Part shown: positions 1-64,000 of the stretch, piece by piece | How the letters are laid out: each line of letters begins with the position of its first letter | Position numbering within the stretch: position 1 is the stretch's first letter | Assembly (NCBI GenBank): GCA_963402885.1 | Contig: OY727103.1 | Location: 12,364,085-12,428,084, forward strand | DNA: 64,000 nucleotides | Source: Antedon bifida | Lineage: Eukaryota; Echinodermata; Crinoidea; Comatulida; Antedonidae | Reading direction: 5' to 3' | The notes under the pieces: model-generated | Database searches by the model: none | The model's input: only the letters and a program-made list of their open reading frames with translations | What the model was told of the DNA's origin: nothing | Made by a program: the position numbers and the translations under genes

Positions 1-184
1 TGCATATATTAGCCAATAGTGGCATTATGAAATCCCATTCTCATCACGTCATTGCTATCACTGTTAACAAACTTATAAGCTAAACAATGACATTAACAAA
101 CGGATAAAAAACGTTTTTGAATGAACATTTTCCATTTGTTTTATTTAAGTGTTAAAGGTTTCAATTCAAATGCTTGGTTCCAAT

Positions 185-635
185 TAAGTGTGGTTCCCAC
201 TAACGACACAACGCAAGGACATACGCGCAACGCAAGCGAGTTGACCAATGACAAGCCACTGTTCGAATAATCCATCGGTTAAGCGTGGTTCCCACTAGCG
301 ACGCAACGCAAGGACGTAACGCAACGCAAGTGAATTGACCAATTACAAGCGATGGCTTATTCGCTTGTGATTGCTAACTGCCGATAACTTCGCTTGTCAT
401 TGGTTAAAACGCTTGCGTTGCGTTTACGTCCTTACGTTACGTTCTAGTGGGAACCAAGCTTTATGATTGATCAAATCACTTTTTCGTTTCGTTACTAACC
501 AAGCCTTAGAGACGCAACGCGCAATGACGTCAGCGCGACGTAAATGGTTTGACCAATCACAAAGATGGATCATCCGAACTGTCACCCGTGATTGGTCACG
601 TCAACTCGCGTTGCGTTTCAATGGTAACCACGCTT
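185..635. mobile_element. Cluster of foldback MITEs (family A)
   Basis: Three partly degenerate copies of a palindromic non-autonomous element lie side by side, at about 185-280 (half copy), 281-461 and 497-635. The ends read like AAGCTTGGTTCCCACTAG and its reverse complement. The arms carry GACGCAACGCAAGGACGT and the centre carries GTTGACCAATCACAAGCGA facing its complement, so a single strand could fold into a long hairpin. There is no coding capacity. The same family recurs at about 9.9, 10.8, 11.0, 11.2, 12.8, 38.4, 59.5 and 63.5 kb. Seen directly; the class assignment is inference. Confidence 0.8.
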
Positions 636-1725
636 AAATACGCGACACGCACACAAACTTAAACATAGACGTAAGATTCGAGCACCAAAATCTGTTCTCA
701 TTAAAACAGATCAATTTATTATTGTAATATTTAATATCTGTAAAAACTGTAAAATATTTTGGATCTAGAATATACAAAAGTCCTTTCATACTTATACTAT
801 CAGAGGGAATCGACAAATTATTTCCATAAACAAACATATATTGACAACTTAATGCACAAACCCACTGATAGGGGTGAACATGGAAAAGAAACAACAAATG
901 TTCACAAATATTACTATTTTGTTAGAATAACAATGAGCATTATGATTAACGACAACATATATTAGAAAACAATTTTTTGTTAAAAGATATTATCCCAGGT
1001 CATGTTCACCTTATACATTGAAAAATAATTGTTTAAATACGCAGCACCCTTGTAACAAATAAATAATATCATATAAAATATATGAGGTATATGAGGTATT
1101 GTATTAAAATCTATCCACTGTTTCATATCAGACGTAATGGTGCCGTAGTTGGCTGCCGATGACACCATCATCAGCATCTAAGTCCACAGCGCCTTTGATC
1201 ACTTGTTGCTGGAATTGGCGCTTTATAAATTCGTATATATTATTATATATTCTGTTAAAATGTCATATAGAACCATTATATACTATAAATATACAGTACT
1301 TTTTAAACATATTGTTAAAAAAATTATTGCATAGTAATAATATACAGCACCCTTATAAAAAGTACATATACATAATATTATGTAAAATATATGAGGTATA
1401 CTGCCATTAAAATCTATCCATTAATATATATATTCCATAATATTCCATTAAAATGTCATATAGAATCATTTATATACATATACAGTACTGTCTGTAAACA
1501 TTGTATTTGGCTAAAAATAATGTTTTTAACTCATTACAACTTAATTATTTTAAAATGCTTTTCATAGTTTTTGCTAAGTAAAGCTACAGATAACTTAAAA
1601 TAACAGTTTTTGGAATAAAATATCTAAAATAGATATAGAATGCTTTGCAAATTGTGCAGCATATCCAGGTGTAGATCATCTAGAGGCATTCACGCCCATA
1701 CCACATTGTACTAACTTTACCAGCA
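636..1725. other. AT-rich spacer with a decayed internal duplication
   Basis: No gene is recognised here. Two stretches, about 1010-1130 and 1330-1430, share similar text (GCAGCACCCTT, then AAATATATGAGGTAT and AAAATCTATCCA). About 1240-1300 resembles 1440-1500 (AAAATGTCATATAGAA then ATACAGTACT). This looks like an old tandem duplication of roughly 0.2-0.3 kb. Short open frames here look like chance. Confidence 0.5.
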
Positions 1726-4700
1726 TCATAATACTGTTTCAACATTGTCATCATTTTTCATTTTATTTTTCTTGCATCTAAACCAAATATTTGGTAAAAC
1801 GAGGAAGAAACAGGAGATGAAGAACAAAGCAGACATGATGAAGAACGCAACGTTGTACGAACCAGTTACATCATATATCCAGCCTGAAAGACACAAAAAC
1901 AAATGAATCATTACAATGTTATTTAAATATCTCAAAACGACGCACATTGCATACATCCTAGCAGACTGTCTGTGGCAGATCTAACAGCACCACCATGGCA
2001 ATCACAGGGAGCAGCACCATGGCAATCACAGGGAGCAGCACCATGGCAATCACAGGGAGCAGCACCATGGCAGTCACAGAGAGCAGCACCATGCCAATCA
2101 CAGGGAGCAGCACCATGGCAGTCACAGAGAGCAGCACCATGGCAGTCACAGAGAGCACCACCATGCCAATCACAGGGAGCAGCACCATGGCAGTCACAGA
2201 GAGCAGCACCATGGCAGTCACAGAGAGCACCCCCATGGCAGTCACAGAGAGCACCACCATGGCAGCCACAGAGAGCACCACCATGACAGTCAGAGAGCTG
2301 AGAGCACCACCACAGAGAGCAGCACAAGGACAGGTTCATAGTGAAAAAAGGGCTGGCAATATACACAAGACGACCTCCTTATTTAAGTATTTTAAGCACA
2401 CGGTGGGATTGAACCAAAGAATTCTAATTACCCATCTAATGTGCCACATACCTGTAAAGAAGCCGCCAATGATAACCGCAAACGCCGTCGTGAAGAGCAT
2501 CATTCCAAGAGCTTTTGGGAAGTTGTCGATTCCTACAATCTCACGCGCTGAAAGATACGTAAGTGGCATACACGTCCCACTTGCCAACCCAATGAATAAA
2601 ATAACTAAGACAACGCTCAAGTAAGACGTACAAAAGGGTAACACGAACGAAGATACACCCGCTATTATCAAAGCAACGGCAAATAAGTTTCTTGTTTTTA
2701 TCCATTTTAATTTAATAGGAATTCCATTAAGTAATCGTGCTATCATACTTCCTATTCCATATATGATCATCAGAAGCGTAGCTTTCTTTTCAGGGATTCC
2801 TTTTTTTATGGCGGATGAAACAAGGTGGTAAAGCGTCCCATAAAATGCTATGACAATCAAATTACTAACAATTATTAATATTAAAAATAAAGGATAAGTA
2901 ATGGGTAATCTCAAATACTCTCTCAATATTTCAGTTAATGTCTTGTCTTCATTTATATCCTCATTAGCATCACCATTATCACAATCTTCTAAAAATTTGT
3001 CATTTTCTGTTTTTTCTTCCGAACGTGCCACTATTTTTGACTCGATTTTAAAAACAATTTGGCTTATGACTGTAGCATGGAAAACAATAGCACCTAACAG
3101 TTGCAGAGAGCCTCTCCACCCATACGCAGCCTTCAGTGTATTGACTAAGAGAGGTAACATTATCCAGCCTAAAGCGGTCCCAGATAGCGTTACACCATTA
3201 GCTATTGAGATATGGCGATCACAAGTCAATCCAACAAATGCAATCGTATTGGTGTACACCAGAGCTACTCCAAATCCTAAAGAAGAAAAGTACAATTTTG
3301 AACAACTCAAAATGATATACTACATACTAATATGTGTAAAACCAACTTGCAAATACTGTTGTGATTCTATACTATATTCTGTGCTTGTGCATAATAAACG
3401 GAATAAAACAAAAGAAAAATTCCACACAAATATGCAAATTAATATTTTTCTAAATCTACACTTGAATTGACCTTTTCTGCTCAAAATATTTATATAGAAA
3501 TAAGTTACTGTATATTTTAAATGTGTAATTAATTCATGACTGTTTGAGCAATTTGTTCACAGGCCCCAAGTGGAAATAAGGAAACTTTTCTTGGCTATCC
3601 TTGTGATCAAGGGTTGTTCCTTTGAGCAATTTGTATTTTCTATTTAAAGTGTTATTTTGATGTTTATGTACAGTATTTAATTGACCTTGAATGCTTAATA
3701 AAGAAACTCAAACTTTGAATAAAAACTTAATACTGAGCATCTAAATGGTGGACACATTTACTTTGATCATCTTTAAAACATTCAAAATACAAAAAGACAT
3801 GTCACATTTTAAGGCAGTTTGCCTTTTTATTAAATGCCTTGCTATAGTCATATTAACTCAGTAAGTTTGGTGGTATTATTCATGATTTATCTAACAAAAA
3901 GAAAAATATCAATAACATTCATTTTCATTTTCATTCCATTTTCATTTTTTCATTTCTTTATTCGATAACAAGCGGTCCAGGGGTTGCGACAGCAACAGAG
4001 CGCCATAACACATTTGTGTCCGCAACCCCTGTAACATACAACTTAATACAAGTTAAAAATGAATAAAAAATGATTCGGTATTTTAAGGCAGTTTGCCTAT
4101 TTATCAAAAGCCTCACAATCTTGACTTTAACTAAAAAAAAATATCAATAATATTAAAAAGAAACACTAGAAATGAATTTACATTATCATAAAAATAACAA
4201 ATGAAAACAAAAATACATTATAGAAAAAAAATGGAAATTGGTTGAAAATGTATTTCATTGCACAAGTTTTACATGGTTAACCTACTTAGCCTAAATCAAA
4301 AAATAATTGTGTTGACAAATGTCTGTTGTGGTAATATCAACAATCTTAAGGGATATCTAAGAATTTCCTACCAGTGATTATAGAATGAGTAATAAACAGT
4401 TGCCAAGCTTCTTTCACTTGTGACGATGCCAAAAATCCGCAGCCAATCAAAAGTGTTCCACTCATTACAGTTTTTCGATATCCAATTTTACTTGCCATAA
4501 ATGCACCAAAAGGGCCTATGAACAAAATGAAGATTAATAATAATTAATTAGTTTACTTCATATGCATGCAACAGCTAGAAGCTCGCCAATTGCAGGATGA
4601 AAAAACTATAAATCAACATGCTTATTCAAAGTATTCAGTATTCATTTATTCGTGGTCAAACACAGTAAAATAATGAACATGGTTTAAAATTATTTTTGTT

Positions 4701-6274
4701 TGTTCAAAGTTATAAATTCACATAAAAATATAAAAATGAGTTAAAAAGGTTAAAATTTGGTAAGATACAAATAAAACACATCATTTAAAATACAGATAAT
4801 ATACATAATTTAAAATACAAAATACAAGCAAGATTGGTGTGTCTAAGGGTATAGCATAAAATGATCAACGTTTCCAAGTTTCATTGAATCGCCTCATTAC
4901 AGTAGGGAGAAACGAGTTTCTCATTCTATTGGTTTTCCATCTTGGGTACATTGGTTGTTGGTAACATATGTTGAATGTTCTTTCCAGTTAAGTTTAACAT
5001 CATTTATTGTGCCTAAATATTTATGATGTTTTATAATCTCAACCTCATCATTCATAATTATCAGCTCACTGTGGTTTTTGTTACGTTTACTATAATCAAT
5101 AATAAACTGTTCAACTAAATTCAACCTATTCAACGAATTTAACTACCTTCACAACTAAAATATTTCTTTGTAACAAAATTTATTTTAAATAAAAAACGGA
5201 TGGAACGCTACAAAAATAATCTTCCGCTTCATCAGTGCATGGATACCTAATAATCAGACTAAAAGGTGTCTTTGTTACGTTTTACTATCAGTATCAATCC
5301 ATTTTCAAGTATAATAATAACATTTTGATTGAATAGTGAGGGATTAGTTACAGTGTTGACTTTGAATAAACCATTGGTAATATACAAGAGAGTAATAGGT
5401 CTATAGTCATTTAGCGTTGCAGGATGGATTGATACTTTTTTTTTTTAATTTTAAAAGTTTAATTTGAGGCTTAAGGAGTGGCATAGAAGAATTACAACCC
5501 TGGTACTATGTCAGGATCGAACCAAGGCACCTTGGTATTGGAAGTCGAGCACTATAATCAGCAATACTCTTAGTGTATTATTCTTACAGTATATGTCTTA
5601 TACTACTTTCGTTAAGAAAGCAAAATTTCTTTTCTTTTCTAACAAATGACAAATACAAGCAACAACTTAATAATAAACGTAAATATATAACATACAATAA
5701 TACATATATTGTATAAAAGTCATCCCGAAAAAATACAATTAAAAATACAAAATATTTCCTAATTTTGAATCACTGATTTCCATAAAATAATATCTCTATA
5801 GCCTAGTAGTTAGCCCTATCTAGCCTTCTTAGGTTTGATAGTGCTGTAATAATATATTAATGAAAATTCTATTCTATTCTGTTTGTTACTTTTGGTAAAA
5901 ATAAATCTTAAACTCACAAACAGTAGCCTACTATCTAGGCGAATTGACTACTGATATGATATGATATGACCTGGACTTTATTAAATGCATACAATAGGAC
6001 CAATGCATGTAATACAGTACAGATACTAGACTAAGTATTGCTAGGCCTACTACTTACTAAAAATGTGAGCAACAGCTGTTGCCAAACTGGAGGCTGCTCC
6101 GACTACACCAAGACCAACTTCAAGTGCGTCTGCAAAATCGGTGAGGAAAATCCCAAAAGACAAAGTTGAACCGTCAGTCAAAACCATAATAATATACGCA
6201 GCGCTAACAATTGAAACGGTCCGCATAACGGATGGTTGTTTCTCCAAAGTCTTAGACATCGTATTTTTACTCAT
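1726..6274 (-). CDS. Monocarboxylate-transporter-like protein, copy 1 (SLC16/MFS family)
   Basis: Four exons join in phase on the minus strand: 6058-6274, 4372-4515, 2452-3276 and 1726-1883, giving 447 residues. All introns are GT-AG. The start is the ATG at 6274. Exon 1 encodes the first membrane helix with LTDGSTLSFGIFL. Exon 2 encodes helices 2-3 with MASKIGYRKT. Exon 3 encodes the central helices, including YGWRGSLQLLG and an acidic cytoplasmic loop. Exon 4 encodes the last helix, starting GWIYDVTGSYN. This is the plan of the SLC16 branch of the major facilitator superfamily, plasma-membrane carriers of monocarboxylates or related solutes; the substrate cannot be read here. Along with copy 2 it is one of the more diverged members. 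Intron 3 holds a 24-bp minisatellite and intron 1 a LINE fragment. Confidence 0.85.
1990..2290. repeat. 24-bp minisatellite in intron 3 of transporter copy 1
   Basis: About 12 units of 24 bp contain AGCAGCACCATGGC followed by AATCACAGGG or AGTCACAGAG. Because 24 is a multiple of three and the unit lacks stops, several frames on both strands stay open. None has homology or context suggesting a protein. The array lies wholly inside an intron and touches no splice site. Confidence 0.9.
3277..4371. other. Intron 2 of transporter copy 1
   Basis: No gene. Around 3800 and 4080 the phrase TTTTAAGGCAGTTTGCCT appears twice in the same orientation. Between them, at about 3970-4035, is a short unrelated stretch with GGGGTTGCGACAGCAAC and its partial complement CCGCAACCCCTGTAAC. 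It could be a small foldback insertion. Not identified. Confidence 0.35.
4920..5133 (-). mobile_element. LINE reverse-transcriptase fragment (fossil)
   Basis: The minus strand encodes about 70 residues with VEIIKHHKYLGTI and KLNWKEHSTYV. This matches the conserved block after the catalytic domain of CR1/L2/Rex-type LINE reverse transcriptases. The rest of the element is missing or unreadable, although AT-rich text down to about 4620 may be its 3' end. It lies in intron 1 of transporter copy 1 and is a dead fragment. Confidence 0.65.
5136..5375. repeat. Dispersed repeat with an inverted partner at 24.1-24.35 kb
   Basis: This stretch is similar, in opposite orientation, to about 24085-24345. 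Shared text includes CTTCATCAGTGCATGGATAC (here) against its complement GTATCCATGCAGTGATGAAG (there), and ACTGTAACTAATCCCTCACT there against its complement here. There is no coding frame. It is probably a non-autonomous transposable element, class unknown. Confidence 0.6.
5461..5560. mobile_element. Possible fragment of a tRNA-derived SINE head
   Basis: The text GAGGCTTAAGGAGTGG followed by GGATCGAACCAAGGCACC resembles the SINE-like piece at about 49470-49585 and the SINE at 35.1-35.4 kb. The promoter boxes are degraded, so the assignment is tentative. Confidence 0.35.
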
Positions 6275-7508
6275 AACTTTAGCGTACTGTAAAAAAAAAC
6301 ATTAATATACCCTTTGCAGGCCATATTGGAGATCCACAACTAAAAAAACGTCTACTTCGTACTGCAGTACAATACAAGTGAAAATGACAGTGTTTGATAT
6401 TGTTTATCTATTGGTCACGCTTGATTGATTCAGACAGCGCCACCAATCATGTATGGGGCGCCGACATTGTCATAAAACAAAAAGCGCGTTATTAATTCAT
6501 ATTCCGGCTACTACAAAGTGTTAAGTGGTCACTATACTACATTTATGAGAGCGGATAAAGGATTTTATAAAGCAGAACGTTAGATAGTAACGTACAATAG
6601 AATAAAAGCTCAAAATGCGTCCATGCGTGTCTTTCCTCGCGTGCGATGTAGGGCGAGCAACTATGAATTGAATTGAATGCAATCACTACACACCCCCACA
6701 ACGCGAGCATACGCTCATCTGACTGAGCCCAGCAAGTCTAAATGTATTTTACAGCTTTAAAACGAATAATATCCACATATCCATTCTCGAAAGAATCTAC
6801 AAAAACTTAACTGTACGTTTCTTAACATGGCAAATTGCAGACATTTACAAAAACATATTATAAATGCCCTTCTTATCATCTCACTTCGCATTAACTATTT
6901 GGGGGAAATGGCAAAATGAGCACTGTGGTCATGTTACAAGAGTTGTCAAAAAAAAATATAGATTATCTGAAAAATCACCAGAAAGTAGGAAACCTTTTGT
7001 CATTTCCCCATGTCTGTTAATAACTTATCCACTAATGTTGTCATTCTTGCCACTATAAAGCTAAATCAACTGTTATCTCTGGAAAAAGACTGCAAACTAA
7101 ATTATTTCAATTTAAACTTGATTTCAATTTATTCAAAATGAAAATACAAAACGCAAATCAAGACAAAATGTAAAACGCTTAGAAAGTCTTCAGTAAAGAT
7201 AGTTAAAATGTTCGTTATTTTAAAGAGTTTATACGGTATTGTAACGGTATCACAGACGCAGTGGTGGTACCGTAATTGTATTCACTACTCACTTTGCGTG
7301 GTTGCACCTTTACGATACAATGATTATTAATGATATAATTGGAGAAAAATGGAATAATTATCCATGTTCCAACTTGCACTACACTTAGTCTCATCTATCC
7401 GAGTGTTCTTATTGATTTCACTGCCACCGCCTTCCACGTTTAAAATCGATCAATTTCTTTTATTTCAGAAATATTTCATCCATATCAACAAACTTACTTG
7501 TTTTCAGA
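6275..7508. other. Upstream region of transporter copy 1 and spacer
   Basis: This is the likely promoter side of copy 1, but I see no convincing TATA box or other identifiable element. Short open frames here have no recognisable content. From about 7509 the sequence becomes the inverted partner of a CFAP54 segment. Confidence 0.4.
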
Positions 7509-9343
7509 AAAATAAAAGAATAAATTTGAATGTGCTTGAAAAACAGGATGTTCTAGCTTTCGTGTTTTTAACCATGGAGGTCTCCATTATTCAACCTAAT
7601 AATTTATTTAATGATTATTTTGCTTTATTGAATTATTAAAAACCATTAACCTTTGACCTAATGACTAATATACGTGTTGTTAAGGTTTTAAAAAGTCATT
7701 GTACAGAGAGAAATTAAGAGAGTGTCACATTTAATTTCCTTTGGAATCACATGGTGTACCACAAAACTAACTTTACTAGTGTTGCCATGCAAACCTTTAT
7801 ACAATATTAAAACAATAAATAAGGAGCGTTCAATTTGCGATGTCCAATGACCATCAAACTGTGTTGAGTTGGGGGGGGGGGGGGGGTGTGGGGAGCACGT
7901 CGTCGTCGTCAAACTCTGATCAAAACGTGGCTTCAAACAGTATTCTGAAACCATCTCCTATCTTCTGTTATCCTACTTGCTTGCTCCATAGAGCCAAACA
8001 CATCTGTTATAGTCTTTTACCATTTGCATCTTGGTCTTCCTCTCCTCTCCCTCAAAGGGAGGACACACGTCCCAATATATATGCACATGCGCACAATGAA
8101 TTAACATGACGTGATAGGACAGTGATTAATTCACTATTGGTAATCCTTGGCCACATTGCCTAAAGACATAAAATAAATAAAATAAATGCCTTTTAATGAA
8201 ACATTGCATGTGATTCATTTACACAGATTCAGATTTATGGTCCTTGCAGAAATTTATGACAGGCACAATCGCTCACATTAAAATACAATGACATACAAAA
8301 TATATATAAGTAAAATAAATATAAACAAGCAAAGAGTTGTAATAAAGATACACTATACAAAATAAACTACAAGGTGATTTAACAGTATATTTTGTCATTG
8401 AAAGCACGGATGGAAAAAGGTATGAATGAATTTAGATATCTACATAGTGTGCTACGTAGTCACGTGACTTTCCTGACCTTAACCAATTCAATTCAATTCA
8501 AAGCAACATTTATTTTCTCCTTTCATATACAAAATTGATTTCAATGAACAATATATATTTAAACAAAATTTCGAAAGAAGAAGGTACAAGCCCATAAAGA
8601 TAAAAAACACATCTTGAGGAGGGCGTACCTATTACTGAAAAATACAATAAACATTTTAAAAAAATAAATAATAAATAAATATAAAATAAAAAATTGACCG
8701 AGGAAAAGTTAATATTTGGAAATATCTTGGTGTAATGGATGTTTATCATTTAGTATACTTCCCCTTGTTTTTTCTAGGATTTTTGCGGTACATGTTACTA
8801 TAGTTTATAGGCCTATAGTAGTTTTAAAAAGACGCATTAAATAACTCATCATTTGTATAGGTTGATAAAAGAAAGCATATCTTGAGATAGCAGAGGCTTA
8901 TTTAAAAGGAAGTAACATACTGAACATGCCTGTCAAAGCTGACGATGGGCCTACTACAATGTCACAAGCTAAGGTAAAAATACAACTTATCCTCAACCCA
9001 ATGCGGCCTACTACAATGTCACAACAAGCTAAGGTAAAAATACAACTTATCCTCAACCCAATGCGGCCTACTACAATGTCACAACAAGCTAAGGTAAAAA
9101 TACAACTTATCCTCAACCCAATGCGGCCTACTACAATGTCACAACAAGCTAAGGTAAAAATACAACTTATCCTCAACCCAATGCGGCCTACTACAATGTC
9201 ACAACAAGCTAAGGTAAAAATACAACTTATCCTCAACCCAATGCGGCCTTGAATTTAAAGTAAAACTACACAAAACATAATGTTGTCATACTTTTTGTTT
9301 CTTTTTCCAAACAGAAAACACTAATTGTTGGTAGAGCATTAAG
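7509..9343 (+). pseudogene. Inverted, decayed copy of the CFAP54 exon-37 segment
   Basis: This block is the reverse-oriented homologue of about 42930-45530 in CFAP54. Matching landmarks are the left flank (GCAAACCTTTATACAATATT here), the CACATGCGCACAATGAATTAA region, and the exon itself with its repeats. The exon copy begins after TTTGTATAG at 8861 and continues through CTTGAGATAGCAGAGGCTTA. An extra A near 8872 shifts its frame, so TCTTGA gives an early stop. Five 60-bp units follow (8945-9249), against 32 in the gene. A poly-G run (7870-7886) and unrelated sequence (about 8160-8820) interrupt it. It is a dead copy, made either by segmental duplication or by a mobile element that carries this exon. 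Confidence 0.75.
8945..9249 (+). repeat. 60-bp minisatellite, short version (5 units)
   Basis: There are five tandem 60-bp units containing CCTACTACAATGTCACAA, GCTAAGGTAAAAATACAAC and TTATCCTCAACCCAATGCGG. The first unit lacks three bases (CAA). It is the same unit, inverted, as the 32-unit array at 43030-44950. The frame stays open, but the surrounding exon copy is frameshifted, so no product is expected. Confidence 0.95.
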
Positions 9344-9347
9344 TTAA

Positions 9348-9684
9348 AGAGGTATTGTCCCCAAAAAACATGAAAAATGAAGATTAATTAAATCATACTT
9401 TGAATATGTTATTTTGTAGTTTTAATAAAGCTAATCACTTCAATAGAAAACAAACCGAAAAAAAAATCACTTATAAAATCACTTATAAAATTTACTTAAA
9501 TTCAACCAAATCCATTGGCTGGCAGTCAATTTGACAATTTTTTGCTTTAAATTACATTTTTTCAGGTAAATACACTTTTTTCGATCCAATTTTTGGTCAA
9601 AGTGGATAACTATTATTTTACATTAAAATGGAATATTCAACAAACATTTTTTAAGAATTATTTATTCAGGGGGACAATACATCT
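9348..9684. mobile_element. piggyBac-like MITE
   Basis: The 337-bp element is flanked by the target duplication TTAA at 9344-9347 and 9685-9688. It has imperfect inverted ends: AGAGGTATTGTCCCC on the left and GGGGGACAATACATCT on the right. The interior is AT-rich and non-coding. TTAA duplication is the hallmark of the piggyBac superfamily. It would need a transposase from elsewhere. Confidence 0.75.
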
Positions 9685-9736
9685 TTAAGCTTCCCTTTTC
9701 CAATCTTAGTAATGTTGAACAGGGGGTGGGTGTGCC

Positions 9737-10275
9737 CACGTCCACGTAGCCTACGTCCACGTAGCTTACGTCCAAATGCAAGTAAGTACAATTAGCCCAC
9801 GTCCAAATAGCCCACGTCCATGTAGCCTACGTCCACGTAGCCTACGTTCAAGTGCAAGTAAGTACAAGTAGCCCACGTCCAAGTAGCTTACGTCCACGTT
9901 CAAGTAAAGCGTGGTTCCCACTAGAGACGCAACGCAAGGACGTACGCACAACGCAAGCGAGTTGACCAATGAAAAGCGACTTTTCAATAATCCATCGCTT
10001 GTGATTGGTCAAATCACATACGTTGCGTTACGTCCTTGTGTTGCGTCGCTAGTGGAAACCAAGCTTAAATACAAGTAGCCCACGTCCACGTAGCCTGTGT
10101 CCAAGTACAAGTAGCCCCACGTCCACGTAGCCTGTGTCCAAGTACAAGTAGCCCACGTCCACGTAGCCTGTGTCCAAGTACAAGTAGCCCACGTCCACGT
10201 AGCCTGTGTCCAAGTACAAGTAGCCCCCCCCCCCCCCACGTCCACGTAGCTCACATCCACGTAGCCCACGTCGAC
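9737..10275. repeat. 36-bp minisatellite interrupted by a MITE
   Basis: Units are built from ACGTCCACGTAGCCTG and TGTCCAAGTACAAGTAGCCC. The left part is degenerate, and the right part (10080-10225) is regular at 36-37 bp. A family-A MITE at 9907-10066 splits the array, and a run of C's occurs at about 10224-10238. It lies between transporter copies 1 and 2. Confidence 0.85.
9907..10066. mobile_element. Foldback MITE (family A), well preserved
   Basis: This 160-bp palindromic element starts AAGCGTGGTTCCCACTAGAG and ends GCTAGTGGAAACCAAGCTT. The arms GACGCAACGCAAGGACGT and ACGTCCTTGTGTTGCGTC face each other, and the centre carries TTGACCAATGAAAAGCGA against TCGCTTGTGATTGGTCAA. It is inserted in the 36-bp minisatellite and is a clean example of the family. 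Confidence 0.85.
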
Positions 10276-10562
10276 ACAACAGACAAACGACAACTTACAA
10301 GTATGAATACATTATCATTCATTTTATTTAATAAAAATCTCTTTTATGGATTGCTTTAATTATGACCTGGTTCAAGCTTACAACATTATGATTATAACTT
10401 TACGTATAGGCCTATATTGTATTTGCAAACATTATTAAAATTATACATTGACGTCACGATGAAATATCTAAATCTCTATTTGCCCTTAACTACTATCCTG
10501 AGCTATTTGTACTCTATCGTATCGTATAAGTACAAAACTGTATTAGGTTTTTATATTCGTCT

Positions 10563-13500
10563 TCACAATGCAGTACCAGTAATTGCCGAATCAGGTAGAC
10601 TTATTGTTTCTGCTTTAAGTTTTATATTTCTATATTCGCTATTGTTACGTTTGAAATTGATGAACATTTGCGGTACCGTAAGAAAGAAGCATCCAAGGAA
10701 AAAGAAGGAGCCCATGACGAAGAAAGCGATGTTGTAAGACCCAGTCAAGTCGTACACCAATCCTAAAAGAAAAGAGAATATGAATAACTTGATATTGTGA
10801 TATCACAAAAGAGACGCGCTTGTACGCACCGCCACGCGTAAGTAATTTGACCAATTTCAAGCGATTGATAAAGCAAAACTGTTCTTTGTGATTGGTCACT
10901 GTTCCGTCTTCGCTGTGTTTATAAGGTCCAGTTCACAGGACGGGAAGCAAATATTTGTGGTCATCATTACAAGGGAGTTAGGATGTGATTGCTCAAATTT
11001 GTTCGTTTTTGCGTCCCGTCCTAGCGTAACCATGGTTCCCAGTCAGCAAAACGCAAGCGTGTTGACCAATTACAAGCGACAGTTTGGATGATCCATCACT
11101 TGTGATTGGTCAAATTACTCGCGGCGCGGCCGGTTACGACCTTGCGTTGCGTCAAAGTGGAAATCAAGCTTATGCTTGGTTTCCACTAGAGACGCAACGC
11201 AATGTAAGGAAGTGAGTTGACCAATCACAAGCGATGGATTATTCAAACTGTCGCTTGTCATTGGTCAACTCGCTTCCGTTTAGTTTACGTCATTGCGTTG
11301 CGTCCTAGTGGGAACCAAGCTTTAACATTGACCGATATACGTACCTGCTAGAGAACCGCCAACAAGACCTGCAAAGCCAGTGCTCATCAGAACTAAACCA
11401 ACAGCTCTAGCAAAGTTCTCAACACCTACAATTTCTCTTGTATAAAGAAAGATAAGAGGAATGCACGTACCCGTCGACACACCAATGACAAGCGTCACTG
11501 ACGCAATAACTAAATACGATTTACAAAAAGGTAGCACAAATGTTGACACACCAGCTGCTAACAGTGCTATGGCGAACATGTTTTTGGTTTTGATAAGTTT
11601 TAATTTAAGAGGAACTCCATGAAGCATTCTAGATATGATGTTTCCAATACCATATATGGTCATTAGAAGCGCAGCACTTGATTCCGTGATTCCACTTTGT
11701 ATTGCAGCTGCTACAAGATGATAGACTGTTCCAGCAAAGGCTAGCCACACTAAGTTAGCAACCACCATTATTAATGCCAACATTGGATACATAATTGGTA
11801 AACGTATCAATTTAGTTATCTGCTTAGTCTGCTGCATGACGTAATCGTCTTTACTTTCTTCACGTTTGGTGACGTATTCATGGTCGTTGGCTTCAAGATG
11901 TTCCTGTTTTCGTTTCGATTGCTGCTGTTGCATGTTCGGGTTGTTCCTGAAAACGAGTAGGCTAATGACAGTTGCATTCACGACAAGAGCACCCATAATT
12001 AGTAGAGATCCTCGCCAGCCGAATATCCCTCTTAGGACGTTGATGAGGACGGGTACAGATATCATGCCAACCGCTGTGCCAGCCGTCGTAACGCCGTTTG
12101 CGATCGACACGTGATCGTCATCGCAAACTACACACACAAACGAAATAGTGTTGGAAAACACAAGAGAGATTCCACATCCTGTAAAATAAATAAAAATCAA
12201 TGTATTGCGCAATGGTCAGGTCAGAGGTCATTGTAACAATGTAATCATTGTCGAACTCAACTAAATAAAATGTGTTCTGATTCCACAATACGGCAAGCAT
12301 ACGACGACCGTTCAGTTTAGTACGTCAGTATTTACCATTGAGTTAAGAGTACCAATAATCGTACACTTTGGTGGATAGCTTACCGACTTAGCTCTACTGA
12401 ACGGGCCCATTATATAACAGATAAAGCTCTGTCTACACTATCAAACTTTATGTGACAAAAAATGTGATGTGCCCATATATGGCCATGATAATGTCATATC
12501 ACTACCATATTTGGGCACATTGCCACCAGTACCATATTTTGGCACATCACATTTTTTTTTGTCAAACTAGTTTGATAGTGTAGACAGAGCTTAACAGATA
12601 TATGATGGAGAGAACATCATTGTACAAGGCCTACCACAATATGACAAACCCTGGATTTAGACCCCGCAACTTTGACCCCCACACGAAGATAAAACAAATA
12701 TAATCCATTAAGCCAATGAATAGGGAAACCCACTTCTTCAGCTACCTGTAACCTTGAACTAACTAAGGCCCACTTGCATTAAACATAAGGTACATGTGTA
12801 ATAATGTGTTGATAAACACATTTGGACACAACGACGTCAGCGCAATGCAAGTAAGTTGGCCAATCACAAGCAACAGTTCGGATCCACCGCTTGTGATTGG
12901 CCAAATTACTTTTGCTGCGCGTACGTCGTTGTGTTGCGCGTCCCAGTAGGAACCATGCGTAAAGGCGTTCGCGTGTGATGTTCGAGTTACCTGTAATTAA
13001 AGAATGACTAATAAATAATTGCCAGGTTTCCTGTACTTGCGACGATAACATGAACCCTATGGCAATCAACAACGTCCCTGTCACGATTGTTTTTCTAAAG
13101 CCGATTTTAGAAGCGACGTAGGCGCCTACGGGACCTGTAAGATACAATATAGAATAATAGTAGTCAGTAATTACTGATATTGCTATATACACTTATTGCT
13201 ATATACACTTATTAACGTTAAGTTTCCGGAATGTGAAACGGTGGTCAGGTGTGACGACGTGTTTCAAGTAAACAACCATGGATTTTCAACACAAAAATGA
13301 AAATCATTGTTCCGTGTCTTGACATTGTCATGCTAAATATGTGAAATTATATTATATTATAGAATAAGCCAAACAGTCTGAACGACTCGACAAGCATGGC
13401 CTCGTGACATATCAGTACAATATTATAACAATAATGGGGGTACAAATTTCACATAACAACTATTGTTGGAACACATCGTCGCGTCCTATTGTGTTTTCCT

Positions 13501-14181
13501 GATATAAATAGGTCCATGATGTTCAATCATAGAGATATTACAGTGAACTATCTCTGTTTGGCCTAGTTATCTCAGAACAAAATCCATTTAGGATGCCATG
13601 AAAGATGATGGTAGTAATTTGACGACAGACTCGTTGTTAGGTTGGATTAAGCATCATGGTTTAAGACCGTTTTTTGTGTCTTTGGGTGAAGTGGGTTGAC
13701 GGTAGAGGATACCCCCGGGGGGGGGGGGGGGGGTTGTGTATCAGAGTGTTTGATGAAATTAGTGAGCGATCTTAGTCTTGTCATAAATATTGTGAAATAA
13801 TATTATATTATATTATAGCGTCAGCTGGTTTGCTAAATTACGCAACACGCTGTGAACGCATACTTAAGTTGAAGCACAGAGAGCTATACATTATTTAGCT
13901 CTATGGTAAGAGCATGGAAGGTGAGGGTCTTAGTCTTACATACACAATGATATTATATACTTACTAAAAGTATGAAGCGCCGAAGTAAGTAAACTCGAAG
14001 CTGCTCCTATAACCCCAAATCCGGCATTTAACTCATCTACAAAATCTGTCAAGAAAATACCGAAAGATATTGTCGTTCCATCAGTAAGAACAAATATAGA
14101 GTGGGTACCAACAACCAATAAGATGGTTCTTATCAGTGACGTCGATCTCGCCGTTGTCGTCTCATCATCCTTTGACGCCAT
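10563..14181 (-). CDS. Monocarboxylate-transporter-like protein, copy 2 (SLC16/MFS family)
   Basis: Exons 13965-14181, 12991-13134, 11345-12178 and 10563-10762 join in phase to 464 residues. I chose the ATG at 14181; the frame stays open slightly upstream through TTG codons but without an earlier ATG. The exon plan matches copy 1: LTDGTTISFGIFLTDF in exon 1, VASKIGFRKTIVTGTLLIA in exon 2, and FGWRGSLLIMGALV in exon 3. The cytoplasmic loop is rich in Gln, Lys and Glu. Exon 4 starts with GLVYDLTGSYNIAFF and has a longer C-terminal tail than the other copies. Intron 3 holds three family-A MITEs, another lies next to exon 2, and intron 2 holds a family-B MITE. The substrate is unknown. Confidence 0.85.
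10809..11322. mobile_element. Three family-A MITEs in intron 3 of copy 2
   Basis: There is a degraded copy at about 10809-10910, a second at 11029-11171 and a well-kept copy at 11173-11322. The last two abut (CAAGCTTATGCTTGG) and each keeps the TTGACCAAT...ATTGGTCAA core. The last one ends only about 20 bp before the exon 3 donor at 11344. Confidence 0.75.
12424..12592. mobile_element. MITE family B, full-length copy with 8-bp target duplication
   Basis: The 169-bp element has inverted ends AAGCTCTGTCTACACTATCA and its complement. It is flanked by AACAGATA at both 12416-12423 and 12593-12600. The interior contains alternating CATATATGGCCATGA and CATATTTGGGCACAT motifs. An 8-bp duplication is typical of hAT transposons. 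Further copies lie at 31.6, 37.3, 40.4, 42.8, 53.4, 53.7, 60.7, 61.2 and 62.2 kb. Confidence 0.8.
12822..12960. mobile_element. Degraded family-A MITE beside exon 2 of copy 2
   Basis: It shows the family core GGCCAATCACAAGCAACAGTT against CGCTTGTGATTGGCCAA, with flanking ACGACGTCAGCGCAATGCAA and TTGTGTTGCGCGTCCCAGTA. It ends about 30 bp from the exon 2 donor (12990). Confidence 0.65.
13200..13964. other. Intron 1 of transporter copy 2
   Basis: No gene is visible. It contains a run of about 18 G's near 13717-13734 after CCCC, and an AT-rich repeat (TATTATATTATAG) near 13350 and 13805. Confidence 0.4.
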
Positions 14182-15180
14182 TAACAATAAACTTTGAGTT
14201 GTGAAATATGAAAATGGGTTCCGCGATAGTGTCGTCGACTGTAATAGTAGGAGTAGAGTACATTAAACAAAAAATTATTGCATCGATAGTGGTATTGCTG
14301 AAGGTCGCTCTGATCAGCTATCCAATCAACCGTGAATATTTCCGTTACAAGTATGGAGTGCAAATATTGCAAAATGAAATATTTTAAAATTAAAATACAC
14401 GAGTTGCGTATATTATGCGAGATTAATATTATTAAGAGCCGCTATAATCGATCGGATTAATTCGTGCTAAAGAATAATAAATTTGAACCAACCTATATTG
14501 GAATTTTCTACGCGTGCGTCAAGATTCAAGCAATCTGATGGGCTAGGCCTAGTAGCAAACATAGTCATCGCACCCTGCCCTTAATATACGCGACAACTGT
14601 GACTTTGTATAGATTTCTAGATAGATCTACCGCTGCGACAATAGGCCCAGCACCAACTTATAAGCACCACAGTGTATACCTACCTATCCGTCTCCACTTC
14701 AGGTTCGCGCGTCGTATCGCGCGTTCAGCAGACGCGATTTTATTTTCCGCGCGCGCAGGAGCAGGTATGAAAGAAGACCCTCTCAGCAAAGAGAGTATAG
14801 CGCCGCTAAGTTAAATAACTTAGACGCCATTCTGCAGGCGGACAATATACCCGAATGATTGTGGTAAATGGTGGCTAATGTCCGCTCGAATGGCGTCCAT
14901 GGGATTACAGGGAGCGTAACGTTGTAGAATGGCACCTGGCAACAGTTATCTATCTATCTTGCGTAGCTGAGCTAGCTATACAATCTTTGCTTTCATCTAG
15001 TTATCTACCCAACAACAGAGTTGCTTGGTATCAAAATAAATTAAACTTTATTATCCATGTCCACATTTATAAAATACAATGCATAATATATAATAAAAAA
15101 TTATAATCCGAAAAATGTACAGCAAATGAAAAGAGTTGATCTACAGGAGGCGGGTCTACATCATAGTAAACGCTAATCAT
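14182..15180. other. Spacer between copies 2 and 3
   Basis: No gene is recognised. A CG-rich patch near 14703-14765 (CGCGCGTCGTATCGCGCG and CCGCGCGCGCAGG) stands out against the AT-rich surroundings and could belong to the copy 2 upstream region. A TTTATT at 15047-15052 would read AATAAA on the minus strand, about 130 nt past the stop of copy 3, a plausible polyadenylation signal. Confidence 0.4.
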
Positions 15181-18033
15181 TCATATTGCAGATTCAATCG
15201 CAGACTTTGCAGCACCTGCGGCCGTGTATATATCTCTTATCTTATATTTTAAGTAAATTCTTGGCAGCACTTGAAACAAAAAGGCAACGAAGAACAGTGA
15301 TCCCATAGCGAAGAAAGCGGTGTCGTACGAACCAGAAACGTCATAGATCCACCCTGAAAAACAACAAACATTAATTTGAGGTTTGTTAATACTGTAGACT
15401 ATAAGTATTATGTACAGTATATATAAATATATAAACAGAACATATGGTACGGTATATACTAACTACTTACCTGTAAAGAAACCGCCAACCACACACGAGG
15501 GCGCAGTACTGAACAGTAACACACCCATCGCTTTGGGAAAGTTCCGAACTCCAACGATTTCTCTCGATGTAAGGAAAATAAGTGGTACGGAACCAATAGA
15601 CCATCCAAAGAGCAAAACAATTGCAGCTAAATACACGTAACGTGTACAGAATGGTATCAGGAACGTACACACACTCGCCGTTAATAACATTATAGCGAAC
15701 AGTTTGGATGACGTAATTAAGTTGAATTTAATCGGAACTCCGGTAAACAGCCGACTTACGAAGTTACCAATACCGAAAATTGTCATTAAAAGTGCCGCGT
15801 TTTGTTCTGATATACCAATGTCTACGGCATGGGATACAAGATGGTAGGTAGCACCTGCAAATGATATAAATAGTACATTCGACACAATCAACAGAAATCC
15901 AAAAAGAGGATATTTTAGTGGTAACTTTAAATACTCTTTCAATAATTCTTTTGTTCCTTTTTCCTCTTCAATTATCTCCTTCTTTTCGTCATCATCAGCG
16001 CGTACTTCAATAAACTTCTGATCTTCTAAATAAATAGTCTTTCTTTTCGTTGTTTTGAGTGTTTTTGGATCTTTGAAAATAACTACGCTAATCACAGTTG
16101 CATGGAGTACACAGGCCCCAAGGAGTAGTAGAGATCCTCTCCAGCCATACATTGATCTTAGTACGTTTATTAAGAAAGGAAAGGCGATCAACCCAACAGC
16201 CGTTCCTGCCGTAACAACGCAATTAGCAATTGATATATTTTCACTGCAGGATATCCCTATATACGACACTGTGTTCGCATATAGCATTGATACACCAAAA
16301 CCTGTAAATATAAAAATCAAATCATTTTAAATATTTTGATTTTAAATGTTTTAAAACTCCAGTGTTAAAATTCGCTGATAGTTAGAGTTTAAGCTCAGTT
16401 CGCTGGGATCGAGCGCGTAGTCGTGTGAAAACGAAATATTGACGTTTGATTTATTTTTATTTGCCGGTGCCGTACCCGGGACCGGTGTGAACGACCCTTT
16501 AGACGTGTGCGTAAACGTAGCGACGGAAAACGTACGCCTAATCACTGTCATAGGTCAATACACATTTCCACAGGTAGCATTTCTCAAAAATCAGGTTTGT
16601 TGAAAATTTGTTTTTCGTTTTTTGCTTTGTTTTTTGAAATTCGAATTTCAGAGAATTCACTTTATAAAGAACCCATGCAGCATATCACAAGCATTGTAAA
16701 GGAATATGATAAACATTCTAGAATAGGCCTAATAATGTAATAATTAAACTTTTTTAAATAATTACCTGTAACAAACGAATGACTGATAAATAGTTGCCAA
16801 ACAGATTGCACTCGAGATGATAAGATAAGACCACATGATGTTAGTAATGTACCCAACATTATAGTTCGTCTATATCCAATTTTTAGGACGATTAACGTAC
16901 CAATCGGACCTAGAAAAACAGAAAATCGTTATTTTAAAACATTTTGACATTAAAATTCACTGCAGCTGTCACAGCCCCTTTCCGGGCACACTCTCTTATT
17001 GAGCGGAGTAAGAGGGTCTCCGAAATACTCAGGGGGTGGCAATTGGACCTAGAAAAAAATAGAAAATAATATATACATAACATTAACAATATACTAAATC
17101 GAACTCTACTTCATAACAACATTAGCCTATGAGAATCGGAAACGGTTAAAACAGACGAGTTCAAATTTAGCCTTTATCTGCTTGTTGATCAAGGTCGACC
17201 TATTAGTAAAATATTACGTAAATTATGGTTTGTAGTGAAATTAAAGCCTGCAGTCTAACTAATGTCAATAAATGCAAGAAGTGTTTACAACAAAAGCCTA
17301 CATTTGTAATCAATACTACTATAGGTCTAACGATGGAGAAATAATTTCTCCATGGTCTAACATATTGTGTTTCACCATGCTTTCTACGACCCAATCAATA
17401 TCAACCAATGGTACTCCTCACACCGTAATATGATACGCTAAATTATTCATTACAAAATATAACAAAAATGAGAAAGGCCTGCAGTTTCCACAAAAAAACC
17501 CATAATATGAATAAACAATTTCAATGCCTACATGATTGTTATCATTTTGGAATTTTCTTACGACCCAATTGTAACCATTTGGGACTCTTTCTATCGTAAT
17601 ATAATATTCTAGTAATATTCATTTACACAAGGTCAGTCAGGCCACCATATTACCGACAAACGACTCTTGACTCAAACAATAAGACCTTGCTTATAATATA
17701 AATGTACATCATAGGCCAGCTCAGCATTACGTCTAATTGACCAGAATAATATCAAAATACCGTTATTGATGAAAGGGTAACGGGTTTGTAGTATTTCTGA
17801 TTCGTATACTGTACACTGTATAACTTACTGAATAAATGTAATACGGTTGTAAGTAGACTGGATGCTGCTCCTAACACTCCTAAACCTGCATTTAATTCGT
17901 CTGCTAAGTCATTCAGATAAACACCAAAACATAAAGTAAGTCCATCAGTTAAAATCAAAACAATATGCGCACCGATAACTAACACAACGGTTCTCAACAA
18001 AGATGTTTTTGTTTCCTTTGTTGTGTCCATCAT
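15181..18033 (-). CDS. Monocarboxylate-transporter-like protein, copy 3 (SLC16/MFS family)
   Basis: Exons 17829-18033, 16766-16909, 15471-16301 and 15181-15353 join to 450 residues. Two adjacent ATGs (18033 and 18030) could start it. Exon 1 carries LILTDGLTLCFGVYLNDL, and exon 2 carries LKIGYRRTIMLGTLL. Exon 3 carries GFGVSMLYANTVSYIGISC, MYGWRGSLLLLGACVLHATV and a charged loop ending EEEKGTKELLKEYLKL. Exon 4 carries GWIYDVSGSYDTAFFAMGS and a tail ending AKSAIESAI. It is very close to copy 4, and the upstream spacer is duplicated with it. In the conserved IANG motif after helix 4 this copy has C in place of G. A short leftover of an exon 2 acceptor region occurs at about 17036-17055. Confidence 0.87.
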
Positions 18034-18930
18034 GTTGGCACCGTTGAAATCTTACATTTTACAGTGTGGCTAAATGCACGAAATGTATGTCATCACTGTA
18101 CACATAGAGGGCGACATACGAACATGAATACTCCATTTATAGGCTCTGAATATTTGGCCAAAATGAAATCAGAATAATATGGTCGCGCAAAGGAGAGATT
18201 AAAAATTATGGTCATGACACGGTTGAGTCAGACACTAAACTTATTATCGATATGACAAGCTGCGAGATAGGCGTTGGAAATTTGACTAATATTAGTATAA
18301 TGGTTAAAAGATTTGCCGTTCCGAATTGCCCAATACTTGAAAGAAGCCTGGGGTGTTGGCGGCGCCGCGAGGGAGGGGACGGTATATACGAGCATACCAC
18401 AGCACAAACAGTGTCGAGGGAGGGGTCTGATTAAAACCACAGCGCAAACAGTTTCGAAGGGAGAGGTGTGATTAAAACCAGCGCAAACACAGTGTTGAAG
18501 GAGGGGTGTGATTAAAACGAGCACAAACAGAGGGTATTGTTTTTTACATGCTTCAGCAAGATTAGTTATTTAATCAATAATTAACTCCTATTAACCCCAA
18601 CATTGTCATATGGTTCACATGGTACAATTTATTCTGTCACACTAATTATACAAAATATGTAGATATTTGAGTTGTTTGTCTCTATTTGTGATTCATTCAC
18701 CTTTCTCTAACAATCTTAGTATTATTTATCATTTCAATTTCAATAACAAATTGTTTTTTTATACAGTACAATAAGTTTGCCATATATTTATATATTTATT
18801 ATTCTTTCGTAGGAAAGGTACGGAATGTGTAAAATCTTTGATTAATTCATATTGCACATTACTAATTATTAAAACTTAGACAAAAGTGGCGGCATTATCT
18901 TTTAGCCAGGCTTCCCTTTTTGGTTTTTTT
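17440..18930. repeat. Segmental duplication, first copy (partner 21060-22680)
   Basis: The block holds exon 1 of copy 3 and its 5' spacer. It is nearly identical to the block with exon 1 of copy 4 at 21060-22680, including CATAGGCCAGCTCAGCATTA and the downstream minisatellite. The shared text ends at CCAGGCTTCCCTTTTTGG, after which the two loci diverge abruptly. Confidence 0.85.
18395..18535. repeat. ~38-bp minisatellite, 4 units
   Basis: Units contain GTGTGATTAAAACCAGCGCA and AACACAGTGTCGAAGGAGGG variants. Four units are visible here; the duplicated partner at 22030-22280 has about seven. Non-coding spacer. Confidence 0.85.
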
Positions 18931-19051
18931 TTTGCTCGCCACGCGACAACGCGGCAAATGAATTCCGTACATACGCTATGTTTCTTAGAATGAAACTTTT
19001 TGACTCGAACTGCGTAGTGGCAAAAGTACAGGATTTTAACAAAAAGACGTC

Positions 19052-21626
19052 TCATATTACAGATTCAGTCACGGATTTAGGACAACCGGCGGCCGTGTGA
19101 ATATCTCTGTCGATCTTATATTTTAAGTAGTAAAATCTTGGCAGCACTTGGAACAAAAAGGCAACGAAGAACAGTGATGCCATAGCGAAGAAAGCGGTGT
19201 CGTACGAACCAGAAACGTCATAGATCCACCCTGAAAATAAACATAATAAAACAAAACTGTTAGGCCTAGTTAGCGAATGATTTCAAACGGTATACTGTTT
19301 AAAGTGTCTTTCTCACCTGTTCCGGCGAAAAGAAACATCGATGTTCGATTTACCGGACAGGAACAGGTGTAAAAGACCCTTAAGTCAGTTTATGGTATAT
19401 TATGAGGTAACACTTTCCATTGCTTACCTGTAAAGAATCCGCCAACTACACCCGCGGGTGCAGTGGAAAAAAGCAGCACACCCATCGATTTAGGAAAGTT
19501 CCGAACTCCAACAATTTCTCTCGAAATAAGGTAAATAAGAGGTACCGAACCAATAGACCATCCAAAAAGCAAAACAATTGCAGCTAAATACACGTAACGT
19601 GTACAGAACGGTATCAAGATCGTACACACACTCGCCGTTAATAATGTTACAGAGAATAGTTTGTTTGATGTTATTAAGTTTAGTTTTATCGGAACTCCGT
19701 TAAACAGCCGACTTACGAGGTTACCAATACCGAAAATTGTCATTAAAAGTGCCGCGTTTTGTTCCGATATACCGATGTCTACGGCATGGGATACAAGATG
19801 GTATATAGCACCCGCAAATGATATAAATAGTACATTCGACACAATCAACAGAAATCCAAAAAGAGGATATTTTAGTGGTAACTTTAAATACTCTTTCAAT
19901 AATTCTTTTGTTCCTTTTTCCTCTTCAATTATCTCCTTCTTTTCGTCATCTTCATCATCAGCGCGTACTTCAATAAACTTCTCATCTTCTAAATAAATAG
20001 TTGTTTTCGTTGTTTTTGGATCTTTGAAAATAACCACACTAATGAGAGTTGCATGGAGTACACAGGCCCCTAGGAGTAGTAGAGATCCTCTCCAGCCATA
20101 CATTGATCTTAGTACGTTTATTAAGAAAGGAAAGGCGATCAATCCCGTTCCTGCCGTTATAACACCATTAGCAATTGATACATGCTCACGACAGGATATT
20201 CCTATAAACGCAACCGTGTTTGCATATACCATGGATACACCAATACCTGCGGATAAACAAAATCATTTTAAAAATAAAAGTTGTGGATTTAAATGTCCGA
20301 CTTTTAGTTCCAATGTCCAGGGTTTATACAGTTTTGATATCCGAATTCAAGGGACAGCCATGTTGGTTGTTCATGAGTCACTTTATTTCTTTTTATTTAA
20401 TGAAAGTTTGGAGACAAGTCTCTTGGAGAGGCCTAGCCACATAACCGTTGAGTAGTTAATTGTTAACTAGAAAAAAAAAATTTAAAAATTAACTAGTTAA
20501 CTCTAGTCTACCTAATTACAACAGAAACAATGAATACAACATTACTAATAACACTTAGTGAAAGTATTATGTACCAGTAATTAACGAATGACTGATAAAT
20601 AGTTGCCAAACAGATTGCACTCGAGATGACAAGATAAGACCACATGATGTTAGTAATGTACCCAACATTATAGTTCGTCTATATCCAATTTTGAGGACGA
20701 TCAACGTGCCAATCGGACCTAGAAAAACAGAAAATCAGTCTTTTAAAATAAGTTGACATTAAAAACACTGCATCTATAATCTCCTTCCGTGGACACTCTT
20801 ATATTAAACAGGATACTTTGTGGGTACGGGTCTCCGAAATAAGGTATAGATTTATTTTTCGTTTTTGCTTGCTAAAATCGAGGAATTCAAAACATATTAG
20901 GCCTACTTGGCGGTCATCCACAACTCCCCATAAAGAAACGGAAACAGTTAAAACCAGACGAGAAAACTGACCTTTATCGATCGAGGTCAATACTATAACA
21001 AATATTAATAATAATAACCCGTCCGCTTGGTTTGGTTAAAGAAAAGTGTACAACGTAACAAACAATAGGATATAACAAGAATGAGAAAGGCCTGCAGGTT
21101 CCACAAAAAAACCCATAATATGAATAAACAATTTCAATGCCTACATGATTTTTATCATTTTGGAATTTTCTTACGACCCAATTGTAACCATTGGGACTCT
21201 TTCTATCGTAATATAATATTCACTTACACAAGGTCAGTCATATTGCCGACAAACGACTCTTGACTCAAACAATAAGACCTTGCTTATAATATAAATGTAC
21301 ATCATAGGCCAGCTCAGCATTACGTCTAATTGACCAGAATAATATCAAAATACCGTTATTGATAAAAGGATAACGGGTTTGTAGTATTTTTGATTCGTAT
21401 ACTGTACACTGTATAACTTACTGAATAAATGTAATACGGTTGTAAGTAGACTGGATGCTGCTCCTAACACTCCTAAACCTGCATCTAATTCGTCTGCTAA
21501 GTCATTCAGATAAACACCAAAACATAAAGTAAGTCCATCAGTTAAAATCAAAACAATATGCGCACCGATAACTAACACAACGGTTCTCAACAAAGATGTT
21601 TTTGTTTCCTTTGTTGTGTCCATCAT
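19052..21626 (-). CDS. Monocarboxylate-transporter-like protein, copy 4 (SLC16/MFS family)
   Basis: Exons 21422-21626, 20575-20718, 19428-20246 and 19052-19230 join to 448 residues. Exon 1 is almost identical to that of copy 3. Exon 3 begins GIGVSMVYANTVAFIGISC. It lacks two residues before GLIAFPFLINVL relative to its relatives, an in-frame 6-nt loss in the membrane region following TAGT, so the helix may be slightly altered. The charged loop has a few extra acidic residues (RADDEDDEKKE). Exon 4 carries GWIYDVSGSYDTAFFAMAS and a distinct tail with DIHTAAGCPKSVTESVI. All splice sites are GT-AG. It is probably a working gene. Confidence 0.86.
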
Positions 21627-22681
21627 GTTGGCACCGTTGAAATCTTAAATTTTACAGTGTGGCTAAATGCACGAAATGTATGTCATCACTGTAGACATAG
21701 AGGGCAACATACGAACATGAATACTCCATTTATAGGCTCTGGATATTTGGCCAAAATGAAATCAGAATAATATGGTCGCGCAAGGAGAGATTAAAAATTA
21801 TGGTCATGACACGGTTGAGTCAGACACTAAACTTATTATCGATATGACAAGCTGCGAGATAGGCGACACTTTATTTAATACCACTCTGCGACCGGGTGAC
21901 GTTGGAAATTGACTAATATTTAGTATATGGTTAAAAGATTTGCCGTTCCGAATTGTCCAATACTTGAAAGAAGGGGGTATTGGCGGCGCCGCGAGGGAGG
22001 GGACGGTATATACGAGCATACCACAGCACAAACAGTGTCGAGGGAGGGGTCTGATTAAAACCACAGCGCAAACAGTGTCGAGGGGAGTGGTGTGATTAAA
22101 ACTAGCGCAAACAGTTTCGAAGGGAGAGGTGTGATTAAAACCAGCGCAAACACAGTGTCGAAGGAGGGGTGTCACGTGATTAAAACGAGCGCAAACACAG
22201 TGTCGAAGGAGGGGTGTGATTAAAACGAGCGCAAACACAGTGTCGAAGGAGGGGTGTGATTAAAACCAGCGCAAACAGAGGGTATTTACATGCTTCAGCA
22301 AGATTAGTTATTTAATCAATAATTAACTCCTATTAACCCCAGCATTGTCATATGGTTGACATGGTACAATTTATTCTGACACACTAATTATAAAAAATAT
22401 GTAGATATTTGAGTTGTTTGTCTCTATTTGTGATTCATTCACCTTTCTCTAACAATCTTAGTATTATATATCATTTCTAAAAGTACTTTCAATAACAAAT
22501 TGTTTTTTTATACAGTACAATAAGTTTGCCATATATTTATATATTTATTATTCTTTCGTAGGAAAGGTACGAAATGTGTAAAATCTTTGATTAATTCATA
22601 TTGCACATTACTAATTATTAAAACTTAGACAAGTGGCGGCATTATCTTTTAGCCAGGCTTCCCTTTTTGGGTTTTTTTTTT
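21627..22681. repeat. Duplicated spacer with ~38-bp minisatellite, 7 units
   Basis: This is the partner of the spacer at 18034-18930, within the larger duplication 21060-22680. The minisatellite here (22030-22280) has about seven units against four at 18.4 kb. At 22681 the homology stops inside a run of T's and the sequence jumps straight into the middle of a transporter exon 3, marking a deletion or unequal-exchange junction. Confidence 0.8.
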
Positions 22682-22959
22682 GAGTACACAGGCCCCTAGG
22701 AGTAGTAGAGATCCTCTCCAGCCATACATTGATCTTAGTACGTTTATTAAGAAAGGAAAGGCGATCAAGCCAACAGCCGTTCCTGTCGTAACAACACCAT
22801 TAGCAATTGATACGTGCTCGTCACAGCTAATTCCTATATACGCCACTGTGTTTGTATGCAACTGAAACACCGAAACCTGCAAATATATAAAATAAAAACT
22901 CATATTTTTAGATTTAACTGAAATCTTTGAATTCAATTAATTATTCAAATGCGGTAAAT

Positions 22960-24415
22960 GGAATCAACGCATGAACGTGATCGCGGCGCAACTATTGGCC
23001 AATCACAACGCCATTCATCGTTTGTGATTGGTCGACCAGGGGCGGTCGCAGCACTATTTTAAAGGGTGGCCCAAAGATTCCAAGGCTGTAGATAGTTGTC
23101 CTGTGGCGAAGTTCCAGTTCATTCACCGGAAATGTCGCTCTTAGTGCGCTAGCAAACAGAGGATTGTAGCCTAAATTATTCCGCCGGTAATAAAACATAC
23201 AGAACTAACAATAGGATAACATAACGAACGTCACGGGAAAGTCCCTGATGAAGGTACTTCTGGTACGGTAATACATTATAATAACTGTAATCAATTAATG
23301 CAAATTAATTATCAATAATTTTAAAAAGTTATACAAAAATATGAAGCTGCTGCTATAAATATATTGAGCAAAACGTTAAATTGTATTATTTTGAATTAGG
23401 CCTAAATGCTAAATAAAGTCAGATGTTAAAACCACAATGTCCATTATAGACTGTACAAACATGTTGTTTAAACCACACTCCAAAATAAATAATGATAGGA
23501 AATTTGCAGAAAGAAGCAAACTTTGCTCTGATACCGGTATAACACGGTTCAAATTTCGGAACGTCCATAAACTACTACCGAAATTCGGCCTAATATTTAC
23601 GGACGTACGGAAATGAAGATAAATAAGGTACGACAAGCATCGGAAATACAAAACAAAAATACGCACAATTATGATTTGGCCTTAAATTATGGAAAACCCC
23701 GGCAAAACGCAATAAATAAGGACACACGATTATTAATATTAGCCTTGGCAATATGACTAATAAAAGGAATGAATATCGGCTATATTTCGATTGTCGATGA
23801 ATTTTTATTTTGACGCAAAGTTCATGTGTGAATGGATGCTTGATACATTAGAGGTTATCTGTGATGGCGCTAGTAACACTGCTATGCGTGGGTAATTTGT
23901 GAATGACGTAGTAGGCTACATACACGACCCCAGATCTGTACTGCTGTCCGTTGCGAGAGGAGGGGGAATTCCGGTAATGTGTAACAAGCCTAATGTGTAG
24001 TAGAGCGTTTCTTTGAATAATTGTGTTTGTAACAGCAAGTTCATTTTGGATTTTTATTAAATTGAAAAAAGTTAGGCTTTATACCAATGGTTTATTCAAA
24101 TTCAACACTGTAACTAATCCCTCACTATTCAATTACAATGTTATTATTATACTAGTATATTGTTGAAAAATAGATTGCGTGATATATGAAAATGTATTGA
24201 TAGTAACTTAACAAAGATACGTTGTAGTCTGATTATTAGGTATCCATGCAGTGATGAAGCGGAGGATTATTTTTGTAGCATTCCATTTAAAATTAATTTT
24301 TTTACAAAGAAATATTTTTGTTGTGAAGGTCGTTAAATTCATTGGCGCCAGCATTACTTTTTTAAAGGACTGGTTGGACTAAGCTGTAAATTGAAATTTA
24401 AATAATTATTCTTAC
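22960..24415. other. Intron 2 of pseudogene copy 5
   Basis: It contains a weak family-A MITE trace at about 22965-23045 (TTGGCCAATCACAACGCC and TTTGTGATTGGTCGACC) and the inverted partner (24085-24345) of the repeat at 5136-5375. Nothing coding is visible. Confidence 0.45.
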
Positions 24416-25389
24416 CTGTAATAAACGAATGACTTATAAATAGTTGCCAAACAGATTGCACTCGAGATGACAAGATAAGACCACATGATGTTAGTAATGT
24501 ACCCAACATTATAGTTCGTCTATATCCAATTTTGAGGACGATTAACGTGCCAATCGGACCTAGAAAAACAGATCATATAGAAACGAAAATCACTCATAAA
24601 TAATTACTAATCTAATAAATTGTTGACTTGTATCCGAAGACTGGTCGTCGTTCACATTTATGTGAGGTGTGGACTTTGTATAGGTTAATCAAAGCGGCCC
24701 TAGTCAGTTTGACCTGACCAGTCGGACCTGCAGGTAGGTCTAATCCTTTATCCTCTTATTTCCGTATTATACATTACATTATCAGATATCCTAAATAAAA
24801 ACAGAATGAATGAATGTCATTCAGTACATCAGTGCGCACCGTAGGCCCTTAACACTGTATTTTTCGGCGATTAAATACTTTACATTCATAAGTATATCAA
24901 TGCATACATTTTATAGGCTACTACTTTTCCTGACTGAATTACTTAATAATTTAATGCTACAGATCAGACTTGGTTATACAAGTCAAATTCTATTCACTAT
25001 GGCTATACCTACATATGCCATGTTTGTCTATATAAGAAATATATCAAGAAATATATCAATATTGTATCAAATTTTGACATTTTATACTGTTTGACTGTTT
25101 CCTGTCCAGTTATTAGTTTCCAGTCACTTAACTTATTCCTGTTTTATAATTTTAATTTGTCATTTCAAGTGATTTTAATTCTACTTACTTATCTAGGCTC
25201 CTGCAGTAGCATCATTGATGTTGGTGCATGGCTGAATAATAGCATCTTACCTGCCTGTGTTTTTCAGCAATAATGGAGTACAACTAATTTGCATATGGCT
25301 ACCTGATATTTGTGAATTGAAAACATGTCATACTCTAGGCAAGCATTATTGGCCTTCAATATTTGTGCCAAACCAGGATTACCCCTTGC

Positions 25390-28300
25390 CTTATTTCATC
25401 ATGTTTGTTCACTGGGATTGTACAGGGGTAAGCGTACTCGAAGGGGTATGAGAGCCCAAAGGAGACTTGTAAACAAATCAGGTGTCGATACCTGTAGTTG
25501 ATAACAAACATTGTGATAATAGCAATCTAGTGAAGATACAGTTGCAACCTCGTAACAATTCACGTATACAACCCGTCAACTTTGCTGCATGGAATGCCAG
25601 GTCTATAAAACCTAAGACTTCTGTCTGTGACTTCACAATTACTAAGAAATTAGATATCTTTGCTATAACCGAATCATGGCTGACAAATGATGATCGTTCC
25701 AACCGTGCTATAGCTGATATTAAAAATACTCTTCCTGACTTTGAACTTCTTCACCGATCCAGAAATCACTCAACAGGTGGAGGGGTATGTGTGATCTTGC
25801 GAAAAGGCTTCTTAGCTACTGCTAATAGTGGACCGATATTTAAATCATTTGAATATATAGATATCACCATCACTGCAAAGTCGTCCTCTTGTAGGCTGTA
25901 CATTATTTATAGACCACCTTACTCAAGAAACAACAAGATAACAACTAAGATGTTCTTTTCAGACTTCTCGACTCTTCTTGAGTTGATCAATAATGTTCCT
26001 GGTCGTGTTCTACTGGCAGGGGATTTTAATCTACACATGGACGACGTGCAAAACAGTGATGCGATTACTATGAAGAACCTTCTATCCATTTCTGGTTTCA
26101 CTCAGCACGTTACCAGACCCACTCACAAGAGTGGTCACACACTTGACTTGTTAATCTGCAGAGATACAGATGAACTTATAAATGATATTAGCATCCATAC
26201 TGATCAGCCTTCTGATCATTATTCAACTGTGTGTCATTTGAGTATATCACGCCCGGATTCCACTAGGCATCGAATTAGTTTCCGTAAATTGCGCCAAATT
26301 GATATTAAGTCTTTTAAGAGTGACATTGTGAAATCTGAGTTGATTACGAACCCTGCTGCAGGAATTGACACACTTGTAGCTCAATACAACAACGTCCTTT
26401 CTCATCTTTTGGACTTGCATGCCCCAATAGTTACCAGGTCCATAATACTGAGACCTCACGCTCCCTGGTATAATGAGAACCTGCGTAAACAAAAGAGAGT
26501 CAAACGCCGCTGTGAAAGGAAATGGGCTTCATCTGGTTTAGAGGTACATAAACAACTGTACCACAGTGAATGCAACACATACAAACAGTTACTTGAAAAG
26601 TCAAAGACCGACTTCCACAGATGTCAAGTATCAAAGTGTGAGCAGGGCAAGCTATTTAACTTGATTGACAATCTCACTTCAGCAAATCATAAGCAGATTC
26701 TTCCTCTACATGAGTCTTCAGAGGATATGGCTTGTCAATTTTCTGAATTCTTTCGTGATAAGATTCATAAAGTTAAAATTGAACTCGAGAATGACCCTTA
26801 CAGTGTCGGTAGTGTACTTGATGTACACTCTTTCAATACTTTTGCTAATGTGTCTCACGAGGATCTACGCAAGATAATAATGGCTTCCAAATCATCTACT
26901 TGTCCTCTAGATCCTATACCATCAAAGCTTTTGAAGGAATGTCTCGATGAACTCATTCCCACCATATGTGACATTGTCAACAGATCACTATCATGTGGAA
27001 CAGTTCCTCATATCTTCAAGGCTGCACGTTTAACACCACTTATTAAGAAACTCTCTTTAGACCCAGAAATATTGAAGAATTACCGTCCAATCTCCAATCT
27101 ATCTTTCATTTCAAAAATACTTGAGAGATGTGTTGCCGCTCAGTTAACTAAACATTTTGTAACAAATGACCTGCACGGCAAGAGACAATCAGCCTATCGT
27201 AAACACCATTCTACTGAAACCTCTCTGATTTACTTCGCGCTGTTGATGTACACAGTGAAGCAGTACTAGTGTTACTTGATCTAACTGCAGCATTTGATAC
27301 CATAAATCACAAAATATTACTGCAGAGACTATCAAATCGGTATGGAGTCGATGGCACAGTTCTCAAGTGGTTTCAATCATACATGCTCAACCGCACTCAA
27401 TCCGTTGCTATTAAAGAGTCAACATCGAATCCGTCTCCGCTACTGGATGGTGTTCCACAGGGGTCTGTACTGGGCCCTCTGTGTTTCACGCTTTATGCAT
27501 CGCCATTAGAAGATATTGTTAGTTCTTAAGATGGAGTTGAGCTGATGGTGTACGCGGATGACACACAACTGTATATGATGTTTAATCCTTTGCAAACAGA
27601 TAGTGCTATTTCACAACTTGAATCTTGCTTCCAAGAAGTCAAGAAATGGATGGTAGTCAATAAACTCAAACTTAATAGCAGCAAAACAGAGGTACTTCAC
27701 ATCACCTCCCGGTTTTTGCGGAACAATAACCAAATTGACCAAATTCAGGTTGGCTCGGAGTTCAAACGGTTCCTTCTGCACGCAATCTTGGCATTACAAT
27801 CGACAACAAGCTAAGTATGTCGGGACACATTAATAACATCTGCAAGTCAGCTAACTTTGCGCTCAGGAAAATCGGTCAAGTTCGCAAGTACCTTGATAGA
27901 GCATCTGCTAAAAAGCTCATCACGCGTTTGTTAGCTCGCGTCTTGACTGTTGTCTTTTATGTGGCTTACCTGACTATGAGATTGCAAAACTCCAGCTAGT
28001 TCAAAACACTGCTGCAAGGATGATCACTTTGACTAAAAAGCGGCACAGTATTACACCGGTGTTGAAAGAGCTTCACTGGCTGCCAGTGTGTAAGAGAATA
28101 ACGTTTAAAATCTCGCTGATCACTTACAAAGCGTTACATGGGCTTGCCCCTGATTATATTCGCGAGCTCATTTCTGAATACATCCCGTCGCGCTCTTTAA
28201 GGTCTGGTGATCAATTTCTTCTAACATTACCATCCACTGCTTATGGTAGAAGGTCTTTTGCAGCAATAGCACCTTCATTATGGAACAAACTTCCACTCTT

Positions 28301-28644
28301 TGTGAGACTTGCTCCTTCAGTCAGTATTTTTAAATCACGACTGAAAGCCCATCTGTTCTCATCCGGTATTAATTAACTTATTCATTCATTCATTTATTCC
28401 TTCCCCGAAACCTTGACTCAGAAATACCGGGATGGTGTCCGGCGGGGGATAGTTTTACCTTAGTTAAGCATAGTTAAGCTTAATTACATTTTTTTTTCAC
28501 ATTATTGATTGTCTCCATCCCCGAAACCTCGACTAAGAAATACCGGAATGGTGTCCGGCGGGGGATAGTTTATTACCATTAGTTAAGGTCTAATGTAAAG
28601 CACATAGAGGGGTCAGTGATCCATTAGGCGCTATATAAATACTG

Positions 28645-28676
<32 letters not shown>
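25390..28676 (+). mobile_element. LINE of the L2/CR1 group, nearly complete but inactivated
   Basis: The main frame 25482-27269 encodes an endonuclease domain (NARSIKPKTSVCDF, FAITESWLTND, LLAGDFNLHMDD, SDHYSTVCHLSI). It then encodes the start of a reverse transcriptase (NYRPISNLSFISKILERC). The transcriptase continues at 27269-27814 with LLDLTAAFDTINHKILLQRL, DGVPQGSVLGPL and catalytic YADD, and then the C-terminal block LHWLPVCKRITFKI. Lesions are a frameshift near 27235, TAA at 27527 and frameshifts near 27770 and 27930. A short basic stretch just upstream of 25482 looks like the tail of an earlier frame. The 3' end carries GGCGCTATATAAATAC and a (TTA)n tail, typical of L2-like elements. 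It lies in intron 1 of pseudogene copy 5. Confidence 0.88.
28380..28600. repeat. Tandem duplication in the LINE 3' UTR
   Basis: The phrase CCCCGAAACCTTGACT followed by ATGGTGTCCGGCGGGGGATAG appears twice, at about 28403-28452 and 28519-28569, roughly 117 bp apart. It lies between the LINE stop and its (TTA)n tail. Confidence 0.75.
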
Positions 28677-28677
<1 letters not shown>

Positions 28678-28945
28678 TGTTTTTAGTTCCGACAATTAGG
28701 CCTAAATAAAAGTTACAACGTTAGCTAAATTATTTACGTAAAAAAGTACAATTTAATTACCGAATAAGTTGATATTAGTAGCAAGTAGACTGGATGCTGC
28801 TCCTAACACTCCTAAACCTGCATGTAATTCGTCTGCTAAGTCATTCAGATAAACACCAAAACATAAAGTAAGTCCATCAGTTAAAATCAATATGCGCACC
28901 GATAACTAAAACAACGATTCTCAATACAGATGCTTTTCTTTCTTC

Positions 28946-29629
28946 AAAATCAACTACTATTTACGTAAATTATGATCGATTATTTTGTCAATGACACGGC
29001 GGCCTAGCTGCCATGATTGCACAGGCATATCACAATAGTCACAGTGAGACCACCGTTCAATCAACTAACAAATTCATATCGATGTCACAGCTTATCAAAC
29101 CTTGATATTGCAAATCTATAACATAGTCGAACAAATTAGCCTATTAGCAATCACGATTATATTGCGTCATATCCGTTTTGCGCACAGAACAAATTATTCA
29201 CTGAAACCTGGATTTGTACCGATAATATTAATTAGAAACAAATGATATTCAACGGGAATACATAATAAACACTCACGTAAAATTATAATTTTGACGATTT
29301 AAATTTAACAAATAAATTAATAGTAATACGTAAATTCTGAAACGCTATTTTATGCATCATAAATTATATACATAAATTGACTAATGTGACTGTGTTACTG
29401 TATGTGATTCTAATTTGTTATTTCTAAATTAAATTTTTTCCGAATTTTCAAATCGTTATATATTGAGTGTGCGATCATTTGAGCGCGCGGCTATTGAGTC
29501 CTGAAAATACGCTTACATGCGCGCGGCTATTGTCCTCCTGAAAATACGCGTAGAATGACTTTTTGACTTGACAGCAGCATAGTGGCACGTCAATAAAACA
29601 GGATTTGAACCAGGACATTCAATGACGTC
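28946..29629. other. Spacer between copies 5 and 6 (partner 34310-35090)
   Basis: It is non-coding and nearly identical to the spacer between copies 6 and 7. It holds two units of a ~33-bp repeat with GCGCGCGGCTATTGAGTCCT at about 29495-29560, against three units in the partner at 34905-35010. Confidence 0.6.
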
Positions 29630-31307
29630 TCATATTACAGTTTCAGTCGCAGACTTTGCAGCACCTGCGGCCGTGTATATATCTCTTATCTTATATTTTA
29701 AGTAAATTCTTGGCAGCACTTGAAACAAAAAGGCAACGAAGAACAGTGATCCCATAGCGAAGAAAGCGGTGTCGTACGAACTAGAAACGTCATAGATCCA
29801 CCCTGAAAAACAACAAACATTAATTTATAAGTCGGCCTATTATATGACAGTACAGATATCTTTTACACATTTATAGGCCCGGCCTTATTAGATTATTAAA
29901 CTTACCTGTAAAGAAACCACCAACCACACCAGAAGGCGCAGTAGTGAACAGTAACACACCCATCGCTTTGGGAAAGTTCCGAACTCCAACAATTTCTCTC
30001 GAAATAAGGTAAATAAGCGGAAGAGATCCACCAACCGACCATCCTATAATGAGAATGTTTCCAGCTAAAGATGCGTAGCGTGTGCAAAACGGTATCAAGA
30101 ACGTACAGACACTTGCTGTTAATAACGTTAAAGAGAACAGTTTGGATGACGTGATTAAGTTGAATTTAATCGGAACTCCGTTAAACAGCCGACTTACGAG
30201 GTTACCAATACCGAAAATTGTCATTAAAAGTGCCGCGTTATGTTCCGATATACCGATGTCTACGGCATGGGATACAAGATGGTAAGCAGTACCAATAAAC
30301 GATACATAAAATAAATTCGCTATAATCAACATGAATCCAAAAAGAGGATACGTTAGCGGTAACTTTAAATACTCTTTCAATAATTCTTTTGTTCCTTTTT
30401 CTTCTTCAATTATCTCCTTCTTTTCGTCATCATCAGCGCGTACTTCAATAAACTTCTCATCTTCTAAATAAATAGTCTTTCTTTCCGTTGTTTTTGGATC
30501 TTTGAAAATAACCACACTAATCACAGTTGCATGGAGTACACAGGCCCCTAGGAGTAGTAGAGATCCTCTCCAGCCATACATTGATCTTAGTACGTTTATT
30601 TTAGAAAGGAAATGCGATCAAGCCAACAGCCGTACCAGCCGATACTACACCATTAGCAATTGAAATATTCTCGTCACAGGTAATTCCTATAAACGCAACC
30701 GTGTTTGAAAATACCATTGAAACGCCAAAACCTGCAGACAAACAAAAAATAAAAACACATCTGATTTTGAATACATGTTGAATGACGGAAGTTGTATAGT
30801 TACTTTTTACGTAAAAGGGAATGTAATATATTTGGCAGATTTCCTAGCGGAGTATATTCAAGAAAGGAATCTAGGCCAATGCAATTTCTTCACCAGTAGG
30901 GTTTAATTTTCCACCTAAAGATCAGATTTGTTTTGTTTTAAATCGAAAATGTTGTTGGTTTTCACAATTTAAATACGTGTTAGGGCCTATATTATTCAAG
31001 GACATCATCTTGGATAAACAAAAAATACAATTAACATAATTACCTGTTATTAACGAAAAACTGATAAATAGTTGCCAAACAGATTGCACTTGAGATGACA
31101 AGATAAGACCAACTGATGTTAGTAATGTACCCAACATTATAGTTCGTCTATATCCAATTTTGAGGGCGATCAACGTGACAATCGGACCTAGAAAAACAGA
31201 AAATCAATCTTTTAAAACATTTTGACATTGCCCTGCAGCTGTAACAACCCCTTTCCGGGCACACTCTCTTATTGAGCGGACTACTTTGTGGGTCTCCGAA
31301 TAAGAAT

Positions 31308-31347
31308 TTGTAGGGCGATAAACGTGCCAATCGGACCTTGAAAAACA
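31308..31347. repeat. Leftover duplicate of the exon 2 acceptor region (copy 6; also in copy 7)
   Basis: GGGCGATAAACGTGCCAATC followed by GGACCTTGAAAAACAG repeats the first ~25 nt of exon 2 plus its acceptor, about 150 bp upstream of the true exon 2. The same leftover is at about 36978-37018 in copy 7. It could act as a decoy acceptor but is too short to encode a real exon. Confidence 0.6.
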
Positions 31348-31630
31348 GAAAATATTTAATACATAATTAAGAGTCAAATCACCCATAGCAGTTATTTAGT
31401 TTACTAATCGGAGGATCCGGTCCAGCACATCCATTTGAAATCAATGTGTTGAGTTATTCATTAATCGTAATGATTTTCTATTCACACTCCCTTAATGTGG
31501 TATGCAAAACCCACAAAAATATTGTATCTGTTTTTTCCTTGAAACTGCGCCGTTGTTTGTCTGTTTTGTTTGATATAAATTAAGACTTCAGAAGGAATAC
31601 AGGCCTACATATCTAATTAAAGAATCCACA

Positions 31631-31770
31631 GGTCTGTCTACACTATTAAACTTTATGTGACAACAAAATGTGATGTGACGTGGCCATATATGGACATGAT
31701 GATGTCATATCACGACCATATTTGAGCACATTTTTTTTATCAAACCAGTTTGATAGTGTAGACAGAGCTC
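31631..31770. mobile_element. MITE family B in intron 1 of copy 6
   Basis: Left end GGTCTGTCTACACTATTAAA and right end GTTTGATAGTGTAGACAGAG are inverted. The centre has GGCCATATATGGACATGATG. The same insertion is present at 37299-37438 in copy 7, so it predates the duplication that made copies 6 and 7. Confidence 0.8.
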
Positions 31771-31929
31771 AGCAGTGTAGGCCTAAACATGATGCTTCAA
31801 CTACTTGAAGTAACTGATTAGTGATTCATAATATAAATACATGGAGACATATTGAGACATAATGTAGGACATAGGCTAGTTACGCCTTCTACCAGTTCCT
31901 AACGTACATGGTTGTTAGGCCTACTACTA

Positions 31930-34035
<2,106 letters not shown>

Positions 34036-35110
34036 AATTAAATTATTAAGTACAAATTATTTACCGAATAAATGTAGAATTGTATTGAGTAGACTGGATG
34101 CTGCTCCTAACACTCGTAAACCTGCATTTAATTCGTCTGCTAAGTCATTCAGATAAACACCAAAACATAAAGTAAGTCCATCAGTTAAAATCAAAACAAT
34201 ATGCGCACCGATCACCAACACAACGGTTCTCAACACAGATGCTTTTCTTTCTTCTCTTTCCTTCATGTTTTCGGCAACAGTAGGCCTACGTTCCATTGCA
34301 ATCAAAATCAACTACTATTTACGTAAATTATGATCGATTATTTTGTCAATGACACGGCGGCCTAGCCGCCATGATTGCACAGGTATATCACAATAGCCAC
34401 TTGATATCAGTGAGACCACCGTTCAATCAACTAACCAATTCATATCGATGTCACATCTTATCAAACCTTGATATTGCAAATCTATAACGGAGTCGGAACA
34501 AATTAGCCTATTAGCAATCACGATTATATTGCGTCATATCCGTTTTGCGCACATATTATTCACTGAAACCTGGATTTGTACCGATAATATTAATTAAAAA
34601 ACAAATGATATTCAACGGGAATACATAATAAACACTCACGTAAAATTATAATTTTACGATTTAAATTTAACAAATAAATAATACGTAAATTCTAAAACGC
34701 TATTTTATGCATAATAAATTATATACATAAATTGACTAATGTGACTGTGTTACTGTATGTGATTCTAATTTTAATGTTATTTCTAAATTAAATTTTTTCC
34801 GAATTTTCAAATTAATGTATGTTTTTTCTGCAAATAACGGAAAACAGTAGGCCTACGGATCACAAGTTGACGAGCCAGTATCATATTGAGTGTGCGATCA
34901 TTTGAGCGCGCGGCTATTGAGTCCTGAAAATACGCTAACACGCGCGCGGCTATTGAGTCCTGAAAATACGCTTTCATGCGCGCGGCTATTGTCCTGAAAA
35001 TACGCGTAGAATGACTTTTTGACTTGACAGCAGCATAGTGGCACGTCAATAAAACAGGATTTGAACCAGGACATTCAATGACGTTTCAGCACCGGCGGCC
35101 GTGTATATAT

Positions 35111-35375
35111 CTCTTATCTTAGTTTTTTTTTTTTTTTTAAACCATATTTAAAGAGGGTGATCCATCCAGCAATTGCTGATCATTAGGGACCCTCAGAGGT
35201 TCACAAGACAAACATATAGACAAGATGCTCTACATAAACAAAGTCTTATTACAAGTCTTTGGGAATGGAGTTTTAATTTTGTCCTTAGAAAAAATCCTGA
35301 CATGTGACGGGACTTGAACCCAGGACCTTTGGAGTGGTAGCCAAGCATCATAACCACCAAGCCACAACTCCACTC
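35111..35375 (-). mobile_element. tRNA-derived SINE inserted in exon 4 of transporter copy 7
   Basis: Read on the minus strand, the head has GTTGTGGCTTGGTGGTTATG (A-box like) and GGTCCTGGGTTCAAGTCCC (B box), followed by an unrelated body and a poly-A tail of about 16. It interrupts TCTTATCTTATATTTTAAGT, which is intact in copies 3 and 6. I see no clear target duplication. It truncates the host reading frame. Confidence 0.85.
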
Positions 35376-37828
35376 CTATTTTAAGTAAATTCTTGGCAGC
35401 ACTTGAAACAAAAAGGCAACGAAGAACAGTGATCCCATAGCGAAGAAAGCGGTGTCGTACGAACCAGAAACGTCATAGATCCACCCTGAAAAACAACAAA
35501 CATTAATTTATAAGTCGGCCTATTATACGACAGTACAGATATCTTTTACACATTTATAGGCCCGGCCTTATTAGATTATTAAACTTACCTGTAAAGAAAC
35601 CACCAACCACACCAGAGGGCGCAGTACTGAACAGTAACACACCCATCGCTTTGTGAAAGTTCCGAACTCCAACAATTTCTCTCGAAATAAGGTAAATAAG
35701 CGGAAGAGATCCACCAACCGACCATCCTATAATGAGAATGTTTCCAGCTAAAGATGCGTAGCGTGTGCAAAACGGTATCAAGAACGTACAGACACTCGCC
35801 GTTAATAACGTTAAAGAGAACAGTTTGGAAGACGTGATTAAGTTGAATTTAATCGGAACTCCGTTAAACAGCCGACTTACGAGGTTACCAATACCGAAAA
35901 TTGTCATTAAAAGTGCCGCGTTGTGTTCCGATATACCGATGTCTACGGCATGGGATACAAGATGGTAAGCAGTACCAATAAACGATACATAAAATAAATT
36001 CGCTATAATCAACATGAATCCAAAAAGAGGATACGTTAGCGGTAACTTTAAATACTCTTTCAATAATTCTTTTGTTCCTTTTTCCTCTTCAATTATCTCC
36101 TTCTTTTCGTCATCATCAGCGCGTACTTCAATAAACTTCTCATCTTCTAAATAAATAGTCTTTCTTTCCGTTGTTTTTGGATCTTTGAAAATAACCACAC
36201 TAATCACAGTTGCATGGAGTACACAGGCCCCTAGGAGTAGTAGAGATCCTCTCCAGCCATACATTGATCTTAGTACGTTTATTAAGAAAGGAAAGGCGAT
36301 CAAGCCAACAGCCGTACCAGCCGATACTACACCATTAGCAATTGAAATATTCTCGTCACAGGTAATTCCTATAAACGCAACCGTGTTTGAAAATACCATT
36401 GAAACGCCAAAACCTGCAGACAAACAAAAAATAAAAACACATCTGACTTTAAATAGCCTACATGTTGAATGACAGTACGTAAAAGGGGATGTAATATATT
36501 TGGCAGATTTCCTAGCGGAGTATATTCAAGAAAGGAATCTAGGCCAATGCAATTTCTTCACCAGTAGGGTTTAATTTTCCACATAAAGATCAGATTTGTT
36601 TTGTTTTAAATCGAAAATGTTGTTGGTTTTCACAATTTAAATACGTGTTAAGGCCTATATTATTCAAGGACATCATCTTGGATAAACAAAAAATACAATT
36701 AACATAATTACCTGTTATTAACGAAAAACTGATAAATAGTTGCCAAACAGATTGCACTTGAGATGACAAGATAAGACCAACTGATGTTAGTAATGTACCC
36801 AACATTATAGTTCGTCTATATCCAATTTTGAGGGCGATTAACGTGCCAATCGGACCTAGAAAAACAGAAAATCAATCTTTTAAAACATTTTGACATTGCC
36901 CTGCAGCTGTAACAACCCCTTTCCGGGCACACTCTCTTATTGAGCGGACTACTTTGTGGGTCTCCGAATAAGAATTTGTAGGGCGATAAACGTGCCAATC
37001 GGACCTTGAAAAACAGAAAATATTTAATACATAATTAAAAGTCAAATCACCCATAGCAGTTATTTAGTTTACTAATCGGAGGATCCGGTCCAGCACATCC
37101 ATTTGAAATCAATGTGTTGAGTTATTCATTAATCGTAATGATTTTCTATTTACACTCCCTTAATGTGGTATGCAAAACCCACAAAAATATTGTATCTGTT
37201 TTTTCCTTGAAACTGCGCCGTTGTTTGTCTGTTTTGTTTGATATAAATTAAGACTTCAGAAAGAATACAGGCCTACATATCTAATTAAAGAATCCACAGG
37301 TCTGTCTACACTATTAAACTTTATGTGACAACAAAATGTGATGTGACGTGGCCATATATGGACATGATGATGTCATATCACGACCATATTTGAGCACATT
37401 TTTTTTATCAAACCAGTTTGATAGTGTAGACAGAGCTCAGCAGTGTAGGCCTAAACATGATGCTTCAACTACTTGAAGTAACTGATTAGTGATTCATAAT
37501 ATAAATACGTGGAGACATATTGAGACATAATGTAGGACATAGGCTAGTTACACCTTCTACCAGTTCCTAACGTACATGGTTGTTAGGCCTACTACTAAAT
37601 TAAATTATTAAGTACAAATTATTTACCGAATAAATGTAGAATTGTATTGAGTAGACTGGATGCTGCTCCTAACACTCCTAAACCTGCATTTAATTCGTCT
37701 GCTAAGTCATTCAGATAAACACCAAAACATAAAGTAAGTCCATCAGTTAAAATCAAAACAATATGTGCACCGATCACCAACACAACTGTTCTCAACACAG
37801 ATGCTTTTCTTTCTTCTCTTTCCTTCAT
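35376..37828 (-). CDS. Monocarboxylate-transporter-like protein, copy 7, C-terminus cut by a SINE
   Basis: Exons 37627-37828, 36712-36855, 35589-36413 and 35376-35485 join to 426 residues. The start is the ATG at 37828; the frame is open further upstream only through a TTG. Membrane helices are complete: LILTDGLTLCFGVYLNDL, LKIGYRRTIMLGTLL, MYGWRGSLLLLGACVLHATV, then GWIYDVSGSYDTAFFAMGS. After LPRIYLK the inserted SINE supplies the last base of TAG (35376-35378), removing about 20 tail residues. A separate deletion has also removed the old stop region near 35088. Since the last helix is intact, the protein may still work. It is the twin of copy 6. Confidence 0.84.
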
Positions 37829-38717
37829 GTTTTCCCGATTCAAAAAGTTTCGTTTCGTCGCATTTGATACTTACCGAACGCGTCAAGTTGGCTAGCTGCC
37901 TATACCAGTAGAAAAATATCGGTGTTGCGTGTTGTTCTATAATAGAACCAATTATTCGCTACGGTATTGGGCGATTACATTATGTAGGGAATATTGCGTC
38001 ATGTCTGACTTTTAAAAACACGCAGAACATAATGTTAACCGAAAACCACGACACGGCAGAACAGTTTAATATTATTTATAATCTGAATTTATACGTCCTG
38101 TACATTCTTTTTATTTATGCATTTAATAACAAATGAATAATCTAAGAATAAATCAATATATTTAACAGCAATACACAATAATAAATATCAACATACGACC
38201 GCAACACTAAAATAAATTTCACCATATAATTTGTATCAATTATAAATTAACAACAAATTTTTAAACGCTAATACGTGCAAACAAAAGACGGCATTATAAC
38301 GACTGTAATCATTTGTTTTATTGTGTTGTGTGATTGTTTAAAATTGAATTTAAAATTCGTTCCCGCTTGGACGCAACGCAAGGGAGTGACAATTCGGATG
38401 ATCCATCGCGTCATGATTGGTCAAATTACCTAAGTTGCGCTTATGTCACTGCGTTGCGTATTGTGGGAGAACCACAATATACTTTTTCTATGCCATGTAG
38501 TGTTGTTGTCGTGAAAACGACAAATATCGAATATGGCAAACATCTTGCTATTACCAGCTGTTTGTTTTACTCCCTGTAAATCATCTACCAGTCAATTAAT
38601 CATTAATACAGAAAACCAGATTTTCTAGTTCATTATACGATTTAAAATATTTACATATGTGCATTTTAATAACAAAGAAAATGTGTGAAAATACTGCCTG
38701 GACTATTGCATTTGAAT
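37829..38717. other. Spacer between the transporter array and CFAP54
   Basis: AT-rich and without a recognised gene. It includes a degraded family-A MITE at about 38358-38475 (GGACGCAACGCAAGGGAGTG and ATGATTGGTCAAATTACC). The upstream region of transporter copy 7 and the 3' end of CFAP54 both lie here. Confidence 0.5.
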
Positions 38718-38723
38718 TTTATT
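38718..38723 (-). terminator. Candidate polyadenylation signal AATAAA of CFAP54
   Basis: TTTATT on the plus strand reads AATAAA on the minus strand. It sits just after the last unit of the 122-bp array. If used, the transcript would carry the whole array as a 1.5-kb 3' UTR. Confidence 0.4.
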
Positions 38724-38740
38724 ATTGATATAAATCAACA

Positions 38741-40318
38741 GCTCTTGTGTAGTTTGCATCAATGGCAGTATCCAGTCTATCAGCTGAGCGTCTGTCAGTT
38801 CACCACCATATAAGGGATCAAACATCATTTGAAGACTTCTGATGACATAAACTACTGTGGCAGCTCTTGTGTAGTTTGCACCAATGGCAGTATCCAGTCT
38901 ATCAGCTGAGCGTCTGTCAGTTCACCACCATATAAGGGATCAAACATCATTTGAAGACTTCTGATGACATAAACTACTGTGGCAGCTCTTGTGTAGTTTG
39001 CACCAATGGCAGTATCCAGTCTATTAGCTGAGGGTCTGTCAGTTCACCACCATATAAGGGATCAAACATCATTTGAAGACTTCTGATTACATAAACTACT
39101 GTGGTAGCTCTTGTGTAGTTTGCACCAATGGCAGTATCCAGTCTATCAGCTGAGGGTCTGTCAGTTCACCACCATATAAGGGATCAAACATCAATTGAAG
39201 ACTTCTGATGACATCAACATAAACTACTGTGGCAGCTCTTGTGTAGTTTGCACCAATGGCAGTATCCAGTCTATCAGTTGAGGGTCTGTCAGTTCACCAC
39301 CATATAAGGGATCAAACATCATTTGAAGACTTCTGATGACATAAACTACTGTGGCAGCTCTTGTGTAGTTTGCATCAATGGCAGTATCCAGTCTATCAGC
39401 TGAGCGTCTGTCAGTTCACCACCATATAAGGGATCAAACATCATTTGAAGACTTCTGATGACATAAACTACTGTGGCAGCACTTGTGTAGTTTGCACCAA
39501 TGGCAGTATCCAGTCTATCAGCTGAGGGTCTGTCAGTTCACCACCATATAAGGGATCAAACATCAATTGAAGACTTCTGATGACATCAACATAAACTACT
39601 GTGGCAGCTCTTGTGTAGTTTGCACCAATGGCAGTATCCAGTCTATCAGTTGAGGGTCTGTCAGTTCACCACCATATAAGGGATCAAACATCATTTGAAG
39701 ACTTCTGATGACATAAACTACTGTGGCAGCTCTTGTGTAGTTTGCATCAATGGCAGTATCCAGTCTATCAGCTGAGCGTCTGTCAGTTCACCACCATATA
39801 AGGGATCAAACATCATTTGAAGACTTCTGATGACATAAACTACTGTGGCAGCACTTGTGTAGTTTGCACCAATGGCAGTATCCAGTCTATCAGCTGAGGG
39901 TCTGTCAGTTCACCACCAAGGGATCAAATATCATTTGAAGACTTCTGATTACATAAACTACTGTGGTAGCTCTTGTGTAGTTTGCATCAATGGCAGTATC
40001 CAGTCTATCAGCTGAGGGTCTGTCAGTTCACAACCATATAAGGGATCAAACATCATTTGAAGACTTCTGATGACATAAACTACTGTGGCAGCTCTTGTAT
40101 AGTTTGCATCGATGGCAGTATCCAGTCTATCAGCTGAGGGTCTGTCAGTTCACAACCATATAAGGGATCAAACATCATTTGAAGACTTCTGATGACATAA
40201 ACTACTGTGGCAGCTCTTGTGTAGTTTGCACCAATGGCAGTATCCAGTCTATCAGCTGAGGGTCTGTCAGTTCACCACCATATAAGGGATCAAACATCAT
40301 TTGAAGACTTCTGATGAC
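38741..40318 (-). repeat. 122-bp tandem array derived from the last coding exon of CFAP54 (13 units)
   Basis: There are thirteen units of 122 bp (two of 128 bp, one shortened). Each contains the coding text of the terminal exon: on the minus strand every unit can read LQMMFDPLYGGELTD and LIDWILPLMQTTQEL. The first unit, at the high-coordinate end, is the actual exon. As 122 is not a multiple of three, the frame is lost in the next unit. The last unit (below 38860) continues into unique sequence that keeps the frame as ELLIYINNKIQMQ and then stop. That probably preserves the ancestral C-terminus. Confidence 0.92.
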
Positions 40319-40342
40319 GTCCAATGAAACATCAAATGGAAT
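40202..40342 (-). CDS. CFAP54: CFAP54 exon 41 (terminal coding exon, first unit of the 122-bp array)
   Basis: The acceptor TTCTTTATAG precedes IPFDVSLDVIRSLQMMF, then DPLYGGELTDPQLIDWILPL and VQTTQELPQ, with stop TAG at 40202-40204 lying in the second array unit. The entry phase (0) fits exon 40, which encodes SQLKQCMVYIQNLLTNV. The final PQ is created by the repeat junction. Without the array the protein would end ELLIYINNKIQMQ, as still readable in the last unit. Confidence 0.85.
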   Translation of the reverse strand: MPFDVSLDVIRSLQMMFDPLYGGELTDPQLIDWILPLVQTTQELPQ

Positions 40343-43300
40343 CTATAAAGAACATTAATGTAATGTAATGTTCAAAATAATACCAACAAAAAGCTCAGTC
40401 TACAATATCAAATTAGTTTGACAAAAAAAGTGTGATGTGCCCAAATATGGTATTGACATGCCCAAATATGTTAGTGATATGACATGTCCATATATGGGCA
40501 CATTTTGATTGTACTTAAGTAGTACTTACTTCTATTGCAGAAGGTTCAACCTCAACGTTTGTCAACAGATTCTGTATATATACCATACACTGCTTCAATT
40601 GAGACTGTAAGGACATTTTTCATTATTAATAATCATCATTATTTGTAAGAAAAGTTTGTGGTACACCAGTGTTAAAGTAAAGTAAAAAATGTCTCGACAA
40701 TTCTGATGCGGTTACAACCATCTTATTCTAGCAGCGCATACACACACCGCCAACCTCACTTTACCAGTGCTTTGTTCTCAATGTGCAAACAATAATATTG
40801 ATAAGACAGTGTTAAATTAAAAACAAATTGATAAAGTCAATACCTACCTACATATCTCGTCTTGATTGTTCTTTTTGTCTTTAGAATCTACGCAAATTAT
40901 TGTTTTCATTTCCATAAACTTTTTATTATACCACAGCAAAAACTCAGGTTACTTACCTCTAAATTTTCATCTCGTTGAACTTTAGCAGACAACTGACTGA
41001 TGCGCGCTGTTCTTTTGGACTTGCGAGTAGACGGTTTGCCCGTACTTGGTGGCGTAATTTGTTTATCAGCAACTTTCGGCTTGTCTGATAACGACATCTC
41101 TGCATTTTGTTTGAGTCCAACAAGTTTCTTATGAAGAAATGTAACGTGTGTGTACTGTAAAACACGCTTTGCACAAGTTTCGTTGGTGACAGTAGACGAC
41201 GTCTTTGATGTGTATGTGTAAAGAAGAAGGATGGTGTCATTAGACGACGAGGTCAACGCACTTCTATACCATTGAACGCACAGTTGTTTAGCCGCCTTCA
41301 GTGCCGGAATCTTATTGTTATACTTGACCGGTTCCTTGACCGCTGGTGATTTCTCTTTAACGTTTCTAATCGGGATATCTGGTTGAACCGCTGGTTCAAT
41401 TGGAGCAAGATGCATTTGAGGTGGAGGATAGATAGCACCGCATTCTGACGCGTATACTGATAAGTGAGTGCTTAAAAATGAGTGCATATGCTTAAGTCGT
41501 AGCGCAGCGGTATCTGCTAATAATGGTAGTCTGACTACATTCCTGCTAGTGCCAATATCTGCTGCTGTTGATATCTCAACATCTAGTAGCTTTGTATCTT
41601 CAGTAAGTTTCTTGTCGTCTGCTGTTTTCTTGTCGTCTGCTAAGCAGTCATTGATGCCCACAGCCGACATACTGCACATACGCTGTAGGATTGACGTATA
41701 GCTAATGAGATGTCTCCAGGTCAGTTGAGGTTCTTCCATTTTAGCATCCCACTTGTAGTCTTCACTCCCTTCAGTCACAGGGTCTAAAACATTCTTGCCG
41801 TCCCGGGAGTGTACACGCAAATCATCAAGCCCTAAAATAGATGATTTTTTTTCACTTACTGTATTTATTTATAGTGTGATTTATGGAACAGTTTAAAATA
41901 TTCTAGGCTCAGTTAAATCACCTAATCTCTTCTCAGGGTTTAGTATTGTATTGAATTGATTTCTTTTAGTTGTACTGTTTTTTTTCTGTTATTTTAACAT
42001 CGCTATTATATTTATTTATCAATTGAACAAGTTTGCCTTTAAATTATTTTCTATAACATCACTGTTTTATTAGAGCCCATTCACACTTTACACATAATTA
42101 TAATGGTTGTGCGTGGTATCAATTTTTAGATAGACCAAATTAATTTCCTGTAATTTAAATGATGCCTTGTTGCACTGTTTTTTTTCTGTTACTTTGATAT
42201 GGCTGTTATATTTTGCCGTAAATTGAACACATTTGACCTTTTTCTTTAACCTCATACTGCCATTTTATTAGAGCCTGTTCAGATTTGTGTAAATCTTTAG
42301 TCCCCAGAGTAATTTAGGTTACAAATGTAATTGCATTTAAAGTGCGAACACAGCTTTAGTTAATGAAGTGAAATAATACCTTGTTCTGCTGCCACCATGA
42401 GGTCTTCTTTCAAGAAGCCTGGTATTTCATTCCTCACAGCATCCTTAGCAGGGATAGTGGTCAATGTAGCGTCACCAATAAGAAGGGTGAATCTACGCTG
42501 TGCTTGGGCTATCAAGGTAGCGGCACATACAGCCTGCCATGCCGCGTGCGATTCTTTCGTTCTCTCTCGTTCCCGTTCCTTCTCAATTGTTTCTTGTTTG
42601 CTGACCTTTTTATTTGATTTCTTAGCAGATGAAGATGGCTGTGAAATTTATTTACAAAGGAATTACATTTTCAAATAATCTTAAAAGGTTGACTATGATA
42701 ATATTATGAATTCTCCACATGCTATTAATTTAGGTCTGGACAATGTTGAGATAACATTGTGAACTAAAACACAAAACAGGATTTAATTGTTTGGAAAAAG
42801 GAAGCTTAACCTAAAGCTCTGTCTACACTATCAAACTTTGTGACAAAAAAATGCGATGTGCTCAAATATGGTAGTGATATGACATCAGCATGTCCATATA
42901 TACAAGTTTGATAGTGTAGACAGAGCTTAATGTTCTATCACAATTTAGTGTTTTCTGTTTAGATGATGGAAAAAGAAACATAAAAAGTATGAGAACATTA
43001 TGTTTTGTGTAGTTTTACTTTAAATTCAAGGTCGCATTGGGTTGAGGATAAGTTGTATTTTTACCTTAGCTTGTTGTGACATTGTAGTAGGCCGCATTGG
43101 GTTGAGGATAAGTTGTATTTTTACCTTAGCTTGTTGTGACATTGTAGTAGGTCGCATTGGGTTGAGGATAAGTTGTATTTTTACCTTAGCTTGTTGTGAC
43201 ATTGTAGTAGGCCGCATTGGGTTGAGGATAAGTTGTATTTTTACCTTAGCTTGTTGTGACATTGTAGTAGGTCGCATTGGGTTGAGGATAAGTTGTATTT

Positions 43301-46300
43301 TTACCTTAGCTTGTTGTGACATTGTAGTAGGCCGCATTGGGTTGAGGATAAGTTGTATTTTTACCTTAGCTTGTTGTGACATTGTAGTAGGCCGCATTGG
43401 GTTGAGGATAAGTTGTATTTTTACCTTAGCTTGTTGTGACATTGTAGTAGGCCGCATTGGGTTGAGGATAAGTTGTATTTTTACCTTAGCTTGTTGTGAC
43501 ATTGTAGTAGGTCGCATTGGGTTGAGGATAAGTTGTATTTTTACCTTAGCTTGTTGTGACATTGTAGTAGGCCGCATTGGGTTGAGGATAAGTTGTATTT
43601 TTACCTTAGCTTGTTGTGACATTGTAGTAGGTCGCATTGGGTTGAGGATAAGTTGTATTTTTACCTTAGCTTGTTGTGACATTGTAGTAGGCCGCATTGG
43701 GTTGAGGATAAGTTGTATTTTTACCTTAGCTTGTTGTGACATTGTAGTAGGCCGCATTGGCTTGAGGATAAGTTGTATTTTTACCTTAGCTTGTTGTGAC
43801 ATTGTAGTAGGCCGCATTGGGTTGAGGATAAGTTGTATTTTTACCTTAGCTTGTTGTGACATTGTAGTAGGCCGCATTGGGTTGAGGATAAGTTGTATTT
43901 TTACCTTAGCTTGTTGTGACATTGTAGTAGGCCGCATTGGGTTGAGGATAAGTTGTATTTTTACCTTAGCTTGTTGTGACATTGTAGTAGGTCGCATTGG
44001 GTTGAGGATAAGTTGTATTTTTACCTTAGCTTGTTGTGACATTGTAGTAGGCCGCATTGGGTTGAGGATAAGTTGTATTTTTACCTTAGCTTGTTGTGAC
44101 ATTGTAGTAGGCCGCATTGGGTTGAGGATAAGTTGTATTTTTACCTTAGCTTGTTGTGACATTGTAGTAGGCCGCATTGGGTTGAGGATAAGTTGTATTT
44201 TTACCTTAGCTTGTTGTGACATTGTAGTAGGTCGCATTGGGTTGAGGATAAGTTGTATTTTTACCTTAGCTTGTTGTGACATTGTAGTAGGCCGCATTGG
44301 GTTGAGGATAAGTTGTATTTTTACCTTAGCTTGTTGTGACATTGTAGTAGGTCGCATTGGGTTGAGGATAAGTTGTATTTTTACCTTAGCTTGTTGTGAC
44401 ATTGTAGTAGGCCGCATTGGGTTGAGGATAAGTTGTATTTTTACCTTAGCTTGTTGTGACATTGTAGTAGGCCGCATTGGGTTGAGGATAAGTTGTATTT
44501 TTACCTTAGCTTGTTGTGACATTGTAGTAGGTCGCATTGGGTTGAGGATAAGTTGTATTTTTACCTTAGCTTGTTGTGACATTGTAGTAGGCCGCATTGG
44601 GTTGAGGATAAGTTGTATTTTTACCTTAGCTTGTTGTGACATTGTAGTAGGTCGCATTGGGTTGAGGATAAGTTGTATTTTTACCTTAGCTTGTTGTGAC
44701 ATTGTAGTAGGCCGCATTGGGTTGAGGATAAGTTGTATTTTTACCTTAGCTTGTTGTGACATTGTAGTAGGCCGCATTGGCTTGAGGATAAGTTGTATTT
44801 TTACCTTAGCTTGTTGTGACATTGTAGTAGGCCGCATTGGGTTGAGGATAAGTTGTATTTTTACCTTAGCTTGTTGTGACATTGTAGTAGGCCGCATTGG
44901 GTTGAGGATAAGTTGTATTTTTACCTTAGCTTGTTGTGACATTGTAGTAGGCCCATCGTCAGCTTTGACAGGCATGTTCAGTATGTTACTTCCTTTTAAA
45001 TAAGCCTCTGCTATCTCAAGATAGGCTTCTTTTATTAATCTATAAAAAAGATGTGAGTTATTTTATTTGTCTTGTTAAAAACTACTATGCAACTCATAGT
45101 GTAAATGAATGACACGTATTTTGATATTAAGGAGCTTTCGTTTTTGCAACGACCAAACGTCACATTAATTCATTGTGCGCATGCGGATATATTATGAGGT
45201 GTTTCCTCGCTCCTCACCTGTTTGATGGTTTTCAGGCGAACACCGACTACACATCGATTGACCTGATCTAGGGCGGTCATTGGACATTGCAAATTGAACG
45301 CTCCCTATTGATTGGTTTAATATTGTTTAAAGGTTTGCATGGCAACACTAGTAAAGTTAGTTTCCAAAAGGAAATCAAATGTGATTTCTCTATTAATTCA
45401 ATAAAGCAAAATAATCATTAAATTATTAGGTTGAATCACAGAGACCTCCATGGTTAAAAACAAGACAGCTAGAACATCCTGTTTTTCCAGCACATTCAAA
45501 TTTATTCTTTTGTTTCACTCAAAATTGACTTTGTTTTTTATTTTAATTAAACTCAAATAACCTTAGTCATTAGGTAATTATTGGTGACACACTTTAAATT
45601 TTGCTTTGATTGTTTTTGTTCTATTTTTGCGACCTTTACTTTATTAAACATTATTGAATAAAAGTACTCAGAGTGTAGTGGAGGAATAAGATCACTAAAA
45701 ACCAACTCGGGAGAAAATTAAACATGTTTAAAGTTCTCGCGATGACCTAAAAACTACACCCTACGCTATCTCAAGATAACTCGTCCAGTCGGGATTCAAC
45801 TCAGACAGCACCGACGGGCAAAGGCGTTTCGACGAGCCTCGTAGTACATCGCTGTCTGAGTTGCCCTTTAGTGAATTGACTTACTGAAGATCATGGTTGG
45901 AAGTAAAGCTGGTTGAGATGGCTTGGATGAGTGTATCAACAACAGATCTACATGAACACAATCCACATTTGAACAGTTGCTGTTCTACTTTACCTGGAAT
46001 GAGAGACAATCAAACTATGTTATACCAATCTAACCACAGGATGCTGAACTCCAAAGATCAAAGGGTTTATCTGTGGCAGTGACATGATCAAACCCCTTAA
46101 TAGACACCGTGCACCGCAGAGAATATGTACATTGTACAGTACTGTTGGTATTTGTCGCAGGCAGACATAAGATAAAAGGACTGTTGTGATCTTGGCAAGA
46201 CAAGCTCAGTGTCCTGTTGTTAGATTGCCTTGGTATACAATACAAGACACACAGACAAAGTGCCAGGGTGGTACCTGGGAACAGACAAAGTACCAGGGTG

Positions 46301-49300
46301 GTACCTGGGAACAGACAAAGTGCCAGGGTGGTACCTGGGAACAGACAAAGTGCCAGGGTGGTACCTGGGAACAGACAAAGTGCCAGGGTGGTACCTGGGA
46401 AAGCCTTTTAAACCCCCAAAAGTGCATTTATATCCTATGGGTCTCAATGTACGCCTTTAACAGATAATTTAAATTCAATAAAAAGCTGAATAAAATAGAA
46501 AATCTATAACAACAATATAGTATACAATACAGTATAGTATATAATTGTTGCATTTGTATTTTATCCATTTTTTATGACACTATTCTCATGCTAGTGTCTT
46601 TTTGGTGCTTGTATTTGTTATCCATGACAAGCAAGACACCTTTCGAGCCAGCGTTTGACAAAATAAATTAAATAAATATAAATAAAGTAACATACCAAAG
46701 TTAAGGAGTATTTCTGCTTGTAAGGTTGGGTTTGTACGAACGCACAGTTTGCTGAGTGACAAAGCACTTGCTAACACGTCACCACTTAAGCGCCACATAT
46801 TAGTTGACTCCAATTCATTCCTATCACGAGAAACAACAAACAAAAGAATTTTATGTTAAGGTTAATCATGAGGAATTTTGTTTTATCTTGTGTGGTGGGT
46901 TTGTCCCAATTCTCTGTTATAAATATGTATAGGTACATTTATTAAGTATTTAAGAGCATCTGAGGAAACATAATGTACATTCCTATTAACAATATTTATG
47001 ACACTAGTCCAAACACCTACCTTAAGCTAGCCTCCCTTGCCAGGGTATGACCAATCCTCATTTTCAGTTTCACCAATAGCAGAATATGTGGTAGGTGGAT
47101 GTTCTGGAACGGGAAGGCTAGGCTTGATAATGATGGCTGTACATTGTGTATCTCAATACACTCTCCAAGATACTTCAGCTGAAACAAAAATAAAACGATT
47201 GAAAACATATTATTGTGAGGTGTACTACAAGGTTCTTTTTAATAACCATTCGATTAATTATTAAATACCATATTGCCAACAATAAATAACAATTAAGGAA
47301 ACAAGCCTGTTTAAACTGTTAAGTCCAATTTACACAGACAAGCGGTAACGGTAAGCAGAAAACCTTGTGCTTGTCCCACGTAGAATCTTTATTCATCGTG
47401 AGCTGGTTTCCACTCAACCGTTCATCCACGTGTAAATTTCAATTACAGGATAAAAAATAAAATGAAGTTATCATGTGAGGGGAGGGTCATATAAGAGAGA
47501 AAGAGAAAAGTTTGACCCACCCCAAGATATAACATTAAATACGAATTCATAGGAAATAACACAGAGTCTACATTTTTATTTTTCGTTTTCCGTTACCACT
47601 TCGCCTGTGTAAATTGGCCTTTGGTCAGTTTTTTTTTAATAACCGCACTAAGTATTACTAACCTGCTGTAGTAGCTTATGTTGCACTGCACAGTAACTCT
47701 GCAGTGTAGTCTGCACAGCTGATGACATGTTTTCATCTTCTGGGATGACTAAAGCCTCCAAATCAGTTAGATGCGTTCTTGCAAGGCACAACAAAAGAGA
47801 GGCTTCTGGAGAGAGTGTGTGCAGGTCATTCAGTAGGTCTATCACCTCCTGCAAACGAACATGTTATTAAGAAGACAGTGTAAAGGTTATAGAGGGTCAA
47901 CTACAACACAGTCACAGCTCAACAACAATAGGGGACCAACAAATATGGCTGCACCAAATCGGCCAATCAGGTTGAAGTTATAGCATATGGTTCAGACAAA
48001 AACCAACTAATTTTTCTAATACTTTACACATCTTAATATTGTATTGTTTTTGTATGTATTTTTATCGTGTTTTTTAACCTTGGAATACAAATTACTATGT
48101 ATTTGACAATATATTTGAAATTTAACTTGGTAATTATTATTTTAGTATACTGTTATTAAAGGCTTGTATTAAAAAAACTACCTTCAATGTTTCCTTGACA
48201 TCCGACAGTGATCGGCCTTCTTGCAGGTCCAAGAGGGCGCCCTGCATCAGAAACTCTGCTTGCAGTTCAATGTCTCCGCATGCCTCGGCTTCTGTAAGTC
48301 CTTGCATACAATGATCTCTGCATTCACTTAACTCCAGTTTGTTACAATCAACATCTGAAAGAAAAAGCATATTTCTTACTTTTATACTCCATTGGCTCTC
48401 AAGCAAGCAGTTACACTTCATATTTTAAATAACTATAAGACTTCCATCTTCCATTAAATTATTCACGATAAAGAATTATAATGAATACTTATTGGACAAA
48501 TACTTTGGTTATTAGTAGTCTCTTCGTATTGTTTCCTTTTACGTTAGTAATTATGCTATTATTCCTTTATGAAAGCGCTACTAGTGGATGTTTTGATTGG
48601 ATATTTCATCATAACTTTCCAAGTCAAGTATAGGTATGACATGGCATGTGTGCCAAAATTTTAAACATTAAGCCAAATGTAGAGTAACTGCTCACCTGAT
48701 ATGCGCCCCATACCCTTCACGCCAGTCATCAGGTTCTTCACAAGCATCAGCCTGCTATTTAACCACAGCCTGCCATCAAGGCGTGCCCGACTTTGAGAGT
48801 TCTGGTACTGGAAGTGACTAGACTGGATATCCTCATTGTCATCATCAAGGGAGTACAAAGATAGTGGCGGTATATGCTGTCGACTACCTTTCATTGATGA
48901 AGTTCTGTAAAATGAATGACAGAAAGTTCTGTAAAATGAGTGACAGAAAGTACTGTAAAATGAGTGACAGAAAGTACTGTAAAATGAATGACAGAAAGTA
49001 CTGTAAAATGAATGACAGAAAGTTCTGTAAAATGAATGACAGAAAGTACTGTAAAATGAATGACAGAAAGTACTGTAAAATGAGTGACAGAAAGTACTGT
49101 AAAATGAGTGACAGAAAGTACTGTAAAATGAATGACAGAAAGTTCTGTAAAATGAATGACAGAAAGTTCTGTAAAATGAATGACAGAAAGTACTGTAAAA
49201 TGAATGACAGAAAGTTCTGTAAAATGAATGACAGAAAGTTCTGTAAAATGAATGACAGAAAGTTCTGTAAAATGAATGACAGAAAGTTCTGTAAAATGAG

Positions 49301-52300
49301 CGACAGAAAGTTCTGTAAAATGAGTGACAGAAAGTTCGGTAAAATGAGTTATGTTGACTTTTAAAATAAATGTTACATAAACTATATCATCCAATTTTAA
49401 AAAATTGTTTTTATTTCATACACATCCAAAAGTGAGCAACACAATGGATAACTATTTTATAATTTATCATGCTCATTTGAGGCATAAGGAGTGGAGAAAG
49501 AGTTGTGAGTACTCCTGTTGCAACTAAACCCTGAACGTTGGGATTGGAAGGCAAGCATGTTTACCACCAAGCTACAGCTTGATAGTTGTATTATTTACCT
49601 GAAAGATGTGGTTGTCTTCTTTGTAGGTATTTCTTTGAAGAGTGAGCTTGATTGTATTGCCAGCATAGCAGAGGCAACTATGGAAGCCGATTTGGATGCT
49701 AGTTGATGTTGGCAGTAAATAAACCCCAACTCTAGCTTACCAAGAATCACTAACTCTAACTCAGATGCATGTAGAGATTCCGTACCTAAAGATAATATTA
49801 ATTTTCATTGTGAGTCATTGCTTATTGATGAATGTCTAGTAACAACAATTTATAACAAAAACTGATAATAATAATTTGATCCTAATATGGATAATAATAA
49901 TCTATTTTGTAAACCTTTTTCTTCCATGCAGTCTACCAAGATGTGGAGAAACCGCTCAGCAGTACTCAACAGTACTCCCTGTGAAGACATAGAAACACAA
50001 CGTTTAAACAAAATGTGTAACGCAGGAGGTATAGGCCCCTGGTTTACACTCTTTGGAGGCCCTCTAACATTGGGGCTGCTCATGCTCTGGGGCCCCTGGG
50101 TTTAGCCAGTGAGCACTCATAGCCGTTACTTAATTAAATTGAATTGGATTTTAATTGTAATACAAAATTAAATTTATTGACACTAGAAAAGACTAACCTT
50201 GATTTTTTCTAAACTTGGTGAATTTTTTCCCAATGAAAACCTTCCATTGTCATTGCGTACCTTTACACTTTCGACAGACACCTCATCCACGGAAGAAGTA
50301 GCTAGATAAATTAAAAAACGTAAGCAAAAGTTTTAAATTTTGCCACATGGATTGGATGAAAGGAGTAATGATTTGATTCAGCTGTCCTTGGGTAAACTAG
50401 ATATTATTTCTTTATACTGGGTAGCCTCTTCAGTCAGAAAATGTTCTGCCAGAGGGTCCAGTTAGTGGGTGTGTGAGCGGTTAAAGGCAGGGACAACGCA
50501 ATCTATAGCCATAAAATCGGCACAGGTTCAAGACACTCCTCGACCAGTAGTTCTGGTGGTAAAAGAACCTAAAATTTATGGTGTACAGATCTGACACACC
50601 TATAGATCACAGGTCATTCACACTCATTCAAAGTTTCATTCTAGCAAACTAAGTATTCTCACCTAATGCATCCTCAATGGTAAGTCTTGGTGTTATTATA
50701 ATCTTGGCGTCTCTTTCAGCTTTACGAGATAACACAGATGTCTGCACTTTACAAATGCTGCTCCCTGCAGCGCTGCTTGTTTTCCTTGTTTCTTTCGCAA
50801 CATCAGGTATACTGTAAACACAAATGAATAATGACAGGGAGGATCAATTCAACATTGCTAATGGAGGAGTCAACCAAGGCAATTATGCAAAGATAGGAAC
50901 TTGTGCAACAGTTCTTTGATCTTATGTCTGGCCTCGACAAACACCACAGAACTGTACTATAATCTTATTACTGTTTCATATATATATAAGGCAATCTAAC
51001 AGCAGGACACTGAGCTCGCCTTGCCAATATACGAACTCATAACAGTCCTTTGTCCATAATATTTAATAATATATACTTACACAGCTTCTTCTCTTGATGG
51101 TAGAACAGGAATAGTATCAGCAAGGACAATCATGAGGTGTGATTGGGCTAGTGACAAGTGGCATGTAAGATGAGGACCGTATAACGTGGCCAACGATGGC
51201 GACAAACGTTTCTCCACCAAAGTATTCAGTATCTACAAAACATAAATATACATGAGTCAGTCAACAATGCTTTCCTTATAATGAGTGGAGTTGTGGCTTG
51301 TTGACAGTTGACAATAAACTATACCTTTAGGTTGATGGCATCTGTAACTGGCTTTGCTGTGTTAAATTTCAAGGTTGTCTGAAAACAAAAAATAGAATAT
51401 TACACCATTTGAATCAACTATCCTCTTTAGTTGTGTGTAATACTTGTACTAGAGTCAACTCTCCCAATACCAGACACCTTTGGGCTGGCCAAATATGTCT
51501 GGTTTTCTGGAAAATCTAGTATTCGAAATGTGAACCTTTTGGACCTCGAGAAAAGTCTGGTTTTGGGAGAGTTTTGGGTTTTCAGAGAGTTGACTATACT
51601 AATATTTTATAAATTAAATAATAAGAATAAAAAGTGGTTTTATTTACCATTGTAGTTGAAACGAGTCTAAAGTTACTATCAGCCGTTTGAGGAAGGCGTT
51701 CACCATTTAGAATCCAAGCAAGGACAGTTAGTGCTTCTGTAAACAGCCCAAGATCTGTCAATATTCTCATCTGAAAATAAATTATAATATGAAGATTATT
51801 TGTTGTTCACATAAATATCTTGCGTGTGAGTGGCCGAGCGGTTAAGACAGTGGAACAGTAAATACGTAGCCATAACATCGGCAAGGGTTTGAGCCTCACT
51901 CGCTCCATGGTTCTACTGGAAGAATGAGTCTTCTCGGATAAGGACTATAAACCGTAGGTCCGGTGTACACATTCACACACACACACTCATGTGCACTATA
52001 AAGAACCTAGTATATCTTTCGAGACGAGTAGGGGTACTAGTACATCACAGTCACTGATACATGACAGAGCCGTCTGGAAGACCAGTCTTCGACTGAAGAG
52101 GTTACCCAGTAAAACTAAATAATACAAAACAAAACATCTTTTTTGTTAATAGTATATATTGCCAAATGCTACCTTTAGAATTCTGCCGTCAATTGCACGT
52201 TGAAGATCACGGCAGATGAACGTGGTGAAATAGTTGTACAACGTAAGGAGAGGCAGAACCTTATAAAACAAAAATAATAATAAAAAGGGAGAACTGGGGA

Positions 52301-55300
52301 GAGATAAGAGCGGACAAAAGACAACTAGCTGATTTCCAATGTAAAATAAAGGTTTAAAAATATTGGTAAGTTTAGTTGTTAGCAGTGATGATAAAGTCAC
52401 ATCTTATATGCTTTTATTTATTTATTTATTTCTTTCAGTGATACATAAAAAGGGAGCACTGAGGAGACAAGAGCTGTCAAAGACAACTATCGCAAATAAA
52501 GAATGTGACTCTCCAACTTATTGTACAATATATGGAACAAAAAAGAAGTGACATAATTTATCCAAAGATATACCTACCAGTAGATTGTGTCTCCCCCGAA
52601 ACAATTCTTCAGTGACCCATCTCAAAGATGACACCAGAGTTCTTGCCTCGCATCGGAACCGGTCAGACAGAAGGTCAACACCTGGAACAAGGTACTGCAC
52701 CTCGCAGCCTTCACCGATGTCATAGAGGGCGTAGTCACGATCAGCGGTGGGATGCGGGAGTGAGGTACGAAAGATGGCCTTGAACAGGTAGGCTGATAAA
52801 AAACAGCTTTCCATGCGTAGCCCCAAGTCAGATGTTAAAATATATCTATTGAAATAAATTAATATTAGTAAACGTATCTCCAGAATTAGAAAGACATTTT
52901 AGCATTGGTTTATATACCATTTAAAGAGTGCTCAAGGCGCGTAAATAAAATGAAATTCAATATACAATATCTGGCTTAACAATACGCAATGTTTTTGGAA
53001 GAACAGAACTCCACCACCAATACTCACTGAGCAATCTTAGACGCCAGAATGGCACCAAGAAGACATCCCCACATGCCGCATCTCTGTAACAGCTGAGTGC
53101 TGATGTCATCTTCACTGTTCTTGCCAAGGACTTGACGCCACGTGCTGAGTGTGTCAGAGGTCAGCAAAATCAGGTCTAGCCCCTCTGACCACCACTTGTA
53201 CGCAGCTCTGAAAAGATATATATCAAATTATAAACTAAATGATATATATAATAATATGATAAATAAGTAACAGTTATCGAACTGTAGTTCATAATTTTAT
53301 TTTAGTTGTTAAAAGAGTGGGGGATGCGCACAAAATACAATTTCTTGGATACGTTCCTGTGATCTTCAACTTGTCTTGAGTGAGCTTGGTGGTAGATAAT
53401 CATGCAAAACTGCATTCATAACTCCTTAAAGCTCTGCCTACACTATCAAACTAGTTTAAAAAAAGTGTGATGTACCCAAATATGGTAATAATATGACATC
53501 ATCGTATCCATATATGGGCACATCACATAAAGTTTGATAGTGTAGACAGAGCTTTAGATAGTAAAACACACATGACTCACCTGCTATTGCCAGCATGATA
53601 GTAAAGGTTCCCTAGTTCATGACTTCCCTGAGCTGCCAAATCCTTGTGTTTTCTTGATAGTAGCATTTCTGTGAAGAAGTGAAAAAGAATATGGCTTGAA
53701 TTGGTTTTTTTAGTTTACCTCAAGCTCTGTCTACACTATCAAACTTTGATAAAAAAAGTATGATGTACCTAAATATGGTGGTGATATGCCCAAATATGGT
53801 AGTGACATGACATCATCATGTCCATATTATGGCCACATCACATTTTATTTTCACATAAAATTTGATAATGTCGATAGCGCTTTTTTCAATGACACATGTA
53901 ACAAAAACGAACCCTACCTATTGTTTTAGTATACGATGACATGACAACAGCAAGCTGTGACCGAGGCAGAGCTGGGGTTTGAATCTCACTCATGCTTGTG
54001 AACTCTGAGTTCTTAAGGTCAGGGGGCACATCTCCTTGTGTGTTGTCATCTGTCTCAGTGAAGTCTACATGACTTTGTCGACTTGTGCTAGAGCCTGAAG
54101 GAAAATTATCGGGGATGAATTAGCATGTAGTTGAAAAGTAACATCTGAGTCCACAGTTCATAGAGACTATTTGTATTATGCGTTATACAAATTTAAAACC
54201 ATTAATGATAAATGGTGAATAGGGAGAGCCTAAATGAAAAAGGAAAATCATATGAGATGAATTAGTAAACAATGAGAAATGGTCATGAGGTAATTTCCGA
54301 TTGATTGTAATCAAAACAGTACTGGGTTTGTTCTACTATCGTTCCTGCTCCCAAAAGTCATCAGGAATGAATTAATATACAATGATAAATGGGGAATATT
54401 TCTATAAGTCGAAAGCTGAAAGGAGTCCGGGTTTTGAATAGAACATTATTCACCAGTGTATTTACAAAGCAGAGCATGCAATAGTACATTCAGAAGTTAT
54501 AATTTGAGAAAATAATGCATGACAGGTGATCAAATCAACCATTCAAATGGCAAGAACACATATTCAGATCACTGGACATCAATCAGAACATTTCTTTTTC
54601 TAACAGTACCCAGAATAACCTAGTACATCTTTCAAGACGAGTAGAGGGTTACCCCAGTGTACTAGTACACACACACACACACAGCCACTGTCACACACAA
54701 CCACTGATCATAACTGGGCCCTCTAGGAGAACAGTCTTTGACTGAAGAGGTCATCCAGTATAAAGAAATAACAACAAAAATAATAATAACAAATCTTGTT
54801 GAGTTATTGTAACATTAAATAAACTTACATATCTGCTGTCCAGCTAAGTACAGAACAAGAAGCTTCCTAGAGTGTTGCAGCGCCCTTGATGTGTAGTAAC
54901 AAGTATCAAGTGCTTGGCGGAAGTTCTGAAGACTGTCAGTGACATCTAAAGGAACACACACCAGCTTCATAGCATCACGGGCACCTGCAAAATATAATAC
55001 AAGTTGACTTCTTTAACAAGGTAGAAACTTCAACAATAAGACTAATAATCAACCATTTCTCTTTGATGGCTGGATGGCTATGGATTGGTCCATAATAAAT
55101 AAGCATACATACCTCCATAGACATTGTGCCCCTCAGGGTCTATTCTACCCCCCATGTCTAATGGTTCCAACTCCCTATCCTGCATATTGCTTATAACATA
55201 CGTACCTCCATAGACATTGTGCCCCTCAGGGTCTATTCTACCCCCCATGTCTAATGGTTCCAACTCCCTATCCTGCATACTGCTTATAACATACGTACCT

Positions 55301-58300
55301 CCATAGACATTGTGCCCCTCAGGGTCTATTCTACCTCCCATGTCTAATGGCTCCAACTCTCTATCCTGCATACTGCTTATAACATACGTACCTCCATAGA
55401 CATTGTGCCCCTCAGGGTCTATTCTACCCCCCATGTCTAATGGTTCCAACTCCCTATCCTGCATACTGCTTATAACATACGTACCTCCATAGACATTGTG
55501 CCCCTCAGGGTCTATTCTACCACCCATGTCTAATGGTTCCAACTCCCTATCCTGCATACTGCTTATCAGATGTACGTTCATATAGTTTTTGACTGTGATA
55601 GGTTCACCAGTGATTTCATCAGGAAACTTAAAAGCATTCTGAGGGGGTTCTGGTCCGCCATATGCCTTGACCCTTGACCTCAGTTTCTGCTGGGCTTGAC
55701 AGATCAACGGCCCAACCTGTTCTGAATATCGTTCACTGTAACATATAAATAAATGAGTTTTATTATCAGAATTTTCTAATGTCTCTTCTGTTTCCGTATT
55801 GCTGAAAATACATCCAAACATAAAGAGTGATATTTCAACATGATTTACACCATTTCCACACCTATATAGATTAATCTTACTCTATTGTATTTTTTAGCCA
55901 CTTTTATCAGAGAATGTTTTGGTGCAATTTTTCTGTGTATTTTAACTGTTTTATTTATGTTATGCCAGTTTTCAAAACAAATTTCTGTTCATTATTGAAT
56001 GGACTAATAACTATGAATACTGTTTTTCGAGACTCTTTTTTCACTTACTTTGTGAGAACATTAAATCTCATAGCCAAGTCAGCAAGTCGCTCCCATTGCT
56101 GCTCATAATACAGCATTTCCAGCACTCTCAGAACGATACGTCGGATCCAGTGCTTGTCTACCATACTGCAATCGTCCATGTACTTCTCAAATTTCAAGCT
56201 AGCGCCCCCAAGTTCATCGGTCACTGTCCCCATCAGGTCACTATTCACCATATCTTTCATACTTTTCTTGGACTAAGGAGAAATAAAAGATATTAATATT
56301 AGAAAAGAAATAGTATTAATGTTGTAACATAATGGAAATAAATGAAAATGTAAATATCTTATTTTATTTCTTCCTTTTATTAAGTGCTATTTACATAGTG
56401 CTTGACACATTATTAAGTACATAATAAGTAAGTAAGATATTTTGTGTTTTTTTGTACTTTTCTTTTCAAACAAAAAAATCCACTTTCCAAGTGTACTGCA
56501 AAGGTCTCTAAAAAACTTGCAACCACCTAAACCATAACAAACGTACTGTACCTTGGAGCGGCTGTCATTTTGCAGTACATTCAACATGTCCAAGTGTACC
56601 ACAAAGGTCTCTAAAAACATCGCAACCACCTATCATTTAAAGCATAACAAACTAACTGTACCTTTGAGCGGCTGTCATTTTGCAGTACATTCAACATGTC
56701 CAGAATGCAGTCAGCAGCCACAAAGAATGGCTGACAGACGATAGATCTGATGGCTTCAACAGAGAAGATCCCGGAGGAGTACCCACCAGCGAAGCTATAC
56801 AGAAGGGCAGTGTGAGCACAGTTCCACATGGCTCGGGCGGCATTCTGTAACAAAGTCCAATGCTGTCCTCTATGGGCTAACACCTGGACGGAAAAAAAGA
56901 AGGTTTTTAATTGAGTTGAGTGGTCGAGCGGTTAAGGCAGGGGGGCTGCAAACGGTGCAAACTATACAATCAGCACAGGTTCAAGACACTCGACTATAGT
57001 TCTGGTGGAAGAACAAGTCTTAAAACTGGAGGTCTAATGTACACATGTGGCTCATGTGCACTTTAAAGTACATATTTCGAAAGAGTAGGGGGTTAACCTG
57101 GTGTGCTGGTCCATTCAGCCCATGTCGTTGTGAAAAAACGAAAGAAATTGTCTTTGACCTTTTAATATTAAACTTACAACTGCCCTCTTGAGGTTGTTGA
57201 AAGCCTTGTTTAAATCATTTGTGAGAGCCTGCAGTGAGACAGCATTATATTCCTGATGATTATGATGTCTCTCTTGTCTACCAGGCCTGTCTACTTCAGT
57301 TGACCGATAAGTTGGTACACTGTCTGACTGTTTATCATCAGGAGGGGGTGGTAGCTTCTTCAACTTTCCACCTGAAAATAATGTTAACAAGGTTAAAGGT
57401 CAACTATGTCAGAATGCCTTGCCTGACATTCATAGCTCTAGAGGTTGTAGGTTGAAAACAGCATTTTTTTCACAAATACTCTCAAATTTAAAGGTTTTTT
57501 TATTTTATATATATAATTATTTGTTGTTTTGGCAAAAAATCTGACTTGATATCCAGACACAACAATAAGTTTATTTAGCATAATTTATTTGTACATTATT
57601 ACAGTCAACTCTCCAAATACCGAACTTCCTGAAAACTGAAAACTTTCCCAAAACTAGCCTCTTCTTGAGGTCAAAATTGATTTTTATAATTTAAAGCAAC
57701 CAAAAAGTGTCTGGTATTGGGAGAGTTGACTATATACTACTTTTTGAATAATAATAATACTGTTCAATTTATATAGCACAAAATACAGGGCGCCTCTAAG
57801 AGCTGAACAATCAAAATGTAAAAAGCACAAAATTAACTAATTAGATATATTAGATAATTCTAATACAACATACCGACAGTAGCGGCAGCTGCCACTTCAA
57901 TAGCTGACTGATGAACTCTCAACCCTTGCTTTCCTATGTTGATTTGGTGTAGCTTCTTAATTATAGCATCATTAGCGCCCTCTCTTGTATCGTCCTGACG
58001 TGTAACGGCTCTAGAGGGACCACCATCCCAGCCTACCACTAGAGTTCCTGACGTCTCAAATGTGATCCATTCATTGTCAATGTAAGAGGACCTATTAAAA
58101 CAAATTTGGATAATTAAAACTAAAACATAAATTGAATTGAAAAGTATGCAAAAGTACACCGGCAGTGAAGTCAACTGATACTAAGTATCCGTCAAAGAAG
58201 AAGATGGCTACAAGAACAGTAACAGCAAAATACAACAAATAAGCACAAAGCCTGAAGTAAGCAAAGTAATAACAGTTAACTCTCCCATTACCAAACTTTT

Positions 58301-61300
58301 AGAATTAAAGACACATTTTGAATACCAGACTTTCCAGAAAACCAGACATATTGGGCAAGCCCAAAGGAGAGTTGCTATTTATTTATTGTTGAACTTGCTA
58401 TTGTTTTTAGCTTTCACACCAGTCCCACCCTATTCCACTTATATTTCCAGTTTCGTGGACTTTCTGCATTCTCACTCCTGAGGACGATCAAAGCATATTG
58501 ATCGAAACGTCGAGAGACTCAACAGTTCTTTTCAGAACTAAATATACGTGGTGTACTGCAAACTATATATCGACAATAAAAGTGCGGCGTACCTGTAGAT
58601 GTCACCTGACGTGGGTCCAAGCAGTTTGTTGCGTTTCTCCACTTTGTTTAGAAACTGCGCAAAGAAGCACAGACCTTGCAGGATGTTGAGTTGACATCGC
58701 CATGGTAACTCATCGGAGCAGATATTCCTCAATCTCTGTCTTCTCTTCATTGTACGGTAGAACTCTGGCAGAGTTCTGTCAAGAATTTCAAATGACTACA
58801 AAAAAATAATCAACATTTATATTAACATCAAGGCTGTGGATTAGTTAGGGAGGGAGACACAGAATTGTAACTTTGTAGGTGGAGTGTACTGTGAAATAAC
58901 TTTGTGTTTATAAACATTTTTTTAAATATTTATTTCATTCTGTTGATCAAGTGGGTCAATCAAGGATAAAAACACAAAAAAGTACAAAAACATCTTATTT
59001 CCACCGTGGTCCCTAAATAAAACACCTTAAATAATTAACAACAGAATTGTAGAATAAACATATCAAAAATATAAAAAGAATACACCAAGAATTGATACAT
59101 AATAATATTATAAATCAAGATAGTAAATACATACCTTTAATTCTTTCTCTTCCTGGGATGCTTTAGCAGCTTCTGACATCCTCTGGTTTGACCTCACGTG
59201 AACCAGCAGTTGGAACTTCTTTCTCTTCTTTCTTGGACTCTTTCCATCTGGTGACTTCAGGTGGGACTTGTTAATCTTAAACACAACAGACATTTTTTTA
59301 ATGTATGTGGGCATCTAATCAAACGATATTGCAAGTGTTTGCAACTTTCCTTACAAAAAAGATTTATATAAATGTAATTGTATTACTCAGTTGAAGAAAA
59401 TTATGATTGGTCCCTCTCTATGGAGCCATGGCAACCACGTCTATCATGATCTACTCTTAAGCTTGGTTCCCACTAGGGCACAATGCAAGGACAGAAACGC
59501 AATGTAAGCGTGTTGACCAATGACATGACAAGTGAATAATCCATTGCTTGTGATGGGTAAACTCACTTACGTTGCGTTACGCCCTTGTGTTGAGTCTCTA
59601 GTGGGAACCAAGCAATAGGGTTGTGTATCAAGTTCTTTAGCCTGAACATGGGACTAACGGCTTTACATCTCATCTGAAGAACGAGGCAATACGAATACAC
59701 TATCTTGCTTAAGGATACAAGTAATATGGAACACACATGCCATATTTACCTTTGAGAATTCAATAGCGGCAGCAGCAAATTTCTTGGGGTCATCGCCAGC
59801 TACTGTGAGGGCGCCCTGCTGTTTGGTGAGGATTAGCTTAGCTGATGAAAGATGTTCATTACGTCTAAACATATATAACAAAACAAAATAATAATAATAA
59901 TAGTTCATTCTTATATAGCGCATATAAGCAAGCTGCGCTGCACATTATTATCCCGGTCATAATAATGCAGCAGCAATCAGCGCAAAGTTGTGTCTTGATC
60001 TAATCGGTACCCATTTTATACACATTGTTATGTTACAAAACACAATATTTTGTATTATTTATCTGTAATTAGGGATAAGGGATGACTTGAAAACAGCACT
60101 AAATTACACTGGCACACACCTGGGATAAATGGCATAAAATAGTAAGAATGCTATGTTTAATGACGATGACACAATATATGTACGAAATATCATCATCATC
60201 ATCATAAACCACAAAGACATTCTCAAACATTTACCTGAGGAGCCATGTTTTGGTTTCATCGCACCATTCAGTTGCTATGTCAACTAAACCTTCACTCAAT
60301 GCCTTCTGCATGACTTGAACAAAGAATTCCAAATACCGAGCACGACGCCGGAATTTAACAACTAAATAAATACGTAAATTAAGCAGAAATATTTTTATTT
60401 TTGTTTCTAAAGACAGTCATTTAAGCAGGGTGAAAAAACAAATGTCCACTTTAGGATAGAATAGACACCATTATTTCCACTTGTTTTGTGGATGAAATAA
60501 GTTATCTTATCTTATCTTACTTGCCTTGTACCTACATATTTTTTGTGTATTGCTTACCTTCTTTGTATGCATGTCTGCTTGGAAGAGTTGCTATAAACGC
60601 ATGTAGAATGTTTGGGTCTTCTGAACCTGTCAACTCATTCGTACTGTGAGCTGGAAAAGCAAGTCATGAATCAAGAAATTACAAAGTGTCATGTGCCTAA
60701 ATATGGTAATGATATGCCCAAATATGGTAGTGATATGACATCATCATGTCCATATATGGGCATATCACATTTTTTTGTTACATAAAGTTTGATAGTGTAG
60801 ACAGAGCTTTATATAAAAACAACTTGTTGAGAATAGCAAGAGAGAAGTAATTGGAGAACTTTGGAGGCGGGATCTCCTGATCCTGAAGAAGATGATGATT
60901 TGATAGAATTACCTAGTTTTGAGAGCTTCAACATGTGAGCTTCCAGAGCACGAAGTTCTTCATTCTGAGGTCCTTCGACGTTGAACGTCAGCAGACCTCC
61001 TCGTTTTACTTTTTTCTTGCGGTGTGACTGAGCTCCACCAGCATTCTCATCGGTCTCAGCAAATTCAACAACGGTTTCCTGTGCCTTGGGTTTTTCTGAT
61101 TCCTAGTCACAATTATATTAGGAAAAAATCAAAAAATAATTATTGTAATCATATAAGGAGACAAAAGAGACACTATGCTATTTATGGAATTGAAAACGTA
61201 TCTTAATTATTTACTAGGATAAATTTTGTGAATTTTAACAAACTATGCCTACACTATCAAACTTTATGTGACAAAAAATGTGATATGCACATATATGGAC

Positions 61301-63932
61301 ATGATGATGTCATATCACTAACATATTTGGGTACATAACAATAGTGTAAACAGAGCTTAAGTATACCTTCTCAACAGCAAGCATTTTCTTGCCACTGTCT
61401 GATATCATGTTAGCCAACGGTCTCTGCTTCCAGACACGCAACACCTTAGCCATGTGGTACGTAATGGTAGCAACCATATGGTGGAGATTGTCGCAGACGG
61501 TCTGTTGACGACGCACCAGAAGACTGGAGGGAATCTCTTGCAACACTGCATGGCAGAATGTCACAATCTAGAAAAAGAAGAATTATATATAAGTTTACCG
61601 TACCTAAGAGCCAACAATATCAGCATCGTGGGTTTGGGGCCGACTTGCTCCTACTTCTGGTTGAGGAACAAGTCTTCTCGGATAAGGATTATAAACTGTA
61701 GGTTCAGTGTACACAGTTACATAACCTGTGTGCTGCCTTTAAAGAACCCAGTTCATCATTCAAGACGAGTAGGGGGTTATCCCGGTGAGCTGGTTCACAA
61801 AATAGCTCCTGTATCAGAGGGATTACCACTTATCTGATAGGACAGTGATTAATTTACTATTGGTAATCGTAAACTTTTTGATAGTGAGTGTAGTGAGTGC
61901 TTAACTTACCTGTATAACTGGTACAGAGGGTATCTTATAGTGCATAATAGGTGCTAACAATCCATAGCATTGTACAACCGCCTGCAGTGCTAGGTTCGAT
62001 TCATTTAACCAACCAGCTAGCTCCAGTGCCACTAACATACGCTCACATTCCCTCATACGAAGAAGCTACAAAATTTGAAGAAAAAAAATGAATTAGGGTG
62101 GTTTTCAATAATTATTTCATTTCATCCTATCACCCATCTCATCCTTCCCATCCGACGACAACTACAATAATAATAATAATAATAATGGTTGATGTGACAA
62201 AAATATGTGATGTGCCCATATATGGACATGATGATGTCATATCACTATCATATTTGGGCATATCACTACCATATTTGGGCACATCACACTTTTTTTGATA
62301 GTGTAGACAGAGCCTAAGACAAATGTTTCCACATGCTTTACACACACAAAGAAAATGTCTTTGAAATATCCTAAAATAACCAAAAGCAAATGGAAAATGA
62401 TATAGAGGAACAATGTCACCATTATTGAGCAATTACCAAGTGAGAGCTCGCCAGAACAGAATTCACAGAAGCTTGAGTGAAAGGAGCGTCAGACTATCCT
62501 AAAAAAACAAACAGATTTTGTATAGTTACCTGTCCTTTGTAGTAAGGTCCTTCATCAGACAGCTTGTTGCAGTAGATGGCGCCAGATCTTGTATTGACGT
62601 CAACATAGATAAAGATACTGGTAAGAAACATACGCAGTAAGACAGGCGAGGCTTCACTGGCAGTCTTTGTATTTAATCTGTAACAAAATTAAAAGGAGAA
62701 TTATAATAAACAAAAATACTAAATATATATGTAATGCAACAGTTATATAGCGCTATTCCGTGAAGAGCGCAGTGGACTTAAATGTTACACTTTTTCAACA
62801 ACATTCTTCTCCCACCGCGTCACCGGCAGCCAACTACGCCATTACGTCTGTCCACAAAAGTGGCTCAGTGTGTGAACTAGCACACCGAGGTAACTCCCTA
62901 CTCAAGAAAATACACTACTTGAGAAAGAAACAAATGGAAAAAGAATTGATAACGACCGTACCTTCTGAGAGTCAGTTCAAAGTCTTGCTGCGCACGTTCA
63001 CTAGTAACATCCGTTTCACGTTGTTTGGGAACCGCAACAAAATGATCCCACAATACACTTGTGGCTTGTTGAGATGTATCATAGCAACCAACTTGGTATG
63101 CAACCTTAAAATAATATTTCAATACAGATAATATTCAATCTACAGTGAAATTGGGGTATTTGCACAAGCTATCACAGCACAAAGTTGCTTGTAAGCATGC
63201 ACAGATGTTGGTTACACTCAACAGCTTAGTAGTCTCTGTATAGTGCAATACAAAATCTTGATTACCTGACTGAGAAATGCCCAGCTCATTAGAATAGGCA
63301 TTGTATGCGATGCCATGATTGGTTTACTGGTATGGCCAATACTGCCACCAATCAGTTTGCCGTCAACGGTGTATGCAGCCACAGCAAAGACATACTTCTC
63401 ATTGGCTACAAGTCCAGACACGCTCAGATGACAATCATAAGCTGGTACCTGGGAAATGAAAAGGATGATAGACTGTTATGTTTGATGGTTCTGCATAAAT
63501 AGGTGTATTGCAAGGGCAAGGAAGGTATTTTGACCAATCACAAGCAATGTATTATCCAAACTGCTCGCTTGTGATATTCGTGATTGGAAAACTCACTTGC
63601 GTCTATGCGTTGCGTCCTAGTAAGAAATAAGCTTTAGACGGTGCCTCACTACACCTGGTAAGATCAAGACACAACTTTGTACTAGCTGCATTATGGGAAT
63701 ACATGTTGTCTGTATAAAAATTACAATACAGCACAACATTAGCACTTTATAAATGTAGGATATTATTATTATTACTTACAGCAAAATATTATTATATTTG
63801 TCATATAAAGATTTAAACAATATTGTTGATATCACTTACTTGCTGGCCTGTGCCTGGTATATTAGAATCACTCAGCCTCACTTTGACATTGCTGCCTGCT
63901 GATGTACAACCAAATAACGAGTACCAACCAAC
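40202..63932 (-). CDS. CFAP54: CFAP54-like ciliary central-apparatus protein, 3' part (41 exons seen)
   Basis: Exons, high to low: 63840-63932, 63266-63448, 62962-63104, 62530-62677, 61910-62065, 61367-61567, 60913-61102, 60558-60650, 60235-60361, 59750-59864, 59135-59275, 58593-58795, 57874-58091, 57178-57371, 56662-56883, 56049-56272, 55485-55735, 54829-54984, 53918-54094, 53581-53668, 53028-53207, 52578-52845, 52173-52259, 51648-51770, 51325-51378, 51081-51232, 50663-50811, 50198-50301, 49915-49978, 49599-49785, 48696-48904, 48182-48354, 47663-47848, 47021-47178, 46696-46820, 45885-45993, 44925-45039, 42380-42638, 40957-41831, 40530-40604, 40202-40342. Every junction is GT-AG and phases agree throughout: 2,371 residues plus stop in the shortest form. 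I recognise CFAP54 from AGWLNESNLALQAVVQCYGL, YSFAGGYSSGIFSVEAIRSI and the fibronectin-like start. Known role: C1d projection of the ciliary central pair, needed for normal beating. The N-terminal domain is off-window. Confidence 0.9.
40391..40505. mobile_element. Partial MITE family B in CFAP54 intron 40
   Basis: AAGCTCAGTCTACAATATCA starts the element. The centre has GTGCCCAAATATGGTATTGA and CATGTCCATATATGGGCACA. The right inverted end is lost just before the exon 40 donor (40529). Confidence 0.7.
40957..41831 (-). CDS. CFAP54: CFAP54 exon 39 (large C-terminal exon)
   Basis: The 875-nt exon begins GLDDLRVHSRDGKNVLDP and contains a low-complexity acidic/lysine stretch (ADDKKTADDKKLTEDTK). 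It continues through LCVQWYRSALTSSSNDTILL to a lysine- and serine-rich segment before the donor at 40956. It is much longer than its neighbours. The block around CVQWY is the conserved part; the flanking charged stretches look like disordered linker. Confidence 0.85.
41832..42379. other. CFAP54 intron 38
   Basis: AT-rich. The phrases GCACTGTTTTTTTTCTGTTA and TGTACTGTTTTTTTTCTGTT each precede similar text (TTATATTT, AATTGAACA, ATTTTATTAGAGCC). The two halves (about 41970-42080 and 42165-42280) therefore look like an old tandem duplication. Nothing else is visible. Confidence 0.45.
42814..42928. mobile_element. MITE family B beside the CFAP54 60-bp array
   Basis: Ends AAGCTCTGTCTACACTATCA and GTTTGATAGTGTAGACAGAG are inverted, and the element is internally shortened to 115 bp. 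It sits where homology to the inverted copy at 9.3 kb ends, both loci having CATTAAG at this point. Confidence 0.75.
43030..44953 (-). repeat. 60-bp tandem array of 32 units overlapping the donor of CFAP54 exon 37
   Basis: There are thirty-two almost perfect 60-bp units. The differences are mostly one C/T site (GGCCGCATTGG or GGTCGCATTGG) plus two units with CTTGAGG. On the minus strand each unit encodes 20 residues in frame (RPTTMSQQAK then VKIQLILNPM). Each also contains GCTAAG followed by GTAAAAATA, the splice donor of exon 37, in the same phase. Read straight through, the frame stays open to a TGA at 43026. The near identity suggests recent expansion. Confidence 0.95.
44925..45039 (-). 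CDS. CFAP54: CFAP54 exon 37, its donor multiplied 32 times
   Basis: The acceptor TTTTTTATAG precedes LIKEAYLEIAEAYLKG, then SNILNMPVKADDGPTTMSQQ and AK before the first donor at 44924. The entry phase (2) fits exon 36, and the exit phase (0) fits exon 38, which starts PSSSAKKSNKKVSKQ. Without this exon the phases of exons 36 and 38 clash, which is how I located it. Every array unit downstream offers the same donor in the same phase, so 0-31 extra 20-residue blocks could in principle be included. Confidence 0.82.
44957..45540. repeat. Flank shared with the inverted copy at 7.5-8.9 kb
   Basis: This intron 36 sequence matches the left part of the inverted copy. Landmarks are AAGGTTTGCATGGCAACACT, ACCTCCATGGTTAAAAACA and CATTCAAATTTATTCTTTTG. 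Non-coding apart from exon 37. Confidence 0.75.
45770..45870. repeat. Short inverted repeat in CFAP54 intron 36
   Basis: CAACTCAGACAGC near 45797 and GCTGTCTGAGTTG near 45851 form an inverted pair around a ~40-nt loop. It is probably the end of a small foldback element, class unknown. Confidence 0.4.
46256..46401. repeat. 30-bp minisatellite, 5 units, in CFAP54 intron 35
   Basis: There are five units with ACAGACAAAGTGCCAGGG and TGGTACCTGGGA. The unit is a multiple of three and stop-free in several frames on both strands, so overlapping frames appear; none is part of a gene. Not near a splice site. Confidence 0.92.
48696..48904 (-). CDS. CFAP54: CFAP54 exon 31, preceded by tandem acceptors
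   Basis: From the nearest acceptor the exon reads RTSSMKGSRQHIPPLSL, then YSLDDDNEDIQSSHFQYQ and RLDGRLWLNSRLMLVKNLM, ending in phase 1 at the donor GTGAGC (48695). The upstream array offers about 18 more acceptors in the same phase. Confidence 0.82.
48899..49356 (-). repeat. 24-bp tandem array repeating the acceptor of CFAP54 exon 31 (~19 units)
   Basis: On the minus strand each unit contains CTTTCTGTCATTCATTTTACAG or a close variant. That is a pyrimidine-rich stretch ending in the CAG that is the acceptor of exon 31 (48904). The unit is 24 bp and free of stops in the phase of exon 31, so any upstream acceptor would add whole 8-residue blocks. The array ends at GGTAAAATGAGTTATG near 49356. 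Confidence 0.93.
49470..49585 (-). mobile_element. Degraded tRNA-derived SINE head near CFAP54 exon 30
   Basis: On the minus strand AAGCTGTAGCTTGGTGGTAA resembles the A-box region of the SINE at 35.1-35.4 kb (GTGGCTTGGTGGTTATG). The 3' end has CTCCACTCCTTATGCCTC. It abuts the exon 30 donor side within about 15 bp. Confidence 0.5.
50457..50650 (+). mobile_element. tRNA-Ser/Leu-derived SINE (family 2), degraded
   Basis: GTGTGAGCGGTTAAAGGCAG resembles an A box, and CACAGGTTCAAGACACTCC a B box, followed by CAGTAGTTCTGGTGG. Related copies are at 51.8, 54.6, 56.9 and 61.6 kb, all in CFAP54 introns. Confidence 0.6.
51453..51595. mobile_element. MITE family C
   Basis: Inverted ends AGTCAACTCTCCCAATACCA and GGGAGAG...GAGAGTTGACT surround about 100 bp with AATATGTCTGGTTTTCTGG. 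Other copies are at 57603-57731 and 58273-58374. All three are in CFAP54 introns. Confidence 0.65.
51823..52120 (+). mobile_element. tRNA-Ser/Leu-derived SINE (family 2), best copy
   Basis: The head GAGTGGCCGAGCGGTTAAGA closely resembles the A-box region of Ser/Leu tRNAs, and GGGTTTGAGCCTCACTCG occupies the B-box position. The body has ACTATAAAGAACCTAGTATA, TTTCGAGACGAGTAGGGGTA and a 3' end AGACCAGTCTTCGACTGAAG. It is not a functional tRNA: the cloverleaf is incomplete and the sequence runs on for about 300 bp. Confidence 0.75.
52262..52500. repeat. Duplicated intronic segment
   Basis: AAAAAGGGAGAACTGGGGAG near 52283 and AAAAAGGGAGCACTGAGGAG near 52448 share flanking text (ACAAGAGC, AAAGACAACTA). 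They are two copies of a ~60-bp piece about 165 bp apart. Unknown origin. Confidence 0.5.
53429..53882. mobile_element. Two MITEs of family B flanking CFAP54 exon 20
   Basis: One copy lies at 53429-53554 (AAGCTCTGCCTACACTATCA to GATAGTGTAGACAGAGCTT) and the second at 53722-53882 (AAGCTCTGTCTACACTATCA to a decayed right end). Exon 20 (53581-53668) sits between them, with only about 27 and 54 bp of unique intron on each side. Confidence 0.75.
54595..54765 (+). mobile_element. 3' part of a family-2 SINE
   Basis: AACCTAGTACATCTTTCAAG, ACGAGTAGAGGGTTACCCCA and CAGTCTTTGACTGAAGAGG match the body and 3' end of the SINE at 51.8 kb. The tRNA-like head is missing. Confidence 0.65.
55113..55567 (-). 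repeat. 93-bp tandem array repeating the donor of CFAP54 exon 17 (5 units)
   Basis: Five 93-bp units each encode 31 residues in frame (ISSMQDRELEPLDMGG then RIDPEGHNVYGG). Each ends with TATGGAG followed by the donor GTACGTATG (GTATGTATG in the last). Donors fall at 55484, 55391, 55298, 55205 and 55112. All five are in phase 1, matching exon 18, which starts ARDAMKLVCVPLDVTDSLQ. Confidence 0.93.
55113..55735 (-). CDS. CFAP54: CFAP54 exon 17 with five equivalent donors
   Basis: The acceptor at 55736 precedes NERYSEQVGPLICQAQQKL, RSRVKAYGGPEPPQNAFKF, DEITGEPITVKNYMNVHL and then the repeat block. The shortest form ends at 55485 (251 nt). The longest ends at 55113 (623 nt) and adds four blocks of 31 residues. 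Both exon ends fit their neighbours whichever donor is used. Confidence 0.85.
56049..56883 (-). CDS. CFAP54: CFAP54 exons 15-16 (strongly conserved core)
   Basis: Exon 15 (56662-56883) reads VLAHRGQHWTLLQNAARAMW, then YSFAGGYSSGIFSVEAIRSI and FFVAADCILDMLNVLQNDS. Exon 16 (56049-56272) reads SKKSMKDMVNSDLMGTVTDE and WIRRIVLRVLEMLYYEQQWE. These helical segments are the clearest family signature I see in the gene. Confidence 0.87.
56490..56700 (-). repeat. 110-bp duplication of the end of CFAP54 exon 15 with its donor
   Basis: The end of exon 15 (GACATGTTGAATGTACTGCA to TCAAAG and GTACAGTTAG) is repeated 110 bp downstream as TCCAAG and GTACAGTACG, donor at 56551. A third partial unit follows near 56490. 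As 110 is not a multiple of three and the intervening frame hits TAG, the extra donor is probably a decoy. Confidence 0.8.
56915..57116 (+). mobile_element. Family-2 tRNA-derived SINE
   Basis: GAGTGGTCGAGCGGTTAAGG is a clear Ser/Leu-tRNA-like A-box region and CACAGGTTCAAGACACTCG sits at the B box. The body has TCTGGTGGAAGAACAAGTCT and AAGAGTAGGGGGTTAACCTG. It lies in CFAP54 intron 14. Confidence 0.75.
57603..58374. mobile_element. Two MITEs of family C around CFAP54 exon 13
   Basis: One copy lies at 57603-57731 (AGTCAACTCTCCAAATACCG to GGTATTGGGAGAGTTGACT) and a weaker one at 58273-58374 (AGTTAACTCTCCCATTACCA to AAAGGAGAGTTG). Exon 13 (57874-58091) lies between them. Confidence 0.65.
59459..59613. 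mobile_element. Foldback MITE (family A) in CFAP54 intron 10
   Basis: It begins AAGCTTGGTTCCCACTAGGG and ends CTCTAGTGGGAACCAAGC. The core GTTGACCAATGACATGACAA faces TGCTTGTGATGGGTAAACTC. It shows that this family inserts in both host genes. Confidence 0.8.
60690..62317. mobile_element. Three MITEs of family B in CFAP54 introns 4, 6 and 7
   Basis: Copies lie at about 60690-60808 (left end lost, right end GTTTGATAGTGTAGACAGAG), 61241-61360 (CTATGCCTACACTATCAAAC to AATAGTGTAAACAGAGCTT) and 62190-62317 (left end lost, right end GATAGTGTAGACAGAGCC). Each has the GTCCATATATGGGCA-type centre. Exons 5-7 lie among them. Confidence 0.7.
61640..61850 (+). mobile_element. Family-2 SINE lacking its head
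   Basis: GGAACAAGTCTTCTCGGATA, AGGATTATAAACTGTAGGTT and ACGAGTAGGGGGTTATCCCG match the body of the SINE at 51.8 kb. The 3' end GGACAGTGATTAATTTACTA followed by TTGGTAATCG also occurs at about 8115-8150. Confidence 0.65.
62962..63932 (-). CDS. CFAP54: CFAP54 exons 1-3 of the window: fibronectin-type-III-like segment
   Basis: Exon 1 (63840-63932) reads VGWYSLFGCTSAGSNVKVRL. Exon 2 (63266-63448) reads AYDCHLSVSGLVANEKYVFA, then VAAYTVDGKLIGGSIGHTS. Exon 3 (62962-63104) reads VAYQVGCYDTSQQATSVLWD. The NEKYVFAVAAY stretch is the classic F strand of a fibronectin type III fold, and the following helical text is typical of CFAP54. The exon upstream is outside the window. Confidence 0.82.
63511..63636. 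mobile_element. Degraded family-A MITE in CFAP54 intron 1
   Basis: TTTTGACCAATCACAAGCAA faces CTCGCTTGTGATATTCGTGA, with right arm GCGTTGCGTCCTAGTAAGAA. The left end is eroded. Confidence 0.6.
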
Positions 63933-64000
63933 CTACGAAAAAACATACATACATCATGAATTTGTTGTTGTTGTTGCTGACTGACTGATTTCTTTTCTTT

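Follow-up and report, generated by a model that had tools for sequence, protein, structure and literature searches.

Why should several tandem arrays in one gene lie across the borders between its exons and introns, and how are they tolerated there? A first-pass annotation of a 64,000-nucleotide stretch of Antedon bifida DNA (the window) had described four such arrays in the gene CFAP54, each engulfing an exon-intron boundary, and offered two possibilities: either some process favors junctions, or the arrays are tolerated since every outcome keeps the frame. Of the two, tolerance has the better support, but the in-frame reason for it falls away, and the junction process is left at P 0.035-0.20 in CFAP54. 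We believe these are probably minisatellites of the type known as mirages, in which slippage runs across a junction and is tolerated because the exon-proximal splice site stays usable.

The identification of the gene as CFAP54 holds. PDB chain 9ijj_H, which bears that name, is matched at E 3e-41 and 2e-78, the CFAP54 of Antedon mediterranea is 92% identical over 100% of the part searched, and that of Anneissia japonica is 76% identical to the encoded protein. The gene runs on the minus strand from about 73.8 kb, 9.8 kb past the window end, to 38.7 kb. Our model of about 59 exons comes from a home-made exon finder combined with tblastn using related proteins, and its exon joins rest on the A. 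mediterranea alignment. In the 59-exon list, 7 exons have ends that were set by hand off exact GT/AG, and because the finder was trained on CFAP54 its 56/56 recovery is not independent. A Pfam scan of nine short CFAP54 open reading frames found no family. To the left of the gene lies a cluster of MFS transporters (one open reading frame scanned: MFS_1, E 1.5e-23). The window occupies 12364085-12428084 of contig C16 in an assembly that comprises 315.6 Mb in 27 contigs.

Arrays were called by TRF, which recovers all four of those originally described (93, 24, 60 and 122 bp), every one of them on minus-strand CFAP54. Their positions are collected below together with two shorter repeats, an intronic control and a copied piece of the gene.

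Table 1. Positions, in window numbering, of the repeats in and derived from CFAP54.
Feature	Position	Strand	Relation to the gene	Basis
93-bp x5.0 array	55099..55566	-	donor of exon 55485-55735	TRF, sequence
60-bp x32.1 array	43029..44953	-	donor of exon 44925-45039	TRF, sequence
24-bp x18.7 array	48900..49347	-	acceptor of exon 48696-48904	TRF, sequence
two-copy 110-bp repeat	56486..56702	-	repeats the end of exon 56662-56883 with its donor (sites 56662, 56552)	TRF, site scoring
two-copy 79-bp repeat, decayed	acceptors 67602 and 67681 (beyond window)	-	upstream of exon 67388-67602	
122-bp x12.9 array	38739..40318	-	inside terminal exon (start 40342)	TRF, sequence
30-bp x5 array	46251..46401	-	intronic, within-gene control	TRF
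inverted partial copy of exon 44925-45039 and 60-bp array	8815..9343	+	~95-96% identical; 5 units; inside transporter cluster	self-BLAST

Three of the four arrays do span a boundary. Each 93-bp unit consists of 82 nt of exon end and 11 nt of intron start, and its donor reads TATGGAG/GTACGT in four copies (the slash marks the junction) and GTATGT in the last; all five donors have the same score of 7.3, where the median of 47 donors of the gene is 6.0. The 60-bp unit joins 29 nt of exon end to 31 nt of intron start (GCTAAG/GTAAAA), and its donors score an equal 6.2 in the 7 units listed of 32. Single-letter differences divide the 31 scored units of this array into three types (A, B and C). The 24-bp unit contains a whole acceptor (CATTTTACAG/), of which 17 copies are listed above a score of 3; at 3.7-5.1 they resemble real sites but fall below the middle of the gene's own 47 acceptors (median 6.2). 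At the array edges, the last copy of the 93-bp array has a private donor variant, and the 31 units of the 60-bp array show no clear edge effect. At all three sites the exon joins agree with the A. mediterranea CFAP54 protein, which reads ...NVYGG/ARDAMK at the 93-bp array, ...SQQAK/PSSSAKK at the 60-bp array and ...TPFR/TSSMKG at the 24-bp array, with the residues of the unit absent in each case. Low-identity tblastn alignments of Anneissia japonica (28%) and Patiria (45%) run into the arrays, and we read them as artefacts. The weaker duplication reported at the end of exon 15 is also real, being the two-copy 110-bp repeat, and we detected another two-copy case, in which a 79-bp duplication carries the acceptor of exon 67388-67602.

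The 122-bp array is a different thing. It begins 24 nt within the terminal exon and leaves the acceptor outside (40342 vs 40318), and its unit holds no splice site of the CFAP54 gene model, so the four boundary-engulfing arrays become three. The first copy closes with ...QELPQ-TAG, and the CFAP54 proteins of A. mediterranea and Anneissia finish alike (...PELPQ). Since this copy carries the conserved stop codon, copies 2-13 lie downstream of the stop; an AATAAA at 38723 follows directly past the array. The 30-bp intronic minisatellite near 46.3 kb had been described as lying off the splice sites, and indeed no verified site occurs within it, nor does A. mediterranea CFAP54 match there. We also considered whether the 60-bp unit might be a satellite in its own right and rejected the idea. 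Its second occurrence in the window brings the flanking exon with it, which marks that site as a piece copied from CFAP54, with further pieces of exon and array at 7501-7852. The duplicate at 8815-9343 has 5 units vs 32 in CFAP54, which shows turnover between the copies within this one assembly.

As was claimed at the outset, the units of the three largest splice-site arrays are multiples of three, and they are free of stops in the frame of the adjoining exon. This suggests a reading in which the arrays are coding, variably spliced into CFAP54 mRNA as repeats of 31, 20 or 8 residues in varying number, a coding length polymorphism. The donors of the listed copies, as strong as the exon-proximal donor, fit such a reading. 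However, neither the A. mediterranea nor the A. japonica model of CFAP54 has such units at the 93-, 60- and 24-bp sites, and inclusion of the full 60-bp array would make an exon of 1975 nt, much longer than any other in the gene model. An array is moreover tolerated in a neighboring gene, GMPPB, where coding is impossible. We regard the coding explanation as very improbable.

The GMPPB gene sits some 3 kb beyond the left edge of the window; joining its predicted exons gives 357 aa, which match PDB 7d72_K at E 5e-173. Nine units of 54/50/50 bp cover the donor that follows ...VGQW (QW/VRM). If translation continues past QW, 8 of the 9 units, the first among them, bring it to a stop within the unit, and from the ninth the stop comes past the array. 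Because the very first unit already closes the frame, GMPPB protein can come only from the exon-proximal donor. The same structure next door also means that CFAP54 is not special in this respect. A further candidate comes from a sample of 18 evenly spaced 10-kb loci, one of which (L025:5920-6538) has a 35-bp array covering the donor of a predicted exon. This exon is an ab initio one; the best PDB match of its peptide is no better than E 0.97, and Pfam assigns the peptide to no family.

These cases together dispose of frame maintenance as the reason for tolerance. Unit length is divisible by three in 3 of the 7 junction-spanning sets (93, 60 and 24 bp) and not in the other 4 (110, 79, 35 and 50/54 bp), which is near the one third that random lengths would give, and the first unit of GMPPB has a stop. 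All three large arrays in CFAP54 are nevertheless in phase and open, for which the random odds by our own arithmetic are 1 in 27 for length alone; this was counted against our preferred explanation.

How, then, would such arrays arise and persist? Slippage by tandem duplication, or unequal exchange, would start by accident on a short stretch across an exon-intron border, and the duplicated border stretches would then expand and homogenize. Each duplication would keep one intact site beside the exon, the 5'-most donor or the 3'-most acceptor, and the remaining copies would leave with the intron. Neither unit length nor frame would need to be conserved because the other copies are removed in this way. 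The 122-bp array, whose unit length is not a multiple of three, would be a comparable tolerated case at the gene's 3' end, with the extra copies past the stop codon. The site used by the spliceosome and the slippage origin are what we infer here; use of the exon-proximal site is supported by the agreeing A. mediterranea joins and by the stop in GMPPB. When identical donors compete, the intron-proximal one is often preferred. If it were preferred here, array units would enter the mRNA, which counts against tolerated slippage as we have set it out.

The AG/GT carried by the 93- and 60-bp units allows a different scenario, in which each site would serve as donor and acceptor alike, in the manner of the polyubiquitin gene UBC, giving introns of multiples of the unit and intron gain by tandem duplication. 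The principle is published, as the available parts of PMC10809524 and PMC3443670 describe it, and the crinoid arrays resemble both the dual-specific arrays of UBC and tandem-duplication intron gain in having tandem AG/GT units. They differ in predicted acceptor strength, which is too low: AG/GT read as an acceptor scores -0.02 and -2.2 (two units per array), against a minimum of 1.4 among 55 training acceptors. The joins equal those of the A. mediterranea protein, so a new intron is not evident. We rejected dual-specific splicing in these units on the acceptor scores and hold this scenario to be extremely improbable.

A more serious rival to tolerated slippage is that some mutational process, for example one involving co-transcriptional structures, favors amplification at splice junctions, so that arrays are over-represented there. 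Three arrays and two two-copy cases in CFAP54, GMPPB adjoining it, and a candidate in one of the 18 samples all speak for such a process. The question is how many would be expected by chance. Collapsing the arrays leaves CFAP54 with a junction every ~262 bp, and a random unit would cover a junction with a chance of 0.09 (24 bp), 0.23 (60 bp), 0.35 (93 bp) or 0.45 (122 bp), values that become higher if units wholly inside exons are disallowed. Among arrays of at least 2.7 copies in CFAP54, 3 of 6 hold a splice site vs 1.34-1.64 expected (P 0.11-0.20). Leaving out the 122-bp array gives 3 of 5 vs 0.89-1.14 expected (P 0.035-0.072), a result that favors the junction process and was counted against our explanation. 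Lowering the threshold to at least 1.9 copies gives 5 of 10 vs 2.39-2.92 (P 0.056-0.124). When all CFAP54 arrays are counted P is therefore 0.056-0.20, and no P value for the gene is corrected for its having been picked by the first-pass annotation.

Outside CFAP54 we used 18 loci of 10 kb taken at 1.5-Mb steps on one contig (C1) together with the flanks of the window, a sample that is not random. In these 277.5 kb, with 46 arrays and 170 predicted junctions, there are 5 raw matches vs 1.67 expected (P 0.028), and at 2.7 copies or more there are 4 among 30 arrays vs 1.19 (P 0.033). The raw excess likewise favors the junction process and was counted against tolerated slippage. However, the score used to retain exons was arbitrary, and a junction anywhere in an array was counted where the expectation used one unit, so the match rule is looser than the expectation and favors matches. 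Only GMPPB among the five is verified by homology. The others are a copy of a CFAP54 exon that lacks an AG acceptor, the ab initio exon of L025, and two predicted exons that also lack an AG acceptor. Counting what is verified leaves 1, or 2 with the unverified L025, vs 1.67 expected, and two correspond to P 0.50. The excess outside drops to chance only after the CFAP54-exon copy and the two exons without an AG acceptor are discounted.

An excess of arrays at junctions beyond chance is thus weak and depends on how the counting is done. There may be a mild one; a strong one is not supported by the counts. We consider it unlikely that a junction-favoring process explains the arrays. The larger proposition, that crinoid genomes amplify junctions genome-wide above chance and that the CFAP54 arrays are kept in phase to supply alternative sites and isoforms differing by repeat-unit lengths, we consider highly doubtful. 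In the sampled parts there is about one array per 10 kb (22 arrays of period at least 15 and at least 2.7 copies in 220 kb, window-flanking loci included). We attribute the gathering of arrays in CFAP54 mainly to this density and to the many junctions of the gene.

No named system of this kind had been recognized at first, but one exists. Minisatellites that span exon-intron boundaries have been named mirages in amphioxus genes, according to the accessible part of PMC3087553, which also relates the Adh mirage work of Canestro 2002 and calls mirages a possibly general phenomenon in cephalochordates. TnC and PGBD5 are added to the list of mirage genes in what is available of PMC3902484. In the same portions of the two papers the unit sizes are 10-72 bp for Adh3, 150-160 bp for the globins, and 60 and 108 bp for PGBD5, and the traits given are undisturbed mRNA splicing, length instability between alleles or cells, and edge copies that escape homogenization. 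RT-PCR is said in PMC3087553, as far as its accessible text goes, to show regular splicing of the amphioxus mirages. The resemblance to our arrays is close: units that combine an exon end with a splice site, similar unit sizes, and occurrence at both boundaries in several genes of one genome. Units span the exon-intron boundary in the 93-, 60- and 24-bp arrays and in the 110- and 79-bp two-copy cases, and the 122-bp array is the exception; both 5' and 3' boundaries in several genes are represented by donors and acceptors in CFAP54 and by the donor in GMPPB. Unlike the amphioxus mirages, ours are in a crinoid host, reach up to 32 copies, occur several times in one gene, and are known here from the sequence of one assembly.

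Another relative is found in the variable internal tandem repeats of segmentally duplicated human genes, where, in the part of PMC2812944 available, minisatellites cross exon-intron borders and may either be retained in the exon or be removed by splicing. Those repeats belong to young primate paralogs and have transcript support, whereas the crinoid arrays are in conserved genes and known from DNA. Among the open-licence papers listed for crinoids, echinoderms or mirages, we recognized no report of mirages in echinoderms.

The presence of mirages in a conserved cilium gene of a crinoid, and in GMPPB beside it, suggests that minisatellite turnover in intron-rich deuterostome genomes may produce them generally, as a by-product. 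They could also serve as natural experiments on how splice sites are chosen. In GMPPB there are nine near-identical donors, and the normal protein can come from the first alone; in CFAP54 there are 32 near-identical units, all in phase and each with a donor.

A CFAP54 exon and the 60-bp array at its donor have a partial, inverted duplicate (window 7501-9343 vs 42926-45524). This duplicate lies within the transporter cluster and also holds pieces of the upstream intron. It carries 5 units of the array, the first with 3 nt deleted, versus 32 in CFAP54. The cluster itself contains a 2.25-kb stretch that is present twice (29694-31943 vs 35377-37610, 97.65% identity). By their motifs, two long ORFs within it read like a non-LTR retrotransposon endonuclease/reverse-transcriptase.

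The window also has dispersed short elements that resemble one another, some of them with internal 21-bp repeats (CATATCACTACCATATTTGGG-like) and apparent inverted ends, and we take these to be, probably, a MITE-like family. The 21-bp unit is found again in two stretches outside the window, L014 and L031.

Tandem arrays with an open frame occur outside the window. In L021 (C1:13000001-13010000) a 102-bp array fills all 10 kb, with one frame open that is Thr/Ser-rich and mucin-like in composition. The 23-bp array of L017 has a long open frame on its minus strand.

Features by location (window numbering unless a stretch is named)
Feature	Location	Strand	Remark
MFS-transporter-like genes	2339-37870	-	several, tandemly duplicated, clustered
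Long ORF in transporter cluster	25473-28373	+	
Long ORF in transporter cluster	32316-34037	-	
Dispersed short similar elements	40390-40503, 42812-42928, 53427-53883, 60683-60812, 61240-61343, 62189-62317		
23-bp array	L017:8189-10000		~72 copies; extends to end of stretch
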